From: Verrucomicrobiales bacterium
GTDB taxonomy: Bacteria; Verrucomicrobiota; Verrucomicrobiia; Verrucomicrobiales; DEV007
DNA length: 64,000 bases
Assembly (NCBI GenBank): GCA_029213195.1
Contig: JARGNI010000026.1
Coordinates: 1-64,000, forward strand
Direction of reading: 5' to 3'
A program made the position numbers and the translations under genes. Shown in pieces: positions 1-64,000 of this stretch (position 1 is the stretch's first letter; the number at the start of each line of letters is the position of its first letter). The notes beneath the pieces are model-generated. The model was given only the letters and a program-made list of their open reading frames with translations. It ran no database searches and was not told the DNA's origin.

Positions 1-238
1 TGGAGGGATCGGTGTTCTCATCGGCACTGTCGTAGGCGATTTTCTGCCCCATCATTTCCATGGTCTGGGCGACCTTCATGTCGGTATCGAACTGGGTTCC
101 GATCTTGAGGTCGTAGCCGAGTTGCGCGGCCGGCTTCGAAGTGTCGAGGTTTTCGGGGACGCTGACCCCCAGTTCCTGCGAGGACAAGGTGAGCGGGAGG
201 AGAAGGGAGGTGAGAAGAAGAGGGATTCGGTATTTCAT
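1..238 (-). CDS. Secreted protein of unknown function, 3' part missing (window edge)
   Basis: An open frame starts with ATG at 238 and runs off the window at base 1, giving 79 readable residues. The first ~20 residues (MKYRIPLLLTSLLLPLTLSS) form a signal peptide: basic start, Leu-rich core, small residues before QELG. The mature part begins with ELGVSVPENLDTSKPAAQ and looks soluble and acidic. I recognise no family. It is divergent from nadD, with about 110 bp between the two starts that must hold both promoters. What is seen: the open frame and the signal peptide. Export to periplasm or outer membrane is inferred. Function is unknown. Confidence 0.6.
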   Translation of the reverse strand, partial: MKYRIPLLLTSLLLPLTLSSQELGVSVPENLDTSKPAAQLGYDLKIGTQFDTDMKVAQTMEMMGQKIAYDSADENTDPS

Positions 239-349
239 AAGGATTAGGGTGACATTCGTACCAGAGTGGCTTGGCAAGAGCGATTACAAATTCCTGCAAA
301 ATTGTATCGGATTTGTGACGAGACTTCGTTCCTGCGCTAGAGGTGAGAT

Positions 350-931
350 ATGGAAACTTCGAATCGGGCTCTGTCGACCGCCATCCTGGGGGGATCCTTC
401 GATCCGGTGCACCGAGGGCATCTCGCGATGGCTGAGGCTGTCATCGACGCGGGAGTCGTGGATCGGATTCTCTTTCTTCCGTGTCATGTTTCTCCCCACA
501 AGACCGGTACCGTCGCGACGTCGGAGCAGAGGCTGGAGATGCTCCGTATTGCTCTGGAGGATGGGGCATGGAGTCGCGCCGCCATCAGTCGCTACGAGAT
601 CGAGCGGGAGGAGCCCAGTTATTCCTGGCAGACCATCACGGCCTTCTCGGAGAGCGCCCCGGAAGTTTCCTGGTACTGGATTGTCGGAACCGACCAATGG
701 AATTCGCTCGATCGTTGGGCTCGGCCGGACATCCTGCAGGAAAAGCTTCACTTCATCGTGTGCCCGAGAGGGGAGGACGAGCTCGTCGAGCGAGCCGACT
801 GGTATTGCACGGTGATCCCGTTCGAGCACCCAGCCTCTTCCACTGCGATCCGCGAAGACTTCGAAGGACACCTCGATTGGCTGACTCCCGGAGTGATCGA
901 TTTTTGTCGCAAAGAGGGTCTTTACGGGTAG
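350..931 (+). CDS. nadD: Nicotinate-nucleotide adenylyltransferase
   Basis: The 193-residue protein adenylates nicotinate mononucleotide with ATP to deamido-NAD, the shared step of de novo and salvage NAD synthesis in the cytoplasm. The nucleotidyltransferase fold is clear: GGSFDPVHRGHL near residues 14-25 holds the (H/T)xGH ATP site (HRGH), and SSTAIRE near residue 165 is the ISSTxIR phosphate-binding motif. Length fits the family (190-215 residues). The ATG follows an AGAGGTGAGAT stretch that can serve as ribosome-binding site. It faces the minus-strand isomerase gene, with only 30 bp between the two stop codons. RsfS often follows nadD elsewhere but is not here. Confidence 0.93.
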   Translation: METSNRALSTAILGGSFDPVHRGHLAMAEAVIDAGVVDRILFLPCHVSPHKTGTVATSEQRLEMLRIALEDGAWSRAAISRYEIEREEPSYSWQTITAFSESAPEVSWYWIVGTDQWNSLDRWARPDILQEKLHFIVCPRGEDELVERADWYCTVIPFEHPASSTAIREDFEGHLDWLTPGVIDFCRKEGLYG

Positions 932-961
932 GTGACGCCTGGTGGGCCGAGAGGGGCGCGA

Positions 962-1783
962 CTAGACTTCCCAGCCCACTTCTGCGCAGAGCTCCTGCAT
1001 CCGCGCGAGACCGATCTTCGCCGTTTCGGCAGGATCACGATCCCACCACTGCTGGCTGAAAAGTTCGAGGCTGAGCCACTTGTCGTAGCCCTTTTCCTTG
1101 AGAAGGGTCAGCTCGGTCTTCAAATCGATGACTCCATCCCCGACCATGACCCGATCGGTATCGACTTGTCCACCCGCCGGGATTCCGGGAGCTGCATCGT
1201 CGATGTGATAGTGCGAGATCTGCTCGAGGGGAAGTTCCCGAATATCGTCGAGCGTCGTTCGATTGTTCCAACTGTGAAACGCATCGAGAATGGTTACGGG
1301 AGAAAGCGCAGGATCGCATCGCCCCATGACCTCGACGGCGTCGGGGACGTTGTTGAGGCTGGCGAAAAAGCTTATGTATTCGAGCACTGGTTGGACACCT
1401 GCCTCTTTTCCGATCCGCAGCAGATCCGAATATCGTTCGTGGAGATGCTCGATTCCCGGTTGCTCGATCGGTGGGGTGCAGACGACAAGGGGACAATCCA
1501 GGCGAGCCGCCAGCTCGAACCGACGCCGAGCTTCGTCGAGAGCGAGATCGTATTCCCGACCGATCGTTTCGCCCCAGCCCCGGACCGCAATGAGGCAGGG
1601 GACTTCAAGACCGTGATCCGAGAGAGCCTTCTCGACATCCGAGATTTCTCCCCCTCGACCGACGTGTTGATACAGTTCTACAGCCCAGAGCTCGATTCCC
1701 TGGTAGCCCGCTTCTCCCGTGACCCTGATTTTCTCAAGCAGGGGAGTGGGTTGGATCGTCGAAGAATTCAGTGAGAGCTTCAT
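962..1783 (-). CDS. Sugar phosphate isomerase/epimerase family protein (xylose-isomerase-like TIM barrel)
   Basis: The 273-residue protein has the AP-endonuclease-2/IolE-type TIM barrel layout: MKLSLNSSTIQ start, GYQGIELW strand, and metal-ligand-like acidic and His residues in LEYISFF, ILDAFHSWN, SHYHIDD and the final LSLELFSQ strand. Members isomerise or epimerise sugars or inositol derivatives, or cleave sugar-derived keto acids, using a divalent metal. The exact substrate cannot be read from sequence. It is the last gene of a four-gene minus-strand set, 21 bp after the beta-propeller glycosidase-like gene. A shared role in breaking down a sugar derivative is therefore likely but inferred. 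Confidence 0.8.
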   Translation of the reverse strand: MKLSLNSSTIQPTPLLEKIRVTGEAGYQGIELWAVELYQHVGRGGEISDVEKALSDHGLEVPCLIAVRGWGETIGREYDLALDEARRRFELAARLDCPLVVCTPPIEQPGIEHLHERYSDLLRIGKEAGVQPVLEYISFFASLNNVPDAVEVMGRCDPALSPVTILDAFHSWNNRTTLDDIRELPLEQISHYHIDDAAPGIPAGGQVDTDRVMVGDGVIDLKTELTLLKEKGYDKWLSLELFSQQWWDRDPAETAKIGLARMQELCAEVGWEV

Positions 1784-1804
1784 GAGGGCAGACTCGGCAG
1801 GAAA

Positions 1805-2914
1805 TCAGGAAAGAATTTCGTGAACTCGACTCGTGGGGACGAAATTTCCCACGAGCGGTTGGCAGAGGTCTTCCTGGCTCTGCTGCCAGTTGGCGAAAAT
1901 TCCCTCGCTGGTCACGAGCGTGGCAATGTAGCGGGAGCACCCTGTTCCGTGAGGGGAAACGAAGAGAGGGTGTTCGATCGAGATACTCTCAACCTGTCCC
2001 AGATCCGCATCCTCACCGACCGCAATGCCTCCGATCTCCTCGCAGGACCACCCTCGAGGGCGGGAGACCGCCGTGGGGTTCTCATCGAGCTGTCGCAGGC
2101 TCTCGCAGCTGTCGTAAAAGTAGAGGGACAGGTCAGGACCATCCGCAAAGGCACCGACTTTCGGAATCGCGAGCCGTTCCGTGACGCGCGCTGCTGCGAT
2201 ATCCCAGACCGGTCCACGCGAGAGCAGGTCCTCCGTGATCGTTTCGTATTCGGACGATCCCGCCTTGCGAAGCATGACCCCGGTTCCGCTGCTCGACCAG
2301 GTGAACGGGTGCGTGCAGTAGCCGAGGACCAGGTCGCCGTTGGGCAGGTCGAATACCCAGGGATCCTTGCAGTGGAGACGCTCGGGATTCTCGGATCCGA
2401 AGGGGATGATTTCTTCGATGTTCTCCGGACTCAGATTCTCGACGGAATCGGCATGGATCCGATCAATGCTCCAGACACCGGCACCGGGTTTCTGGAAGTC
2501 CGCAATCCTTTCCGGATACTTGGCGTCCTTTTCGGTCGAGATGAAAAGCTCGATGCCTTCTTCGTTCAGGTGCAGTGCGACTCCCTCGATCGAAACGATG
2601 TCCATCCCACTGTGGGCAAGATCGGCCTTGGTGAAGGAAACGATCTTTTCGAAGGAGGAATTCACGTCCGGGGCGCGGAAGATGGCCAACTCCAGCCCTC
2701 GCTCTCCAGCGCCTACGCCGGTGCGGGAATCTCCGTAGTTGCGATACCGTCCGCAGATCAGGATGGAGCCATCCCGATCCTGGATCACGTTCCCACCGCC
2801 AAACCAATACCCTGTACTTCGGTCCTGCGGTTCTACAAGAGTCTTGGCGGCATCCTGGTTCACCAGCTCCTGGGCCAGGCGAGTCAGCTTCTGTTTTTGT
2901 TCGGTGGTGATCAT
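1805..2914 (-). CDS. Predicted glycosidase-like beta-propeller protein
   Basis: A 369-residue protein without signal peptide, so probably cytoplasmic. Repeated blade-like segments are visible: WFGGGNVIQDRDGSILICGRY, FRAPDVNSSFEKIVSF, HCKDPWVFDLPNGDLVLGY, and LFVSPHGTGCSRYIATL. The pattern of 'KDPWVF..NGDLVL' and aromatic-rich blade starts resembles five-bladed glycoside hydrolases of the GH43/GH130-like superfamily, but I cannot place it in a named family or point to proven catalytic acids. It lies between a DUF58 gene (24 bp away) and a TIM-barrel sugar isomerase (21 bp away), all on the minus strand, which supports a role in carbohydrate use. Confidence is high for the gene and moderate for the fold. 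Confidence 0.65.
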   Translation of the reverse strand: MITTEQKQKLTRLAQELVNQDAAKTLVEPQDRSTGYWFGGGNVIQDRDGSILICGRYRNYGDSRTGVGAGERGLELAIFRAPDVNSSFEKIVSFTKADLAHSGMDIVSIEGVALHLNEEGIELFISTEKDAKYPERIADFQKPGAGVWSIDRIHADSVENLSPENIEEIIPFGSENPERLHCKDPWVFDLPNGDLVLGYCTHPFTWSSSGTGVMLRKAGSSEYETITEDLLSRGPVWDIAAARVTERLAIPKVGAFADGPDLSLYFYDSCESLRQLDENPTAVSRPRGWSCEEIGGIAVGEDADLGQVESISIEHPLFVSPHGTGCSRYIATLVTSEGIFANWQQSQEDLCQPLVGNFVPTSRVHEILS

Positions 2915-2938
2915 ATCGAAAAAATGGGAAGGGGAAGA

Positions 2939-3823
2939 TCAGGCGCTGCGATGAGTTACAAACTCGAACATGACTTCCTCGAGTGGTTCGTCCGTCGGGA
3001 TCAGTCGATGGCTGACTCCATGGCGGGCGCACATCGCTCGAACGGCTTCCTGGTGCGCCGCAAACCGGTCGAGGTAGTCGGCGCGTGCTTTGTCCGGGTC
3101 GATGTAGAGATCGCGACCCGTTTCGGAATCGCGGAAATGGGTCGCCTTGGAAAAATCGAAATCAATCTCCCTCGGATCGAGAATTTGAAAGACTGCGAGA
3201 TCGTGTCGACCTGCGGCGAGATAGCCGATCTGGGTTTCGAGTTCTTCGAGCGGAGCGAGGAGGTCGGAAAGGAGAAGGATGAGGCTACGTTTCTGGATGA
3301 TTTCGTGGAGCCCTTTCATCGCCGCCCCGAGATCGGTTCCGTGACCGGAGGGGGCCGATTCCAGGTTGAGCATGAGACGGCGCAATTGACCAGGCCGGTT
3401 GCGGGCCGGGATGTGCTGGTCGACCTTTTCGTCAAAAGTCGTCAATCCGACCGCATCGTTCTGACCCATCAGGAAATAGCCGAGAGTGGCCGCCAGGGTT
3501 GCCGCGTAGTCCGACTTCGAAAAATCTCCCGATCCGTAGGCCATCGACTTGCTTCGGTCGACGAGGAGGTGGGCACGGAGGTTGGTTTCGTCTTCGAATT
3601 TCTTGATGAAAGCGCGATCGCTGCGCGCCATCACTTTCCAATCGATGAATCGAGGGTCGTCTCCGCGGACATAGGGGCGATACTCGCTGAATTCCACGGA
3701 GAACCCATGGTAGGGAGATTTGTGAAGCCCTTTCCAGAATCCCTCCATGACCATGCGAGCGCGAAGCTCGAGGGACTTCACCCGCATCAGCGCGGCGGGA
3801 TCGATAAGGGAGGTGGCGTTCAT
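2939..3823 (-). CDS. DUF58 domain protein, MoxR partner
   Basis: The 294-residue protein has the DUF58 hallmark FSEYRPYVRGDDPRFIDWKVMARSD (split here by position: residues ~45-70), followed by a von Willebrand A-like domain with a metal-site-like DRSKSMAYGS (residues ~88-97) and LILLLSDLL. Such proteins work with MoxR-type AAA ATPases as chaperone-like partners in assembly or metal insertion for cell-envelope or enzyme complexes. The moxR gene is directly upstream (53 bp) on the same strand, as is usual. No membrane helices are seen, matching the short soluble form of the family. The start ATG at 3823 is the only good one before the conserved region. Confidence 0.85.
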   Translation of the reverse strand: MNATSLIDPAALMRVKSLELRARMVMEGFWKGLHKSPYHGFSVEFSEYRPYVRGDDPRFIDWKVMARSDRAFIKKFEDETNLRAHLLVDRSKSMAYGSGDFSKSDYAATLAATLGYFLMGQNDAVGLTTFDEKVDQHIPARNRPGQLRRLMLNLESAPSGHGTDLGAAMKGLHEIIQKRSLILLLSDLLAPLEELETQIGYLAAGRHDLAVFQILDPREIDFDFSKATHFRDSETGRDLYIDPDKARADYLDRFAAHQEAVRAMCARHGVSHRLIPTDEPLEEVMFEFVTHRSA

Positions 3824-3876
3824 CGTCTCAAGTGTTCCCTTTCCAGTGGCTTGCTGGAAACGGGAAACTCATCACC

Positions 3877-4980
3877 TCAAACTTTCTCCGGGGTCATCTC
3901 GATCAGCTTCTCGATGACCTGATCGATCGTGATCCCCTCTGCCTCGGCACGGTAGTTGGTGAGGATACGATGACGAAGGACTGGGCCGGCCATGGATCGG
4001 ACGTCTTCGAATGTCACGTGCGAGCGACCGTCGAGAAGTGCCTTGGTTTTCGCCCCGAGGACGAGGCTCTGTCCCGCGCGAGTTCCCGCTCCCCAGTTGA
4101 CCCATTCGTTGATGTAGTCACTGGTGTTCTCCTGGCCGGGACGGGAGTTGGCGGCGATGCGAACGGCGTAGCGGACGACATCCTCGGCGATGGGGACCTT
4201 GCGTACGACCGAGTGGCATTTCATGAGATCCTCTCCGGAGAAAATCGATTTGACCTCCTCGGCTCCGGAGCCCGTCGTCTGCGAGACCACGGCGACTTCC
4301 TCGTCTTCCGTGAGATAGTCGATGACGATGTTGAACATGAATCGGTCGAGCTGGGCTTCGGGGAGGGGATAGGTTCCCTCCATCTCGATCGGGTTCTGTG
4401 TCGCGAGAACAAAGAAGGGCTTGTCCAGTTCGAGACTTTGTCCGGCGACGGAGACCTGCTTCTCCTGCATGGCTTCCAGCAGCGCAGCCTGCGTTTTGGG
4501 CGGCGTCCGGTTGATTTCGTCAGCAAGAATGAGATTGGCGAAGATCGGGCCTTTGTTGAAAAGCAACTCGCGGGTGCCATCAGCAGTTTCCTCGAGAATT
4601 TCCGTTCCCGTGATGTCCGAAGGCATCAGGTCGGGAGTGAACTGGATCCGGTTGAAGGAGAGATCAAAGACCTGGCCCAGGGTGCTCACAAGGAGGGTCT
4701 TCGCCAATCCAGGGGCACCGGTGATGAGGCAGTGTCCGCCTGCGAGCAGCGCGATGAGGAGCTGATCGACGACCTCCTCCTGTCCGATGATGACTTTCCG
4801 AAGCTCTTTTCCGATGATTTCGCGGGCTTCGGCGAGTTTCTGGACCATTTCTTCCTCGGCGTCCTCGGGTTCGACGACGGTCACTTCCGCTTCTGCCGGC
4901 GGATTCTCCGCGAGCTCGGGAGCCTCGTCATCGTGGGTGTCATTTTCCGTAGTTTCGTCGGGAGAAGAAGAATCGCTCAT
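3877..4980 (-). CDS. MoxR-family AAA+ ATPase
   Basis: A 367-residue AAA+ ATPase. Walker A GAPGLAKT (~89-96), Walker B LILADEINR (~150-158), and sensor region ATQNPIEMEGTYPLPEAQLD are all present, with the MoxR signature ALLEAMQEKQV. The first ~45 residues are an acidic, low-complexity tail. The frame stays open upstream to about 5106, but I take ATG 4980 because the tail starting MSDSSSPDE is compositionally uniform and the upstream residues resemble translated spacer. MoxR proteins act as chaperones with DUF58/VWA partners, and the next gene is exactly that. The gene is divergent from rpmI, with 157 bp between the starts. Confidence 0.9.
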   Translation of the reverse strand: MSDSSSPDETTENDTHDDEAPELAENPPAEAEVTVVEPEDAEEEMVQKLAEAREIIGKELRKVIIGQEEVVDQLLIALLAGGHCLITGAPGLAKTLLVSTLGQVFDLSFNRIQFTPDLMPSDITGTEILEETADGTRELLFNKGPIFANLILADEINRTPPKTQAALLEAMQEKQVSVAGQSLELDKPFFVLATQNPIEMEGTYPLPEAQLDRFMFNIVIDYLTEDEEVAVVSQTTGSGAEEVKSIFSGEDLMKCHSVVRKVPIAEDVVRYAVRIAANSRPGQENTSDYINEWVNWGAGTRAGQSLVLGAKTKALLDGRSHVTFEDVRSMAGPVLRHRILTNYRAEAEGITIDQVIEKLIEMTPEKV

Positions 4981-5100
4981 AAAGGATGTGCGGACTGTAG
5001 CTGGATCGTCGAAGAGAGGGAACCGAAAAAAATGGCCGAAAGCCGTGCATCTTCCTCGAACTCCCGGTCCAAGCTTTCCCGTCTCGTCACGCAAATTCCG

Positions 5101-5128
5101 TTGCATTCCCTCAATTCACGCGTACACT
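5101..5128 (+). promoter_or_regulatory. Sigma70-like promoter of rpmI-rplT
   Basis: TTGCAT (5101-5106) and TACACT (5123-5128) are separated by 16 bp. The expected transcription start (about 5135) is only a few bases before the rpmI ATG at 5138, and no Shine-Dalgarno sequence precedes that ATG. If the promoter is real, the rpmI message is nearly leaderless. Only the two hexamers are seen; activity is inferred. Confidence 0.45.
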
Positions 5129-5137
5129 CCGCCCGCT

Positions 5138-5353
5138 ATGGCACGAGCTGCTGGAAAAGCTAAAACACGAAAAGGAGTCGCCAAAAGGTTTAAGGTGACT
5201 GGAAGCGGTCGCATACTGCGTCGGAAACAGGGCAAAAGGCACCTGAACCGTCGTAAGAATGCGAAGCGCATGCGCCGTCTTGGTCAGTCGACCTTGGTAG
5301 CAAAATGCGATGAGAAGAACATTAAAATGGATCTTCCGTTCTGCGGCAAATAA
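5138..5353 (+). CDS. rpmI: 50S ribosomal protein L35
   Basis: A 71-residue, very basic protein with the L35 pattern: KTRKGVAKRFKVTGSGRI near the start, then RRKQGKRHLNRRKN and RMRRLGQ. It is a late-assembling protein of the large ribosomal subunit. Length is typical (60-70 residues plus a short CGK tail). The ATG at 5138 is the one that gives the conserved N-terminus; a longer open frame upstream is not conserved-looking. infC, which usually precedes rpmI, is absent here and its place is taken by the divergent moxR operon. rplT follows after 146 bp that hold two hairpins. Confidence 0.96.
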   Translation: MARAAGKAKTRKGVAKRFKVTGSGRILRRKQGKRHLNRRKNAKRMRRLGQSTLVAKCDEKNIKMDLPFCGK

Positions 5354-5371
5354 GCCAAGGAAACCCCGCTC

Positions 5372-5460
5372 GGATCGAAATCATCGATCCACGTTCGAGT
5401 TGACTGATGGCGCGGCCTTGAAGCCTACCGCCATCTAACGAGAGGGTGAGTCAGTCGAAC
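5372..5460 (+). promoter_or_regulatory. Two hairpins between rpmI and rplT, candidate L20 autoregulatory RNA
   Basis: Hairpin 1 has a perfect 7-bp stem GGATCGA/TCGATCC (5372-5378 with 5384-5390, loop AATCA). Hairpin 2 is longer: GTTCGA (5393-5398) pairs with TCGAAC (5455-5460), TGACT (5401-5405) with AGTCA (5449-5453), and GATGGCG (5406-5412) with CGCCATC (5429-5435). No T-run follows either, so they are not terminators. In E. coli and B. subtilis, L20 represses the infC-rpmI-rplT operon by binding mRNA structures that mimic its 23S site. A similar role here is inferred from position only. Confidence 0.45.
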
Positions 5461-5499
5461 GAAGATAAAAAACAGCCCGATCAGAGGAAATAACAGAAC

Positions 5500-5877
5500 A
5501 TGCCACGTTCAACCAACGCGCCTGCCAGCCGCAAGCGCAGAAATCGTATCCTGAAGAAAGCAAAAGGCTTCCGCGGTTCCCGCTCGAAGCTGTATCGTAC
5601 TGCGAAGGACTCCGTCTTCAAAGCTCAGCAGTGGGCTTACCGTGACCGGAAGAATCGCAAGCGCACTTTCCGCAGTCTCTGGATCCAGCGTATCAGCGCC
5701 GGCGCCAAGACGAATGGAATGAACTATTCGCGCTTTATGGAAGGCCTCAAAGCCGCCGAAATCGAGCTCGACCGCAAGGTCCTCTCCGATCTCGCGATCC
5801 ATGACGAAGCCGCTTTTACCGCTCTTGTCGAGAAAGCCAAGGCTGCTCTCGACGATAAGCACAAGCAATCCGCCTGA
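5500..5877 (+). CDS. rplT: 50S ribosomal protein L20
   Basis: A 125-residue protein matching L20: basic N-terminal arm ([20 protein letters not shown]), then [20 protein letters not shown] and the conserved core [20 protein letters not shown] with [14 protein letters not shown]20 is essential for early 50S assembly and in several bacteria also represses its own operon. An AGAGGA ribosome-binding site lies about 12 bases before the ATG. The gene is followed within 70 bp by a rho-independent terminator and then by the pheS leader. Length and residues are normal for the family. Confidence 0.96.
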
Positions 5878-5906
5878 GTCGCGGCCCCATTAACCTTTAG
5901 TAAAAT

Positions 5907-5950
5907 AAAAGCCGGTGGGTCGCGAGAGTGGCTCCCCGGCTTTTTTTTCT
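5907..5950 (+). terminator. Rho-independent terminator after rplT
   Basis: AAAGCCGG and CCGGCTTT arms enclose a GC-rich loop and are followed by a run of eight T (5941-5948). It can end the rpmI-rplT message, or act as an attenuator if transcription continues into pheS-pheT. Confidence 0.85.
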
Positions 5951-6071
5951 CCTTTTCTTTTTCCTGATCATTTTCTCTATCTCGGGGATGAACGGGAAAG
6001 GGAGAGCAAAATCCCGGTGAAAAGGAAAACGAGTAAGAAAAAGAAAAGGAGAGACCGCGACGCACCTCCTT
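5928..6071 (+). promoter_or_regulatory. pheS leader region with Phe-rich mini-ORF and alternative pairings
   Basis: A 30-codon frame begins with GTG at 5928 (GGTGGG eight bases before it) and ends with TGA at 6018-6020. It contains six Phe codons, five of them within codons 6-12 (FFLLFFF) and one shortly after. A 16-bp perfect inverted repeat joins that Phe stretch (5948-5963) to a purine-rich arm (6037-6052). The 3' half of that arm (AAGGAG, 6046-6051) could instead pair with CTCCTT (6066-6071), so the two pairings exclude each other. This resembles amino-acid attenuation, known for E. coli pheST. The T-rich composition follows partly from the terminator tail, and no second terminator is seen, so the idea is tentative. 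Confidence 0.3.
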
Positions 6072-6083
6072 GAAAAACGACCA

Positions 6084-6114
6084 AACCCTGTTAGGTCACT
6101 GACCCAACCCTGTT
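6084..6114 (+). repeat. 22-nt-phased repeat, copy A, upstream of pheS
   Basis: One full unit (6084-6105, core AACCCTGTTAGGTC with palindromic GGTCACTGACC) is followed directly by the start of a second unit (AACCCTGTT, 6106-6114). The pheS ATG begins 16 bases after the second unit starts. The same element in the same orientation relative to the gene occurs before a VOC gene (19015-19047) and a hexapeptide-transferase gene (63883-63959). Confidence 0.75.
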
Positions 6115-6121
6115 AAAAGAC

Positions 6122-7138
6122 ATGCTTACCGAACTGGAAGCCATCAAGAGCGACGCGCTGAGCGCGATCGAGGCGATCACCGACGAATCCAGCCTGGAGG
6201 AAGCCCGCGTGGGATTTCTGGGCAAAAAAGGACGTCTCACTGCGGCCAGCGCCGGGATGCGCGATGTGCCCAAGGAACAAAAGAAAGACGTCGGTCAGAA
6301 ACTCAACGAGGTGAGAACTGCGATCACCGCTGCTCTCGAAGAAAAGGGTGCCACACTGACCGCGGCCAAGGACGCTGCAGCCTTCGCCACAATTGATCCG
6401 ACGATGCCGGCACGAGCGCTGCCGTCCGGTGGGCTCCATCCACTGACACACGTTCTCAATGAAGCCGTGGCGGTACTCCGGCGCATGGGTTTCGCCCTCG
6501 CCGAGGGACCCGAAATCGAGACCGAGTGGCATTGCTTCGACGCGCTCAATACCCCGGAGGATCACCCGGCTCGAAACGAGAGTGATACCTTCTATTTCGA
6601 GAACGGAAAACTTCTCCGGACCCACACTTCTTCCGTGCAGATTCGGACGATGGAAAAAGAAGTGCCTCCTGTCCGCATCATTGCTCCCGGAAGCGCGTTC
6701 CGCCGCGATGAGATCGACGCTACCCACCTGAGCGCCTTTCACCAGTTGGAAGGGCTCTATGTGGACAAGAATGTCTCTCTCTCGGATCTGAAAGGAACCT
6801 TGGAATATTTCTTCCGCGAAATTTTCGGATCCAAGACCGAGGTTCGCTTCCGACCTCACTTCTTTCCGTTCACCGAGCCCAGCTTCGAGGTCGATTTGAA
6901 ATTGCATGCCACCGGCAAGGCGGCGAAGTGGATCGAGATCGCCGGCTGCGGGATCGTCGACCCTGCCGTCTTCAGCGAGGTTTCCAACCAGCGTGGCGAT
7001 GCCGCCTACGATCCCTCCGAAATCAGCGGCTTCGCCTTCGGTATGGGAATCGATCGTCTCGCGATGATCATGTATGGCATCCCTGATCTGCGGTTGCTGA
7101 TTGAGAACGATGTCCGGTTTCTGGGGCAATTCTCCTAG
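6122..7138 (+). CDS. pheS: Phenylalanine-tRNA ligase alpha subunit
   Basis: A 338-residue class II synthetase subunit that activates Phe and charges tRNA-Phe in an alpha2-beta2 enzyme with PheT. Motif 1-3 landmarks are visible: GGLHPLTHVLNEA with FALAEGPEIETEWHCFDALN, DTFYFENGKLLRTHTSSVQIR, the motif 2 region GSAFRRDEIDATHLSAFHQLEG, and the C-terminal GFAFGMGIDRLAMIMYGIPD. The N-terminal coiled coil that binds tRNA (residues 1-85) is complete. No clear Shine-Dalgarno sequence is seen; a 22-nt-phased repeat stands in that position instead. Its TAG stop is followed without a gap by a 30-bp terminal repeat of the RAYT unit that separates it from pheT. Confidence 0.95.
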   Translation: MLTELEAIKSDALSAIEAITDESSLEEARVGFLGKKGRLTAASAGMRDVPKEQKKDVGQKLNEVRTAITAALEEKGATLTAAKDAAAFATIDPTMPARALPSGGLHPLTHVLNEAVAVLRRMGFALAEGPEIETEWHCFDALNTPEDHPARNESDTFYFENGKLLRTHTSSVQIRTMEKEVPPVRIIAPGSAFRRDEIDATHLSAFHQLEGLYVDKNVSLSDLKGTLEYFFREIFGSKTEVRFRPHFFPFTEPSFEVDLKLHATGKAAKWIEIAGCGIVDPAVFSEVSNQRGDAAYDPSEISGFAFGMGIDRLAMIMYGIPDLRLLIENDVRFLGQFS

Positions 7139-7168
7139 TATGGAGTGCGGTGGCTCGACACCGCTTTT
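7139..7168 (+). repeat. Left 30-bp REP-type terminal inverted repeat
   Basis: Identical in inverted orientation to 7845-7874. It holds the hairpin GCGGTG/CACCGC with loop GCTCGA. It starts on the base after the pheS stop. Confidence 0.9.
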
Positions 7169-7225
7169 GCAAAGCCCAAGCCAGCAAAGCCCAAGCCAGC
7201 AAAGCCCAAGCCAGCAAAGCCCAAG
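7169..7225 (+). repeat. 15-bp tandem repeat, 3.8 copies
   Basis: The unit GCAAAGCCCAAGCCA occurs at 7169, 7184 and 7199, with a 12-bp partial copy at 7214. It lies between the left REP and the likely start of the transposase gene. Read in that frame it would encode KPKPA repeats, but it is probably untranslated because the conserved protein starts at 7256. Confidence 0.85.
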
Positions 7226-7255
7226 AACATAAAGAACGGAGCCCAACTTCCCAAA

Positions 7256-7825
7256 ATGCCCAACACCCCCACCCACTGGCCCCACGCCCCTCTCCACCAG
7301 CTGGCAGAGTCAGGCACTTTCATGGTCACGGCGGGCACGTATCAAAAAGAACACTTCTTCACCACCTCGGAAAAACTCAAAGCTCTCCATGACGGGCTCT
7401 TGCGATATGCCTCGAAATACGCGTGGCGTCTCGAAGCCTGGGCGGTTTTTTCCAACCACTATCACTTTGTCGGGCATTCTCCCGAAGAGAGCGAAGACGC
7501 CAGCTCCCTCTCCAGGTTTCTCAGCCATTTTCATTCCCGATGCGCTGCCTGGCTCAATCAAATTGACGAAAGCCCGGAGCGCAAAGTCTGGCACAATTTC
7601 TTCGAAACCCGATTGACCCATCATCGGAGCTATCTCGCCAGGTTGAACTATGTTCACCAGAATGCGGTGCATCACGGATTGGTCAAAGTGGCGAATCAGT
7701 ATCTGTGGTGTTCTGCCCGTTGGTTCGAGCGCGAGGCTTCGAATGCGCAGATCCGGACGATCTATGGGGTGAAGACGGATTCTGTGAACGTGGCAGATGA
7801 ATTTGAACCCGTTTTGGAACAGTAA
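7256..7825 (+). CDS. REP-associated tyrosine transposase (RAYT, Y1_Tnp/HUH family)
   Basis: From ATG 7256 the protein has 189 residues. The HUH metal-binding motif appears as NHYHFVGHSP, and a catalytic-Tyr helix candidate is RSYLARLNYVHQNAVHHGLV, with the usual RAYT ending YLWCSARWFE. The early segment (ESGTFMVTAGTYQKEHFF) matches the first strand of the family. RAYTs are single-copy, domesticated relatives of IS200 transposases that cut REP single strands and are thought to spread REP sequences. The frame is open upstream to a GTG at 7145, which would add KPKPA repeats; I prefer 7256 because the family starts near there. It is flanked by REP hairpins on both sides. Confidence 0.88.
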   Translation: MPNTPTHWPHAPLHQLAESGTFMVTAGTYQKEHFFTTSEKLKALHDGLLRYASKYAWRLEAWAVFSNHYHFVGHSPEESEDASSLSRFLSHFHSRCAAWLNQIDESPERKVWHNFFETRLTHHRSYLARLNYVHQNAVHHGLVKVANQYLWCSARWFEREASNAQIRTIYGVKTDSVNVADEFEPVLEQ

Positions 7826-7844
7826 CTTTTTTCTAGATCGAACG

Positions 7845-7874
7845 AAAAGCGGTGTCGAGCCACCGCACTCCATA
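7845..7874 (-). repeat. Right 30-bp REP-type terminal inverted repeat
   Basis: Perfect inverted copy of 7139-7168. It ends 10 bases before the pheT start codon, so its hairpin occupies the place of a normal ribosome-binding region. Confidence 0.9.
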
Positions 7875-7884
7875 TTGCACCATC

Positions 7885-10269
7885 ATGAACGTTTCTCTCA
7901 AGTGGCTTTCCGATCACGTTGATTTCTCTGAATACTCGATGTCCGAACTGGACGACCTGCTCACCTTTGCGGGGATCGAGGTCGAGGGGATCCAGAGTCT
8001 TCCCGACAAGGTCGTGGTCGCCGAAGTCCTTTCTTCCGACAAGCATCCCGATGCGGACAAGCTCTCAGTCTGCCAGGTCGATGATGGATCGGGAACGCCT
8101 CGCCAGATCGTCTGCGGAGCCAAGAACTACCAGGTCGGAGACAAGGTGCCTCTCGCGCTCCCCGGATGTGTCCTCGACGCTGGAGAAGGAAAGACATTCG
8201 AAATCAAGGAAGGCAAACTTCGCGGTGTCGATTCCCTTGGCATGATGTGTGCCGCGTCGGAGATTGGTTTGACCGACGATGCCGATGGATTGCTGATCCT
8301 CAATCCCGACCTGGAATCAGGAACCCCGCTCAGCGAGGTGTATCCCGCCGTTTTCGAATTGGAGATCACTCCGAATCGTCCGGACTGCCTCAGTCATCTC
8401 GGAGTGGCTCGCGAACTTGCCGCTCTCGCCGGAAAGGAACTCAGTGGCGTTTCTCATCATGGAAACTCGGAGACTCCCTACCGCCGGGCTACGGATGAGG
8501 AAATTCGGATTTCGTCCGAAAACTGCCCTTTCTACAGCGCTCGCATCATCCGGGATGTGAAAGTGGCCGAGTCTCCGGCTTGGTTGAAGGAGAAGCTCGA
8601 ATCCATCGGCCTTCGTCCGATCAACAACGTGGTCGACATCACGAATTACGTTCTCATGGAGATGGGGCAACCGCTCCATGCTTTCGACATGGCCCAGCTC
8701 GAGGGCGGGATTCACGTTCGCTCGGCAGAGGAGGGGGAGGAGTTTCTCGCCCTCGATGGGGAAACCTATTCGCTGATCGCGGAGGACATGGTCATCGCCG
8801 ATTCGAAGAAAGCGGTCGCGCTTGGTGGAGTCATGGGAGGCGAAAAGTCCGGGGTCACCGAGACTACGACCGACATCCTGCTCGAGGCGGCTTACTTTAC
8901 TCCCGCTGCAATCCGCCGAACGGCACGTCGACTGAACCTGCACTCCGATTCGAGTTATCGCTTCGAGCGTGGCGTTGACCCCTACCAGGTTGCAGGCGCT
9001 TCGGACCTCGCGGTGAAATGGATTCTCGAGCTGGCCGGGGGAACGGTAGAGAAAGAGCTCCAGGTCCGTGGAGAACTTCCGGCTGGGCCCGCAGCGGTCG
9101 CGCTCGACAACGATTATGTTCGTTCCGTCATCGGGGCGGAGATTCCGGACGAAACGATTTCTTCCATCCTGACCTCCCTGGGGATGGAAGAGACCGACGG
9201 AGCCTGGCAGATGCCGACCTACCGCCTCGATCTTCCTCGTCCCGTCGATCTCGTCGAGGAGGTCGCGCGCGTCTATGGCCTGGACAAGGTTCCTTCGATT
9301 CAGAAGTCCTGGTTCTCTCCCGCTTCCAAAGCCGACGAGTCTTTCGATTTTGCGGCTAAGATTCAAACCGGTCTTCGTGGCCTGGGTTTCTTCGAGACAA
9401 GGAATCTGAAGCTGATCTCGGAAGCGCAACTGGCCGATAATGTTGCGACGAATCATCGGGGGATGAGCCCGATTCGCCTCAAGAATCCACTGAACGATGA
9501 GCAGGATTACCTGCGTCCCGGAATCGTTCCCGGCCTTTTGGCCACGGCAGAGCGGAATGTACGTTTCGGCAATCCGGACCTCCGACTCTTCGAGATGGGT
9601 CGAGTCTTCACCGCGACTCCCAAGGGAGGAGAGGTCGAGCACGAGCATCTCGCGCTGCTCATGACGGGTGCTCGTTCGCCTCGTGGCTGGGCCAACGGAA
9701 AACCCGAGAACGTCGACATTCACGACCTCCGGGCCGTGTTGGAATCTTTCTCTCCCTCTGGTCTTGTCCTGAACCCTGTCGAAGACGATCGCATGCTCTG
9801 TGCCTGCAGCATTGAGATTGGAAATGGAAAGAAGGCGGCGAAGATCGGAATGGCAGGGATTCTACCTCCGGCACGAGCTCGTGAGCTGGATCTCGAAACT
9901 CCCGTCATGGTGGCCGAGATCAATCTCAAGAAACTGGCCGCAGCAAGTTCGCAGGATCTCGCCTATGCGGAGCTTCCGAAGTTTCCCGGCAGTTCCCGGG
10001 ACGTTGCGATGCTGGTGCCAGTGGCGCTTTCCGCCGGAGAAGTGGCCGCGTTCTTAGCCGCTCACCAGGAGCCTCTGCTGCAATCCGTCGAGCTTTTCGA
10101 TGTGTTCCAGGATCCCTCCGGAGAAAAGCTGCCGGCAGACAAAAGGTCGCTGGCCTATTCCATCACCTACCGTGCGGAGGATCGCACGCTCGAGGCAGCT
10201 GAGGTCGAAAAGGCGCATGCGAAACTTTTGGATTCCCTTAAATCCGGATTACACGTAGACTTCAGGTAG
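7885..10269 (+). CDS. pheT: Phenylalanine-tRNA ligase beta subunit
   Basis: A 794-residue beta subunit with the full domain order: N-terminal MNVSLKWLSDHVDF, EMAP/OB-fold tRNA-binding domain (~40-150, VVAEVLSSDKHPDADKLSVC and CGAKN), B3/B4 editing domain (PLHAFDMAQL, ALGGVMGGEKSGVTETT), B5 domain, the catalytic-like core, and a C-terminal FDX-ACB anticodon-binding domain (LPKFPGSSRDVAMLVP). It forms the alpha2-beta2 enzyme with PheS and hydrolyses mischarged Tyr-tRNA-Phe. I use ATG 7885, because the residues upstream (translated REP sequence) are not conserved. No Shine-Dalgarno sequence is visible between the REP and the ATG. The stop is TAG. Confidence 0.95.
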   Translation: MNVSLKWLSDHVDFSEYSMSELDDLLTFAGIEVEGIQSLPDKVVVAEVLSSDKHPDADKLSVCQVDDGSGTPRQIVCGAKNYQVGDKVPLALPGCVLDAGEGKTFEIKEGKLRGVDSLGMMCAASEIGLTDDADGLLILNPDLESGTPLSEVYPAVFELEITPNRPDCLSHLGVARELAALAGKELSGVSHHGNSETPYRRATDEEIRISSENCPFYSARIIRDVKVAESPAWLKEKLESIGLRPINNVVDITNYVLMEMGQPLHAFDMAQLEGGIHVRSAEEGEEFLALDGETYSLIAEDMVIADSKKAVALGGVMGGEKSGVTETTTDILLEAAYFTPAAIRRTARRLNLHSDSSYRFERGVDPYQVAGASDLAVKWILELAGGTVEKELQVRGELPAGPAAVALDNDYVRSVIGAEIPDETISSILTSLGMEETDGAWQMPTYRLDLPRPVDLVEEVARVYGLDKVPSIQKSWFSPASKADESFDFAAKIQTGLRGLGFFETRNLKLISEAQLADNVATNHRGMSPIRLKNPLNDEQDYLRPGIVPGLLATAERNVRFGNPDLRLFEMGRVFTATPKGGEVEHEHLALLMTGARSPRGWANGKPENVDIHDLRAVLESFSPSGLVLNPVEDDRMLCACSIEIGNGKKAAKIGMAGILPPARARELDLETPVMVAEINLKKLAAASSQDLAYAELPKFPGSSRDVAMLVPVALSAGEVAAFLAAHQEPLLQSVELFDVFQDPSGEKLPADKRSLAYSITYRAEDRTLEAAEVEKAHAKLLDSLKSGLHVDFR

Positions 10270-10291
10270 ACATAGAGTTCGTTCCCCACGG

Positions 10292-10316
10292 AATTCTCCT
10301 GAGAATTTTGAATTTT
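10292..10316 (+). terminator. Weak hairpin after pheT
   Basis: AATTCT (10292-10297) and AGAATT (10302-10307) pair around a CCTG loop and are followed by TTGAATTTT. The stem is AT-rich, so termination here is only possible, not assured. Confidence 0.3.
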
Positions 10317-10354
10317 CCTGCAGTGCTCGCCCCTGACCGATTTAAACAAGCCCG

Positions 10355-10545
10355 GACCGTTGATACGTTAATGGGAGCTAAGCAAATCGTTGGCTGTCAG
10401 GCCTTCACTGGAAGGCAAAAGTCGATGAGCGGCACCCAACCTGTTGAGAAACGGGAACGTGGCTTCACCATCGGCGACGACACACGTGGGAGTTCATTGA
10501 AGCGCCTCGATCCTGACCACTCAGCGAATCGGGGCGCTTTCATTT
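10355..10545 (+). ncRNA. Candidate structured small RNA, unknown class (6S-like only as a weak possibility)
   Basis: The 412-bp gap between pheT and the next gene holds no convincing protein but several strong RNA helices. They are: GCCTTC-ACTG-GAAGGC (10401-10416); CCTGTT-GAGA-AACGGG with a GNRA loop (10440-10455); a long-range helix TCGTTGGC (10387-10394) with GCGACGA (10474-10480) that encloses both hairpins; and a closing helix near CGTTAATG/CATTGAAG. A rho-independent terminator ends the unit at 10545. The 5' end is not defined. GCGACGACACA also occurs in E. coli 6S RNA, but the branched fold does not look like 6S. RNase P, tmRNA and SRP RNA signatures are absent. Confidence 0.45.
10502..10545 (+). 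terminator. Rho-independent terminator of the candidate sRNA
   Basis: GCGCCTCGAT (10502-10511) pairs with ATCGGGGCGC (10528-10537) as ten pairs with one G-U, and TTTCATTT follows. On the opposite strand no T-run follows, so it serves plus-strand transcription. Confidence 0.75.
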
Positions 10546-10567
10546 CCTGCCACATGTAGTGGAGAAT

Positions 10568-10647
10568 AAAGCCGGAGAGTCAGCCTCTAGGGGGCTTTGC
10601 CCCGGAACCCAGGTGGCAAGAGAGCGGTGCACAGTGGATCCGGCTTT
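10568..10647 (-). terminator. Long hairpin downstream of the pseudopilin gene
   Basis: A 9-bp perfect inverted repeat, AAAGCCGGA (10568-10576) and TCCGGCTTT (10639-10647), encloses a second hairpin GGGGC-TTT-GCCCC (10591-10603). On the minus strand the arm is followed by TTTATT. It may stop both the minus-strand gene and any plus-strand read-through. Confidence 0.45.
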
Positions 10648-10681
10648 TCGGAAAGTGTGAGTCAGCCACTCCAGCAATTCG

Positions 10682-13600
10682 TCACGGCATCGCCGCCTGC
10701 GCATCAGCGAGTGCCTTCGAGGCAAAGAAGGCATAGCCATTCGCCTGGTTCGCATAGGTCTCGGCGTCAGTGGCTTCAACGAGAGCGTCGTCGTAGGCCC
10801 CTTGAGCGACAGGGGCGTTCGCAGCGACAAGCCCAGCTTGAATGGCAAAGGAACGTGCTTCAATCGCTGCTGCCTTGGCGCGAGCCGCGGCGTCGTTCGA
10901 GAGAGCGGAGGCGGATGCTGTATTGGCTAAAAATTTCTGGGCATCGGCAATCTTTCCTTCTCCAGCCTTCTTGATGGCATCGGCGGAAGCTTTCTCGGCA
11001 TCGCTGCGGGCGTCTTCGGCCTCTTTTGCCGCGTCTTGGGCCACGCGTCTCTGCTGGTCGGCAAGGTAGAGGAGATAGTTCGCCCAGTTTTCAGGGTCTG
11101 TGGTGGCTGCGTTGACAAATGATTCTTCCCAGAGTGTCTCAGCATTGAGGGCAGCGGCACGGGCGGCGTCGGCGGCGGCGCGGGCGGTGATTGCGTAGGC
11201 CTCGGCATTGTCGGCGGATCGGACGGCTTTTGTGGTTTCAGAGTGGGAAGGATTGAGGGCCACCGCCTCGTCCGCGAGAGTGCGTGCTGAAAAAGCCGCC
11301 TGCTCGGCGATAGCGGCTTGTTCCTCGGAGGCAAGAGCGGCCGGGGCGGCGAGAACGTAGAATGCTTCTGCCTCGTCGTACTTGCCCTCGCCGATCTTCC
11401 TGGCGGTGTCGGAATCTGCCTGGGCCGCATCGGCACTGAAGTCCTCCGCCTGGTCGCGGGCCGCTCTAGCCAGGGCCTCCTCGTTTGCGCTGCGGTCCGC
11501 GAGGTAGGCGAGGTAGGAAGAGGGGTTCTCGTCAGGAGCTTCCTCGATTTCCTCTTGCCAGGAGCTTTCAGCGATGGAGAGATCACTAGCCGCATCATCG
11601 GCAAAAAACCGGGCTTCGTCGGCGTAGAGACGGGCGTCCATGGCCGCCTCGATAACGATGAGTGCCTCGTCATCGGCAGCCGAATCATTCAGCGCAGCCT
11701 CCTTGGCCTTGACCGCGTAGTCTTCCGCCTCGGCGGCCCGTGCTTCGGCGAAGAGAGCCGCTTGTTCAGCAGCGTCAGCAGCATCTCGAGATTGCTCCAG
11801 GATGACGAAGGCTTCGTAGTATTTTTCATCGTCGAGTTTGTTGGGGAGATCCACCTTCGCTTTTTGCGTGATGTCTTCCTCGGAACCGGCGGTATCGCGG
11901 GCGCTCTCGGCCGCGTCGCGGGCATCCTCAGCGAGAGGGGCGAGGGATTTGCTGTACTGTTCGGGATCGATATAGCCCTCTTTCTGATAGAGCGGGTCGG
12001 TGATCGTTCCGGTTTCCGAATCGTTGATGATCACGGTTCCCCCGCTGATGGGGTCGTTGGCGCTGGTTCCCGAAGCAGGGCCGAGCAGCGTGAAGGAGCC
12101 GTAGAGGTTTACCGAGGCCTGCTCGTTCTCGATCACGTGAAATTGATCGAACGAGGAGAAGCCGTTCGCCGTCGTTTCTCCAAATTCGAGGCGAAACTCG
12201 AACTCCTGCTCGTTGTAAACCAGGGTCCGGCTGGAGCGGGCATCGTCGAGTTGGACGAAGTCGGCCGAGGCGATTGCATCATTGGTATTGGGGGTGTTGA
12301 TGAGATCAAAGGTGAAGTCGAAGAAGGGTCGGAAAATTTTACCATTGATATCGATGTCGAGGACGATATCCAGGTCGATGGTGTCGGCCCCGGTGTCGGC
12401 ATTGATGGTCCCATTGTAGTAGGTCAAAGCTCCGACATTGAACTGGGCCCCGTCCACAATATCCGTGAATGTGCCTCCCGAGAAATCCATCCAGCTGACG
12501 GAGCGGCCCTGGCCGCTGACGTCTCCCCAGGTGAAATAGGAGGAACTGTCTCCTGCGTTCAGGTTGGTGACCATGGAAGAGGCTCCCAATGGATTGTTGA
12601 ATTCTCCCGTCGTGTTCCCGTCGACATTGAGACTTTCTCGTGCAAGCGAGCGAAAGGTTGCGGTGCTGGGAAGATAATAGGGGGAGCCTGTGGAAATCGC
12701 ACGAGCTTCGATCATGACTCCGGTCGGATAGAGCGATTCACTGAGGATGAAGCCTCCGGTGTAATCGAGCCAGGGAGATCCATCGATGCGATACTGAAGC
12801 AGAGCTGAACCAGGAGCATTGATAACATCCTGCAAGGAAACCTCGATATCGTCAGGGAAAAAGAGCCCAAAGCCTGGCTGGCTTGGGATGATGGTTGGGG
12901 GGCTGAGTGGCACTGGATCCGGCTGGTATTCTCCGTTGGTAACGGTGCTATCGTCATACAATCCCGAGTTTCTAGAGATCGACTGGGCGAAAATCGTCTG
13001 GTTTGGGGTGACGGAGAGGGACCCGGTGTAGGGCATCCAGCTCCCGAAGTCGACTCGATAGTAGATGTCAGAGGATCCGGCCGGATTCGGGTTCGAAAGC
13101 ACGAGAGAAAGATCGAAGGCAGAAATCGGATAGTTTCCACCCGGAATCGAAAAAGTCGGCGGGGCCAGGACGGTCGAGGGCGGAGCGGGAGGGGGAGGCG
13201 GAGGTGCCAATGCGGCAGGCAACGCGCCAGCGGAGGTTTCCGGTACCGCAGTAATCTGGGAGGGGCCCGGCCCAAAAGTGGGGGGCGCCTCCGTGTAATC
13301 CCAGATCCATTTGTCCTCTTGTGCCAGGGAAAGAATGCCCTCCCGGGTTTCCGTCAGCGGATCCTGGCTGGCGAGATCATCATCCCTCGCAAATCTCTTG
13401 ATGCCGGGAACTCCTTTCGTCACTACGGAAAACCGTTGGATTGCGGAGTCCCAGCGAATACGAGGGTCATCGGTCGCAGCTTCTTTCTCCGTCTGGTAAA
13501 CCGGAACGACGCCAGCTTCGAGAAAACCACCCCGATATCCGTTGAAGGCATTGGCAGAGTCAGATGAAGCAACCAGCTTCAGCTTGGCCAGGGCCTCCTC

Positions 13601-13834
13601 AGCGGTTTTTGCTGAGCTGAGATCCCCGTTCGAAGACAGGTAGGCGAGAACAGCGGAATTGAGTACCTTGAGATCCGAAGTCAGCCTCGCACTGGAGGCG
13701 CTTTTCATCGTGTCGGAAAAGACGGCAACGACCAGGGAGCCGAGGAGCCCGACCACAGAAACCACGACCAGCACCTCCATCATGGAGAAGCCGTTGGGCT
13801 TGGGCTCTGGGCTGGAGGAGGCTGAAAGAACCAA
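10682..13834 (-). CDS. Giant pseudopilin-like surface protein with alanine-rich triplicated C-terminus
   Basis: A 1,050-residue protein that starts at TTG 13834; this start is required to keep the type III (prepilin) signal NGFSMMEVLVVVSVVGLLGS, with Gly15 before Phe16 and Glu at +5. Residues ~40-165 resemble a pilin body, and a Pro-rich linker lies at 210-220. Residues ~225-395 hold two chitobiase-C-like beta modules (IYYRVDFGSW, LQYRIDGSPW). Residues ~400-600 form a beta-rich 'choice-of-anchor' type domain. Residues ~630-1050 are three ~140-residue Ala/Asp/Glu helical repeats (LAYLADRSANEEALA, LLYLADQQRRVAQDA). It should be processed by a prepilin peptidase and displayed as a filament tip or minor pilin (inference). 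Normal pseudopilins have 120-300 residues. Confidence 0.7.
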   Translation of the reverse strand: MVLSASSSPEPKPNGFSMMEVLVVVSVVGLLGSLVVAVFSDTMKSASSARLTSDLKVLNSAVLAYLSSNGDLSSAKTAEEALAKLKLVASSDSANAFNGYRGGFLEAGVVPVYQTEKEAATDDPRIRWDSAIQRFSVVTKGVPGIKRFARDDDLASQDPLTETREGILSLAQEDKWIWDYTEAPPTFGPGPSQITAVPETSAGALPAALAPPPPPPAPPSTVLAPPTFSIPGGNYPISAFDLSLVLSNPNPAGSSDIYYRVDFGSWMPYTGSLSVTPNQTIFAQSISRNSGLYDDSTVTNGEYQPDPVPLSPPTIIPSQPGFGLFFPDDIEVSLQDVINAPGSALLQYRIDGSPWLDYTGGFILSESLYPTGVMIEARAISTGSPYYLPSTATFRSLARESLNVDGNTTGEFNNPLGASSMVTNLNAGDSSSYFTWGDVSGQGRSVSWMDFSGGTFTDIVDGAQFNVGALTYYNGTINADTGADTIDLDIVLDIDINGKIFRPFFDFTFDLINTPNTNDAIASADFVQLDDARSSRTLVYNEQEFEFRLEFGETTANGFSSFDQFHVIENEQASVNLYGSFTLLGPASGTSANDPISGGTVIINDSETGTITDPLYQKEGYIDPEQYSKSLAPLAEDARDAAESARDTAGSEEDITQKAKVDLPNKLDDEKYYEAFVILEQSRDAADAAEQAALFAEARAAEAEDYAVKAKEAALNDSAADDEALIVIEAAMDARLYADEARFFADDAASDLSIAESSWQEEIEEAPDENPSSYLAYLADRSANEEALARAARDQAEDFSADAAQADSDTARKIGEGKYDEAEAFYVLAAPAALASEEQAAIAEQAAFSARTLADEAVALNPSHSETTKAVRSADNAEAYAITARAAADAARAAALNAETLWEESFVNAATTDPENWANYLLYLADQQRRVAQDAAKEAEDARSDAEKASADAIKKAGEGKIADAQKFLANTASASALSNDAAARAKAAAIEARSFAIQAGLVAANAPVAQGAYDDALVEATDAETYANQANGYAFFASKALADAQAAMP

Positions 13835-13933
13835 GTTCCGGTGATCGATCGAGAAACGCCCTTGGCTTACGTTTGCTTGAGATCTGTTTCCGGACTTCGA
13901 GGCCTCGGATCGAGTGTTTCGAATCGCGGATCT

Positions 13934-14821
13934 CTAAGGATTTGCTGCAGAGCAGGGAGACGAATCCGGTTTTTCGAATCCGAGCAAGCCATACTGGAGC
14001 GCACCCGTATGGTAGGCGAAGAGGAGTCTTGCGATGGTTACGGCAAAGATCCGATCGTCGTGCAGATTCTCGAGAAAAAAGTGACGATATCGTGAGTCTT
14101 TCAAAAATTTTCCTACCAGCCGGGCCGTGATGACCCGCCAGGTTTTCCGGACCCGGGAACTGATCTCTCTTGTTGCGAGCAACTCAAGTCCCGCCTTGTT
14201 GGCCAGCAGAGTGAGCTCTTCGATACCCGCAAGGCTCGCCAGTCGGCCTTCGACGGCAATGGGATCGAGGAGCCATCGGCGCTGCCATGATGAGGGGTGC
14301 GGAGGGGTTGCCCAGTCGGCGATGACGAGACGTCCGCCGGGACGGAGACCATCGACTACTTTTTGAAAGAACTCATCCTTTCGATGGATATGAGAAAGGC
14401 ACTCGATCGCGATCACAGCGTCGCAGGAGCCAGTCGTGATTTCGCTCTCGAGCCAATCGCGACAATGAAAGGTGGGTTTTTCGACCGTATCGGGAAGTCG
14501 GGCCGCTGCTTCCGTGGAGACCGCAAATTGGTCCCGGGAAACCGTCCAGCCCGTGACGCTAGCGCCCCGTTCGACGGCAAGGCGGATCGCGGTGGCTCCA
14601 TATCCGGATCCAATGTCGAGAACGCGATCTCCGCCAGAGATCGTAGCCAGGTCTGCGACCGCAGTGCCGAGATTCCGAATCGCGGTTTCGGTGGAGTCGC
14701 TCGATTTGATCCAATATCCGTGGTGCAGCGCGTCTCCCCAGGAATCGCGATAGAACTCGCTGAGCGAATCGTAGTGCTCTCCGATCTCTTTGGGAGAAGG
14801 CGCGTGGTCGGGCTCCATCAT
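13934..14821 (-). CDS. SAM-dependent class I methyltransferase
   Basis: A 295-residue soluble enzyme with motif I VLDIGSGYGATAIRLA (~68-83), the acidic strand-2 end, and post-I region AVIAIECLSHIHRKDEFF. The layout of EHYDSLSEFYRDSWGDALHHGYW followed by a Rossmann domain resembles small-molecule C- or O-methyltransferases such as tocopherol or sterol types; the acceptor is unknown. Two adjacent ATG codons (14821 and 14818) can start it. It lies 99 bp downstream of the pseudopilin start on the same strand and is divergent from the channel gene, so the 165-bp gap before 14987 must hold two promoters. Confidence 0.8.
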   Translation of the reverse strand: MMEPDHAPSPKEIGEHYDSLSEFYRDSWGDALHHGYWIKSSDSTETAIRNLGTAVADLATISGGDRVLDIGSGYGATAIRLAVERGASVTGWTVSRDQFAVSTEAAARLPDTVEKPTFHCRDWLESEITTGSCDAVIAIECLSHIHRKDEFFQKVVDGLRPGGRLVIADWATPPHPSSWQRRWLLDPIAVEGRLASLAGIEELTLLANKAGLELLATREISSRVRKTWRVITARLVGKFLKDSRYRHFFLENLHDDRIFAVTIARLLFAYHTGALQYGLLGFEKPDSSPCSAANP

Positions 14822-14986
14822 CCGGCAAGGCTACCCTGTGTCGCGGCCGTGTTCTACCAAACAGTCCATTCGCATCTGAAGCAGCCTTTATGGATCGGTA
14901 TAGCCGAAAAGGGAGAGGGGGCGATGGTTGCATTGAACCGGAGGGACAAGTAGCGTCCTCTTGAATAAGACGCGGCTCCCTCTTCC

Positions 14987-17900
14987 ATGAAATTCCTCCC
15001 TTGTTTGTCCGGCTTGGCAGTTGTCTTCCTCCTGCTTGTTTTCGGTGCTTCTCCCGCCCAGGAAACCACCTCTGTTTCCGATCCCGCGAGGGAGGGCTCC
15101 ACAACCGGCGAACAGAAAATCGTCGCCCCCACGACGGAAGAGCTTCGCATCGAGCTTGAAGCGATCGAATCGGATGCCAGCCTGGAGGATGTCGTAAAGG
15201 ATTCTCTCGTTAAACGTTACCAGGAAGCGATCGAGTCTGCAGAACAGGCCGCTTCCAATCGAGCTCTCCGGGAAGATTTCTCAAGAGCTCTCGAAGTCGG
15301 ACCCGGAGAGGTCAAGCAGTTGGAATCCGAACTTCGAGAAGCCAGGGAGGCGCCTCCTGCCCCGCCTGCGGATGCTTCTTTGAACGCGGAGGCGGTCGAG
15401 AAAATGCTGACCGAAATCAAGCGAGAGCGAGCTGGGCTTCTCGCAAAACTGGGGGAAGCGAAAACCAAGGTCACGGCGTTGGAAGGGCGCCCTGAAGCGA
15501 TTCCTGCCGAAGTTTCTGAAGCGAAAAATCAACTGAAAGAGGTCCGGTTCGAACTTGAGGGGACGAACCCAGGAGAGGATGCCTCGACCCGGGCAACCCT
15601 CGCGAAATTGCGATCGCGGATCGTCGCACTGGAATCTCAAATAGAGATGCTTGAGACGGAGGAACTCAGCGCAGAAATTCGTACATCCACGGCGACCTTG
15701 TCCCGCGACCTCCTCGCGGAGCAGATCGCAAGAATGGATCAGAAGATTGAAGGCCTAGAGTCAAAGGCCGCCAACCAGGTTTCCAGGGACATTCGTCGGG
15801 CGGAGGGCCTCCTCGAGAAATATTCCGGAACCGAAGCGACGAAAGACAGCCCTCAATCTCTCCTGGCCTCAGAACTTTCCGACAGGATCGCTCAACTCCA
15901 TGAGGCGGCCGACTCCCTTGCAGAAACAAGAGAGAGGTCCGCAACTCGTTCCCAGGCACTCGAAAAGATCGAGAAGACCTACAACACGATTTCGGCCCAG
16001 TTTGAAAAGGGCGTCGACTCGAAGAGCCTTTCCCCATTGCTTCTCGAAAACTTGAGGACCCTTCCGCACCCGTGGGAAAGTTCGCTGCAATTGCGATCCC
16101 TCCAGAGCCAGATCTCGAAGGCCGGCTCCGAAATGTTTCAGGTGAAGCAGGAGATAGAGTCCGAGAAGGATTCGGATAGCAGCGCCGGGGATGAAGCAGA
16201 TGGGCAGGAAGAGAACCGGTCGGAGCTCGAAACCGTGTCTGTCTAGATTCAGGAACACCTTCTCTCCATCTATGAAAAGCTGATCCAGGAGTTGAGGGGA
16301 TTGCAGTCCACGGAGCGCAAACTGCAGGAAGTGAGCGAGGACTTCAGCAAGTATGCAGAATCGAAATTGTTCTCGGTTCGCAGTTCGACAGCCCTGACGC
16401 CGCAGACCTTTGCGCATCTTCCCGAGGCAATGGGGCCGGTTTTCGGTTGGCAAAAGTGGGGGCAATTGGGGCAGGCCCTGAGACAAATGTCTCCTGCTCT
16501 GTGGATCGTCTCTTTCCTGGCATTTGCGCTCGTTGCAGGCGCTTACCTCCTCCTTTCTCGCTGGCTTGTAAAAGTCGGTATCCGCGCGCGGCACTACAGC
16601 ACGGAAGCCTTTCGCCAAACCATCTACGCACTCGTTCTCACCTTTCTTCTCGCCCTGGCCCTACCTGCGGTCCTGGCCGCTGCTGGTTTCGTGTTGGTGC
16701 TCCAGTCCGGATCTTTCGAGTGGGTGCGGGGATTGGGGACCTCGCTCACCCTGTCCGCCATTGCCGTGTTCCCGACCGTCTTTCTCTTCGAGATGTGCCG
16801 AAGTCAAGGGCTCGCCGACGCCCATTTTCGATGGGATAGAAAAATCCTGACAAAACTACGAAGGTTCTGCCTTCTGCTCCTTCCTTTCTCGATCACCGCG
16901 GCGGTTGCAATCTCGCTTGCGACCTTATCGTTCCATTCGGATTCGACGCTTTCTCCCCTCGGTGAGATCGAAAGGGTGCCGCTACTCTTGATCGTGATTG
17001 TGGGAGGAATCCTTTTCGCGAAGCTCCTTCACCCGGAGAAGGGGATTGCTGCGGTCTCCCTGGAGCATTGCCCAAGCGCAATGTTCGGAAAGCTGCGCGC
17101 AGTCTGGTATTGGGGAGCAATCATCAGCTCGTCCGTGTTGGTTCTGCTGCTTTTGATCGGCTACGTCTACACGGTTCGGCAGCTTTCGGAACGAATCGCA
17201 GAGTCTCTCGGAGCCGTCGTGATCGCCTTTGTACTCTACGGGATTTTCCATCGCTGGGTCATGGTTCGGGAGCACAAGACGGCTCGTCGGCTCAGGGAAG
17301 AAAACCGCAAGAAGCGTCGGGAGGCGAGGAACGAAGAGGAGGAACCCGGCGAAAATGTCAGCGAAATCGTCAGTGAAGACGAAGCCGAATCCGAAGAGGA
17401 GGCCAACCCTGTCACGATGCGCGAGCAAACCCGCCGGTTCCTCTCCTTTTTTGCGGGTCTCTGGTTGCTCTTGGAGTTGCATACTATCTGGGGAGAGTTC
17501 GGTCCTCTGGCCGACACGATTGGTCGTATCGATGCGGTCGGCCCCCTGGACATTGGGGAAATTCTCTACATGGTCGTTGCCATCGCCATACTCGTTTCGA
17601 CGATTCGAAACCTACCCGGAATCCTGGAGTTTCTCGTCTTTCAGCGAACCCGAATCGATGAAGGCACCAAGACCGCGATTCTCACGCTGGCCAACTACGC
17701 CGCCATCTCGATTGCCGCGGTGGCGATCTTTCAAAATCTAGGGGTCGACTGGGCGCAATTCGGATGGATCGCAGCTGCTCTCAGCGTGGGACTCGGATTC
17801 GGGTTGCAGGAGGTGGTCGCAAACTTCGTGAGTGGAATCATTCTTTTGTTCGAACGGCCGATCCGGGTCGGTGACGTCGTCACGATCGACGGCGTCGATG

Positions 17901-18346
17901 GAAGAGTCAGCCGGATCCAGATCCGGGCGACGACGATCCTCGACTGGGATCGCAAGGAGTTGATCGTTCCCAACAAGCGGTTCATCACCGGCACCCTGAA
18001 GAACTGGACCCGGAGCAATTCCATCAATCGAGTCGTCATCCCGGTCGGTGTCGCCTACGGAACCGATACCCACAAAGCCCGGGAGATCCTTCTGGATATT
18101 GCAGACAAGCATTCGGATATCATGGAGGATCCTGGACCGCTGGCCACCTTCGAGGCGTTTGGCGACAGCACCTTGAATCTCGTCCTGCGGGCCTATCTCG
18201 CGAACCTGGATAATCGCCTGGGCATTATCACCGAATTGCATTCTCAGATCGACCAGCATTTCAAAGAGGCAGGCATCGAGATTGCGTTCCCACAACTCGA
18301 CGTGCATCTGGCGAGCCCGGATGCAGGTGAAAGCGATCCAGCGTGA
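14987..18346 (+). pseudogene. MscK/MscM-type mechanosensitive channel gene interrupted by one in-frame TAG
   Basis: One frame of 1,120 codons encodes a complete KefA/MscK-like channel, but codon TAG at 16244-16246 splits it into 419 and about 700 residues. The first part has a signal peptide (MKFLPCLSGLAVVFLLLVFG) and the long periplasmic coiled-coil domain. After the TAG the coiled coil continues without break (IQEHLLSIYEKLIQEL) into membrane helices, the pore helix region and the MscS beta domain (LGLQEVVANFVSGIILLFER near 17800-17860, then FERPIRVGDVVTIDG). Combined length equals MscK (1,120 residues in E. coli). The family opens on membrane tension or K+ to relieve turgor. Without suppression only the periplasmic part is made; a TTG at 16292 is a poor restart. 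Confidence 0.8.
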
Positions 18347-18607
18347 AACCCTTGGGGCCGCGGCCTCGATGCGGAAGAAGAAAGTCCTCGGGTCCACACT
18401 TTCTGCCGGGTAGATCGGAAAGCTGCCGATCTGGATCATGCACTGCGAAAAGGATCCCGAGATTCCGGTCTCGAAACCGCTTCGCGTGGCCTAGGCGTTC
18501 GAGGAAAGCGATGGGAGCGTCACTTTCGCCTGCGAAGCGGGTGTGGGTCACGACGTTTGGACAGAGGCGTTTCGTGAAATGCTTCCTCAAGCACGGACCG
18601 AAATCGA
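18347..18607. other. Gap between channel and VOC genes; nothing assignable
   Basis: These 261 bp contain a 109-codon minus-strand frame (18261-18590) that overlaps the channel 3' end. It resembles no family known to me and has no clear ribosome-binding site. No tRNA, hairpin with T-run or repeat is seen. It could be the remains of a gene. Confidence 0.3.
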
Positions 18608-18997
18608 TTACGGATCACCACGAACCAAATCGATTCCCGCAGGTTCCCAGAGTTCGATCGCGTTTCCCTCGGGATCCTTGAGATGGGCGAAACGCCCATT
18701 CGGATACACCGTTTCATCAACCGCAACCTGGATGTCAGCGCTGCGGAGCTGTAACACCATCGCATCGAGGTTCCTCACTCGAAAATTGATCGACCAGGTG
18801 TGCGTAGGGCGCTCGTCGGATTTCCCGGGTGCGGGCTCAGCTCCAAAGACCGTCGGACCCTCGTCCTGCCACCAGGAAGGGTGCTCATAGTTCTCTGCAT
18901 ATCCTGCGATTCCAAAATGGTTCCGATACCACGCGGTGAGAGCTTCGGGATCTTTTCCGTAAAAGAAAAATCCGCCAATGCCGGTGATCTTTTCCAT
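18608..18997 (-). CDS. VOC (glyoxalase/bleomycin-resistance) family protein
   Basis: A 129-residue protein with the two-module VOC pattern: ITGIGGFFFYGKDPEALTAWYRNHFG at the start and the closing GRFAHLKDPEGNAIELWEP with the metal-ligand Glu. VOC proteins bind a divalent metal and act on small molecules (isomerases, dioxygenases, fosfomycin- or bleomycin-type resistance) as dimers; the substrate is unknown. ATG 18997 is chosen. An in-frame TTG seven codons upstream lies inside the 22-nt repeat element and is less likely. Unit boundaries of that element lie 28 bases before this ATG, the same distance as at 63865. Confidence 0.85.
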   Translation of the reverse strand: MEKITGIGGFFFYGKDPEALTAWYRNHFGIAGYAENYEHPSWWQDEGPTVFGAEPAPGKSDERPTHTWSINFRVRNLDAMVLQLRSADIQVAVDETVYPNGRFAHLKDPEGNAIELWEPAGIDLVRGDP

Positions 18998-19014
18998 GCG
19001 GAGATCCTGAAGGC

Positions 19015-19047
19015 TCAACAGGGTCTGGTCAATGACTCAACCCGGTT
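19015..19047 (-). repeat. 22-nt-phased repeat, copy B, upstream of the VOC gene
   Basis: In gene sense, one diverged full unit (19047-19026, AACCGGGTTGAGTCATTGAC...) is followed by the start of a second (GACCCTGTTGA, 19025-19015). The second unit begins 28 bases before ATG 18997. Confidence 0.7.
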
Positions 19048-19159
19048 GAGTTGGAAAACCTGAAAGCGAAAACGGTGAAGGAGCATTTCCTCACCCCGCC
19101 TTGTGCACTTTGCTTCCACCAATGTTGACACGTCGGTACGGGATCGCCAATCTACCGCC

Positions 19160-20491
19160 ATGAATTCCCCCACGTTGATTCGCCGTCTCTGTGTCGTTGC
19201 TTGCATTGGCTTCGCCTGGTCGACCCTTCTCTCCGCAGCGGACAATTGGCCCGACTTTCGTGGGCCCACTCAGGATGGTCACGTGGGGGTTGCCAAGCTG
19301 CCGGAGACGTGGAGTGAAACCGAGAACGTGAAATGGAAGACCGAGATACCTTTCCTGGGGCTGTCTTCGCCCATCGTGCTCGACAATCAGATCTGGCTGA
19401 CCACCGCGACGGTGGAGGGCCACGAATTCTACGTGCTCTGTGTCGATGCCACGACGGGCGAAATCACCACCAACCAGAAGCTGTTTCACAGCGAGGATCC
19501 TCAGTCCATGGGGAATGGGGCCAAGGACAACAGCTACGCGACCCCCTCTGCCGTCATCGAGCCCGGGCGGGTCTATGTGCACTATGGAAATGTGGGAACC
19601 GCCTGTCTCGACACCGAAACGAGGGAGGTTCTCTGGAAGCGGGACGACTTGAAGTGCTGGCACTATCGGGGCGCTTCCTCTTCTCCCGTTCTCTTCGAAG
19701 ACCTCTTGATCCTGACCTTTGACGGCGCCGACCTGCAATACCTGGTCGCCCTCGACAAACGCACCGGGAAAACCGTTTGGAAAACCGACCGGTCCGCGGA
19801 GTGGAATGACGAGCACGTCGACAAGCAGATGGTCAAAGAGGGAGACTGGCGCAAAGCGCATAGCACCCCCCTGATCGTTTCCATTGATGGGAAACCTGTG
19901 ATGTGCAGCACCGGAGCGAAGGCCGCTTACGGCTACGATCCCCGGACCGGAAAGGAGCTCTGGCGAGTGAATCACGATGCCTATTCCGCTTCTCCCCGAC
20001 CCGTCTACCACGACGGAAGTTTCATCCTCGTTACGGGCTTCAGCAAAGGCGCGGAAATGATGTCCGTGAAGGCCGGCGGCCGAGGGGTGATCAACGACAC
20101 CCACATCGAGTGGCGTTTCGAAAAATCCTTCCCCAAGTATTCGTCTCCCATCCTCGTCGACGAGCTCCTCTACTTTGCGATGGATGACAGCTTCCTGGTC
20201 TGCGTCGACCCGGAGACGGGAGAGATCGTCTGGAAAGGTCGAGTCGGCGGCAAGTACCGCGCCTGTCCCATCTATGCCGACGGGAAGCTCTACTTCTTCA
20301 GCCTGGAAGGAAAGACCACCGTGATCGAGCCGGGCCGGGAATTCAAGATCCTCGCAACCAACGACCTCGCCACCGACGCGCCTCTCGACGATCCCCGACG
20401 CGGGCCCGGTTTCATGGCCTCACCCGCGGTGGTGGGAAATGCGATGTTTCTGAGGACGCGGTACCATCTCTATCGCATCGAGGCGGAATAG
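19160..20491 (+). CDS. Secreted PQQ-like beta-propeller repeat protein
   Basis: From ATG 19160 the protein has 443 residues with signal peptide MNSPTLIRRLCVVACIGFAW and a cut near LLSAADNW. The mature part starts with NWPDFRGPTQDG, typical of planctomycete/verrucomicrobial outer-membrane or periplasmic PQQ-fold proteins. It continues with blades such as VLCVDATTGEITTNQK, VALDKRTGKTVWKTDR, YDPRTGKELWRVNHD and VCVDPETGEIVWKGR (the WxG/W-K repeat). No quinone-binding enzyme signature (Cys-Cys, Ca2+ ligands) is obvious, so a binding or scaffold role like BamB is as likely as dehydrogenase activity. It appears to be a single gene, convergent with the next. Confidence 0.85.
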   Translation: MNSPTLIRRLCVVACIGFAWSTLLSAADNWPDFRGPTQDGHVGVAKLPETWSETENVKWKTEIPFLGLSSPIVLDNQIWLTTATVEGHEFYVLCVDATTGEITTNQKLFHSEDPQSMGNGAKDNSYATPSAVIEPGRVYVHYGNVGTACLDTETREVLWKRDDLKCWHYRGASSSPVLFEDLLILTFDGADLQYLVALDKRTGKTVWKTDRSAEWNDEHVDKQMVKEGDWRKAHSTPLIVSIDGKPVMCSTGAKAAYGYDPRTGKELWRVNHDAYSASPRPVYHDGSFILVTGFSKGAEMMSVKAGGRGVINDTHIEWRFEKSFPKYSSPILVDELLYFAMDDSFLVCVDPETGEIVWKGRVGGKYRACPIYADGKLYFFSLEGKTTVIEPGREFKILATNDLATDAPLDDPRRGPGFMASPAVVGNAMFLRTRYHLYRIEAE

Positions 20492-20632
20492 GATTGGCTA
20501 GAGAAGAGCCAGTTTCGAGTAGGGGGGCGATTTTTGCTCCAGAAAAATTCGTGTCCCGTCGTGTTGCGAAACCTGCTCCGTCTGATAGGCAAAGCTGGCA
20601 GAGCCGAAGAGGAGGTAGGAGACTCTCTTGGT

Positions 20633-21043
20633 TCAACCGAGGTCGCGATTCAGCCCCATGACGGGCGACTGGTATTTCGGGTGGTACTCCTTGATGTGAT
20701 TCCGAACTTCTTCCCCAGGATCGCCATAGACCAGGAGATGTTTCGTCACGACCGGATCAAAGAAAGGAGTGCCGAACTTTTTTGCGAAATTTGCCATGTG
20801 TTTGATCGCGGACTCGGCATTGGCATAGCGCTCGTAAACCTGTGCGGACTTCTTGTCCTCGCTGATCGACCACTGATAGTTCAGGGTTCCCGGTTCGTTG
20901 GCTTCGACTTCCGAAACGATGTCCTGCAGCAAGTTTTGCCAGCGCTCGACCTTCTGCGGATTCAGGGTGAGAACCAGGGTCCAGGAGATGGCATCTCCGT
21001 TCCCACAAGGTGGACCGGTCAAAGAATCTTGCATGTTGTCCAT
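20633..21043 (-). CDS. Antibiotic-biosynthesis-monooxygenase (ABM) domain protein
   Basis: A 136-residue protein with the dimeric alpha/beta-barrel ABM pattern: WTLVLTLNPQKVERWQNLLQDIVSEVEANEPGTLNYQW (residues ~20-58), then VYERYANAESAIKHMANFAKKFG. Family members are small cofactor-free quinol monooxygenases or haem-degrading enzymes, or simply stress-related dimers. Glu- and His-containing segments match, but no catalytic triad can be assigned. It stands alone on the minus strand, convergent with the PQQ gene (141-bp gap). The ATG at 21043 gives a 20-residue leader before the domain; the ATG four codons later is equally possible. Confidence 0.75.
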   Translation of the reverse strand: MDNMQDSLTGPPCGNGDAISWTLVLTLNPQKVERWQNLLQDIVSEVEANEPGTLNYQWSISEDKKSAQVYERYANAESAIKHMANFAKKFGTPFFDPVVTKHLLVYGDPGEEVRNHIKEYHPKYQSPVMGLNRDLG

Positions 21044-21237
21044 GTTCCCAGCTTGGACGTACGAGCGGAGGCAGTCAAAGAATCAAGATGGGATCACTGA
21101 TGCCTTCCCTGTTCGAGCGTTTTGATTTTTGACCCCTCTCACTACTGGCAATCAAGCAAAGAGGAAAAACCGCGCCTCTGTCTTTTTACACGCCCTTTAC
21201 AGACGGATGCGACCGAGGGTTTTAGGATGAGGATGTC

Positions 21238-22626
21238 ATGAAAGTCATCCATACACTTCTAGTCATCAGTGCGCTCACTCTGAATGCGATCCATTCGGCA
21301 GATGAGCCTGAACCCAAGCAGGCTTCTGCAGAGCCTGAGGAAAAAGCCGATCCAGTACGTCCTGATCTGGTCGCGCACGAGTGGGGGACTTTCACCCAGG
21401 TCATCGGGAGCAATGGGGGCACGATCCCGTGGTGGACAACGAGCATCGAAGGTCCGGCCTCTCTTCCCAAGTTCGTGCAGCCGGTCTTTCGCAGTTTTGG
21501 AAAGACGGGATATCGCGCGTGGACCATGCGTATGGAGACACCAGTCATCTACTTTTATGCCGACCGGGAAGCCGATCTCGTCGTGACGGTTGATGAGTCG
21601 AGGGTTCCTTTCACCGAGGTGTATCCAAACGTTTCCAACCCTTTCCTTTTTACTTCGGCTGCGATCTATCAGGATCCTGCTCCCAAGGGGCAGGGGACGG
21701 CCACTCCTGCGTCAAACGTCCCGTCCTCTCTTCGCCGCTGGGATGTTCAGATTCTTCCTCCTGCGGACGAGATCGGAAAACACATGCCTCTTGTGGGCAA
21801 GCGAGGCGATCACTATCGCTATGCTCGAGACGTCCCCGATGCCTGGTGGGTCGTCAAGCATCCTCAGAAGGTCGAGACTCCCGAGAAGGCAGAAGCGACT
21901 GAGGCCACCGAGGCGGCTGAGATCGTGCCCGAAGTAGAGAAGTTCATTTTTTATCGCGGTGCGGGTGACGGTTCCATGCCGAATCGAATCGCCTATGTTC
22001 GGGATGAGTCCGTTACTTTCTGGAAAAGCAACCAACCGGTGTTCCTGGTCGAAACAGATCGGGAGGCCCTCAAGTGGACTCGCGTGATTCCTACGAATTC
22101 TGACGAAGAGAGCGGCACGGTTGAGTTTGCCCTTCCTTCGGCCGATTCGGATGCTCAAACGGAAGTCGACGCCCTTGCCGAGGCGCTGACCACCGATCTC
22201 GACGAAGCGGGCCTGACTCGCGAAGAGGCTGCCGCCATGGTGGCAACCTGGAAAGAAGCCTGGCTGGGGGAGAGCGGTCTCCGAGTTCTCGAGATACTTC
22301 CGCGGAAGTGGGTCGACGAGACGCTGCCTCTGGATATTTCTCCGAAACCGGCCGAAGTGGAGCGAGTCTTTGTCGCTCGTTGGGAACTGCTGACGCCTCG
22401 GTTGGAAAACGAAGTGCTCGGGATTTTTACGAAGAATGCATCTGCCGAGGAGAAAAGGAGATCTCTGAAAAACCTCGACTTGGGGCGTTTTGGCACGGCA
22501 GTATTTGATCGAGTGGCGACGATTCGAGACCAGCAGTTCCGATCGCAGTACCGAGGAATGATGGCGGAATTGAATCGGCAGGATGCCAACGAAGAGACGG
22601 ATGAGGTAGCTGCGGCAACTCGCTAG
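21238..22626 (+). CDS. Secreted HEWGTFT-motif protein of unknown function
   Basis: A 462-residue protein with signal peptide MKVIHTLLVISALTLNAIHS and an acidic low-complexity stretch before the conserved VAHEWGTFTQVIGSNGGTIPWW. The HEWGTFT block recurs in secreted proteins of Planctomycetes and Verrucomicrobia, as I recall, but has no assigned role. Further landmarks are METPVIYFYADREADL and FYRGAGDGSMPNR. No membrane helix follows the signal peptide. The gene precedes a response regulator by 8 bp and is probably co-transcribed with it and the kinase. A role in sensing or in the regulated envelope response is an inference from that order. Confidence 0.75.
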   Translation: MKVIHTLLVISALTLNAIHSADEPEPKQASAEPEEKADPVRPDLVAHEWGTFTQVIGSNGGTIPWWTTSIEGPASLPKFVQPVFRSFGKTGYRAWTMRMETPVIYFYADREADLVVTVDESRVPFTEVYPNVSNPFLFTSAAIYQDPAPKGQGTATPASNVPSSLRRWDVQILPPADEIGKHMPLVGKRGDHYRYARDVPDAWWVVKHPQKVETPEKAEATEATEAAEIVPEVEKFIFYRGAGDGSMPNRIAYVRDESVTFWKSNQPVFLVETDREALKWTRVIPTNSDEESGTVEFALPSADSDAQTEVDALAEALTTDLDEAGLTREEAAAMVATWKEAWLGESGLRVLEILPRKWVDETLPLDISPKPAEVERVFVARWELLTPRLENEVLGIFTKNASAEEKRRSLKNLDLGRFGTAVFDRVATIRDQQFRSQYRGMMAELNRQDANEETDEVAAATR

Positions 22627-22634
22627 AAAACTCC

Positions 22635-23330
22635 ATGCCTACGATTCTAGTCATCGAAGACGACAGCGCGATTCGCCGGGGAGTGGCGGACGCGCTTACT
22701 TTTGGTGGATACGAGGTTATCGAAGGAGCCGACGGGAAGACGGGAGAGCGACTGGCTCTTCAAGCCCGATTCGATCTTCTCCTGCTCGATCTCGTGCTGC
22801 CTGGCGCTAGCGGCTTCGATATCCTGCAGGCATTGAAGAGGGATCGACCGGGTATCCCCATTATCATTCTCTCCGCACGCGGGGAGGAGGCCGATCGGGT
22901 GAACGGTCTCAAGTTCGGAGCAGACGACTACGTGGTGAAGCCTTTCAGCATGAAGGAGCTGTTGGCTCGCGTCGAAGCGGTCCTTCGCCGTTCTCCGGAA
23001 CGTCCTCCTGCAGTCAGCGCAGTTGCCTTTCCGGGGGGAGTTGCAAACCTCGAACGCCGCGAGGCGCTGTTCGACGATGGCGATCGGGTGGAGCTGTCGG
23101 ATCGTGAGGCGTCGCTCATCGCCTACCTCGCGCGATACGAAGGGCGAGCCATTTCACGAGAGGAAATTCTCCGACGCGTCTGGAAAATCGATTCTCCCCA
23201 CATCGAGACCCGCACTATCGACATGCACGTCGCGAACTTGCGGTCCAAGCTACGAGACTCCGGAGAGACACCGAAGATTCTCCTGACGCTCCGGGGGAAG
23301 GGATACATGCTGACCACGGAGGGCGGATGA
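22635..23330 (+). CDS. OmpR/PhoB-type response regulator
   Basis: A 231-residue two-domain regulator. The receiver domain has acidic residues EDD (8-10), phospho-acceptor Asp52 in LLLLDLVLPGASGFD, and Lys in VVKPFSMKE. A winged-helix DNA-binding domain follows, ending LRDSGETPKILLTLRGKGYML with the typical RTIDMHVANLRSKL recognition region. It would bind direct repeats in target promoters when phosphorylated. Its stop overlaps the kinase start (ATGA), so translation is coupled. It begins 8 bp after the HEWGTFT gene. Its partner kinase gene carries a stop codon near its start, so the signal input may be changed. Confidence 0.92.
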   Translation: MPTILVIEDDSAIRRGVADALTFGGYEVIEGADGKTGERLALQARFDLLLLDLVLPGASGFDILQALKRDRPGIPIIILSARGEEADRVNGLKFGADDYVVKPFSMKELLARVEAVLRRSPERPPAVSAVAFPGGVANLERREALFDDGDRVELSDREASLIAYLARYEGRAISREEILRRVWKIDSPHIETRTIDMHVANLRSKLRDSGETPKILLTLRGKGYMLTTEGG

Positions 23331-25162
23331 ATCGTTATTATCTGCGCTGGTCGATTTTTGGAGGCTGTCTCCTCCTCCTTGTCGGGGCTCTGACGTGGAT
23401 CACTGCCCGGTCGCTCTCCATGGAGAAGGAATAGACCATCGCATCCGAAGAAGCTCGTCTCCGGGAGCAGGTCCGCCTGGCCCTCTGGCGAATGGAGACC
23501 GAGGCCAGCGCCGTCGTGGTCAGGGAGAGCGCTCGCCCCACGAAGCACTACCAGACGTTTCCCGAAGTGGATGCGATTGTTGAAGGGCAGGGAGTCAACC
23601 TGACTGCGGTCGAGGTGCGGGAACCTTCGCCCCTGCTCGGCACGACCCCTGATCTCGTCAAACTCCACTTCCAATGCCAGCTTTCTCCTCCGTTGGGATC
23701 CAGTGCAATGTGCAGCCCGCAGGTACCGCTGGGCGAAGATCGGACCATGGCTCTTGAACAATTTGAAGTGGAACCCGAAATCGCCGAAGCGGAGAGGCGT
23801 ATGGTCGAGATGCGGAGATTGCTGGTCGAGCATCGGAGCTGGGAGGAAATCGCGGGATTCGGTCTCATGAATCTCGGAGGGAAGACCGGCACTGCATTCA
23901 TACTTCGAGAGGATGGTACGAAGGCAACTGTCGCGGCTGTGAATTCATGGGGAACTTCCGATCAGGTCTGGATCGATTCGAATCTCATCAAGAAACCGAT
24001 CGGACAGACTCTCGATGCTGCGAAACCCCCAGCAAAGAAGATGGCCGCTGTATCCTCTGACAGCGATTCAACGGCTCAACATTCCGAGGTGGAAGAAGTG
24101 GTGGGGGACATGAAAACGATGTGGCTGGGGGATGAACTGATGCTCCTACGCCAGATCAAGGAACGAGGGAATCTGCGACTGCAGGGGGTCTGGCTTGACT
24201 GGCCAGAACTGGAAAAACGATTGCTCGCCTCAATCACGGATCTCCTGCCGGAAGCGCGCCTCCGCCCCAGTCGATCGGCAGAACTCCGCGACGATTGGCG
24301 CGCCCTCGTTACCCTTCCGATTCGGCTCGAACCCGGCTCACTTGCGGCAGACTTGACTGATAGCGCGGCGCCACTCGGGATGAGGCCAGCTCTCGCCCTC
24401 GCATGGATTTGTTTGCTCGGCACTTCCGTTGCGACTGGTTTCGTTCTCCACAGGACCATTCAGCTGAGCGAGCGTCGCGCTGCGTTTGTTTCGGCGGTCA
24501 CGCATGAACTTCGAACTCCCCTGACTACCTTTCGTCTCTATTCGGAGATGCTCGCAGAGGGAGCGATCCCCGAGGAAGAGCGGCGAAGGAGTTATTTGCA
24601 TACCCTGTGTACGGAATCCGATCGCCTGACCCGCCTTGTCGAGAACGTGCTCGCCTTTTCCCGTATCGAGCGAACCAATACTCTCCCCCAAACGGAACAG
24701 ATCACTGTCGAAGATCTGATTGAACGCATTCTGCCTCGACTCGAAGAAAGGTGCCGACAGGTTTCCCTGAAAGTAAAGGTGACCTTGCCAGATGACCCGA
24801 CCGAGCCCTCACTGAATACCGATGCCATGGTGGTGGAGCAGATCCTCTTCAACCTCGTCGACAATGCAGCGAAGTATGCGGCTCCCGATTCCGAGCCCGG
24901 TGAGATTCATTTGGAAATCTCCTGCGATCGAAAGAGGTGGCTGTTCTCGGTGCGCGACTTTGGTCCCGGTCTCTCTCCGGCAGCGATCCAGAAACTTTTC
25001 CAGCCCTTCTGCAAATCTGCGAGCGAGGCAGCCGATACCGCGCCCGGGGTTGGTCTTGGTTTGGCCCTCTGCCGTCGCTTGGCGCGCCAGCTCCGTGGCG
25101 ACCTGAAGTTTCACGCACCGGAGGGACGTGGCGCGTCATTCATCCTCTCGCTTCCGAAGTGA
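23327..25162 (+). pseudogene. Sensor histidine kinase with an in-frame TAG at codon 36
   Basis: The expected start is ATG 23327, overlapping the regulator stop (ATGA). The frame reads 35 residues with a first membrane helix (WSIFGGCLLLLVGALTWITA), then TAG at 23432-23434. The same frame then stays open to 25162 and encodes a normal kinase: a periplasmic sensor region, a second helix (LALAWICLLGTSVATGFVLH), H-box SAVTHELRTPLTTF, N-box FNLVDNAAKYA, G1 VRDFGPGLS and G2 GVGLGLALCRRLA. Restart at ATG 23492 would give 556 residues lacking the first helix and so the wrong topology. Either the gene is damaged, TAG is read through, or the base is an error. The 3' four-fifths is clearly intact. Confidence 0.8.
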
Positions 25163-25300
25163 GGGGAGCGATGAAAGTCCCTCGATGAGACTCATGGGAT
25201 TCGCTCTCAGGTTGCCGGTATTTCCTCAAACGGATCGCTTGGTTGTCCCGGTAGCGCCCAGGTTGGTGATCTCCGAGGTAAGAACCGCAGTCACCCCCGC

Positions 25301-25328
25301 TTGACTCATCGGCTCATCCCGCTATAGA
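25301..25328 (+). promoter_or_regulatory. Sigma70-like promoter of the fatty-acid-type cassette
   Basis: TTGACT (25301-25306) and TATAGA (25323-25328) with a 16-bp spacer form the best promoter match seen in the window. It lies in the 306-bp gap (25163-25468) before fabG-like 25469. Apart from this promoter and a 21-codon frame at 25357, that gap holds nothing I can identify. Expected start of transcription is near 25335. Confidence 0.6.
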
Positions 25329-25356
25329 TGACGACCCGCAGTTTTGCGTTCGTTTC

Positions 25357-25422
25357 ATGTCTGATTCCACTACAAAGCCACCTACTGGAAAGGTCGCCTT
25401 TCTCGGTCGGGATCCGCGATGA
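25357..25422 (+). CDS. Possible 21-residue leader peptide
   Basis: ATG 25357 opens a 21-codon frame ending TGA 25420-25422, starting 22 bases after the expected transcription start of the cassette. The residues (MSDSTTKPPTGKVAFLGRDP...) have no run of one amino acid, and no ribosome-binding site is obvious. It may be translated by chance or be the stub of a lost gene. Confidence 0.2.
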   Translation: MSDSTTKPPTGKVAFLGRDPR

Positions 25423-25468
25423 TTACGGGCCATTCCCAATTTTTTGAAGGCGGTTACGCCCTACCTGT

Positions 25469-26272
25469 ATGAGTGAAGAAACAGCCGCACATGAAACCCC
25501 GGATCCAGGAATGCCGGATCCAGGAATGCCTGATCCCGGTCTGGCCGGAAAGAATGCTCTCGTGACCGGGGGAAGCCGGGGAATTGGTCGCGCCATCGTC
25601 GAGCGGCTCGCAGGATCCGGGATGGACGTGACTTTCACCTACATCAGCAACGAGGAGGCGGCCCAGAAGGTGATCGATGAGAATCCGGGCCTGAAGATCA
25701 CGGCCGAGAAGGTCGATGTTCGGGATTCCGCAGCCGCCATGGCCTGTATCGAGGCCATGGTCGATCGAGTGGGGACGATCGATGTCCTCGTCAACAATGC
25801 CGGTGTGATCCGCGACAACCTGCTTCCCATGCTCGAAGACGACGATCTTTCGGCGGTTTTCGAGACCAATATCGAAGGGGTTTTCAATTTCTGCCGGGCG
25901 GCCGTGCCTTTCATGATGTCGAAACGCTCGGGGCGAATCATTAATATCAGCTCAGTTTCCGCGGAGAAGGGCGGGCGTGGGCAAACCAACTACGCCGCGA
26001 GCAAGGGGGCGATCAACTCCTTCACCAAGGCCCTGGCCGTCGAAGTGGGGCGTCGTAAAATTCTTGTGAATGCGGTTGCGCCGGGCGTGATTGAGACCGA
26101 AATGTCGCAGGAAGTTCGCGATCTCGCTGGCGATGAAATCACTTCCAATATCGTTCTAAAGCGGTATGGTCAGCCCTCAGAAATTGCGAACGCCGTCTGG
26201 TTCCTCAGTTCTGATCTTGCGAGTTACATCACGGGACAGATCCTGAGCGTGGACGGCGGATTTAAAATGTAA
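25469..26272 (+). CDS. 3-oxoacyl-ACP reductase-like SDR (FabG family)
   Basis: A 267-residue short-chain dehydrogenase that would reduce 3-ketoacyl-ACP with NADPH. Cofactor motif TGGSRGIG (33-40), NNAG (~109-112), and catalytic Ser162 (INISSVS), Tyr175 and Lys179 (YAASK) are all present, and the C-terminus (YITGQILSVDGGFKM) is typical of FabG. An extra N-terminal tail of about 25 residues contains tandem PDPGM repeats and is not part of the fold. It is the first large gene of a same-strand set with ACP, dehydratase, two ketosynthases and an AcpS-acyltransferase fusion. It therefore probably serves that pathway rather than housekeeping synthesis. The next gene starts 5 bp later. Confidence 0.9.
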   Translation: MSEETAAHETPDPGMPDPGMPDPGLAGKNALVTGGSRGIGRAIVERLAGSGMDVTFTYISNEEAAQKVIDENPGLKITAEKVDVRDSAAAMACIEAMVDRVGTIDVLVNNAGVIRDNLLPMLEDDDLSAVFETNIEGVFNFCRAAVPFMMSKRSGRIINISSVSAEKGGRGQTNYAASKGAINSFTKALAVEVGRRKILVNAVAPGVIETEMSQEVRDLAGDEITSNIVLKRYGQPSEIANAVWFLSSDLASYITGQILSVDGGFKM

Positions 26273-26277
26273 AAGAC

Positions 26278-26691
26278 ATGAGTACTCCAGACATCAGCCA
26301 GGAAGAGATCGACGCTATCTACCCGCAGGTGGCAGAAATCATCGCCGACGCACTCGGTTGTGATGAAGACGAGGTGAGCCCCGACTCTTCTCTGATCAAC
26401 GATCTCGACGCCGAGTCGATCGACTTTCTTGATATTGTTTTCCGCCTCGAGCGTGAGTTCAAAGTGAAGATCCCTCGCGGAAAGGCCGTCGAAGAAGCTC
26501 GCGGAGAGCTCTCCGAAGAGGAATTCGAGCAGGGTGGCGTGGTGACCGATGCGGGTCTTGAAAAGATCAAGGCTTACATGACCGAGGTCCCCGCGGATCG
26601 TTTTTCCAGCCCGATGAAGTCGGCGGAAATCCCCAAGCTCTTCACGACGGAGACATTCTGCAAGATGGTCATTCGCGAGCAAAAAGCGTGA
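26278..26691 (+). CDS. Acyl carrier protein-like protein with C-terminal extension
   Basis: A 137-residue acidic protein. The first ~90 residues are an ACP: the phosphopantetheine site is DAESIDF with Ser47, in place of the usual DSL. Glu-rich helices flank it. About 50 further residues (VTDAGLEKIKAYMTEVPADRFSS...) go beyond a normal 75-85-residue ACP and are of unknown role. It should be modified by an AcpS-type transferase, and one is encoded at the end of the same set (30204). It would carry the growing chain between FabG-like, dehydratase and ketosynthase partners. The ATG sits 5 bp after the reductase stop. Confidence 0.85.
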   Translation: MSTPDISQEEIDAIYPQVAEIIADALGCDEDEVSPDSSLINDLDAESIDFLDIVFRLEREFKVKIPRGKAVEEARGELSEEEFEQGGVVTDAGLEKIKAYMTEVPADRFSSPMKSAEIPKLFTTETFCKMVIREQKA

Positions 26692-26707
26692 TTCATTGAT
26701 CCCTTTT

Positions 26708-26753
26708 CCGGGCTCCGCCAGGGTGGAAACGCCCTGCCGGGGCCTTCTTGCTT
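26708..26753 (+). terminator. Hairpin with T-rich tail between the ACP and dehydratase genes
   Basis: GGCTCCG-CCAGGG and CCCTG-CCGGGGCC arms pair imperfectly around TGGAAACG and are followed by TTCTTGCTTTTTG. Within an operon this may act as a partial terminator that gives more ACP than downstream enzymes, or as an RNA-stabilising end. Function is inferred. Confidence 0.4.
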
Positions 26754-26768
26754 TTTGCTTCCCAGCTC

Positions 26769-27596
26769 ATGAGCGATCACTTCCGTTCGTTTTCTTTCGT
26801 GGATCGGATTCTCTCCGATGATGTGGGCAAGCGGATCGTCGGAGAATACGAGGTCCCAAAGTCGATCGAATCCTTTGCGCCCTCGTTGGTCTCCGAATCC
26901 ATCGGGCAATGCGCTGCGATGTCTTCGATGAGGGCGGTGGATTTCCAGTTCCGGCCGGTCGCCGGGATCGCTGGGGCGGTGGAGTTCCTTCGCGAGGTGC
27001 ATCCTGGACAGACTCTTCGTCTTGAGGCCGATCTCGCCAAGGCGGACGAAGAAGCGGTCGAATACGATGGCGTGGCGTTGGTCGATGGCGAGCCCGTCGT
27101 CCGACTCCACGATTGCCTGGGCCCCATGGTCCCGATGGCGGACTTTGACGATCCCGAAGCTGTGAAGGGCCGATACGAATTGCTCTCGGGAGAAGGCGCT
27201 GAGAGCGGGGTTTTCCCTGGGGTTCCCGAGTTTTCTTTCGAGTGGAAGGAAAAGGTCGCCGGGGAGTCGGGAGAAGCGGAATTCGTGATTCCCGAGTCAG
27301 CCCCGTTTTTTGGAGATCACTTCCCTCGAAACCCTGTGTTTCCCGGAACGCTCCTCATGAAGGTCAATCTCGCGCTCGTTTATGAGTTGGCGGAAACCCT
27401 GCCAGGAGAAGGTCGCTGGCAGGCGGATGGGATGAAGGATGTGAAGCTCCGTGCCTTTATGCCGCCGGGCGAAGTTCTCACTTTGCATGCCGAGGTCGAG
27501 GAAATCGAGGGAGACAAGGCGGTGATTTACGTCCAAAGTCGCAAAGGAAAGCGCAGAAACAGCGGGGCTCGGGTCCTGTTGTCGCGACACGAGTAA
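26769..27596 (+). CDS. Double-hotdog dehydratase-like protein (FabA/FabZ type)
   Basis: From ATG 26769 the protein has 275 residues and two fused hotdog domains. The N-half begins SFSFVDRILSDDVGKRIVGEY, the FabZ start. It lacks the HFPGxPVMPG loop but keeps a Glu on the central helix (LVSESIGQCAAM, Glu44). The C-half keeps that loop with catalytic-type His184 (FFGDHFPRNPVFPG) but has Lys198 where the helix Glu should be. FabA/FabZ active sites form between two hotdogs, His from one and Asp/Glu from the other, so this chain may build one complete site per monomer. Likely reaction: dehydration of 3-hydroxyacyl-ACP. It follows the ACP and precedes the ketosynthases. Confidence 0.82.
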   Translation: MSDHFRSFSFVDRILSDDVGKRIVGEYEVPKSIESFAPSLVSESIGQCAAMSSMRAVDFQFRPVAGIAGAVEFLREVHPGQTLRLEADLAKADEEAVEYDGVALVDGEPVVRLHDCLGPMVPMADFDDPEAVKGRYELLSGEGAESGVFPGVPEFSFEWKEKVAGESGEAEFVIPESAPFFGDHFPRNPVFPGTLLMKVNLALVYELAETLPGEGRWQADGMKDVKLRAFMPPGEVLTLHAEVEEIEGDKAVIYVQSRKGKRRNSGARVLLSRHE

Positions 27597-27601
27597 ACGT
27601 C

Positions 27602-28903
27602 ATGGCTGAAAATCAGAAACGCCGCATCGCTGTCACCGGGATCGGATTGGTCACTCCTGTGGGAAATTCCACGGAGGAGACCTGGAAGAATTTGCAGGAG
27701 GGCAAAAGCGGAGCGGGCCCCATCACCAATTTCGATGCCAGTGGTTTCTCCACCACGATTGGTGCCGAAGTGAAAGACTACGATGTGGCCGATGTCCTCG
27801 AGGACACGAAGCAGCTGAAGTATTCCTCTCGCTCCCACAAGTTCGCTCTCGGTGCTGCTGCCGAAGCCCTCGCCGATGCCGGGATCGCTCCCACCGCCGA
27901 GAATTCCCATCGCTGGGGACTCAGTGTCGGTGCCGGGATGATGACGAACGAATATTCCGACCTGAAGCAGGTGTTCGAGCATGCCACCGAGGATGGGTAT
28001 TTTCAGCCCGATGGTCTTCTTTCCGACGGCTACGAGCTCAATCCCCTCGATATCTGCCGCTGGCAGTGCAACGCGGGGCTTGGGATTCTGACCAAGCAAT
28101 TTGGTATCCGCGGTTATGCCACCTCGGTTCACACGGCCTGCGCCTCGGGAGGGCAGGCGATCGGGACTGCGCTCAAGGCCATGCGCCGCGGGCAATGTGA
28201 TTACATGCTAGCCGGGGGATTCGACTCGATGTTGAACCCGATCGGGATTTCCGGATTCTGTCTTCTTGGCGCGCTTTCGACCGACAACGATAATCCGACG
28301 GGAGCGAGTCGTCCTTTTGATGAAACGCGCAATGGATTTGTTCTCGGAGAAGGCGCTGGGTTTCTCGTTCTCGAGGACTGGGACGCGGCCGAGGCGCGCG
28401 GGGCTTCGATTTACGCCGAACTCGCCGGCGACGGCAATTCGCTGAGTTGCTATCGCATCACCGATTCTCCCCCCGATGGGAACGGTCCGATTCAGGCGAT
28501 CGAGCAGGCGCTCGGAGACGCGGATACGACGATGGAGGAGATCGACTACGTCAACGCCCATGGCACCTCGACGCAGATGAATGATCGCAGCGAATGTGCG
28601 GCGATGAAGGCCGTCTTCCAGGGGCGAATTTCCGAGGTCAACGTGAGCTCGACCAAGAGCTGTATGGGGCACCTCATTGCTGCTGCCGGGGCTGTCGAAG
28701 CCGCGGTCTGTTGCCTTGCGATTCGAGACAGTATTTCACCGGTCAACGCGAACTACGAGAATCCGGATCCTGATTGCGACGTCAACCTGGTCGTCGGAGA
28801 ACCCAAGCCGGGCCGGATTCGTGCCGCGCTGACGAATTCGCTGGGATTCGGCGGGTCGAACAGTTCGCTTGTGTTCCGCAACCCTGAGGAGGTCAACGTA
28901 TGA
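27602..28903 (+). CDS. Beta-ketoacyl-ACP synthase, FabF/KAS II type (first of two)
   Basis: A 433-residue condensing enzyme with the complete Cys-His-His triad: Cys180 in VHTACASGGQA, His320 in NAHGTSTQ, His357 in CMGHLIAAAG, plus the C-terminal GFGGSNSSLVF. It would extend acyl-ACP by decarboxylating malonyl-ACP. The order ACP, dehydratase, KAS, KAS matches aryl polyene or specialised fatty-acid clusters rather than primary fab genes. It starts 5 bp after the dehydratase and overlaps the next ketosynthase by 4 bp (ATGA), which implies equal expression. Substrate length and type cannot be read. Confidence 0.92.
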   Translation: MAENQKRRIAVTGIGLVTPVGNSTEETWKNLQEGKSGAGPITNFDASGFSTTIGAEVKDYDVADVLEDTKQLKYSSRSHKFALGAAAEALADAGIAPTAENSHRWGLSVGAGMMTNEYSDLKQVFEHATEDGYFQPDGLLSDGYELNPLDICRWQCNAGLGILTKQFGIRGYATSVHTACASGGQAIGTALKAMRRGQCDYMLAGGFDSMLNPIGISGFCLLGALSTDNDNPTGASRPFDETRNGFVLGEGAGFLVLEDWDAAEARGASIYAELAGDGNSLSCYRITDSPPDGNGPIQAIEQALGDADTTMEEIDYVNAHGTSTQMNDRSECAAMKAVFQGRISEVNVSSTKSCMGHLIAAAGAVEAAVCCLAIRDSISPVNANYENPDPDCDVNLVVGEPKPGRIRAALTNSLGFGGSNSSLVFRNPEEVNV

Positions 28904-30174
28904 GCAGGAAAGAAGGAAAGCTCGTCTTTACGGGAAGCGGAATCGTCAATGGTTCCGGGAGTTCGGTCGCGGAAATCTGGGAACAGGTTTCGAAGGGTGA
29001 ATCCTCGGTTCGCCCCTACGAGCAGTGGGATGGAGCCAACTGGCCCGTAAAGGTGGCGTCCGAGATTTCTCTCCGTCCGCGAGATCTGGTGCCGGAACGG
29101 AAACTGCACAAGTCGATTTCCCAAACGGACATGTTCGGGATCTACGCTTCGGAGCAGGCGATCTCAAACTCCGGCTTCCTCGATCAGCGGGAAGGGCTCG
29201 AGGAAGAAGCCTTGAATCAGTTCAACGATCGCAGCGGTCTCATCGTGGGATCGGGGGCCGGCAGTTATTGCTCCAACTACGATTACTTCCCCCTGATGGA
29301 GGAGGTGAACACCGAGTTGCCGCAGTTTGGAAAAGAGCTCAGCAATATGGTGACCCCGATGTGGTTGCTCAAGAATCTCCCGAACAATGTTCTGTGCCAC
29401 GTCGGAATTCGTTCTCAGCTCAAGGGAACCAACGCCTGCATCACGAACCAGTGCTCCAGCGGGATCATGGCGGTCGCCGAGTCCGCTGCCGCGATCTGGA
29501 ACGGAGAGGCGGACCGGATCGTTGCTGCGGGTCACGATGACCCTTTCGAGCCCGAGATGGTGCTGCAGTTTCATAAGCTTGGACTGATGTCGGGAGAGGC
29601 ACCGAGACCCTTTGATGTGAATCGAGACGGCACCGTCTTTGGCCAGGGCGCCGCTGCCGTGGTCATCGAGAAGGAAGCGGAGGCCAATTCGCGTGGCGCG
29701 ACCGTGCTCGGCGAGTTTCTCGGGTTCGGGTGTTGCAGTGAGGCGACGGGTATCCTCGATCTCGATCCGGAAGGAGACGGAGTCACCCGAGCGATCGAGC
29801 AGGCCCTCGCCGATGCGGATCTCACCCCCTCGGATGTCGGAATGATCTGTGCGCATGGAAACGGAACCCCGGCTTCTGACCGCACCGAAGCATTCGGAAT
29901 TCGCGAAGTCTTCGGCGATGCCATCCCTCCGGTAACCAGTTTCAAGTGGGCCTACGGCCACATGATCGGCGCCAGTGGAATTACAGATCTGGTCCTGAGC
30001 CTTGAATGTTTGCGACAGGGGACCGTGCCGGGTATTGCGACCCTGAGCGAGGTCGAGCCGGGGATTGCGGATTTTCCGGTGCAGGAAGCCAGCACCGAGC
30101 CGACCAGTGATGTGGCTCTCGTGATCTGCCGTGGATTCGGGGGAATGAACGTGGTTCTCGCGATTCGAGCTTAG
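28900..30174 (+). CDS. Beta-ketoacyl-ACP synthase-like protein (second of two)
   Basis: A 424-residue thiolase-fold protein diverged from its neighbour but with Cys185 (TNQCSSGIMAVAE), His319 (CAHGNGT) and His354 (AYGHMIGASG) in place. It is therefore not a classical chain-length factor, which lacks the Cys. The C-terminus GFGGMNVVLAIRA is normal. It overlaps the preceding ketosynthase by 4 bp. It may form a heterodimer with it, or act at a different step such as starter choice (inference). The insertion TNQC in place of the usual VSTAC is unusual. Confidence 0.88.
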   Translation: MSRKEGKLVFTGSGIVNGSGSSVAEIWEQVSKGESSVRPYEQWDGANWPVKVASEISLRPRDLVPERKLHKSISQTDMFGIYASEQAISNSGFLDQREGLEEEALNQFNDRSGLIVGSGAGSYCSNYDYFPLMEEVNTELPQFGKELSNMVTPMWLLKNLPNNVLCHVGIRSQLKGTNACITNQCSSGIMAVAESAAAIWNGEADRIVAAGHDDPFEPEMVLQFHKLGLMSGEAPRPFDVNRDGTVFGQGAAAVVIEKEAEANSRGATVLGEFLGFGCCSEATGILDLDPEGDGVTRAIEQALADADLTPSDVGMICAHGNGTPASDRTEAFGIREVFGDAIPPVTSFKWAYGHMIGASGITDLVLSLECLRQGTVPGIATLSEVEPGIADFPVQEASTEPTSDVALVICRGFGGMNVVLAIRA

Positions 30175-30203
30175 TCCGCCGAACTTCCTCGAATACCAAA
30201 GGG

Positions 30204-31394
30204 ATGCGCCAGGGGATCGACACCGTTGAAATTTCGAGGATCGAGAAACTGATCTCGGATCTTGGGGAGGAGGGGCTTCGTGACTTCTTTTCTGAAACCG
30301 AGCTCGCCGACGCCGGGACTGGGAAGGCCCAGGCCCAGAAGTTGGCGGCCCGGTTTGCGGCGAAGGAAGCCTGCTGCAAGCTCTTCCCCAAGGAAATCTG
30401 CCTGGGAACGATCGAGCCGGTCGACTTCGCGGTGGTACGGGACGGTTACGGGAAACCAACCGTCGAACCGTCGGAGAAGGGGCGGGCGGTCATGGATCTG
30501 CACTTGGTCGAGGACATCGATCTTTCCCTAACGCATACGGAAAGCACGGCCACGGCGATTGCCTCGACCGAGATCCGCGAGTTGGTCGTCCCCTGGTATG
30601 GGAAGCTCGCCTATTACATCCTTCCGATTCGTCGGAAGGTCGTCCTCGAGAATCTGAACCGAGTCTTCGGCGAGACCCTTTCCACGAACCAGATCGTGGC
30701 GATCGCACAGCAGTTCTATGCCCACTACCTCAAGTGCTTTGGGGAATTCTTGAAGATGCCTTTCCTCTCGGAGTCGCAGAAAAAAGACCTGATCCGCATC
30801 GAGGGAGGAGAGAATCTCGAGCAGGGCTTGGCCAAGGGAAAGGGAGTGCTCATCCTGACTGGGCATTTCGGCAGCTGGGAAGTTGCGACCGTGGCGGGCA
30901 TTTCCCAATTCACCGAGTTCCGAGGACGCTTTCATTTCATTCGCCGCCCCCTCAAACCGAAGTGGTTCAATGATTTCGTGATGCGTCGCTTTCGCCAGGC
31001 CGGTTTCGGCACCCTCGACAAGGCCGGGTCACTCGACGATATCCTCGACCTGCTGGAGGGGAATGAGATCGTGGTTTCGATTTTCGATCAGTTCACGATC
31101 AAGAAATACGGGATCCTCTCCGAGTTTTTCGGACACCAGGCCAATACCTTCAAAAGCCTGTCCGTTCTCGCCCAGTTCACTGGCGCTCCTGTGATTCCTT
31201 CGTCGAGTTGGCGCGAGCCCGATGGGACCCATGTCCTCAAGTTTGGGAAGCCTGTCGAGGTCGTCACCGAGGGGCGGACCCGGGACATCATCAAGAAAAA
31301 CACGAAGCGGTTCAATGAGGCCCTTGAGAAGATCATTCTCCGCCATCCGGAGCAGTGGATCTGGATGCACAAGCGCTGGAAAAAAATCCTCTGA
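30204..31394 (+). CDS. Fusion: holo-ACP synthase (AcpS) domain and LpxL/HtrB-type acyltransferase
   Basis: A 396-residue two-domain protein. Residues 1-125 match AcpS: GIDTVEISRI with Mg-binding Asp6, and ARFAAKEACCK with Glu55; length is that of a full AcpS. Residues ~128-396 match the Kdo-lipid A late acyltransferases (LpxL/LpxM): GHFGSWE with His221 and Glu226 (HX4E), then FIRRPLK and IFDQFTIKKYG. It could load phosphopantetheine on the neighbouring ACP and then move the finished acyl chain onto a lipid acceptor at the inner membrane. The acceptor is unknown. I know of no common protein with this pair. The start ATG lies 30 bp after the second ketosynthase. Confidence 0.85.
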   Translation: MRQGIDTVEISRIEKLISDLGEEGLRDFFSETELADAGTGKAQAQKLAARFAAKEACCKLFPKEICLGTIEPVDFAVVRDGYGKPTVEPSEKGRAVMDLHLVEDIDLSLTHTESTATAIASTEIRELVVPWYGKLAYYILPIRRKVVLENLNRVFGETLSTNQIVAIAQQFYAHYLKCFGEFLKMPFLSESQKKDLIRIEGGENLEQGLAKGKGVLILTGHFGSWEVATVAGISQFTEFRGRFHFIRRPLKPKWFNDFVMRRFRQAGFGTLDKAGSLDDILDLLEGNEIVVSIFDQFTIKKYGILSEFFGHQANTFKSLSVLAQFTGAPVIPSSSWREPDGTHVLKFGKPVEVVTEGRTRDIIKKNTKRFNEALEKIILRHPEQWIWMHKRWKKIL

Positions 31395-31421
31395 AAATGC
31401 CGCAAAATACGCGCTGATTTA

Positions 31422-31443
31422 TTGTTCATTTTTATTTGAACAA
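31422..31443. promoter_or_regulatory. Palindrome before the GbsR-like regulator, candidate operator
   Basis: TTGTTCA (31422-31428) and TGAACAA (31437-31443) are perfect inverted repeats around 8 bp of A+T. The site is 119 bp before the regulator ATG, in the 167-bp gap after the acyltransferase. Autoregulation by the dimeric regulator is inferred. Confidence 0.4.
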
Positions 31444-31561
31444 CCTCGGGATATCGCTTACGCCTTCCCGAAGCTTGCCAATTCATGGCATTTCGAAACA
31501 CGAAAATTCTGCAGACGGTTTGTGGGAAAGTCTCCCCAAAGAACCGAGGGCGGTAGCTTGT

Positions 31562-32041
31562 ATGGTCAGTCAACTCACCAAGCTGGAAGAGGAATCGATC
31601 GACTATTTTGTCTCGTTCGTTCAGATCTTTGGCTTTCCGAAATCGGTCGGACAGATCTATGGGCTGATGTTTGTCTCCGGGGAGCCCATGGTCATGGGGC
31701 AACTCGTTGAGCGCCTTGAGATCAGCAAGGGAAGTGTCAGCCAGGGCTTGGCGACCCTGAAGGCATTGGGAGCGATCGTCCCCGTAGAGGTCGAGAACGA
31801 TCGGCGAGAGCATTTCCAGGCCGACCTCGATGTCTCCCGAATCGTGAATCATTTCTTTTCCGAGCGACTCGAGCCTAGACTGCAGAACGGTAGTCGCCGA
31901 CTCGAGGGGATGCTCGAACTGGCGCGCGAGGGGGGAGATACCAAGGAAAACGAGCCCCTGAACCGGCTCAAGGCCCTCAAGAAATGGCAGACTCGGGGGC
32001 AGCGAGCCATCCCCTTCATCAAGAGATTTCTCAAAAATTGA
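31562..32041 (+). CDS. GbsR/MarR-family transcriptional regulator
   Basis: A 159-residue winged-helix protein from ATG 31562; a longer open frame upstream is not conserved-looking. The pattern YFVSFVQIFGFPKSVGQIYGLMFVSGEPM followed by LVERLEISKGSVSQGLATLKALGAI is the GbsR-type HTH, with a helical dimerisation tail. In Bacillus GbsR controls glycine betaine synthesis; in Planctomycetes and Verrucomicrobia such genes often head exopolysaccharide loci, as here. It lies 8 bp before the first polysaccharide gene and may control the whole locus. A palindrome at 31422-31443 is a candidate site. Confidence 0.82.
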   Translation: MVSQLTKLEEESIDYFVSFVQIFGFPKSVGQIYGLMFVSGEPMVMGQLVERLEISKGSVSQGLATLKALGAIVPVEVENDRREHFQADLDVSRIVNHFFSERLEPRLQNGSRRLEGMLELAREGGDTKENEPLNRLKALKKWQTRGQRAIPFIKRFLKN

Positions 32042-32049
32042 TTCCACTT

Positions 32050-33141
32050 ATGGAATTCATCGACTTAAAGACTCAGCAAGAGCACATCGGGGACGAGATT
32101 CGCGAGCGAATCGAAACGGTCCTCCAGCATGGGCGCTACATCCTCGGACCCGAAGTGGAAGAGTTGGAAACCGCGCTCTGCGACTATCTTGGAGTGAAGC
32201 ACTCGATCGGGGTTTCGTCCGGAACCGATTCGCTGCTCATTGCGATGATGGCCCTCGGGATCGGCCCCGGTGACGAGGTGATCACGGTTCCTTACACGTG
32301 GATTTCCACGGCGGAGATGATTGCTCTCGCCGGCGCGAAGCCCGTCTTTGTCGATATCCAGCCCGACACCTGGAACCTGGATCCAGAATTGCTCGAGGCG
32401 GCGATTACGGAGAATACCAAGGCGATCATGCCGGTTGGGATTTACGGTCAGACGGCCGACATGCGGGCGATCAACGAGATTGCCCAGCGGAATGGAAACA
32501 TCCCGGTGATCGAAGACGCGGCCCAGTCCTTTGGCGCGACCCATCATGGAGTGAAGTCCTGCAACCTTTCGACCATCGGCAGTACTTCGTTTTTTCCGTC
32601 GAAACCCCTCGGGGGATATGGTGATGGAGGAGCCGTTTTCACCAACGATGACGAGTTGGCGGAGAAGATGCGACAGATTCGTGTGCACGGTCAGGCGGGG
32701 AGAAATCACCATCCTCTCCTGGGCGTGAATGGTCGTCTCGATTCCATCCAGGCGGGTTTGCTGATTCCCAAGTTGAAGATCTTCCCGAACGAGATCCGCC
32801 TGCGACAGGAAGTGGCGGCTCGCTACAGCGAAGGGATTGCGGGGGTCGAGGGAGTTTCGGCACCGATCATCGGAGAAGGCAACACGAGTGTCTATGCTCA
32901 GTATACCATTCTGTGTGAAGACCGACCCGCCGTGGAAGCGCGCCTCCAGTCGGCTGGGGTTCCCTGCGTCGCCTACTACGCGGTGCCGCTTCACTTTCAG
33001 CCCGTCTTTGATTCCCTGGGATACGAGAAGGGAGACTTCCCCGTCACCGAGCAAGTTTCGGATCGGTGTCTGTCTCTGCCGATGAGTCCCTACCTCGGAG
33101 CGGAAGACCAGGAAAAAGTCATCTCTGCCGTCGTCGGTTGA
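32050..33141 (+). CDS. DegT/DnrJ/EryC1 aminotransferase (WbpE-like)
   Basis: A 363-residue PLP enzyme from ATG 32050. The start [21 protein letters not shown] is typical of WbpE/WlbC-type sugar aminotransferases. PLP-binding Lys185 lies in [15 protein letters not shown], and the cofactor Asp in [11 protein letters not shown]. Such enzymes transfer an amino group from Glu to a keto group of a nucleotide sugar, for example UDP-3-keto-GlcNAcA. The next gene is a UDP-HexNAc dehydrogenase, which fits a 3-amino-uronic acid route, but the oxidoreductase WbpB is not seen in the window. The product is therefore uncertain. Confidence 0.88.
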
Positions 33142-33170
33142 GAGACGAAATTTTCGCCCTCCTATCTGTT

Positions 33171-34442
33171 TTGAAAGCGAATCCCAGAATTGCCATCGTT
33201 GGTCTCGGCTATGTCGGACTTCCCCTAGCGGTTTGTTTCGCTCGGAAGTTTGACGTGATTGGTTTTGATATCGATCAGGGACGGATTTCCGAGCTCGAAA
33301 GAAATCACGATCGAACACGAGAGGTCGCGGAAGAGACGCTCGAAAAAAGCACGCTCGGTTTCAGTTGCGAGGCGGAGGATCTTCGGACTGCAGATGTGAT
33401 CATCGTCACGGTGCCGACCCCGATCGATGAACACAAGCAACCAGATCTTCGTCCCTTGCTAGGCGCTTCGGCTACCGTGGGAAAAAATCTCACCGCCGGC
33501 AGCATCGTCGTCTACGAATCGACGGTGTATCCCGGGGCTACGGAAGAAGATTGTATTCCGATCCTGGAGAAGGAGAGCGGTCTGCGATGGAAGACCGATT
33601 TTCACGTGGGCTATTCTCCCGAGCGAATCAATCCTGGAGACAAAGAGCACACCGTGGATCAGATCCTCAAGGTGGTTTCCGGGGATACCGAAGAAGTCGC
33701 CGAGTATCTTTCAACTCTCTACGGCGAGATCATCACCGCAGGAATTTTTACGGCAGCCTCCATCAAAACGGCTGAAGCCGCGAAGGTCATCGAGAACTGT
33801 CAGCGCGACATCAACATCGCTTTCGTCAACGAGCTGGCTCTCATCTTTCAGCGAATGGGAATCGATACTCAGAGCGTTCTCGAAGCCGCCGGAACGAAGT
33901 GGAATTTTCTTCCCTTCAAACCGGGGCTCGTGGGAGGTCACTGCATCGGAGTGGATCCCTATTACCTGACTCACAAAGCCGAGTCGATCGGGTATCACCC
34001 CCAGATCATTCTGGCCGGTCGAAGAATCAACGACGGGATGGGCGCTCACGTTGCCAATCGCGTCGTGAAGCTGATGATCCAGCGCGACCGACGGGTCAGG
34101 GGAGCGAAAGTGCTTATCCTGGGAATCACCTTCAAGGAAAATTGTCCCGACATTCGGAACTCTCGGGTGATCGATATCATTCGCGAGTTGGAGGAGTTTG
34201 GTATCGAAGTTCATGCCTACGATCCCTGGGCGGACCCGGAGGAGGTGAAGGAAGAGTATGGGATCACTCTTTGCGATCTCGCGGCAGGCTCCAGCGGTTC
34301 GGAACGCTACGACGCGATTGTCCACGCGGTCGCCCATCGGTCCTTCGAAAACCTCGACCTGTCCCGGTTGGGCAGCGAAGACGCCATTCTCTACGACGTG
34401 AAATCGAGTCTCTCGGTCGACGAGATCGATGAGCGTCTCTAG
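33171..34442 (+). CDS. UDP-N-acetylhexosamine 6-dehydrogenase (WbpA/WbpO/TviB type)
   Basis: A 423-residue nucleotide-sugar dehydrogenase. I start it at TTG 33171, which places the dinucleotide-binding strand [15 protein letters not shown] at residue 6. The catalytic residues are visible: Lys205 in [19 protein letters not shown] and Cys258 in [18 protein letters not shown]+ is used twice to oxidise C6 to a uronate. [16 protein letters not shown] and [13 protein letters not shown] are closest to the UDP-GalNAc/GlcNAc group. It follows the aminotransferase by 29 bp and precedes the flippase by 12 bp. Amidation of the resulting uronate by an asparagine-synthase-like enzyme (45655) is possible. 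Confidence 0.9.
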
Positions 34443-34454
34443 TCGATAACCATT

Positions 34455-36206
34455 TTGAATCCACTCAAAAAATTTCTCTCGATCATGACGCCTCCCGAGA
34501 GGAAGCGTCTCGTCTGGGTGGTGTTGTTGATGGCTTTCGGCGTGGGGCTCGAAGCCCTGACGCTTGGTCTCGTGGCTCCGGCCTCATCGATTATTTTTGG
34601 TGAGAAGAGGGAGGAGTTCTTGTCTCTTCTCCCTGGTAGCCTAGGTAATTTGGATCCCAGCCTACTGATCGCCATCCTACTTTTTGTAGGCATTCTTTTC
34701 GTCGTCCTCAAGAATGTGATCATCGGATACCAGATCCGGGTCCAATTCGGATTCATCGCCAAGGCGAAGCAGTCCGTTTCTTCACGACTATTTTCCAATT
34801 ATCTTCGCGCTCCGTATTCCTTCCATCTTACGCATAATTCCTCGGCCTTGATCCGGAATGTGGTCAACGAGGTCAATGAGTTCGAGCTTCGTGTGTTGAT
34901 GCCTTGGATGTTGCTTCTGAGTGAGGGCTTGGTGACCTTTGGACTGATTACGGTGTTGCTGGTCCTGAATCCGATCAACACCCTCGCAGTGGGGCTGCTC
35001 CTCGGATTGGGAGGAGCGGGATACCTTCTCGTGACGCGAGGCAGGGTGGATCGCTGGGGGCACGTTCGATTGGAAAATGAGGAGCTGAGAATTCGATCTG
35101 TCCAACAAGGCTTGGGTGGGATCAAGGAAGTAAAGCTTCTCGGTCTCGAGGATGTTCTCCTCGAGGACTACAAGATCTACAACAAGAGCTCCGCCGAGGC
35201 CTTCGCCGCCCAGGCATTCTTCAGCCAGGTTCCGAGGTTGCTACTCGAGGTGATTGCCTTGAGTGCTGTCATTGTCGTTGTGTTCATCTCCTTTCTCAGC
35301 GGCCTCGATACGGAAGAGATGGTCACGAGTCTCGGTCTTCTCGCTGTAGCTGCATTCCGGTTGTTGCCTTCGACGAATCGAATTATCTCGGCCTGCAGTT
35401 CGCTGAAATTCGGAGCGGCTTCTCTGAACAATGTCGCCCAGGAGCTGGCTGAAAGTGAAAAGGTGGAACAATTTTTGTCCGAGCAACGCGAGAGCGAACC
35501 GATCACTTTTTCTTCATCGATCGATATCGAAGGGTTGAGCTACCAGTACCGAGAGGATAGCAAAAAGGTCCTCGATCAGATCTCTCTGAAAATCCCCCAC
35601 AACGCCTTCGTTGGGGTAATCGGGGAGAGTGGAAGTGGAAAAAGTACGCTCGTGGATGTGATTCTCGGATTGCTTCCTCCCACCGAGGGGCAAGTCAAAG
35701 TGGACGGAGTGCCGATCTCCTCGAACCTGAGGTCCTGGCAGGAAAAGATTGCCTACGTCCCGCAGCATATCTACCTCGCAGATACCTCGATTCGAAAGAA
35801 CGTGGCTTTCGGGATTCCTGACAACGAGATTTCGTCAGAGCGGGTCGAGGAGATGCTGAAGCTTGCTCACCTCGAAAGTCTCATAGCGGACCTCGAAGAA
35901 GGCATTGAAACCGAAGTCGGAGAGCGGGGAGTGCGACTCAGCGGAGGTCAATGTCAGAGAATCGGAGTGGCGCGCGCCTTGTATCGAGATCCCGATGTGA
36001 TCGTGTTTGACGAAGCGACCAGCGCCTTGGATGATGACTCACAAGAAAAGGTGATGGATGCGATCAAAGGATTGAAAGGCTCGCGAACCATCATCATGAT
36101 TTCCCATCGACTTTCGACGATCGATTATTGCGATGTGGTTTTCGAGTTGAAGGGTGGGAAAGCTGGCCCTCTCGTGTCTCCTGAATCTGTTCTCGAAAGT
36201 AGGTAA
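34455..36206 (+). CDS. ABC transporter with fused membrane and ATPase domains (MsbA/PglK-like flippase)
   Basis: A 583-residue half-transporter starting at TTG 34455. Residues ~1-320 carry six membrane helices (type IV exporter fold), and ~340-583 an ATPase with Walker A GESGSGKST, Q-loop AYVPQHIYLADTSI, signature LSGGQCQRIG, and Walker B VIVFDEATSALDD. As a homodimer it would flip a lipid-linked oligosaccharide across the inner membrane, like Campylobacter PglK. No Wzx-type flippase is present in the window, so this protein probably fills that role, and Wzy-type proteins are present (55166, 56443). MsbA-like lipid A transport is the alternative. Confidence 0.85.
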   Translation: MNPLKKFLSIMTPPERKRLVWVVLLMAFGVGLEALTLGLVAPASSIIFGEKREEFLSLLPGSLGNLDPSLLIAILLFVGILFVVLKNVIIGYQIRVQFGFIAKAKQSVSSRLFSNYLRAPYSFHLTHNSSALIRNVVNEVNEFELRVLMPWMLLLSEGLVTFGLITVLLVLNPINTLAVGLLLGLGGAGYLLVTRGRVDRWGHVRLENEELRIRSVQQGLGGIKEVKLLGLEDVLLEDYKIYNKSSAEAFAAQAFFSQVPRLLLEVIALSAVIVVVFISFLSGLDTEEMVTSLGLLAVAAFRLLPSTNRIISACSSLKFGAASLNNVAQELAESEKVEQFLSEQRESEPITFSSSIDIEGLSYQYREDSKKVLDQISLKIPHNAFVGVIGESGSGKSTLVDVILGLLPPTEGQVKVDGVPISSNLRSWQEKIAYVPQHIYLADTSIRKNVAFGIPDNEISSERVEEMLKLAHLESLIADLEEGIETEVGERGVRLSGGQCQRIGVARALYRDPDVIVFDEATSALDDDSQEKVMDAIKGLKGSRTIIMISHRLSTIDYCDVVFELKGGKAGPLVSPESVLESR

Positions 36207-36262
36207 CCCACCCCCAGCTGGATTCTGGAAGGATTCTCTCAATTTCGCAAAAACCCAAATTT

Positions 36263-37360
36263 ATGAATACGCCTCTATTTAAAGTCTTCATGCCGGAATC
36301 GGTAATTCCGAAGCTTCAAGAAACTCTATTCAGCGGATATATCGCGGAAGGTGAGAAAGTTTTCGAGCTCTCGAAGCAGATGCGTGAGTTCGTAGGAAAC
36401 GAGAATCTTGTTCTCATGAATTCCTGTACTTCCGCTCTCGCAATCGCATTGAGGCTTTCGGGGACCAAACATGGTTCCGAAGTCATTTCGACCCCATTGA
36501 CTTGTGTCGCTGCGAACCAGGCAATCTCGTCCCTGGGTGCGAATGTTGTCTGGGCAGATGTGGAAAAGGAAACGGGGATGGTGGACCCATCGACGCTGGA
36601 GGATCTGATCACGGAGAAGACCACCGCAATCATGATTCTGCATAAGGAAGGGGATCCAGCCAAGCTGGATGAGATCCTGACAATTGCTCATCGCCATGGG
36701 ATCAAAATGGTTGAAGACGCTGCCCACGCGATCGGCGCCGAATACAAAGGAAAGAAAATCGGGAGTTATGGGGACTTTGCCTGTTTCTCATTCCAGGCGA
36801 TCAAGCACATCACGACCGGAGATGGAGGAGCTCTGGCTTGTGGTGATCCGGAAGACGCCGCCAGAGCAAGAAAGATGAAGTGGCTCGGAGTGGATAAAGA
36901 GAAAACCTATGCCGGTAGTCCGTGGCTCGAAGACATCGATGACTGGGGCTATAAGGCGAATATGCATGATATTTCTGCCACGATCGGGTTGGAAATGATG
37001 CCTCACTTGCAGTCCATCATCGATGCCCACAACCGGAATGGCAGATTGCTCGACGAGCTCCTGCAAGGAGTCTCCGGCATAAATCTCGTCCCACGTTCCG
37101 AGGAGCATTTTTCGACTTACTGGGCCTATTGCCTTCTGGTTGAGGAGAGAGAGAAGCTGATGAAAAAGCTGGCCGATCATGGATTTGGTTCAGGGCAGAT
37201 CCATCCCCGAAATGACCGTTACAGTTTGTTTGCGTATGCAAACAGAGAGTTGCCGGGTGTTGATTATTTCGATCCTCGTGAGTTGGCCATTCCTTGTGGA
37301 TGGTGGATGGAGAAAGAGGACGTCGGCAGGTTGGCTGATGTAATCAAGAGTGGCTGGTAG
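36263..37360 (+). CDS. DegT-family nucleotide-sugar aminotransferase (second)
   Basis: A 365-residue PLP enzyme, distinct from the one at 32050. Lys181 in FSFQAIKHITTGDGGAL binds PLP, and VEDAAHAIGAEYKGKKIG holds the cofactor Asp. The sequence around PLTCVAANQAISSLGANVVWADV is like GDP-perosamine or 4-keto-6-deoxy-sugar aminotransferases. It directly precedes CapG-, cupin-, CapE- and LpxD-like genes with 21-35 bp spacing. A C4 amination of the 4-keto sugar made by the CapE-like enzyme is thus likely (inference). The DNA here is more A+T-rich than the region before it. Confidence 0.88.
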   Translation: MNTPLFKVFMPESVIPKLQETLFSGYIAEGEKVFELSKQMREFVGNENLVLMNSCTSALAIALRLSGTKHGSEVISTPLTCVAANQAISSLGANVVWADVEKETGMVDPSTLEDLITEKTTAIMILHKEGDPAKLDEILTIAHRHGIKMVEDAAHAIGAEYKGKKIGSYGDFACFSFQAIKHITTGDGGALACGDPEDAARARKMKWLGVDKEKTYAGSPWLEDIDDWGYKANMHDISATIGLEMMPHLQSIIDAHNRNGRLLDELLQGVSGINLVPRSEEHFSTYWAYCLLVEEREKLMKKLADHGFGSGQIHPRNDRYSLFAYANRELPGVDYFDPRELAIPCGWWMEKEDVGRLADVIKSGW

Positions 37361-37381
37361 AAACCAAATTTATATATCCTT

Positions 37382-38506
37382 ATGAAAGTAATGACCATCG
37401 TAGGTACTCGCCCGGAGATTATCCGGATGGCGAGTATCATCAAGAAACTGGACCAATATTGTGATCATGTTCTTGTCCATACTGGGCAAAATTATGATTA
37501 CGAACTGAACAAAGTCTTTTTCGAAGACCTTGAATTGCGAGATCCTGACCACGTTCTCGACGTTCGTTCGGACACTCTTCATGGACAACTCGGGAACATT
37601 ATTTCGCAGACCGGCGACATTATTTCCCGGATCATGCCGGATGCTGTTGTCGTTCTTGGAGATACCAATTCTGCGCTTTCGGTAATCAACGCCAAGCGAT
37701 TGAAGATCCCGATTTTTCATATCGAGGCAGGTGATCGATCCTTCGACGAGAATGTTCCGGAAGAGCTGAATCGTCGGCTCGTCGACCACACGGCTGACGT
37801 GAATCTCGCCTACACGGAGTACAGTCGACGAAATCTCCTGCGAGAAGGCATTCATCCCAATAAGATCTTCGTGATCGGGAGCCCAATTCGCGAGGTCTAT
37901 CTCGATATGTGGGACAAGTTTGAGTCCTCGAATATTCTCTCCGAGTTGAATCTTGAGAAAGGGGATTTCTTCACCGCGAGTATTCACCGGGAAGAGAACG
38001 TCGATCTACCGGGTCGTCTCGAGACAATGGTCGATAGTTACAATGCTCTTTGTGAGCGTTACGACATGCCCATCGTGGTTTCGACCCACCCAAGAACTCG
38101 TGTGCGGCTCGAGCAGCAGGGTTTGCTGGAGAAAAGCGACAAGCGCATCATCTGGCACAAGCCGTTTGGCCTGATCGATTTCATCTGGCTCCAAGTCAAT
38201 TCCTTCTGCGTGGTTTCCGACAGTGGGACGATTCACGAGGATTCAAGCATCCTGGGCTTCCCGGCGATCGCAATTCGGAAATCGACGGAGAAAGCGGAAT
38301 CAATCGACGCAGGTCACTGTGTGGTGACTGGCTTGGAGTCTGAATCGGTGCTCGATTCAGTGAACATCGCGGTGACGGAAAAGATCGATCCAGTCGAGTC
38401 TCCCGTTCCTGACGCCTACACGCCTCGTCGTGTTGCGAACAAGGTGGCGCGAATCGTAGTTGGTATGACCAAGATCGTCGACGAACGCGTCTGGGGGAAG
38501 AAGTAG
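37382..38506 (+). CDS. UDP-HexNAc 2-epimerase (WecB/CapG/FnlC-like)
   Basis: A 374-residue epimerase of the GT-B fold. It starts MKVMTIVGTRPEIIRMASII, and holds HTGQNYDYELNKVFF, GDTNSALSV, HIEAGDRSFDENVPEELNRRLVDH, and SDSGTIHEDSSILGFPAIAIR, all standard for the UDP-GlcNAc 2-epimerase group. The form with 'AGDRSFD' rather than 'AGLRS' is that of CapG/WbjD/FnlC, which epimerises C2 of UDP-6-deoxy-L-talo-HexNAc in L-FucNAc synthesis. Its neighbours (cupin, CapE-like) support this reading. It starts 21 bp after the aminotransferase. Confidence 0.88.
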   Translation: MKVMTIVGTRPEIIRMASIIKKLDQYCDHVLVHTGQNYDYELNKVFFEDLELRDPDHVLDVRSDTLHGQLGNIISQTGDIISRIMPDAVVVLGDTNSALSVINAKRLKIPIFHIEAGDRSFDENVPEELNRRLVDHTADVNLAYTEYSRRNLLREGIHPNKIFVIGSPIREVYLDMWDKFESSNILSELNLEKGDFFTASIHREENVDLPGRLETMVDSYNALCERYDMPIVVSTHPRTRVRLEQQGLLEKSDKRIIWHKPFGLIDFIWLQVNSFCVVSDSGTIHEDSSILGFPAIAIRKSTEKAESIDAGHCVVTGLESESVLDSVNIAVTEKIDPVESPVPDAYTPRRVANKVARIVVGMTKIVDERVWGKK

Positions 38507-38516
38507 GATCAAAGAG

Positions 38517-38945
38517 ATGAGCAAGTGGAAATCTCCATGGGAGCTGAGGAATCCGAATTTCTATGAGGACCCTCGGGGGGGACTCTTCGAGGTTCTTCGA
38601 TTCAAGGATGACGAAGTTCCTGGAGTCGGGCAAATCTACACGTTCTCGATTGCCCCCGGGATGCGTCGGGGAGATCACTACCACAAGAAGAAGGAGGAAT
38701 GGTTTACGTGCGTGAGTGGGACTGCCATCGTTCTTCTCAGTTCGGATGATGGGAAATGCGAGGCCATTGAACTCTCCGCTACGAAACCAGGGGTGATCTA
38801 TTCCGCACCTGGTACCTCTCATGCGTTGGTCAACGAGAAGAGCGAGCCTGCCGTGATCGTTTCCTACGGATCCAAGCAGCACGATCCGGATGATCCGGAT
38901 ACGTTTGCAAATGAGGCTTATCCTGGATGGACGGGGGCTTCCTGA
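38517..38945 (+). CDS. Cupin resembling the C-terminal domain of CapF/WbjC
   Basis: A 142-residue single cupin. It has the glycine-poor cupin motif 1 GDHYHKKKEEWFTCVSG with two His, and motif 2 YSAPGTSHALVNEKSE. In S. aureus CapF this domain epimerises C3 of the 4-keto sugar, and an N-terminal SDR reductase follows on the same chain. Here only the cupin is encoded and no reductase lies beside it, so the 4-keto group may be used by the aminotransferase at 36263 instead. It lies between CapG- and CapE-like genes (10 and 35 bp gaps), reversed from the capEFG order. Confidence 0.82.
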   Translation: MSKWKSPWELRNPNFYEDPRGGLFEVLRFKDDEVPGVGQIYTFSIAPGMRRGDHYHKKKEEWFTCVSGTAIVLLSSDDGKCEAIELSATKPGVIYSAPGTSHALVNEKSEPAVIVSYGSKQHDPDDPDTFANEAYPGWTGAS

Positions 38946-38980
38946 GATTTCTTCTCAAATAACAAACGAGAGATTAGAAT

Positions 38981-39988
38981 ATGTTGGACGGAAAAAGAAT
39001 TCTGGTTACAGGCGGAACGGGTTCCTTCGGGAATCACTTTGTCGATTTTTTGACGAAAAAGTACGACTGTGAGGAAATCATTATCTACAGTCGGGATGAG
39101 CTGAAACAATACCAGTTTCGAATCGATCACGAGGCGGGGAATCTCAGTTTCGTGATTGGCGACGTTCGCGATCGTGATGCGATTCGTGATGCGATGAAGG
39201 GGGTGGATTTCGTGTTTCACGCGGCAGCATTGAAACAGGTTCCGTCCTGTGAGTTTCACCCAATGGAAGCGGTGAAGACGAACGTGACCGGCACGGCAAA
39301 TGTCCTCGATGCAGCGGAGGCAGAAGGTGTCTCCAAGGTGGTTGTCCTCAGCACCGACAAGGCGGTCTATCCGATCAATGCAATGGGGATCTCGAAGGCG
39401 ATGATGGAGAAAATCACACTCGCGAAGGCGGTTCAGACGCGAACGGATACGGTCTTTTGCGGAGTTCGTTATGGGAACGTGATGTACTCGAGAGGTTCGA
39501 TCATTCCCCGGTTCATCGCCCAGATTAAAAATGGAGAACCGCTTACGATTACACACCCGGATATGACGCGGTTCCTTCTGCCTCTTCCGGTTGCGGTCGA
39601 ACTCGTCGCCTTTGCCATGGAAGAGGGGAAGGGAGGTGATCTCTTCGTTCGAAAAGCACCTGCTGCTACGGTAGAAGTGGTCGCCAAAGCACTACTCAAG
39701 ATGTTTGGTGGAGACAACGAGTTGCTGAATATCGGCATTCGTGCCGGGGAGAAGATGCACGAAACGCTGGTGACGAAGGAAGAGCTTCATCGTGCCCGTG
39801 AGTTCGATGACTATTATCAGGTCACATCCGAGGCTGGAGAGGACTACGACAAGTACTATCGCGAGGGGGTTAGTCGGGAGATTCCGGATGACGGATACAC
39901 TTCGGAGAATACCGAGCGACTTGATGTCGACGGTGCGGTGGAACTCCTCAAGACGCTACCTCAGGTGCAAGCTGAATTGAACCAATGA
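38981..39988 (+). CDS. CapE/WbjB/FnlA-like UDP-GlcNAc 4,6-dehydratase/5-epimerase
   Basis: A 335-residue SDR of the polysaccharide-synthesis CapD short form. Cofactor motif VTGGTGSFGNHF (8-19) is present. Catalytic region STDKAVYPINAMGISKAMME has the Lys pair and replaces the usual Tyr with Met, as in CapE and PseB relatives. The substrate region DMTRFLLPLPVAVELV is typical. It would convert UDP-GlcNAc to 4-keto-6-deoxy-L-sugars by dehydration and 5-epimerisation. Its ATGA overlap with the next gene (39985) couples it to the LpxD-like acyltransferase. It lies 35 bp after the cupin. Confidence 0.9.
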   Translation: MLDGKRILVTGGTGSFGNHFVDFLTKKYDCEEIIIYSRDELKQYQFRIDHEAGNLSFVIGDVRDRDAIRDAMKGVDFVFHAAALKQVPSCEFHPMEAVKTNVTGTANVLDAAEAEGVSKVVVLSTDKAVYPINAMGISKAMMEKITLAKAVQTRTDTVFCGVRYGNVMYSRGSIIPRFIAQIKNGEPLTITHPDMTRFLLPLPVAVELVAFAMEEGKGGDLFVRKAPAATVEVVAKALLKMFGGDNELLNIGIRAGEKMHETLVTKEELHRAREFDDYYQVTSEAGEDYDKYYREGVSREIPDDGYTSENTERLDVDGAVELLKTLPQVQAELNQ

Positions 39989-40881
39989 TTCCTCGAGAGT
40001 TTCTCTCTGATCTGCTCGGGGTTGAGATTCCCGAAGACCTCGATGTCGAGTCCCTTGGGCACATCGGGTTTACCGAGCACGACCGGCCGAAGATGCTCGT
40101 GTTTTGTGAGTCGGAGAAATACCTCGATTCCATCGACAACGAGTCTGTTTCTGCCGTGTTGACGAACAACGAACTCGTGGACAAGGTCAGGGACCTAGGG
40201 AAAGTTCCCGTGGTGGTAGATGATCCTCGAGACGCCTTTCAGGTTGTCAGAGATGCTTGGGCTCGAAAGATCTATCTCGAGGAGCCTAGCTCGGTCTCGA
40301 GTGGGGCGGATATTCATCCCAGTGCGGTCATCTCCAATTACAATGTCCAAATCGAAGAAGGGGCAGTCATCGAGCCCAATGTTACGATCTTGAATGACGT
40401 GAAGATAGGCAAAGGTGTTTTTATTGGTGCCGGAACGGTTCTGGGAACTGCCTTTGATCTCAAGATTTCCAAACAGGGCAACATATCAAGGAATTTTCAC
40501 GATGGGCGGGTCATGTTGGAAGAAGGAGTCGAAATTCATTCCAACTGCACGGTAGACAAGGGGAACAGCTTTCACGGGGACACCATCCTGCGAAGGAACG
40601 TGAAGGTGAGTCATCAGTGCTACATCGGGCATTCCACTCAGATCGACACGGCAACATTTGTGATGGCGAATGTTTCGATTGCTGGTGGTGCGAAGATCGG
40701 GAAGTCGGTAGTGATTGATCCCGGTGCCCGAATCTGCTCTTTCGTAAACGTTGGCGACAGGGTGAGGATCACGACGGGTTCGGTGGTTGCCTACGATGTT
40801 GAAGAAGGGGAGCGGATCACAGGAAACTTCGCCGTGCCTCATGAGGTTTTCATGAACGAATACCGTGAGCGGACAAAATGA
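39985..40881 (+). CDS. LpxD-like hexapeptide-repeat UDP-sugar N-acyltransferase
   Basis: A 298-residue protein. Residues 1-100 resemble the uridine-binding N-domain of LpxD (LVFCESEKYLDSIDNESVSAVLTNN). From ~105 on, hexapeptide repeats build a left-handed beta-helix (DIHPSAVISNYNVQIEEGAVIEPNV, IGKGVFIGAGTVLG). A catalytic-type His lies in RRNVKVSHQCYIGHST. LpxD itself acylates UDP-3-acyl-GlcN; in this setting, after an aminotransferase and a CapE-like enzyme, N-acylation of a new amino sugar is more likely than lipid A synthesis. It forms a trimer in the family. It overlaps the CapE-like gene by 4 bp. Confidence 0.83.
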   Translation: MIPREFLSDLLGVEIPEDLDVESLGHIGFTEHDRPKMLVFCESEKYLDSIDNESVSAVLTNNELVDKVRDLGKVPVVVDDPRDAFQVVRDAWARKIYLEEPSSVSSGADIHPSAVISNYNVQIEEGAVIEPNVTILNDVKIGKGVFIGAGTVLGTAFDLKISKQGNISRNFHDGRVMLEEGVEIHSNCTVDKGNSFHGDTILRRNVKVSHQCYIGHSTQIDTATFVMANVSIAGGAKIGKSVVIDPGARICSFVNVGDRVRITTGSVVAYDVEEGERITGNFAVPHEVFMNEYRERTK

Positions 40882-41006
40882 GTTCAACGGCTCTGGGAGC
40901 CGGTGTTGTAAGCAATTTCGAGGTGCGCAGAACTCTCTGATTGTATCAACTTAGCTAAAGAGCGAGTTCAAAATTTGAAGTGCGGCATCGTGCTGCAGAC
41001 CTCTGG

Positions 41007-42197
41007 ATGAGGATCACAGCTCCCAAGTTCGGTGTGTTGTATGTGCAGCACACAACGCATGCCTCCTACTACGATGACTGGCTCGACGCGTTTTGTGAAG
41101 CCGGGGCGGAGCCTTACAATATTTTCAGGAAGTCGGAAGGAGAACGGCTCAAGGCCGACCTCGGCGATTTGGAAGGGCTCGTCTGCTTGCACTCAACGAC
41201 CGCAGACAATCTCTACTACCTGAAGAGCGTTTCGCCGATTCTCCAGTCGAGAAGAGGTCGCCTGGTCGTTTTTGTCGGCAACGAATACAATTCTGCTGGT
41301 GGAGGCATGGCTTCCAAGCGGTCTCTCTTGAAGGAGTTGGGAGCGCAGGTGGCAGCGTCGCAGTTGTTGCAGGAAACGTGTGATTGGCTCTACGAAGGAG
41401 TCTGCGAGAAGGCGGTCTCAGTTCCGCATGCCCTCAATCCGAAAGTGTTTGAAGCGGGGCCGGACTTTTCTTCGCGGCGTCGAGACTTGGGGGTCCGATC
41501 TTTCCGATACCCGGGCTTTCTCGGGGATGAAGAGCGAAATGGCCTTCTCCAACAAGTCACCCGAATGGCGGCAGGGGATGAAAGAGTCGACATCTCGACT
41601 ACAGAGCGACTTTCTCGAGAAGATTGGTGTGATTTCCTCAAGGATTCGGTTTCTACGATTTCAACCGAAGCTGGCTCCTATTTTCTGGAAAAGGACGACA
41701 CAATCGTTCGCGCGCTGGAAGAACGCTATCGCGAAGGGGGAGAAATATCGACCGACTCGCTGATATATCGTGTCGGGCAACGTCTGCCATCGGACATGAA
41801 GCGGAGAATCCGGGAATGGCTTTCCAAGACTTCAGGGGCCCCGGGCTACGAAGGTAGCTGGGCCGAGAAGATTCAGTTTTCCGATATTGAAGATGAGTTC
41901 TTCCCTGAAGAAAAGCGGTGCCCTTTCCACAGCAAAATTATCTCAGCGAGGCATCTCGAAGCCGTAGGCACCGGCACGATTCAGATCCTGCTCGAAGGAA
42001 GATACAACGATCTCTTGAAGGCCGGGGAACACTATCTTGAGCTCAGGAAAGACCTGAAGAATTTGTCAGAGTTGGTTGATGCTGTCCGCGAGCCTCAGCA
42101 GTTTGAAGAAATGACGAGAGACACTCGTGAGATGGTCATGTCCTCTCATACTCACCGCCATCGTGTTCAGCAGGTGCTTGGGGAAGTCTTCGCCTAG
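41007..42197 (+). CDS. GT-B glycosyltransferase-like protein, tandem paralogue 1
   Basis: From ATG 41007 the protein has 396 residues. It lacks signal peptide and membrane helices. Landmarks are YYDDWLDAFCEAG, LHSTTADNLYYL, RGRLVVFVGNEYN, VSVPHALNPKVF and ISTEAGSYFLEKDD, with a C-terminal SARHLEAVGTGTIQILLEGRYNDLL that resembles the donor-binding end of CgeB/group-1 glycosyltransferases. It is clearly homologous to the next gene along its full length. A 20-codon frame with ATGA overlap (40878-40940) precedes it and may be a remnant. A cytoplasmic glycosyltransferase adding one sugar of the repeat unit is the best reading. Confidence 0.7.
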   Translation: MRITAPKFGVLYVQHTTHASYYDDWLDAFCEAGAEPYNIFRKSEGERLKADLGDLEGLVCLHSTTADNLYYLKSVSPILQSRRGRLVVFVGNEYNSAGGGMASKRSLLKELGAQVAASQLLQETCDWLYEGVCEKAVSVPHALNPKVFEAGPDFSSRRRDLGVRSFRYPGFLGDEERNGLLQQVTRMAAGDERVDISTTERLSREDWCDFLKDSVSTISTEAGSYFLEKDDTIVRALEERYREGGEISTDSLIYRVGQRLPSDMKRRIREWLSKTSGAPGYEGSWAEKIQFSDIEDEFFPEEKRCPFHSKIISARHLEAVGTGTIQILLEGRYNDLLKAGEHYLELRKDLKNLSELVDAVREPQQFEEMTRDTREMVMSSHTHRHRVQQVLGEVFA

Positions 42198-42296
42198 TTA
42201 GCGCAAGAAGATAGGATTGAGGGGCGAGTTAAAAGAAGTCATTCCGATTCTACTCCTCATTCCACAATCGTCCGAATCGTCGTTCCGTAGTCAACA

Positions 42297-43490
42297 ATGG
42301 GGGCTTCTCTCAGTAAAATTGTCATTCATCTTCAGTATCCGAACCGATCGTCATATTTTGATGATTGGCTCGATGCTTTTCGCGCGAAGATGTTCGTGCC
42401 GGTGAACTTGCTTTCCCTGAGAGAGGTCAGGCGGAAGCGTAGCTTAATCGAAGAGGCAGACCTGATCGTTATCCTGCATTCGGTTACGGCAAACAACTTG
42501 GTTTATCTCGAGCAGACCCTTCCGATCTTTGAGAAGCGAAAAGGCCGGTTGGTGGTTTTCGTAGGCAATGAGTTTAACGCCGTGTCGAATGGAATGCGGC
42601 ACAAGCGGGATTTGATTCGTGAACTGGGAGCTGAGGTCGTAGCCACTCAGTTGCTCAAGGAAACCGGGGATTGGCTCTACTCCGACGTCTGCGATGAGGT
42701 GGTTTCAGTCCCCCATGCATTGAACCCGAATGCATTCCAACCGGGTCTTGGTATTGCAAAGCGAAACATAAAAATCGGAGTCAGGGCCGGGCTGTATCCA
42801 TCTCTACTAGGCGACGACGAAAGGAATCGGCTCCTTGAAAAGCTTAAGAAATTGAGTGCATCGGACGAGGGGATCGATATTTCGATGGATGCCCGATTGG
42901 ATCGCAAAGGCTGGAGTAGTTTCCTCCAGGGATGTCAGTCGACACTTTCGACGGAGGCTGGTAGCTGGTTTCTCGACAAGGAAGACCTGTTGATTCGCAG
43001 AATTGAGAGTGACTTCGGGGTGAAGCGGGGGGTGTCGACGAGGTCAGTCTTCTATCGTGTTGGGCAAAGACTGCCATGGAGATTGAAGGGCATTGCAAAA
43101 AAGATTTTGGGTGCAAACCAGGTTAGCGTGAAGAGAACGAATTCGGAAGAGGAGGATCCTCTTTCTCTGGCTGCATTGCAGAGGGACTACTTCACGGAGG
43201 ACGCGAGGTGTCCCCACTACAGCAAATGTGTTTCTTCGAGGCACTTCGATGCGATCGGAACGAAAACGATTCAGGTGCTCATGGAAGGGCGGTACAATGA
43301 TATCCTCTCTCCCGGGAAGCACTACCTTCCGATCAGTCGTTCTCTCAAGGAACTTGATGAGGTTGTTGAGCAGCTCTCTGACGCGACCCAGTTTCAGGAA
43401 ATGGTCGATGAGGCCTACGAGTACGCGATGGATGCTCATAGGCACGATCACCGAGTTGATTACCTTTTGGCAAGCTTGGGTTTGAGCTGA
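42297..43490 (+). CDS. GT-B glycosyltransferase-like protein, tandem paralogue 2
   Basis: A 397-residue paralogue of the preceding gene. Shared blocks are YFDDWLDAF, ILHSVTANNLVYL, KGRLVVFVGNEFN, VSVPHALNPNAF, TLSTEAGSWFLDKED and SRHFDAIGTKTIQVLMEGRYNDIL. I judge them well under half identical overall, so the duplication is not recent and the two probably use different acceptors. The ATG at 42297 has no strong ribosome-binding site. No named family is certain; the C-terminal third resembles the glycosyltransferase group 1 domain. It precedes an O-acyltransferase gene by 52 bp. Confidence 0.7.
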   Translation: MGASLSKIVIHLQYPNRSSYFDDWLDAFRAKMFVPVNLLSLREVRRKRSLIEEADLIVILHSVTANNLVYLEQTLPIFEKRKGRLVVFVGNEFNAVSNGMRHKRDLIRELGAEVVATQLLKETGDWLYSDVCDEVVSVPHALNPNAFQPGLGIAKRNIKIGVRAGLYPSLLGDDERNRLLEKLKKLSASDEGIDISMDARLDRKGWSSFLQGCQSTLSTEAGSWFLDKEDLLIRRIESDFGVKRGVSTRSVFYRVGQRLPWRLKGIAKKILGANQVSVKRTNSEEEDPLSLAALQRDYFTEDARCPHYSKCVSSRHFDAIGTKTIQVLMEGRYNDILSPGKHYLPISRSLKELDEVVEQLSDATQFQEMVDEAYEYAMDAHRHDHRVDYLLASLGLS

Positions 43491-43542
43491 CGCAGAACGT
43501 TCGGTTCAAAGACTTTCAGGATTTTCGCCACTGACAATAGAA

Positions 43543-45591
43543 ATGATTCCGGTAATTCAGCTCCTCCGTTGTTTTGCGGTTCTGGTTGTTTTTGTCTACC
43601 ACCTGAATCCAGGGTTTGCCTCTGGAGGATATCTGGGCGTCGACATCTTCTTTGTTATTTCGGGTTTTGTAATCACCCGATCAATCATCGCTAAACTGGA
43701 TCAGGGTCGTTTCCAGGTCTCCGACTTTTTTGTTCGAAGGGCTTTTCGGATCCTTCCACCATTGTTGCTGGTTCTCGTTCTGGTTGCGGTGGTTGCCTTG
43801 CTCTTCGCTGGTCCGGTTCGCTATCAGCAGATTTTTGGGAGTCTTCCCTGGTCGTTTGCCCAAGTCAGTAATCTCTATTTTGGAAGATCCAGTGACTATT
43901 TCGCGATGGATGAGACTCTCAATCCATTGCTACATACATGGTCACTTGGTGTGGAAGAGCAATTCTATGCGTTCTTTCCCTTTCTCCTGATTCTACTCTA
44001 TCGCGTGAAATCCCTTAAGGAGAACCGTGCGGTTGTCCTTGGGTTCGCTCTGCTCGCTTCGCTCGTGGTGTCTCACCTGGTATACCGGTGGTATGGCGCC
44101 AATTGGGATTTCTTCCTTCCTGTGAGCCGATTCTGGGAGTTTCTCTTGGGCGCAGTCCTTTCGGTGGTTCGATTGCCGGAGCTTGGTGGTTTGATGAGGA
44201 AGACGGTGCTCTTGAGCGGTTGGCTTATCCTGGCTCTGGCCTGCTTTGGGTTCGAGGAGAGCTTCGTCGAGGAGGACCTTCTGGTTCTTTTTCCGCTTCT
44301 GGCGGTGGGAATCGTGCTCAGCCAGAGTCTGAACTCGCCTTTTTCCAACAAGTTCTGGAAACCTTTCCTGTTCATCGGCGACATCTCCTATTCTCTCTAT
44401 CTGTGGCATTGGCCGGTCATTTGCCTTTTCAAGGCTGTCGGCGGTTTCGGTATCGAGTCCGTCGCTCTCGAGTATTTGCTTGTTGTCCTCACGACCTTCC
44501 TGTTTTCTTCGTTGCAGTATCGCTATTTTGAACTCCCACTTCGAGACTTCGGACGCCGGCCGAGAAAGTCGTTTCGAGGGAGAGTGAATGTTCTTGCCAG
44601 GGTTCTCGGCATCTGTCTGCTCTTCGGGGGAATCTCGTTTGCATTGAAGAGTGAAAGTGATTCTGGTTGGCGGGTAGTAGAGGATTCAAGGAATCCGGGT
44701 GAAGCGGCGTTGAAACGCTTCGAGAAGGAAGGGCTTGTCGAAGTGGTCAGAAGTAGTGGAGGCGAAGGATTTGATGCAGCAATCGAGCAGATCGAGAAAG
44801 CGGGGTTCAATGCTCTACTGATTGGGGATAGTCACGCGGAGCACTACTGGCCTGCTGTGGAAGCATTTTGCGGCGAGCGTGAATTGAAATTGGGAGGTCT
44901 CTTCGGAGACGGATTCTGGTCGGCAAGTGCAAGAGATCGATTCAACTATTCCGCTTCAGGCCGTTTGCTTGGAAAACATGGGCAGCGGAACGATTCCAGG
45001 ATAACTGAGTGGCTTTGGGATTTTGTCGTAGTAGATCCGTCCGTCAGCACAGTATTTTTCGCGCAGAATACAAACTTCTATATCAATGGGGGAATCTCGG
45101 ACGGGAGCCCGACAGGACATCTATCTTTTGATGTGGCCATTCCCGAGAAGGAGGTGGCAATAGAGGTCAATCGTGCATTGTATCGCAAAGACTTTTCGGA
45201 CCTGGTTTCCCGGATGGTTGCTGGCGGAAAGAAAGTGATTTTGTTAGGGCAGGTTCCGCAGCTCGATGGATCGCCACGGGTGGTTTTCGGTCACCTTCCG
45301 AAAGGCAGAAGTTGGTTTGTCAATGAAACCGACGACGAAGAGGAAGATCTGCAGCGTGTCGACTTTCTTCCGGGATTGCAGCAGCGGTTTGCATTTGAGC
45401 GCAAACTCTATGCGGATTTCGCGGAACGATTCGAAAATGTCTTTTTCTTCGATTCTCACGTCTTGATCCAATCGCCATACGACCAAGACGGTGAAGTTCT
45501 GTATTTTGATGACGATCATCTCAACGAGAAGGGATCGCGTTGGATCACACCCGGGTTGAAGGAATTCCTGCAGGACGAGCTCGAAAGGTGA
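43543..45591 (+). CDS. Acyltransferase-3/SGNH fusion protein (OafA-like), first of three
   Basis: A 682-residue membrane enzyme. Residues ~1-375 hold about ten helices with the acyltransferase-3 start (FAVLVVFVYHLNPGFASGGYLGVDIFFVISGFVITRSI, positions 9-46) and YSLYLWHWPVI. Residues ~410-682 form a periplasmic SGNH domain (NALLIGDSHAEHYWPAV with Ser, and the closing DDHLNEKGSRW with Asp-His). The family takes an acyl group, usually acetyl, across the membrane and places it on O-antigen or other sugars. The usual DGLR after the start is QLLR here. Two more members are at 49578 and 60211. Confidence 0.9.
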   Translation: MIPVIQLLRCFAVLVVFVYHLNPGFASGGYLGVDIFFVISGFVITRSIIAKLDQGRFQVSDFFVRRAFRILPPLLLVLVLVAVVALLFAGPVRYQQIFGSLPWSFAQVSNLYFGRSSDYFAMDETLNPLLHTWSLGVEEQFYAFFPFLLILLYRVKSLKENRAVVLGFALLASLVVSHLVYRWYGANWDFFLPVSRFWEFLLGAVLSVVRLPELGGLMRKTVLLSGWLILALACFGFEESFVEEDLLVLFPLLAVGIVLSQSLNSPFSNKFWKPFLFIGDISYSLYLWHWPVICLFKAVGGFGIESVALEYLLVVLTTFLFSSLQYRYFELPLRDFGRRPRKSFRGRVNVLARVLGICLLFGGISFALKSESDSGWRVVEDSRNPGEAALKRFEKEGLVEVVRSSGGEGFDAAIEQIEKAGFNALLIGDSHAEHYWPAVEAFCGERELKLGGLFGDGFWSASARDRFNYSASGRLLGKHGQRNDSRITEWLWDFVVVDPSVSTVFFAQNTNFYINGGISDGSPTGHLSFDVAIPEKEVAIEVNRALYRKDFSDLVSRMVAGGKKVILLGQVPQLDGSPRVVFGHLPKGRSWFVNETDDEEEDLQRVDFLPGLQQRFAFERKLYADFAERFENVFFFDSHVLIQSPYDQDGEVLYFDDDHLNEKGSRWITPGLKEFLQDELER

Positions 45592-45654
45592 GTTTGCCTT
45601 CCATTCCGAAAGACCGATGAAGCTAGTCTCTATTATCTCTTAGCGAGAGAATCT

Positions 45655-47601
45655 ATGTGCGGAATAGCAGGAGCATTGAGTCTGGGTAAAGTTCCTGGGG
45701 AGCCCTTGGTAGATGGGTCTCTGATCCGGCATCGTGGGCCAGACTCCGATGGCTTCTGGAGGGATGACGAGAATGGAATCCAGCTAGCGCATCGTCGGCT
45801 GGCTATCCTCGACCTGTCAGAGGCTGGAGCGCAACCGAAGCAATCGCGTAGCGAACGATACGTTGTCAGCTACAACGGCGAGATCTACAACTTCCGGAGC
45901 ATTGCTGACGAGTTGGAAGAAGCTTCGGGTAGGGAGATTTCTCACCACAGCGACACCGAGGTCCTGACCGAGGCGATTTCATTCTGGGGTGTGGAAAAGT
46001 GCCTTGAGAAGTTGGTCGGCATGTTCGCTTTTGCAGTCTGGGATCGAGAGGAGAAATGTCTGTCACTGGTTCGGGATCGATTGGGGATCAAGCCGCTCTA
46101 CTTTGGCTTTCAGAATGGCATTCTGGCCTTTTCGTCGGAACTCAGGGTGTTGCATGGGATCAAGGAATGGTCCTTGTCGGTGGACCCGAATTCGGTGGCC
46201 AGCCTCTTGCGACACAATTGCATCCCAGCTCCTAGAAGCGTCTACAAAGATGTCTTCAAGTTGTTGCCGGGGCACATCCTCCGAGTGGATCGGGAAATGT
46301 TGTCTTCTCGTGGCTTGCCGAGTTCTCGGGCCTACTGGAGCGCCCGGGAAGCGGCGACGAGCCAAAAAGCTGAGAGCTGTGAACGAACCCCTCAAGAGTC
46401 GGTAGAAGAACTGGAAGGGTTACTCAGGAATTCTGTCGGTGAGCAGATGATCTCCGACGTGCCTTTGGGTGGCTTTCTATCGGGAGGGATTGATTCGTCT
46501 ACTGTTGTGGCCCTGATGCAGGCCAATTCGAGTCGGCCGGTAAATTCCTATTCCATTGGTTTCGACTCCTCCGCGTACAATGAGGCAGAGTATGCCAAGC
46601 AGGTTGCCGAGCATCTTGGAACCGATCATCATGAATTTTATGTGACGGAACGGGAAGCGATTGAGGTCGTGCCTCAATTGCCCGAGGTCTTCGACGAGCC
46701 TTTCAGTGATTCCTCCCAGATTCCAACACTCATGGTGTCGAGGCTGGCAAGAAGGAGCGTCAAGGTTTGCCTTTCGGGTGATGGCGGTGATGAGCTGTTT
46801 TGCGGTTACAATCGCTATCACCAGGGGTATTCGGCTTGGAAGAAAGGGACCCGGCTGCCGAAACCCATTCGAAAAGTTCTGAAGGCCGCAGTGGAGTCAA
46901 TTCATCCTGATCGATGGGATCGGCTGGGGGAATGTGTTTGCACAGTTTCTCGTCAGAGGCTCCAAGTCGCCAATCCCGGTTACAAGCTGCACAAGCTGGT
47001 CGATCTCTTCGAGCTGGATACGGCTTCGGAATTTTATTCACGACTGGTTTCTCATTGGTCCGATGCCGAGGCGGTGGTTCTGGGAGCCTCCGGGGACGTC
47101 AATGATTTCTCCAAGGGGATGGAGACGGACGCGGAGTTTTCCCCGGAGGAAAAAATGATGCTTTCCGATGTGCTTGGATATCTTCCTGACGATATCCTGA
47201 CCAAGGTCGATCGTGCTTCGATGTCGGTTAGCCTGGAGGCGAGGGTTCCGATTCTTGATCATCGCATCGCTGAGTTTTCGTGGGGTTTGCCTATGGATGT
47301 CAAAGTCCGTGACGGGGATATAAAGTGGATTCTGAGGCAGGTCCTTGAGAAGTATGTTCCGAAGGAAATGTTCAATCGTCCCAAGATGGGCTTTTCTGTT
47401 CCGCTTGCAGAATGGCTGAGGGGCGATCTTCGGGATTGGGCGGAAGATCTCTTGTCCGAAGATCGTCTCAGGAGAGAAGGAGTATTTGATCCGGGCCCCA
47501 TTCGGGAGAAGTGGGAGGCCCACATTAGTGGATCGCAGAATTGGCAATACCACTTATGGGATGTCTTGATGTTTCAGGCGTGGAGTGAGCGTTGGAACTA
47601 G
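45655..47601 (+). CDS. Asparagine synthase (glutamine-hydrolysing) family amidotransferase
   Basis: A 648-residue AsnB-type protein with the processed Cys2 nucleophile (MCGIAGALS), glutaminase residues (RHRGPDSDGF, RLAILDLS, YNGEIYN), PP-loop GGFLSGGIDSSTVVAL, and the long C-terminal synthetase domain. Members in polysaccharide clusters (such as WbpS in P. aeruginosa) amidate uronic acids of the repeat unit, using Gln and ATP. With a uronate-forming dehydrogenase at 33171, this role is more likely than free Asn synthesis. Length is typical (590-660). The next gene begins 31 bp after it. Confidence 0.9.
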   Translation: MCGIAGALSLGKVPGEPLVDGSLIRHRGPDSDGFWRDDENGIQLAHRRLAILDLSEAGAQPKQSRSERYVVSYNGEIYNFRSIADELEEASGREISHHSDTEVLTEAISFWGVEKCLEKLVGMFAFAVWDREEKCLSLVRDRLGIKPLYFGFQNGILAFSSELRVLHGIKEWSLSVDPNSVASLLRHNCIPAPRSVYKDVFKLLPGHILRVDREMLSSRGLPSSRAYWSAREAATSQKAESCERTPQESVEELEGLLRNSVGEQMISDVPLGGFLSGGIDSSTVVALMQANSSRPVNSYSIGFDSSAYNEAEYAKQVAEHLGTDHHEFYVTEREAIEVVPQLPEVFDEPFSDSSQIPTLMVSRLARRSVKVCLSGDGGDELFCGYNRYHQGYSAWKKGTRLPKPIRKVLKAAVESIHPDRWDRLGECVCTVSRQRLQVANPGYKLHKLVDLFELDTASEFYSRLVSHWSDAEAVVLGASGDVNDFSKGMETDAEFSPEEKMMLSDVLGYLPDDILTKVDRASMSVSLEARVPILDHRIAEFSWGLPMDVKVRDGDIKWILRQVLEKYVPKEMFNRPKMGFSVPLAEWLRGDLRDWAEDLLSEDRLRREGVFDPGPIREKWEAHISGSQNWQYHLWDVLMFQAWSERWN

Positions 47602-47632
47602 CGCTGAATTGATAGGAAAGTTTACGAATGTT

Positions 47633-48619
47633 ATGGAAGAAAAGAATACTGAGAGCGTTTTGTTGACGGGAGCTTGCGGGTTTATCGGGCATCGTGTGGC
47701 CGCAAAATTGTGCGAGCAGGGGGTGAACGTCGTGGGAATCGATTCGGTCAATGATGCGTATGACGTGAGGCTGAAAAATTTCCGGTTGGAAGGCTTGAAG
47801 GAGACTCCCAACTTTCAGTGGATCCAGGGAGATATCGAGGATACGGAGCTTCTCGATCGGGTCTTTTCGGAGAATTCTTTCGATGCGGTTCTCAATCTTG
47901 CCGCTCGGGCGGGAGTGCGTTACAGCATGGAGAATCCAACGGTCTATCTGCAGACCAACGCGCAGGGGACGCTCAACCTGCTGGAGCGGATGGAGAAAAA
48001 CGACATCCGCAAGATGGTTTTGGCTTCCACGTCTTCGCTCTATGCGGGCCATCCTCTTCCCTTCACGGAGGAAATGCCGGTAAACCATCCGATATCTTCG
48101 TATGCCGCTTCCAAGAAGGCGGCGGAAGCGCTTTGTCATTCCTTTCACCATCTCTACGGAATGGACATCAGCATCGTCCGTTATTTCACGGTTTTCGGAC
48201 CGGCAGGTCGACCTGACATGTGCATTTTCCGTTTCATCAAATGGATCTACGAAGGGGCACCGATCGAGATTTATGGCAACGGAGAGCAACGCCGCGATTT
48301 TACCTTTGTCGATGATATTGCCCGAGGAACGATCGCTGCCATGAAGCCGGTCGGCTACGAAGTGATGAACCTGGGGGGAGGAATGGAGCCCATTTCCTTG
48401 CTCGACGTAATCAAGATGATCGAGGGCCATCTCGGGAAGAAAGCTGAGATCGAATTTCAGGACGCCCACATTGCCGATATCTTCGAATCTCGTGCCAACA
48501 TCACCAAGGCGAAGTCGATCCTGAACTGGGAGCCTCAGGTTTCATTCGAAGAGGGACTGAAAAGGTCGGTCGAATGGTATCTGGAGAATCGTGACTGGGT
48601 GAAAGACGTCGAGCTGTAG
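47633..48619 (+). CDS. NAD-dependent epimerase, UDP-glucuronate 4-epimerase-like
   Basis: A 328-residue extended SDR from ATG 47633 (the frame is open further upstream inside asnB). Cofactor motif LTGACGFIGHRVA (10-22) is present. Catalytic triad residues are in LASTSSLYAG (Ser) and YAASKKAAEALCHSF (Tyr, Lys), and substrate residues in RYFTVFGPAGRPDM. These match UDP-glucuronate 4-epimerases (GalUA formation) closely. It would supply UDP-GalA or a related uronate for the repeat unit. It is convergent with the next, damaged SDR gene, 24 bp away. Confidence 0.88.
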   Translation: MEEKNTESVLLTGACGFIGHRVAAKLCEQGVNVVGIDSVNDAYDVRLKNFRLEGLKETPNFQWIQGDIEDTELLDRVFSENSFDAVLNLAARAGVRYSMENPTVYLQTNAQGTLNLLERMEKNDIRKMVLASTSSLYAGHPLPFTEEMPVNHPISSYAASKKAAEALCHSFHHLYGMDISIVRYFTVFGPAGRPDMCIFRFIKWIYEGAPIEIYGNGEQRRDFTFVDDIARGTIAAMKPVGYEVMNLGGGMEPISLLDVIKMIEGHLGKKAEIEFQDAHIADIFESRANITKAKSILNWEPQVSFEEGLKRSVEWYLENRDWVKDVEL

Positions 48620-48643
48620 CTCTCGCCATTTTGGGGAGCGATT

Positions 48644-49538
48644 TTACTTTTCCTGATATTCCTGGATGGCCTGCGACATCCGATCGAAAAAAGGTTCGGG
48701 GGAATAACCCAATTCTTCCACTGCAGGTTGGATATCCACTCGACGATCGACGATCGACGTCGACACGAGAGATTTGCTCCTTCGTCAAAGGTAGTTTCAC
48801 GATTCTTCCAACGGTTGTGGCTATCAGGAGCAGAAGCCATTTGGGCAGGCGGAGGAGAAGGCAATGTGAGTGGATCCTCTTCTTGATGTATTGGACGATT
48901 TCAAGGTAGAGGATCTCATCTTTTCCCCCGATGAAGAAGACACGACTCTTGGGATCTGATGCGAGAAATGCCCCCACGATGGCATCCTTCAGATCTTCAT
49001 AGTGGACGGGCTGGTAGGGAGTCCGGCCGGACCCGATGATGGGAAAGAAGGGGTATTTTCGAGTCCATTCGGCAATATACCCGAAGTTCCCGTCATCCTT
49101 GAGGCCGAAGATCAAGGTAGGGCGAATGATCAGTGCGTTTTCGAGCTTCGCCAGAATGAGATCTTCATATTCTTCAAATTTCCGATAGGAGCAATAGTCT
49201 CCTGCCTTTGCGTTTGCGCTGCTGACGAAAACCGAGCGAATCACGAGAGACTCATTCTCCTTCAAGAAATGGATCAATTCCTGAAAAGCACCGAATGGGC
49301 CACCCACATAGATCAGGGAGGGCTCAGTCAGGACGGATTTGAGTTCTTCGAAATCCAATTCGGGCATGTGGACGATGGAGGCGCCCAATTTCTCCAATTC
49401 CCTGGTGCGGGGTTTGGAGGGGTCTCTCACGACAAGGCTGACATCGTAGCCGCGCGAGAGAAACTCTTTCATGGTCAGGCTGCCTAAACGCCCGTTGCCA
49501 AAGAATCCGATAACCTTCCCCATATCAATAGGGGGCAT
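48644..49538 (-). pseudogene. NAD(P)-binding SDR epimerase-like gene with a frameshift near its 3' end
   Basis: About 250 residues from ATG 49538 are sound: GKVIGFFGNGRLGSLTMKEFLSRGYDV, FVSSANAKAGDYCSYRKFEEYE, IIRPTLIFG and VHYEDLKDAIVGA, an atypical SDR acting on nucleotide sugars or lipids. After VKLPLTKEQ the frame goes wrong; the expected C-terminus, VDIQPAVEELGYSPEPFFD and on to a TAA at 48644-48646, is encoded in the +1 frame. The shift lies within about 48740-48785, at a direct repeat of CGACGAT (48741 on). Read uncorrected, the protein would run to 48501 and overlap the convergent gene. Only the last ~30 residues are affected, so some function may remain. Confidence 0.75.
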
Positions 49539-49577
49539 CAGTAGCCTGAATCGGGAGATTGTTCAAGCCTTCGAAAC

Positions 49578-51499
49578 TTGAGCCTTTTGACCTCTACAAA
49601 ATACATTCCTGCAATCGATGGGTTGAGAGCCCTGGCTGTCTTTGCGGTGATCGCTTTTCACTTCGGAGTTCCTTTTTTGACGGGGGATTTGTGGGTGTCG
49701 ATGTGTTTTTCGTGATCTCTGGCTTCGTGATCTTCCGTTCGATCGCTCGTGAATGGGAAGAGACTGGTGATTTCAGTTGGCGGAATTTCACCATGAGGAG
49801 GGTCCGGCGCTTAGGTTCGGCGGCGCTCTTCATGGTAGCCGTTACGCTTCTCGCCGCTTTGTTTATACTGGATTCCATCGACTTTCAGCTCCTGGCTGAA
49901 GCCGCAATATCTCATTTATTCTGTGCTTCAAATTTTTACTTTGCATCCAGTTTGGGATATTTCAGCGGTGCTTCGGAACTCTATCCCTTGCTTCACACCT
50001 GGTCGCTGTCTGTCGAGGAGCAATTTTACATCGCGTTTCCTCTGGTCGTTCTTTTGGTTTCTCGATTTGGCAGCCCCGCGAAACGGCTCAAGAACTTGGA
50101 GCGAGTGTTCTGGTGGATGGCCGGAGTGTCCTTTATTCTCTGCGTGGTAGTCTGTAATAATTCACCTACTCATGGTTTCTTCATTTCTCCCACCCGGGCC
50201 TGGGAGTTTTGTGCGGGTGGAATCCTCGCCCTGCGTATCCAGGTGAAGGATTCCAAGGGGGAGAGCTTGAAATGGAGGGGCCTGCTGTTCTGGATCGGTT
50301 TGATTCTCGTTGTCGTTGCCTTTTTGTTCATGAGCGAGGTCAAGTATCCGAAGTTTCAAGGGCTCGTCCCTGTATTTGGGTCCGTCTTCTTGATCGCTGG
50401 ATTGGTCGGAGGACCAGGAAGAGGATTTTCCCATCCCGTGGTGGTCTGGCTGGGACGCCTTTCCTATTGGCTCTATTTGTGGCACTGGCCATTCTTGGCC
50501 CTGAAACACCACGTGCTCAATTCCGACTCGGTCTGGATCTCAGGATTCTTGTTTCTAACCGGTTTTGTGTTCGCCGTGATTTCCTACTATCTCGTCGAGC
50601 TGCCACTTCGGTTCAGATTAAGGAAGGGGACGGCCATAAAAGTCATCGTAGTCAGCTGGATTGTGATTCTCGGTTTTTCCCTGGCGATTTTGAGTGGGGC
50701 CTTGGGGAAGGAATTCAGCGAAATGGATCAGAGTTTTCGCAAGGATGTAGATTGGTATGGCGAAGAGTTCAGGGGAATTAACGTGGAATTGGGTATTCCG
50801 GGTGATGAGGTTGATTTCGTTGTTTGGGGCGACAGCCAAGCGGGAATGCTGACGGGCGTTTTTGACCGGATGGGGAAAGATCGCCGGCTGGTTGGGCGCG
50901 GTTTTGTATGGGACACCTTGATTCCTGTCATCGGACACCCCCAATTGATACCCGAGAAAACCGCCTTCAATCAGGCCGCGTTTGCCGGAATTCTGGAGAT
51001 CAAACCGGCTGTATGCATCCTCGTCAGTTCCTGGGAAGCCTACCTCAAAGATGTTGAGGGTGCCGAACGAGCTCGTGAGAGATTTCTTGCCATGATTGAG
51101 GAGTTCGAAATGAGAGGCATACGCGTGGTTGCGATGCGCCGAATTCCTTTCGGGCTGCCCAAAGGAGACGCTCGAAGTGTCCTTCTCGCCAATCGGTTTC
51201 CTCGATGGAATGCGGTCGAACAGTATGGGGTATCGAAGCAGGAATTTTCAGAAAGTCGGGTCCTCGAGTCCCTGTTCTTTAAGGAGGTTGGGAGCAAAAT
51301 AGAGGTTCTGGATCCCCTCAGTGTCTTTTTCGAAAACGAGAAAGAACAAGTTGAGATCTTTGATGAGCACGCCCACTATCGAGATATCGGCCATCTTTCG
51401 TGGTCTGGTGCAGAGCGATTCATGCCGCGTTTGTGGGAGCCGGTTTTCGATGGCCTGGCGGACCAGAGAAAGAAGAGGACGTCAGAAGAAGTGAAGTAA
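49578..51499 (+). pseudogene. Acyltransferase-3/SGNH gene with a 1-base frameshift near its 5' end (second of three)
   Basis: The family start (KYIPAIDGLRALAVFAVIAF and FGVPFLTG) is read from TTG 49578 in one frame. The continuation (GGFVGVDVFFVISGFVIF) is in another frame and stays open to 51499. The switch is at a run of five G (49682-49686); one more G would restore a single ~640-residue protein. The rest is complete: about ten helices, LSYWLYLWHWPFLAL, and a C-terminal SGNH domain (FVVWGDSQAGMLTG; HYRDIGHLSWSGA). An upstream start in the second frame (TTG 49559) would give nonsense at the N-terminus. Homopolymer error or true mutation cannot be told apart here. Confidence 0.8.
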
Positions 51500-51508
51500 G
51501 GATTCATC

Positions 51509-52642
51509 TTGAAAGTAGCGATTGTCAGTAACCACGGTCCCACACTGGTCCGCTTCCGGGGAGATCTTCTGCGCCGACTGGTTGCCGAGGGACACGAGGT
51601 GATCACCTACGTGCCGCCTGTCGGACAAGAACTGGTCGACGAAATTCTCAAGCTGGGAGTTACTTTTTATCCTTATCCGCTGGATCGAACTTCGACCAAT
51701 CCATTTCGAGACTGGAAAAGTTACTCAGCGCTGAAGCGACGGCTCGCGTTGGATCAACCTGAGATCGTCTTTTGCTACACGGCGAAGCCGATGATCTATG
51801 GATCTTTTGCTGCGGCGAGGACAACCGAAGCCAGGATCGTTTCTCTCGTCACCGGACTGGGATACGGATTTAGTGGGGGCGACATCAAGCAACGATTGCT
51901 GAGCCGGCTCCAGAGATTTCTATATCGCCGTGCTTTCAAGAATAATGCTCGTGTCGTCTTCCAGAATCCGGATGATTGCCAGCTTTTCCTCGATTGGAAA
52001 CTCGTCACCGATGAGCAAAAGGCAGTCGTCGCCGGATCCGGGGTGAATGTTGCCGAGTTCGAGTATACCGAGCTGCCCGAGCAGAAAGAGATTACCTTCG
52101 TGATGGTTGCTCGACTCCTGCGTGAGAAGGGGGTTTACGAATACTTGGAAGCAGCGCGTCGTGTTCGTGAAAAATTTCCCGAATCTGGGTGCCGGTTTCT
52201 CCTGGTCGGAGGCGAGGATGGCAATCCGGGTGGGGTGAAGTTGGCGAGGCTGAGAGAGATGGGCAGCCCCGTTGAGATTCTAGGGCATCAAGATGATGTG
52301 AAATCGTTTCTCATCAATTCCCATTGTTTCGTGCTTCCCTCCTATCGCGAAGGAACGCCCAGGAGCACTCTCGAAGCGTTGGCTATTGGACGTCCTGTCA
52401 TTACCACTGACGCCGCAGGGTGCCGGGAGACGGTGGTCCATGGGGAGAATGGATGGGTCATCAAGGTTGCCAATGCGGATGCATTGACGAATGCCATGTC
52501 CGAGGCGGTTACGATGTCGAGGGACGATCTTCTGCGTTTTTCAAGGGCCTCGAGAAAGCGAGCAGAGGAAGTTTTCGACGTGAACAAGGTGAATGAGATG
52601 ATGGTTTCCCTGATTCTGGGTAACGAGAATGAGCCTTCGTGA
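51509..52642 (+). CDS. Glycosyltransferase family 4
   Basis: A 377-residue GT-B enzyme starting at TTG 51509 (KVAIVSNHGPTLVRFRGDLL). It shows the N-domain pattern FCYTAKPMIYGSFAA and the donor domain FVMVARLLREKGVYEYLEAARRV, with the EX7E-type FVLPSYREGTPRSTLEALA. Such enzymes use a UDP- or GDP-sugar to extend a lipid-linked chain in the cytoplasm. The lineup with the next gene (initiating sugar transferase) and the WbpM-like gene resembles O-antigen or N-glycan loci where this family (WbpT, PglA) adds the second sugar. Its stop overlaps the next start by 4 bp. Confidence 0.88.
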   Translation: MKVAIVSNHGPTLVRFRGDLLRRLVAEGHEVITYVPPVGQELVDEILKLGVTFYPYPLDRTSTNPFRDWKSYSALKRRLALDQPEIVFCYTAKPMIYGSFAAARTTEARIVSLVTGLGYGFSGGDIKQRLLSRLQRFLYRRAFKNNARVVFQNPDDCQLFLDWKLVTDEQKAVVAGSGVNVAEFEYTELPEQKEITFVMVARLLREKGVYEYLEAARRVREKFPESGCRFLLVGGEDGNPGGVKLARLREMGSPVEILGHQDDVKSFLINSHCFVLPSYREGTPRSTLEALAIGRPVITTDAAGCRETVVHGENGWVIKVANADALTNAMSEAVTMSRDDLLRFSRASRKRAEEVFDVNKVNEMMVSLILGNENEPS

Positions 52643-53199
52643 TGCGCATTGTTGAACTCATTCTCTCAGCTGTAGGGTTTGTGCTGTGTCTCCCCCTGCT
52701 CCTTTTCGCAATCCTGGCGATCCGACTGAATTCTCCAGGGGCTGCGATCTTTCGCCAGACACGAGTCGGGCGAAATCAGAAGCCCTTCATTCTCTACAAG
52801 CTTCGGACCATGTCGACCGGAACCGTTCAGGCGGGAACTCACGAGGTGTCAGCTTCGTCCGTCACCTCCGTTGGAAGATTTCTTCGCGCGACAAAACTGG
52901 ATGAGTTGCCGCAACTTTGGAACGTCCTGAAAGGCGAGATGGCGCTGGTTGGGCCCCGTCCCTGTTTGCCCGTGCAGACTGCGCTTATCGAGGAAAGAGA
53001 GAAGAGGGGCGTGTTTGAGATTCTTCCGGGGATAACCGGCCTGGCCCAGGTGGAAGGGATCGATATGTCGGATCCCGAAAGACTCGCTGAGAGAGATGGC
53101 GATTACGTTGGTGAGAAGTCACTGTCACTCGACCTTCGCATTATCCTGGCAACGGTAACCGGGAAAGGGAATGGGGACAGAATCAGGAAAGAGTCCTGA
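52639..53199 (+). CDS. Initiating sugar-1-phosphate transferase, short PglC-type
   Basis: A 186-residue monotopic phosphoglycosyl transferase, starting at GTG 52639 or ATG 52642. It has one N-terminal hydrophobic hairpin ([19 protein letters not shown]) and the catalytic core: [32 protein letters not shown] with the Asp-Glu dyad, and [11 protein letters not shown]. It transfers a HexNAc-1-phosphate, often the bacillosamine-like product of WbpM/PglF, to undecaprenyl phosphate and so starts the repeat unit. The lack of the four-helix WbaP domain makes it a PglC-like minimal form. The dehydratase that may make its substrate is 53 bp downstream. Confidence 0.9.
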
Positions 53200-53252
53200 T
53201 CTTCTTCCTCGGGATTTTGTTTGGAAGAATTTAGTCAGAGGGATCCAAACTG

Positions 53253-55127
53253 ATGGTTAAGATGATTGCTTCGTTGAAAGAGTATCCATTCGTCAGACGG
53301 GTGGCAGCGATTCTGTTCCACCTGATCGGGATCGGTCTTGCCTTCGTAGCGGCAGTGGTCCTTCGGTTCGATTTTGAATGGGAACCCGAAGCCAAGCGTG
53401 TGGTCTACCATTTTTCGCACTGGATGACGCTTGGATTCATTATCCCGATTCTCGCCTTCGGGTTATACCGGGGCTTATGGCGCTTCTTTACTCTGCGAGA
53501 CTGCTTTGTCACTGGAGCTGCAATCGTGTGCGGTGCCGTTATCTCCGGCCTCCTGGTCTATTTTACGAATGGATCTTCGTTTCAGGACTTTCCACGGTCG
53601 AGCCTTGTCATTACCGCGCTAATTCTTCTCTCCTGGGAAATCGGCTCTCGCGGAATGATCCGGTTGTTCAGGGAACACCGCATGGGGCGGAGCAAAGAGG
53701 GCGGCCCAGGCGGAGTCCTCCTGTTTGGAAATCCAGACGATGCTGATGCTCTCCTGCGAAATATGGTTCGTTATCCACAGCGAATCGGAAGGGTGGTCGG
53801 TCTCATCAGCCATACCAATCGGCATCGAGGGCAGCAGCTTCGCGGCATTCGCATTCACGGGGTCGATGATGACATCGCCGGCCTGGTCGAGAAGAAAGGA
53901 GTCAGTACAGTGTTGTTTCTGCCTCCGCTCAATACACCTGGGACGATTCGTGACGTCATGGAGCAGATCGGAGAAAAGGGGCTGACCTGTGACTATCGGT
54001 TTATTCCCTCGATGGAGGATCTGGCCTCCGGTCGGCTCGATGTTGAACAGGTGAAGCGAGTTTCGATCGAAGATCTGCTGCATCGACCTTCTCATACGAT
54101 CGACCTGGAGACCGTTCGATCGTCGATTTCCGGCAAGCGGGTCATGGTCACGGGTGCGGGGGGCAGCATTGGTTCCGAGATTTGTCGCCAGCTCATCCAA
54201 CTGAAGCCCTCGTCACTCACGCTCTTCGAGGCGAGCGAGTTTCTCTTGTTCGAGATCGATCGCGAGCTTTCCGAGCATGCGAAAGATGCAGGCGTGGACT
54301 TACTCCCGGTGACCGGAGATGTCCGCCGGAGTGATCATGTCAAACGTGCTATTGATGATGCGGGTGGGGTCGATGTTATTTATCATGCCGCGGCCTACAA
54401 GCATGTGCACTTGATGGAGAAGAATCCTGTTGCTTGTCTCCAGAACAATGTGCTGGGAACCGAGACTGTGGCTTCGGCTGCCGAGTCATGTGGGGTCGGG
54501 GACTTTGTCTTGGTTTCGACGGACAAGGCAGTGCGGCCTACCAGCTTGATGGGGGCGAGCAAACGCCTCGCGGAAAGGGTGGTCGTGGAGCGCCCCGAGA
54601 GCGCTACCAGGTTCAAGGCGGTGCGATTCGGAAATGTGTTGGGAAGCAGCGGAAGCGTCATTCCGATTTTCCGAGAGCAGATCAAGAGAGGGGGGCCTCT
54701 GACCGTGACGTCCAAAGAAGTGACGCGCTATTTCATGACGATTCCCGAGGCGGTGGAACTGGTGATTGCAGCAGGGGCGGTCAGCGAAGATCGGAGTATT
54801 TGTGTGCTGGAGATGGGGGATCCAGTAAAGATCGATTCATTGGCCCGGCGTATGATCGCCCTTTCCGGGTTGGTTCCGGATGTCGATATCAAGATCGAGT
54901 ACACGGGACTGCGACCGGGTGAAAAGGAATACGAGGAGTTGATCACTGACGACGAAGGCGTGGTGCGTACCGATCACGACAGGATCTGGGTGGTGGAGAA
55001 ATCTCACGAAGTGGATGCTCCTCCACTGGACTTGGGGAAGTTGAAGGAGTTGCTGGATGAAGGCGTAGAGGGAGAGATCCGCCGCTTTGCCCATAAGCAT
55101 ATCCCCGGTTCACTGTTGATGGATTAA
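53253..55127 (+). CDS. Membrane-bound UDP-GlcNAc 4,6-dehydratase (WbpM/PglF/CapD type)
   Basis: A 624-residue protein with four N-terminal membrane helices (first ~140 residues), a CoA-binding-like Rossmann domain (~150-270), and a large SDR domain. Cofactor motif VTGAGGSIGSE starts at ~299; YHAAAYKHVHLMEKNPV and LVSTDKAVRPTSLMGASKRLAE follow, with Met in place of the usual catalytic Tyr, as in WbpM/PglF. It makes UDP-4-keto-6-deoxy-GlcNAc (GlcNAc-derived, D-series), the entry to QuiNAc, bacillosamine or FucNAc. It sits right after the initiating transferase, supporting use of its product as first sugar. Complete and without lesions. Confidence 0.93.
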   Translation: MVKMIASLKEYPFVRRVAAILFHLIGIGLAFVAAVVLRFDFEWEPEAKRVVYHFSHWMTLGFIIPILAFGLYRGLWRFFTLRDCFVTGAAIVCGAVISGLLVYFTNGSSFQDFPRSSLVITALILLSWEIGSRGMIRLFREHRMGRSKEGGPGGVLLFGNPDDADALLRNMVRYPQRIGRVVGLISHTNRHRGQQLRGIRIHGVDDDIAGLVEKKGVSTVLFLPPLNTPGTIRDVMEQIGEKGLTCDYRFIPSMEDLASGRLDVEQVKRVSIEDLLHRPSHTIDLETVRSSISGKRVMVTGAGGSIGSEICRQLIQLKPSSLTLFEASEFLLFEIDRELSEHAKDAGVDLLPVTGDVRRSDHVKRAIDDAGGVDVIYHAAAYKHVHLMEKNPVACLQNNVLGTETVASAAESCGVGDFVLVSTDKAVRPTSLMGASKRLAERVVVERPESATRFKAVRFGNVLGSSGSVIPIFREQIKRGGPLTVTSKEVTRYFMTIPEAVELVIAAGAVSEDRSICVLEMGDPVKIDSLARRMIALSGLVPDVDIKIEYTGLRPGEKEYEELITDDEGVVRTDHDRIWVVEKSHEVDAPPLDLGKLKELLDEGVEGEIRRFAHKHIPGSLLMD

Positions 55128-55165
55128 GCGAAGAGTTTTGTCCCCTGGTGGGACTCAAGCCTGTA

Positions 55166-56446
55166 ATGAATCAATTGCGAGATCTTGGGATTGCCTCACT
55201 GGCGATCCTCCTGGTTGCACTGCAAATGGGCAGTTCAGCTTCCTATGTGGGGTTCGGATTCCTGGCGATCCTTTCGATCTGCCTGGTATTGCGGTCAGGA
55301 TCCCAACGCAGGACCCTTCTCCAGTTGATCAGGGAGACCCGAGCTTTCTGGCTTGTTCTCGTCCTGTTTGTTGTCATTGCGGTATTGGTAATGCTCTTTC
55401 AGGGCGTGGTCGCCACGAGATCCTGGGGCGAGCTCAAGTGGATCTTTTTCCTGATCGCATTCTTACCCGTATCCCTGGTTGCGGTTTCTCAATTCGAAGA
55501 GCGAGGAGGGCACACTCGGAGAGCGGCCTACATTCTCTTCGGAATGACCTGTTTCTCGGCTTTTGCTGCGATCTACCAATTTGCGACTGGTACCGACCCT
55601 TTCCGTGAATTTCTTTTTGGCAAGGAAGGTTGGGGAAATCGAGGGCATGGGCTCCTGAGAAATCCCGTTCCGTTTGCCAAGCTGATGGGTAGTCTTTCTT
55701 TTATTGGGTTTTCCGGCGCGTTGGTGGCGCAGGCATGCGGAAAGCGAAGATTGGCCATTTTTTCGCTGGGCTTTGCCTTGGCTGCCGCTGCAGCTCTCCT
55801 TTCCAGTCAGGCCCGCGGTGCTTGGCTCGCGATTGCTGCGGCTGGCGTGGTTGGGGTCTTTGGTGTTCCTCGAATCTTTCGCAGAAAGTGGATCGTCACG
55901 ATCCTACTCTGTGGTTTGGTAGGGATTCTTGCGATTGCCACCGTTCCAGCGCTGTCCGCTCGGGCGAAGATGATTTTCACGGACAACGCTTCGAAATCCA
56001 ATCAGACCCGGTTGGAGCAATGGCATATCAACTGGTGCATTCTGAGGGAGAATCCCATGGGAGTCGGATTCGACGGGAATGATCGACGCGAGGATTACTA
56101 TTACGAGAAATTGGGGTATGAAAAAAGAGTCACGGGTCACTGTCACAATGAGTTCATAGAGATCGCAGTGGCGACGGGTTGGCTGGGAATCCTGGGTTAC
56201 GCCGGTTTGACCTTCATTCCCCTTTGGCTTTGTTTTTCGGTGCTGCGGCGAATCGATGTGAAGGAGGAACCGTGGCTTGGATTTTTGCTCCTCTCCTCCT
56301 TCCTTGTGCAGCTCTTTTTGAATGCCGCGGTAATGACGGACCAGATGGATACCCAGTCTCGGTTGATCATGTCGCTTTGCTGGACCGTGGCCTTGGTGGG
56401 GTGGTTCGAATTTGGGAAAAAGGGCGCCGCCCTGGAGAAATCATGA
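55166..56446 (+). CDS. O-antigen ligase/polymerase family protein (Wzy_C), first of two
   Basis: From ATG 55166 (GTG 55148 possible) the protein has 426 residues and about eleven membrane helices. The family loop with charged residues is visible in the late part: FTDNASKSNQTRLEQWHINWCILRENPMGVGFDGN and GHCHNEFIEIAVATGWLG (positions about 275-350). This pattern is shared by Wzy polymerases, WaaL ligases and pilin O-oligosaccharyltransferases, and sequence alone does not separate them. It overlaps the second member by 4 bp. One of the two probably polymerises the repeat unit and the other transfers the chain to lipid A-core or protein (inference). Confidence 0.85.
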   Translation: MNQLRDLGIASLAILLVALQMGSSASYVGFGFLAILSICLVLRSGSQRRTLLQLIRETRAFWLVLVLFVVIAVLVMLFQGVVATRSWGELKWIFFLIAFLPVSLVAVSQFEERGGHTRRAAYILFGMTCFSAFAAIYQFATGTDPFREFLFGKEGWGNRGHGLLRNPVPFAKLMGSLSFIGFSGALVAQACGKRRLAIFSLGFALAAAAALLSSQARGAWLAIAAAGVVGVFGVPRIFRRKWIVTILLCGLVGILAIATVPALSARAKMIFTDNASKSNQTRLEQWHINWCILRENPMGVGFDGNDRREDYYYEKLGYEKRVTGHCHNEFIEIAVATGWLGILGYAGLTFIPLWLCFSVLRRIDVKEEPWLGFLLLSSFLVQLFLNAAVMTDQMDTQSRLIMSLCWTVALVGWFEFGKKGAALEKS

Positions 56447-57723
56447 ATAGGCACTGTCGCAATTTGCTGTTCGCAGCTTTCCTGGTTCTCGCGGTAGCCA
56501 GCTACGCGGGCAACGCTCTGATCGGAGTCGGGCAAGGGATTCTCGCCATAGCCCTGATTGCGAGCTTCTGGAAGAATGCGGAATGGGATGCGAAGCTCGT
56601 TCCCGATCGCAAGGGCGTTGCCGCGAGTACTTGGCTTTTGATTGCTTTGATAGGCGTCAATATTGTCTCGATAGCCGCGAATCTGGATTCCTATGAGAAG
56701 CCTTTCAAGGATCTCAAGAAGGTTCGGCACCTGATCCTTCCCGTGGGTGTTCTGCTGATCCCGGCGGTGAGAAGGCAGGTCCTGACGCATGCTCGTTCCT
56801 GGTTTCGTTATGTCTGGATTGCGCTGGTCGTCACCGCTTCAGCAGTGACGGTGGCAGATATGATCAACATGCTGACTGGGTTTCACCTTTTCGCTCCGAT
56901 CGAGGGGATCGAAAGAACCATTCGACTGGGAGGAGTGTTTGGAATGGTGATGACGTATGGTTACAGCATGCAGTTCCTCATTCTCGTCATCACGGGGATG
57001 TTGTTGCTCCTTTGGCAAAAGGGACGAGCGAAGGACCCCTTAGTCTGGAGAATTACCCTGATTGCCTTCTTGATTTGCGGACTCGGGATGTTTTTGTCAG
57101 GATCCCGAGGAGCCTTGCTGGGGTGCCTCATCGGTGCGGTGGTACTTGTTTTCGTCCTGAGATGGAGATGGCTCTACTTTGCCTTTGGCGGAATGTTCGT
57201 CGTGGCATTGATCGCTGCGATTCTTCTCGGGAACCAACTGCTGGAGATTCGGCCGAATGAAAATTCACGATTCGCCCAATGGAAGACGGCGGCTGTCACG
57301 GGTATCGAGAATCCCGTTTTTGGAATCGGGTATCGACAGTTCGAGAAGCAGTCCCGTGATCTGAAGCAGGCCTACGGCTTCCCTTATGACGTGACCTGGA
57401 GGATCGATGAAGAGGGGAACCCGGTGCGTGGTTGGCTCCACTCCAATGCTCACAACAACTATCTCGAGGCCTTTGCTTCTACCGGGATCTTCGGCATGCT
57501 GGCGCTCCTCGGGTTTTTGCTTTGCTGGTTGCGAGAGGTCTGGAAAGATCCCGATACAAGGCTCCTGTTCGGCCCTGCTATCATCGGTTTCCTGGTGGCC
57601 GGGATCTTTGAAAATTCCTTTACCGATGGCGAAGTCACCACTCTCGTCATGATGTTTTATGTCGGGAGCCAGTTTGCCATCAAGATGGGCTCCTCCCCAG
57701 ATTCTGAAGAACAAGAAGTATGA
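56443..57723 (+). CDS. O-antigen ligase/polymerase family protein (Wzy_C), second of two
   Basis: A 426-residue polytopic protein starting at ATG 56443, overlapping the preceding stop (ATGA). It has about ten to twelve helices and the family loop ENSRFAQWKTAAVTGIENPVFGIGYRQFEKQ with LHSNAHNNYLEAFASTGIFG, including the His before an Asn-rich turn. It is a paralogue-like neighbour of 55166, not a fragment: each has a complete loop. The next gene, an FkbM methyltransferase, again overlaps by 4 bp. Which of the two is polymerase and which ligase is open. Confidence 0.85.
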   Translation: MNRHCRNLLFAAFLVLAVASYAGNALIGVGQGILAIALIASFWKNAEWDAKLVPDRKGVAASTWLLIALIGVNIVSIAANLDSYEKPFKDLKKVRHLILPVGVLLIPAVRRQVLTHARSWFRYVWIALVVTASAVTVADMINMLTGFHLFAPIEGIERTIRLGGVFGMVMTYGYSMQFLILVITGMLLLLWQKGRAKDPLVWRITLIAFLICGLGMFLSGSRGALLGCLIGAVVLVFVLRWRWLYFAFGGMFVVALIAAILLGNQLLEIRPNENSRFAQWKTAAVTGIENPVFGIGYRQFEKQSRDLKQAYGFPYDVTWRIDEEGNPVRGWLHSNAHNNYLEAFASTGIFGMLALLGFLLCWLREVWKDPDTRLLFGPAIIGFLVAGIFENSFTDGEVTTLVMMFYVGSQFAIKMGSSPDSEEQEV

Positions 57724-58436
57724 GTAGTGACCCTCGATCTCTCTCCTTCAAAGAACGGCTCCACTACCTTCACCGATTCTTCCGCTATCGGAATCGGACC
57801 GAGCCGGATACGGTTCGGTTTATCGAGGAAGAGGTGAAAAATGGGGATGTCGTTCTCGATATCGGAGCCAACAAGGGGATCGTGACCTACTTCCTCGGGA
57901 AAGCGGCAGGGCCGGAGGGACGCGTTCTCGCGTTCGAACCGCAGCCTGAGATGGAGGAACTGATTGGGAAAGTGGCAGAGAGTTTTCGACTGAAAAATGT
58001 GGAGATTTTCCCTCTCGGATTATCGGATCGGGACGAAGAGACAAGTCTCTTTCGTGGCGAGGCTGGGTCGACGGCTGTGCTCGAGTCGGGCCGGGACTGG
58101 CAGCAGGACGAGATCAAGATCAAGATCACGACCCTGGATAGCTTTCTCGAGCAGCAAGGCGTGGATCACATCGATTTCATCAAGTGCGATGTCGATGGGT
58201 ATGAGATGCACGTTCTCAACGGCGCGAGAAAGTTATTGGAAGAGGTCGGTCCGAAAACGCTCATCGAAGTCAGTGAGACCGCGCTCGAGGAAGTCACCGC
58301 AGTCTTCCGTGAGTTGGGCTACGACGATGGGGTTTTCTGGTATCGAGGGAAGCGATATCCTGCCGCGGAAACTTCCGAGATACCCTATCGTCACGTCGGA
58401 GCCGAGTTCCGAAATTTTCTCTTCTGCAAGAAGTAG
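57720..58436 (+). CDS. FkbM-family methyltransferase
   Basis: A 238-residue SAM methyltransferase. FkbM landmarks are VVLDIGANKGIVTYFL (motif I, ~43-58), VLAFEPQPEMEEL, IKITTLDSFLEQQGVDHIDFIKCDVDGYEMHVLNGA (~136-170) and LIEVSE. Members methylate hydroxyls of sugars or polyketides; in a polysaccharide locus O-methylation of a repeat-unit or terminal sugar is expected. Such capping can set chain length. It is the last gene of the plus-strand run, overlapping the Wzy_C gene by 4 bp, and ends 8 bp from a convergent gene, so no separate terminator is visible. Confidence 0.88.
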   Translation: MSSDPRSLSFKERLHYLHRFFRYRNRTEPDTVRFIEEEVKNGDVVLDIGANKGIVTYFLGKAAGPEGRVLAFEPQPEMEELIGKVAESFRLKNVEIFPLGLSDRDEETSLFRGEAGSTAVLESGRDWQQDEIKIKITTLDSFLEQQGVDHIDFIKCDVDGYEMHVLNGARKLLEEVGPKTLIEVSETALEEVTAVFRELGYDDGVFWYRGKRYPAAETSEIPYRHVGAEFRNFLFCKK

Positions 58437-58444
58437 GCGAGCGT

Positions 58445-60214
58445 CTAACGGTGCATCCGGTCGATCCACTCCAGCACTTGGAGGAGGTTGCGGGTCTGAC
58501 GGGAGCTCAGCTTTCGGCGTGCCGAGCGATCCTTGATGATTTCATCGAAAGAGTCGTAACCCGCATTGAACTTTTCGAAGGCAGCGAGCCATTCCTCATC
58601 GGTCTTAGAGGCTCGGCGTCTCTGCCAGGGAGTTTCCTTTCCGGTGATCAGGCAGGTGAAGGCGTGATAGGCTTTGAGAAGTGTCTTCTTCAATTTGTCG
58701 AGAAAGACAAAGGGCATGTTGAACCAGAAGGGGAAGTAGGGAAGGTGCCCGTCCGCATGAAAGACCCATCGGGTTGGCTTGAGTAGAGGGCGCATCGCAC
58801 GATTGAACATCCTGCGATTCAGCTTCCAGGATAGGGGAACCCCAGCCCCGATCTTCACCGAGGTTTTTCCCATGAAGGGTTCGTAGCTCCGAAAGAGTCT
58901 TCGAGTCGCCAGAAAATTCGGAAACGTCAACTGCATCGTCGCCGGCCAGATCCCAAACCATTCGTGGGCGGTCTGCGGGCGAATCTCCTGAACGCGAGCC
59001 ATGTGCTCGCGTTTTCTGTTTTTGACCTGGTCGAGAACTTCCTCGGTGAACAGGTCCGAGTGTTGTCTCCGGGTCTGGGTTTCTCCCGGTCGATGAAACT
59101 CCGGCAGCCAGCTGAGGAGGCCACGCCCGCGGCGCTTTCGGCTGAACAGTCCCTTGAGAAGCGAGTCGGAGAGATATCCGCCGAGGACGGCTCGATAGTC
59201 GCGCAGCTTCCATTCCTCGAAGAATCCGACGACATGGGCGTGGGAATACTGGTGCCCACTGCCGACGAGAGCGGAGGCGTCGGAGAGGATGTCGAGGTAG
59301 TAGTGATAGGGCTGGGCGCTGACGGTATGATTGACGTTGAAGATCTTGGTGACCTGCTTGGCGATGGCGCGGTCCCGGGGGCTGCCGTAGAGATAGGTGA
59401 AGCCGTCGCAGTCGACACCTTCGGGGAGGGAGCCAAGGATGGATCTGGAGTCTTCCCCGGCACTGACAAAGGCACCGACCTTCTTCGTTCCGTTGGTGAT
59501 CGTGGCGACATCCTCGAGAAGACTTTCGCGAAGAAGGCGGGCCGCTTCGGGCAGGGATTCGTAGTTCTGTTCTTCGCGGGGGACCCAGTAGGTTTCGCAG
59601 GATTTCTGATGCGAGGAGGCGATGTCGGTATAGTTGTGGACTGTTCCGGCCTCGGCTTGCCGGATGTTCTCGTAGCAGGTGTAGGGATAGGTCACGACGT
59701 GATTGAGAACGAAATCGGCGAGGGAAACCGGATCGAGATTTTCTTCTTCTCCGGCGACTTTGGCGACCACGTCGACATGACTCCCAAGCACGATTCCCTC
59801 CGAACCTTCGAAGGAATAGACGGGGATGAACATGAGCAGGTCGGTGACATAAGTGAAAGCTCCACTCTTCTTGTCGAGAATGAAGGCGGCGAAAGGACCG
59901 CTGAGATCCTCGTCCCAGGACATTTCGCCGGATAGGTGACGTTCGAGGATGGCGGCGGTCCCGGCGGAGGAATCCTCATCGTCGAGAAAATCGTTTGCCT
60001 GGAACTGAAGAAGCGGCCCACCGATGACAACGGCGATATGGGAGTCCGTCTCCAGTGGCTGAAATCCGGCATAGTGGTTCTCAACCACGGCAAGGCTTCC
60101 CCAGAATCCCGAGAAGTTCACGATCGGAGCCTTCTGCGAGGTATCGATTTCCTGCAGGGATTGTTTCAGATCGTCAGCTGGGCGCGAGGTGGTAGAGAAA
60201 ATGAAATCGCTCAT
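58445..60214 (-). CDS. Asparagine-synthase-like protein without the Cys nucleophile
   Basis: A 589-residue protein with the AsnB layout but changes at both active sites. The N-terminus reads MSDFIF, so no Cys2 is available and the glutaminase half (GGPLLQFQANDF, DLSGPFAAFILDK) should be inactive. The PP-loop is VGAFVSAGEDSRSIL in place of SGGxDS. It may use ammonia, or work as a transferase related to lasso-peptide or beta-lactam synthetases, or be non-catalytic. It overlaps the acyltransferase gene upstream by 4 bp (minus strand), so the two are co-expressed. The intact relative at 45655 lies in the main locus. Confidence 0.8.
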   Translation of the reverse strand: MSDFIFSTTSRPADDLKQSLQEIDTSQKAPIVNFSGFWGSLAVVENHYAGFQPLETDSHIAVVIGGPLLQFQANDFLDDEDSSAGTAAILERHLSGEMSWDEDLSGPFAAFILDKKSGAFTYVTDLLMFIPVYSFEGSEGIVLGSHVDVVAKVAGEEENLDPVSLADFVLNHVVTYPYTCYENIRQAEAGTVHNYTDIASSHQKSCETYWVPREEQNYESLPEAARLLRESLLEDVATITNGTKKVGAFVSAGEDSRSILGSLPEGVDCDGFTYLYGSPRDRAIAKQVTKIFNVNHTVSAQPYHYYLDILSDASALVGSGHQYSHAHVVGFFEEWKLRDYRAVLGGYLSDSLLKGLFSRKRRGRGLLSWLPEFHRPGETQTRRQHSDLFTEEVLDQVKNRKREHMARVQEIRPQTAHEWFGIWPATMQLTFPNFLATRRLFRSYEPFMGKTSVKIGAGVPLSWKLNRRMFNRAMRPLLKPTRWVFHADGHLPYFPFWFNMPFVFLDKLKKTLLKAYHAFTCLITGKETPWQRRRASKTDEEWLAAFEKFNAGYDSFDEIIKDRSARRKLSSRQTRNLLQVLEWIDRMHR

Positions 60215-62220
60215 GGATCGGCGGTGCGTGGGTCAGCGAAGAAAGGTTCGAGGAGAGGTCGAACCTGGCGTGTTCCGTTCGGGGAAAGGTGGTGTTGATC
60301 GGTGAAGAGGATCTTCCCGTCGCGGAGAAGAGCAAAACGATCAGTGTTCTCGTCGAGCAGGAAAGGGTCCGGGTCCAAATGAACGACCGAAGTTCCTTCG
60401 ATCGCCTGCTGGATCAGGTGATCGATTCTCCGGGTCAGGGTTTGCTGGGCTTCCCGCCGTGGACCGAGGGTATTGGGATCGATTCCTCGAGATCCGGCAA
60501 GGATCACCGTTTCCGGAACGCTCTTCGGTTGAAAGGGGACATCGTCCATGATGGCGACTTTCATGCCCTGCTCTTCGAGCGTTTCGAGGGTGTGCTTCAA
60601 TGCGGGCAGGAATACTTCCTCCGCCTGCGCGGGAGTGCGAGAGTGCGTGGTTGTCGTAGAGACGAGGCTCCGCATGTCGCCGTCGGGAGGGCCCTCGGTA
60701 TAGATTCGCCATCGCGCGTGGACGAGGACATCCGAGATGGCGTTTTCTTTCGCGTAGTCGAGAACGAGATCGCCCCAGTCTTGGAAAGGCTTTCCGATTC
60801 TCTCGGTGTAGACATCGAGCAGTGGCGGAGTCGAGGGGTGGGCCGCAATATGGAGACAGGTTTGGTGTTCGAGAGCGAGTTCTTCGAGCAGAGGAAGAAG
60901 TGCAAGCGCGTGACTGTCACCCCAGATCAGCATCTGACGCTCGGCTTCTTCCGGGGATGCTCCCAGGGTAGGAAAGGTTTTGTGTTTCTGATAGTAGTCC
61001 CAGGCGCGGATTCGATAGTGAGTCGAGGGATCGTGAGTCATCGACAGGACCTCGGGAGAGAATCGGTCGGGGAGACCGTTTCTTTCTGAAAAGGAGAGCC
61101 CGATGGCGATCATGACAGCGACCGCTCCTCCGGTGGCGAAGAAAAGGGGGCGCATCGATTTCAGGAAGGTTCCCTTCCGGATCGGTTGTTCGACCCACTT
61201 CCAGGAGATCGTGGCGAAGACAAGGCTGAGCCCGATGCCGATCCCTTTGTCGATCAGGGTCATGTCTCGGAGTGTGATGTGATGGTAGAACACAAAGACC
61301 GGCCAATGCCAGAGATAGAGCGAATAGGAAATCTGGCCGAGAAAAACGAAAGGTGGGAGGGAAAAGAGCCGGTGCAGCAGAGTGGGACTGGTGTCCGAGT
61401 TGGCTGGGGGAGAATTCGCAAAAAGCAGGAAAGCAGTTCCGAGGCAGGGGAGAAGCGCAGTGTAACTGGGAAAAGGAGTGTCGACGCCGAAGGTCGCGAA
61501 GCAGGCGAGGATCATCCCGAGTCCGGCAAAGCTGATCGTTTCCCGAATCGGGCGAGAACAGGTGATCGGTCCGGTCTTCGCGAGATAGAGAGCGAGGAGG
61601 ACTCCGATGTTGAGTTCCCATGATCGGGACAGGATCATGTAGAAGGTGAACGACTGATAGCTGATCGATCCGTAGATCGACCAGGCGAGCGAAAGGATGC
61701 TGATGATGCCAACAAGCAGAGCGGCCCGACCGAGCGCGGCCCGACCGTTCCCCCATCGAAGGAAGAGCGGAAGGAGAAAGGGGAGGGCGAGGTAGAATTG
61801 CTCCTCCACGGCAAGCGACCAGGTGTGGAGAAGAGGCTGATACTCGGACGCCGTCTCGAAGTATCCCGACTCCTGGAAGAAGTAGATGTTCGCCGCCAGA
61901 GCGGGCTGGGCGAGGATCGATTTTCCGATCTCCTCGAGGTGGGCCGGGACCATCCAGAAATAGCTGGCGATGGCCACCGCGATGACGACGACGAAGAGCG
62001 CCGGGAGCAATCGACGAATCCGGCGAATCCAGAAATCGGTGAGACGGAATCGGTCCTGTTCGACTTTTCCGATGATGATCGAGCCGATCAGGAATCCGGA
62101 GATGACGAAGAAGACATCGACTCCTGCGTAACCTCCGGGAAAACCTAGGTCAAAATGGAAAAGGATCACCGCGAGCACGGCGATGGCTCTCAATCCATCG
62201 ATATCTTTTCGGTAGGGCAT
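60211..62220 (-). CDS. Acyltransferase-3/SGNH fusion protein (third of three, intact)
   Basis: A 669-residue membrane O-acyltransferase. The N-terminus is canonical (MPYRKDIDGLRAIAVLAVIL then FHFDLGFPGGYAGVDVFFVI), ten or so helices follow with SYSLYLWHWPVFVF, and a periplasmic SGNH domain ends the chain (LIWGDSHALALLPLL; TDQHHLSPNGTRQV). It is the intact reference for the frameshifted paralogue at 49578. It starts a two-gene minus-strand unit with the asparagine-synthase-like gene and is divergent from the GT2 gene (144 bp between starts). Confidence 0.92.
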   Translation of the reverse strand: MPYRKDIDGLRAIAVLAVILFHFDLGFPGGYAGVDVFFVISGFLIGSIIIGKVEQDRFRLTDFWIRRIRRLLPALFVVVIAVAIASYFWMVPAHLEEIGKSILAQPALAANIYFFQESGYFETASEYQPLLHTWSLAVEEQFYLALPFLLPLFLRWGNGRAALGRAALLVGIISILSLAWSIYGSISYQSFTFYMILSRSWELNIGVLLALYLAKTGPITCSRPIRETISFAGLGMILACFATFGVDTPFPSYTALLPCLGTAFLLFANSPPANSDTSPTLLHRLFSLPPFVFLGQISYSLYLWHWPVFVFYHHITLRDMTLIDKGIGIGLSLVFATISWKWVEQPIRKGTFLKSMRPLFFATGGAVAVMIAIGLSFSERNGLPDRFSPEVLSMTHDPSTHYRIRAWDYYQKHKTFPTLGASPEEAERQMLIWGDSHALALLPLLEELALEHQTCLHIAAHPSTPPLLDVYTERIGKPFQDWGDLVLDYAKENAISDVLVHARWRIYTEGPPDGDMRSLVSTTTTHSRTPAQAEEVFLPALKHTLETLEEQGMKVAIMDDVPFQPKSVPETVILAGSRGIDPNTLGPRREAQQTLTRRIDHLIQQAIEGTSVVHLDPDPFLLDENTDRFALLRDGKILFTDQHHLSPNGTRQVRPLLEPFFADPRTADP

Positions 62221-62364
62221 TCCGGGTCCTGATTTGGGCGCGAATATACCGATGAACCGGGATTTACCCAGAAGAAAGCCGTTTTTTGGAGGGTGCCCTC
62301 GGCACGAATTCCCCTTGCCGACGCTTTTCCGAGATCGTAAGGGAGAAGGGGCCTATTCCTGTGT

Positions 62365-63156
62365 ATGAGATCAAGACTCGCCATATCCATTGTCGCCTTC
62401 AATTCCGAGCGTACGATCGAGCGGGTCCTCGAGTCGGTGGCTCCGCTGGAGGCAGATATCCAGGTGGTGGATTCCGGTTCGACCGATCGCACCCTCGAGA
62501 TTTGCGAGAAGTATGGCGCCAAGATTCTTCATCGCGCGTGGGATGGTCCCTGTGCCCAGAACGAGTATTCGTTCAACCAGCTGACCGACTACAATTGGAC
62601 CCTGAGCCTCGATTCCGACGAGATCATCGATGAAGAGTTGCGCGAGCACATTCGCGAGGTGGTCGACGATGAAGGCAGCGAGGTGAACGGATGGGAACTG
62701 ACACGAAAGCTTGAGTTTCTCGGGGCGGAGTTGAACCACGCTTTTTTTCCGGAATGGAAAATGAGATTGTTCCGCAGTGATCAGGTCACTGTCACCGGAA
62801 TGGGGCGGGATCGCCTCGGTGGACACAACAAATACATCGTGCCGGGAGAACTCGGCCGGCTGCGAGGCGTCTGCCTGCATGCCTCTTGGGACTCGGTCAG
62901 CGCCATGTTTCACAGCTACGTGCGCTACGGAACCCGACACGCGAGCTATGTCGGGACGGGCGGAAAGCTCTCCAATGTGTTGTTCAATCCCCTCGTCTGC
63001 TTTTTCAAATACTACTGCCTGAAACAGGGCTTTCGAGACGGAGTCCTTGGCTTTCTGGTCTGCATTGCTGCTGCCATCGGGAATCTGCAGAAACACCTCA
63101 TGGTGTATGCCGATCGTAAGACGGGCTATAAAAAGGAAGCGCCCGAGTCGAGATAG
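62365..63156 (+). CDS. Glycosyltransferase family 2 (LPS core WaaE/KdtX-like)
   Basis: A 263-residue GT-A enzyme. The start RLAISIVAFNSERTIERVLESVA, the strand DIQVVDSGSTDRTLEI, and LSLDSDEIIDEELREHI (DxD region) match GT2. The segment KMRLFRSDQVTVTGMGRDRLGG and the C-terminal hydrophobic stretch FFKYYCLKQGFRDGVLGFLVCIAAA are those of WaaE-like beta-1,4-glucosyltransferases of the inner core. It probably adds a core or repeat-unit sugar at the inner membrane face. It stands alone, convergent with the hexapeptide gene (19 bp). Confidence 0.88.
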   Translation: MRSRLAISIVAFNSERTIERVLESVAPLEADIQVVDSGSTDRTLEICEKYGAKILHRAWDGPCAQNEYSFNQLTDYNWTLSLDSDEIIDEELREHIREVVDDEGSEVNGWELTRKLEFLGAELNHAFFPEWKMRLFRSDQVTVTGMGRDRLGGHNKYIVPGELGRLRGVCLHASWDSVSAMFHSYVRYGTRHASYVGTGGKLSNVLFNPLVCFFKYYCLKQGFRDGVLGFLVCIAAAIGNLQKHLMVYADRKTGYKKEAPESR

Positions 63157-63175
63157 AGCGAGGAGCAGGGGAAAC

Positions 63176-63865
63176 TCAGTGCCTCCGCACGATGTCGAGG
63201 TCCTGCTTGTGTTTCACGATGCTCTTTTCCGGGAGCACACCCTGCCAGTGAGAAACCGGATAGAGGATGCAGTCTCGCCCCAGGATGGAGCCGGGGCTCA
63301 GCACCGTGTTGCAACCGACCTCGGTTCTATCGCCGACCACGGCGCCAAATTTTCGGAGCCCGGTGTCGATGAGGCCACCTTCGCCGTCACGGACCTGCAC
63401 GTTGCGACGGTCGAGACGGACATTGGAACAGATAACACCTGCACCGAGGTGGGCCTTGTGCCCGAGAATGGAATCCCCGACATAGTTGAAATGCGGCACC
63501 TCGCAGTCGTCGAAGAGAAGGCAGTTTTTGAATTCCGATGAATTTCCGAGAACGCAATTATTCCCGACGATGACATTGGCTCGGATGTAGGCTCCGCTGC
63601 GAACCACGGTTCCCGACCCGATCCAGGCGGGACCGACGATGTTGGCTCCGGGTTCGACGATCGCATCGGCGGCGACATAGACGCTTCCTCCGACATGAGC
63701 CTGGGGGGAAACGGTTCCGTGAATGGAGTCTCCGCGCACGGTCTCGAGAAGATGGTCGAGGTAATGCTCGATCCGTGAGATCGCCGTCCAGACGGGTTCC
63801 TCGGAAACAAAGAGATCCGAATGCCCGGTATTTTCCAGGTCCAGGTAGTTCTCGGCGCGGAACAT
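63176..63865 (-). CDS. GlmU C-domain-like hexapeptide-repeat protein (sugar-phosphate nucleotidyltransferase/acetyltransferase type)
   Basis: A 229-residue left-handed beta-helix protein from ATG 63865. After a short N-terminal segment (MFRAENYLDLENTGHSDLFV) come regular hexapeptides: SIHGTVSPQAHVGGSVYVAADAIVEPG, IRANVIVGNNCVLGNSSEFKN, then FNYVGDSILGHKAHLGAGVICSN, which resembles the acetyl-CoA site region of GlmU and of UDP-N-acetylglucosamine diphosphorylases. The nucleotidyltransferase domain is absent. A single trimeric acetyltransferase role is likely; substrate unknown. A four-unit 22-nt repeat array ends 18 bases before this ATG. A frame-extending TTG inside the array is less likely. 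Confidence 0.82.
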   Translation of the reverse strand: MFRAENYLDLENTGHSDLFVSEEPVWTAISRIEHYLDHLLETVRGDSIHGTVSPQAHVGGSVYVAADAIVEPGANIVGPAWIGSGTVVRSGAYIRANVIVGNNCVLGNSSEFKNCLLFDDCEVPHFNYVGDSILGHKAHLGAGVICSNVRLDRRNVQVRDGEGGLIDTGLRKFGAVVGDRTEVGCNTVLSPGSILGRDCILYPVSHWQGVLPEKSIVKHKQDLDIVRRH

Positions 63866-63882
63866 GGGCAGAGAAGTGAAAA

Positions 63883-63959
63883 TCAACAGGGTCTGGTCAG
63901 TGACCCAACAGGGTTGGCTTTCCGACCTGACAGGATTGAGTGAGAGACCGGGCAGGGTT
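63883..63959 (-). repeat. 22-nt-phased repeat array, copy C (four units)
   Basis: In gene sense the units are at 63959-63938, 63937-63916, 63915-63894 and 63893-63883 (partial). Each full unit is exactly 22 nt and opens with AAyCCTGyy(n)GGTC. The third contains the palindrome GGTCACTGACC. The last unit starts 28 bases before ATG 63865. Confidence 0.8.
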
Positions 63960-63971
63960 GGATGAAGACCG

Positions 63972-64000
63972 TTACACGGTCATGACGTCTTCTTCCTTCG
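63972..64000 (-). CDS. 3' end of a minus-strand gene, possibly ribosome recycling factor
   Basis: Only the last nine codons and a TAA (63972-63974) are inside the window, reading KEEDVMTV at the C-terminus. Ribosome recycling factor proteins often end in K-E-x-(D/E)-(I/V/L)-M-x-V, so frr is a fair guess, but nine residues cannot settle it. The stop is 12 bp upstream of the four-unit repeat array. Confidence 0.3.

Follow-up and report, generated by a model that had tools for sequence, protein, structure and literature searches.

The established parallel of a dedicated acyl cassette is the acpXL-lpxXL cluster of the rhizobia, in which a dedicated acyl carrier protein (ACP), a dehydratase, two ketosynthases (KS) and, last, an LpxL-type transferase are encoded, with a dehydrogenase also present in the six-gene versions; neither an AcpS fusion nor FabL figures in the available part of that account (PMC5613085). 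Aryl polyene (APE) clusters combine KS, KS-CLF, KR, DH and ACP genes with an acyltransferase for which a role in anchoring the product has been proposed, and the E. coli set, as given in the available text, further contains acyl-ACP synthetase, methyltransferase, thioesterase, and Lol-like and RND transport genes, with no PPTase (PMC8253772). In anammox bacteria, ladderane-associated FAS II clusters with divergent fabF paralogues carry radical SAM and phytoene-desaturase-like genes, according to the available sections of PMC2649909. Also, LpxL-family enzymes acylate other glycolipids, PatA and VexE being examples; VexE, the LPLAT-type transferase of the Vi capsule anchor, belongs to the LpxL-type fold family, performs an ACP-dependent transfer to a sugar and acts on UDP-GlcNAc, and the accessible portion of its description mentions no AcpS domain or FAS genes (PMC9597891).

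Here we describe a cassette from a Verrucomicrobiales bacterium that we regard, with some confidence, as a dedicated type II fatty-acid elongation system coupled to an envelope acyltransferase, the chain probably being passed to lipid A or a close glycolipid. The window, a stretch of 64,000 nucleotides, holds six ORFs on the + strand between 25469 and 31394, in the order FabG, ACP, dehydratase, KS1, KS2 and AcpS-LpxL fusion, and all domain calls for the six proteins are Pfam matches above the curated cut-offs. The genes are tightly spaced, with successive intervals of 5 bp, 56-77 bp, 5 bp, a 4-bp overlap and 29 bp. The genes, place and order given in the original prediction were all recovered. 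A promoter belonging to the cassette was not supported: a scan of 25100-31600 for sites of the sigma-70 type, the one type covered, returned a single site, inside KS1, against an average of 2.0 in shuffled sequences, and none in the 306-bp gap 5' of FabG.

The last gene (30204..31394, +) encodes an AcpS domain at about residues 1-122, followed by an LpxL-type acyltransferase at about 128-394. PF01648 matches residues 4-89 with 39.3 bits (cut-off 25), which places this part in the AcpS family; TIGR00556 gives 53.8 bits, above its cut-off of 45.35, and the AcpS equivalog model TIGR00516 gives 48.5, below its cut-off of 59.8. PF03279 matches residues 128-394 with 133.5 bits (cut-off 22.3) and the HX4D/E motif is present, as in the LpxL/LpxM family. 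Residues D6, E55, K59 and H111, the first three of which we take to be the catalytic residues of AcpS, are invariant in 38 of 38 fusions, as are H221 and E226 of the HX4E motif in the acyltransferase. The predicted model of the protein (pLDDT 88.8) finds structural matches in PatA, LpxM (5kn7) and AcpS (3qmn). Judged from its sequence, the protein is thus a genuine AcpS-LpxL fusion carrying the predicted catalytic residues of both domains.

AcpS proteins are trimeric. The match to the LpxL profile begins at profile position 37-42 in all 11 fused proteins compared, and at 8-24 in 18 of 19 unfused LpxL proteins (at 124 in the remaining one), so the AcpS domain occupies the place of the LpxL N terminus. 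Hydrophobic segments (Kyte-Doolittle, 19-residue window, 1.6 or more) were found anywhere in the protein in 3/38 fusions and in the N-terminal part of 10/26 unfused LpxL proteins; since so few unfused proteins have such a segment, loss of a transmembrane anchor on fusion is not claimed.

Among 189 genomes belonging to the same order as the source, 24 matched both fusion domains; in one of these (G073) a stop codon was reported within the matching region. A second collection, which overlaps the first, yielded 79 loci (Verrucomicrobiota, Methylomirabilota and Pseudomonadota; from the best 80 of 107 candidates), and in 73 of them the match spanned both domains. This recurrence argues against a local frameshift or an assembly join as the origin of the fusion; the 79 loci were retrieved via the fusion itself and so cannot show how frequent the cassette is without it. 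Where 6.2 kb was available upstream, 45 of 56 loci had the order FabL-like enoyl reductase, FabG, ACP, dehydratase, KS1, KS2, fusion, including one (L071) with a FabL frame of only 164 aa. Fusions occurring only as isolated genes, the outcome named beforehand as speaking against a cassette, were not what we observed, as the fusion stood alone in one of the 56 loci. Furthermore, the pairwise divergences of six genes correlate with r of 0.91-0.96 for all 15 gene pairs, and for no pair was the observed r reached in 500 permutations. This co-divergence indicates that the set is inherited as a unit.

The cassette is carried by two cultured species, Zwartia panacis and Z. vadi. A search of 398 Pseudomonadota genomes with the dehydratase profile (up to six candidates per genome) gave, among the matches listed, a full-length match in one, the Zwartia centre itself. 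Two Methylomirabilota genomes with a close unfused LpxL (G1018 and G1020), considered as sources of an unfused intermediate, had no cassette genes in the 18 kb fetched, and among 63 plasmid records that matched, none covered 80% of the fusion.

The FabG-type 3-oxoacyl-ACP reductase, an SDR protein (25469..26272, +; PF13561/PF00106), is matched best by the NCBIfam FabG models, and the S..YxxxK pattern is present in 57/57 cassette FabG frames. The putative dedicated ACP (26278..26691, +; 137 aa; PF00550, 41.4 bits) has an AESID phosphopantetheine motif and a C-terminal extension that is conserved in the nine rows printed from an alignment of 53. The dehydratase, FabA/FabZ-like (26748..27596, +; PF07977 in its C-terminal half), more likely starts at 26769 than at 26748, as indicated by alignment with relatives. 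It is a double hotdog with one composite site: a Glu in the N-terminal half (26895-26897) and a His in the C-terminal half (27318-27320), each invariant in 47/47 frames over 240 aa. Comparison of the predicted model (pLDDT 95.3) with the PDB showed a fold resembling TesB thioesterases and PKS dehydratase domains at similar scores, so that fold alone does not fix dehydratase activity.

KS1 (27602..28903, +) and KS2 (28900..30174, +) both match PF00109/PF02801. The Cys, His, Lys, His set is present in all 59 cassette KS1 proteins of 380-480 aa, and KS1 is, on these conserved residues, predicted to be an active FabF-type synthase. In the second FabF-like protein the Cys is kept in 27 of 49 cases, that of the window among them, and replaced by T, S, G, A or I in the other 22, with His, Lys and His present in 49/49; KS2 is thus probably a partner resembling a chain-length factor. 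A KS1 paired with a KS2 of variable cysteine, together with KR and DH, resembles a KS-CLF system, and the window's cassette lacks the FabL-like enoyl reductase, both of which would suit incomplete reduction to an unsaturated product of aryl polyene type, whether a polyene or another compound. We consider this quite improbable, given that the FabL-like gene is present in 45 of the 56 loci and that the E. coli APE accessory genes, as listed in the available text of PMC8253772, are absent from the six cassette genes. Acyl-ACP synthetase, methyltransferase, thioesterase and transport genes were likewise not found in the four neighbours scanned with them, nor were radical SAM or phytoene-desaturase-like genes among these ten proteins. 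Compared with the published APE gene set in that text, the cassette is distinct, as had been proposed: the APE cluster has ligase, methyltransferase, thioesterase and transport functions, whereas the cassette has AcpS and usually FabL.

The identity of the seventh gene was assessed in one relative, whose protein, labelled SDR1, scores 323.4 bits on the FabL model NF005975 (cut-off 328), the next best model scoring 193.9. Of 40 frames carrying the SDR1 label, 37 have a Y-X6-K motif; the exceptions are one truncated frame and two situated away from the cassette. The description of the locus as self-contained must be qualified, this seventh gene being present in most relatives and absent from the window. 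The source genome encodes a FabI-like enzyme outside the cassette.

Of the described systems, the rhizobial cluster comes closest to the cassette in gene content and order; the original prediction overlooked it. That cluster is also associated with a very-long-chain fatty acid on lipid A. The succession ACP, dehydratase, two KS, LpxL is shared with 7 of 8 rhizobial-type clusters that were fetched; in the eighth (L158) no LpxL was matched within the fetched stretch. Differences lie in the KS pair, where the degenerate KS comes first in the rhizobial cluster and second in the cassette, the catalytic Cys being absent from 5/5 FabF2XL proteins (the names FabF1XL and FabF2XL were assigned here from gene order), and in the dehydratase, a single-hotdog FabZ in rhizobia, against which the double hotdog is a new feature. 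The cassette ACP scores 53.8 bits on the AcpXL model NF005079 (cut-off 83) and up to 58.1 on general ACP models, and because it falls short of the AcpXL cut-off we set aside assignment of the cassette to the acpXL-lpxXL cluster. The use of NF005079 as an AcpXL marker is supported by the L152 ACP found with it, which matches the specialised ACP structure 2kw2 at 151.1 bits. The cassette ACP matches this AcpXL structure at 3.7e-09, as other ACPs do equally well, and profile comparison gave 77.8 for AcpXL against 61.8 for a housekeeping ACP set made up of five near-identical sequences. The fusion scores 88.4 bits on NF005120, presumably the model for LpxXL, with a cut-off of 273.

In a tree of 44 KS rows, KS1, KS2, FabF1XL and FabF2XL formed four 100/100 clades, none nested in another; union of KS1 with FabF1XL was not rejected (p-AU 0.44), and KS2 and FabF2XL fell on the same side of one branch with weak support (70/59). 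Cassette LpxL parts formed their own 100/100 clade in a 38-row tree whose deep forks are weak and carry a long-branch warning that includes LpxXL, and here too union with LpxXL was not rejected (p-AU 0.301). The separate clades therefore do not exclude kinship. Additionally, five of nine non-self dehydratase-profile matches in the 398 Pseudomonadota genomes lay at AcpXL loci (three of the other four genomes fell outside the sample searched for AcpXL), and in a profile search FabZXL ranks first to fourth among 21 entries, the scores of FabZ and FabZXL overlapping. These are weak signs of kinship with the rhizobial cluster. The original prediction that no described system has this content must thus be narrowed: the rhizobial cluster, in its available description, has nearly the same content and order, and the exact content with the fusion included is undescribed there.

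Genome G000 also encodes LpxC-FabZ, LpxA, and a further FabF-like KS, AcpS and LpxL-family protein, and with these separate fatty-acid and lipid A enzymes the cassette appears as an addition to the housekeeping set. As all its enzymes are of the FAS II type, it might be taken for a spare general synthase feeding phospholipids, with the fusion incidental. This is very improbable, since the order and the fusion are conserved across phyla, the genome already has another FabF-like KS, a FabI-like enzyme, FabZ and AcpS, and the sole acyltransferase in the set is of the LpxL type.

The neighbourhood bears on the acceptor. In L130, waaA (PF04413) and lpxB (PF02684) lie directly upstream of the cassette, and tblastn placed both genes upstream in L131 and L135 as well; these are the only 3 of 80 loci (the best 80 of 107) adjoined by this pair, all are Centralia-series proteobacterial MAGs, and no dehydratase was seen in their sets. 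Genes of the GT9 heptosyltransferase family lie near 6 of the same 80. An unfused LpxL relative (L139, 34% identity) is two genes from lptB (TIGR04406, 337.5 bits, cut-off 240). Downstream of the window's cassette, instead of lipid A genes, come a MarR-like gene, 41 bp away, and beyond it a polysaccharide cluster (DegT, UDP-sugar dehydrogenase, ABC exporter, epimerase, 4,6-dehydratase, glycosyltransferase, AT3-SGNH). That position and the precedent of VexE in Vi antigen would agree with the same assembly line serving another acceptor, the LpxL domain acylating the lipid anchor of a surface polysaccharide, or an early sugar, in place of lipid A. We think this unlikely, because other neighbours were seen in the four congeneric loci with inspected flanks (L064, L066, L070 and L078), and where lipid genes are informative, in three loci, they indicate lipid A. 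The fusion model matches PatA structures as well as it does LpxM, which speaks against lipid A as acceptor. The proposal that a dedicated ACP and elongation enzymes make a chain destined for a lipid or glycolipid agrees with the predicted domains, the residues and the lipid A neighbours of these three relatives.

The computational observations on the set (its genes and their order, catalytic residues, conservation and co-divergence) lead us to infer the following route to lipid A, or to a glycolipid close to it. Phosphopantetheine would be placed on the cassette ACP by the fusion's AcpS domain, and on this ACP KS1, probably with KS2 as chain-length partner, would elongate the acyl chain. Since neither a KSIII nor a malonyl transferase is found within the six-gene set, primer and malonyl units would be supplied by housekeeping metabolism. 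FabG would reduce and the double-hotdog protein dehydrate each intermediate, and an enoyl reductase would saturate the chain, the FabL-like enzyme in relatives and presumably the FabI-like enzyme of the genome here. Finally, the LpxL domain would take the completed chain off the ACP and attach it to a hydroxyl group, either of lipid A or of a glycolipid closely related to it. A bolder version, which we offer tentatively and consider rather doubtful, is a horizontally mobile lipid A cassette in three phyla, making a chain unseen in any lipid A, in which the AcpS half, trimeric like other AcpS proteins, replaces the LpxL N terminus and both activates the ACP and docks it once loaded. Whole-cell fatty acids reported for Zwartia vadi and Z. 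panacis include none above C18 in the available text of PMC10535154, by the MIDI method, which may miss very long chains.

No description of an AcpS-LpxL fusion or of this cassette was found in the openly available journal literature searched. What is new here is the fusion, together with a double-hotdog dehydratase that has a single composite site, and the occurrence in several phyla. As far as we found, dedicated acyl lines serving lipid A have been described in rhizobia and related bacteria; another in three phyla, whether of separate origin or a very distant branch of the same stock, would imply greater age or mobility of this solution than has been assumed. As the fusion would couple activation of the carrier to the final transfer, it makes pathway specificity testable with purified proteins, and the presence of the cassette in two cultured species means that its product can be sought.

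The cassette at 25469-31394 on the plus strand is real and conserved. Its six genes encode FabG, ACP, a FabA-like dehydratase, two FabF-like ketosynthases (KS1 and KS2) and an AcpS-LpxL fusion. The genome that carries it (5.9 Mb in 115 contigs) also encodes parts of the lipid A pathway, with LpxC-FabZ adjoining LpxA, and a housekeeping fatty acid synthase, and the cassette is therefore an extra set; outside it we found a second AcpS, a second LpxL-family protein, another FabF-like ketosynthase and a FabI-like enzyme. The N terminus of the cassette FabG carries a short tandem repeat, PDPGM, PDPGM, PDPGL (25499-25543), located mostly N-terminal to the stretch matched in relatives.

No description of an AcpS-LpxL fusion was found in the literature searched. 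In an alignment of 38 fusions, 45-78% identical to the window protein, the AcpS residues D6, R50, E55, K59 and H111 and the LpxL motif H221/E226 were all invariant. The AlphaFold model was confident (pLDDT 88.8, pTM 0.86), and Foldseek matched one part of it to PatA and LpxM and the other to AcpS. Matches to the LpxL profile started at position 37-42 in all 11 fused proteins examined, whereas 18 of the 19 unfused matches started at 8-24, indicating that the AcpS domain replaces the LpxL N terminus.

Among 79 loci from the best 80 of 107 candidates in genome_contigs, the fusion was matched over both domains in 73, the other six giving a partial match or the LpxL part only. Gene order was assessed in the 56 of 80 loci that had 6.2 kb or more of upstream sequence, using tblastn with identity thresholds, so that apparent absences may be divergent genes. 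The full order was present in 45; three lacked FabL, three lacked the dehydratase, three retained only dehydratase-KS1-KS2-fusion, one only KS1-KS2-fusion, and a single locus (L075) had the fusion with no cassette gene.

Whole-genome searches gave the cassette a rare and patchy look. The fusion occurred in 24 of 189 genomes of the window's order, made up of 21 of 27 from its genus and 3 of 3 from another; one further genome of the window's genus, G051, matched fusion residues 1-54 only, at a contig end. A phylum-wide draw found it in at least one of 387 genomes, that of the window itself, and Methylomirabilota had it in 6 of 95, plus two LpxL-only matches. A full-length dehydratase match was present in at least one of 398 Pseudomonadota genomes, the Zwartia centre itself. 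Divergences of the cassette genes correlate at 0.91-0.96. The trees of KS1, KS2 and LpxL each place L087 and L098, the two cassettes from Methylomirabilota, in separate clades, although in the KS trees the L098 placement carries no star; this separation suggests that the complete cassette has moved between lineages. MAG taxa follow record titles, some of them doubtful, such as Akkermansia muciniphila and Bordetella parapertussis.

The dehydratase was modelled as a double hotdog (pLDDT 95.3). Aligned with FabZ, its N-terminal half retains the Glu position and has lost the His segment, whereas the C-terminal half retains His and has lost Glu; Glu50 and His191 were invariant in 47 of 47 frames longer than 240 aa. 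In FabZ-type enzymes one hotdog supplies the His of each active site and its partner the acid, and on that basis this protein would be left with a single composite site. Dehydratase domains of polyketide synthases are double hotdogs too, with His in the first half, and relative to these the arrangement would be reversed.

Most relatives also encode an upstream FabL-like SDR with Y-X6-K in place of YxxxK, a motif present in 37 of 40 frames so labelled, the other three being one truncated frame and two away from the cassette. The single such protein scanned scored 323.4 against a FabL cut-off of 328. The gene is missing in the window and in three other loci (L062, L074, L076), and in L071 the frame is just 164 aa.

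Ketosynthase residues were counted in frames of 380-480 aa. All 59 KS1 frames carry Cys, His, Lys and His. All 49 KS2 frames keep His, Lys and His, but Cys is present in only 27, with T, S, G, A or I at that position in the other 22; 26 of the 27 Cys carriers are in records titled Verrucomicrobiota or subgroups, and the remaining one is the window, where KS2 may thus be active. Rhizobial FabF2XL likewise lacks the Cys (5 of 5). We infer that KS2 is a chain-length-factor-like partner.

Although apparently undescribed so far, the cassette follows a known plan. Its gene content differs from that of aryl polyene and of ladderane clusters, and the nearest described system is the rhizobial acpXL-lpxXL cluster (PMC5613085, PMC11901934), with which it agrees in function and order. 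Eight rhizobial-type clusters retrieved via an AcpXL-type ACP contained ACP, FabZ, a degenerate ketosynthase and a ketosynthase, with FabG in two and LpxXL in seven; the ACP of one of them, L152, scored 151.1 bits against the specialised ACP 2kw2. The cassette ACP misses the AcpXL cut-off, and for that reason the set is not counted among the rhizobial clusters. In the trees, KS1, KS2, LpxL and their rhizobial counterparts each formed their own 100/100 clade; union was not rejected for KS1 with FabF1XL (p-AU 0.44) or for cassette LpxL with LpxXL (p-AU 0.301), and KS2 and FabF2XL lay on one side of a branch with support 70/59.

The window cassette abuts a surface polysaccharide cluster (31984-47601) rather than lipid A genes, as would be expected if the LpxL domain acylated a polysaccharide lipid anchor or early sugar and not lipid A, a reading we consider unlikely. 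The cluster encodes two DegT aminotransferases, a UDP-sugar dehydrogenase, an ABC exporter, a UDP-GlcNAc 2-epimerase, a 4,6-dehydratase, a hexapeptide/LpxD-like protein, a glycosyltransferase, an AT3-SGNH acyltransferase and an asparagine synthase. Between cassette and cluster lies a MarR-like regulator (31436-32041, PF12802), its frame overlapping the start of the next gene, which possibly regulates either set. In some lineages further genes precede the cassette: the upstream region of L097 (715-3256) encodes a 446 aa condensation-like protein (PF00668, E 0.0015, below cut-off), and that of L133 (365-3286) a hexapeptide protein and a lipoprotein-like protein weakly similar to alpha/beta hydrolases (E 0.0056). 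These may represent a larger version of the system. In three proteobacterial MAG loci waaA and lpxB lie upstream of the cassette (L130 by Pfam, with a GT9 gene downstream; L131 and L135 by tblastn); in these loci tblastn did not detect a dehydratase gene separating ACP from KS1. Six of the 80 loci include GT9 genes, and lptB lies two genes from an unfused LpxL relative (L139). The waaA-lpxB, GT9 and lptB neighbours together favour lipid A as the acceptor.
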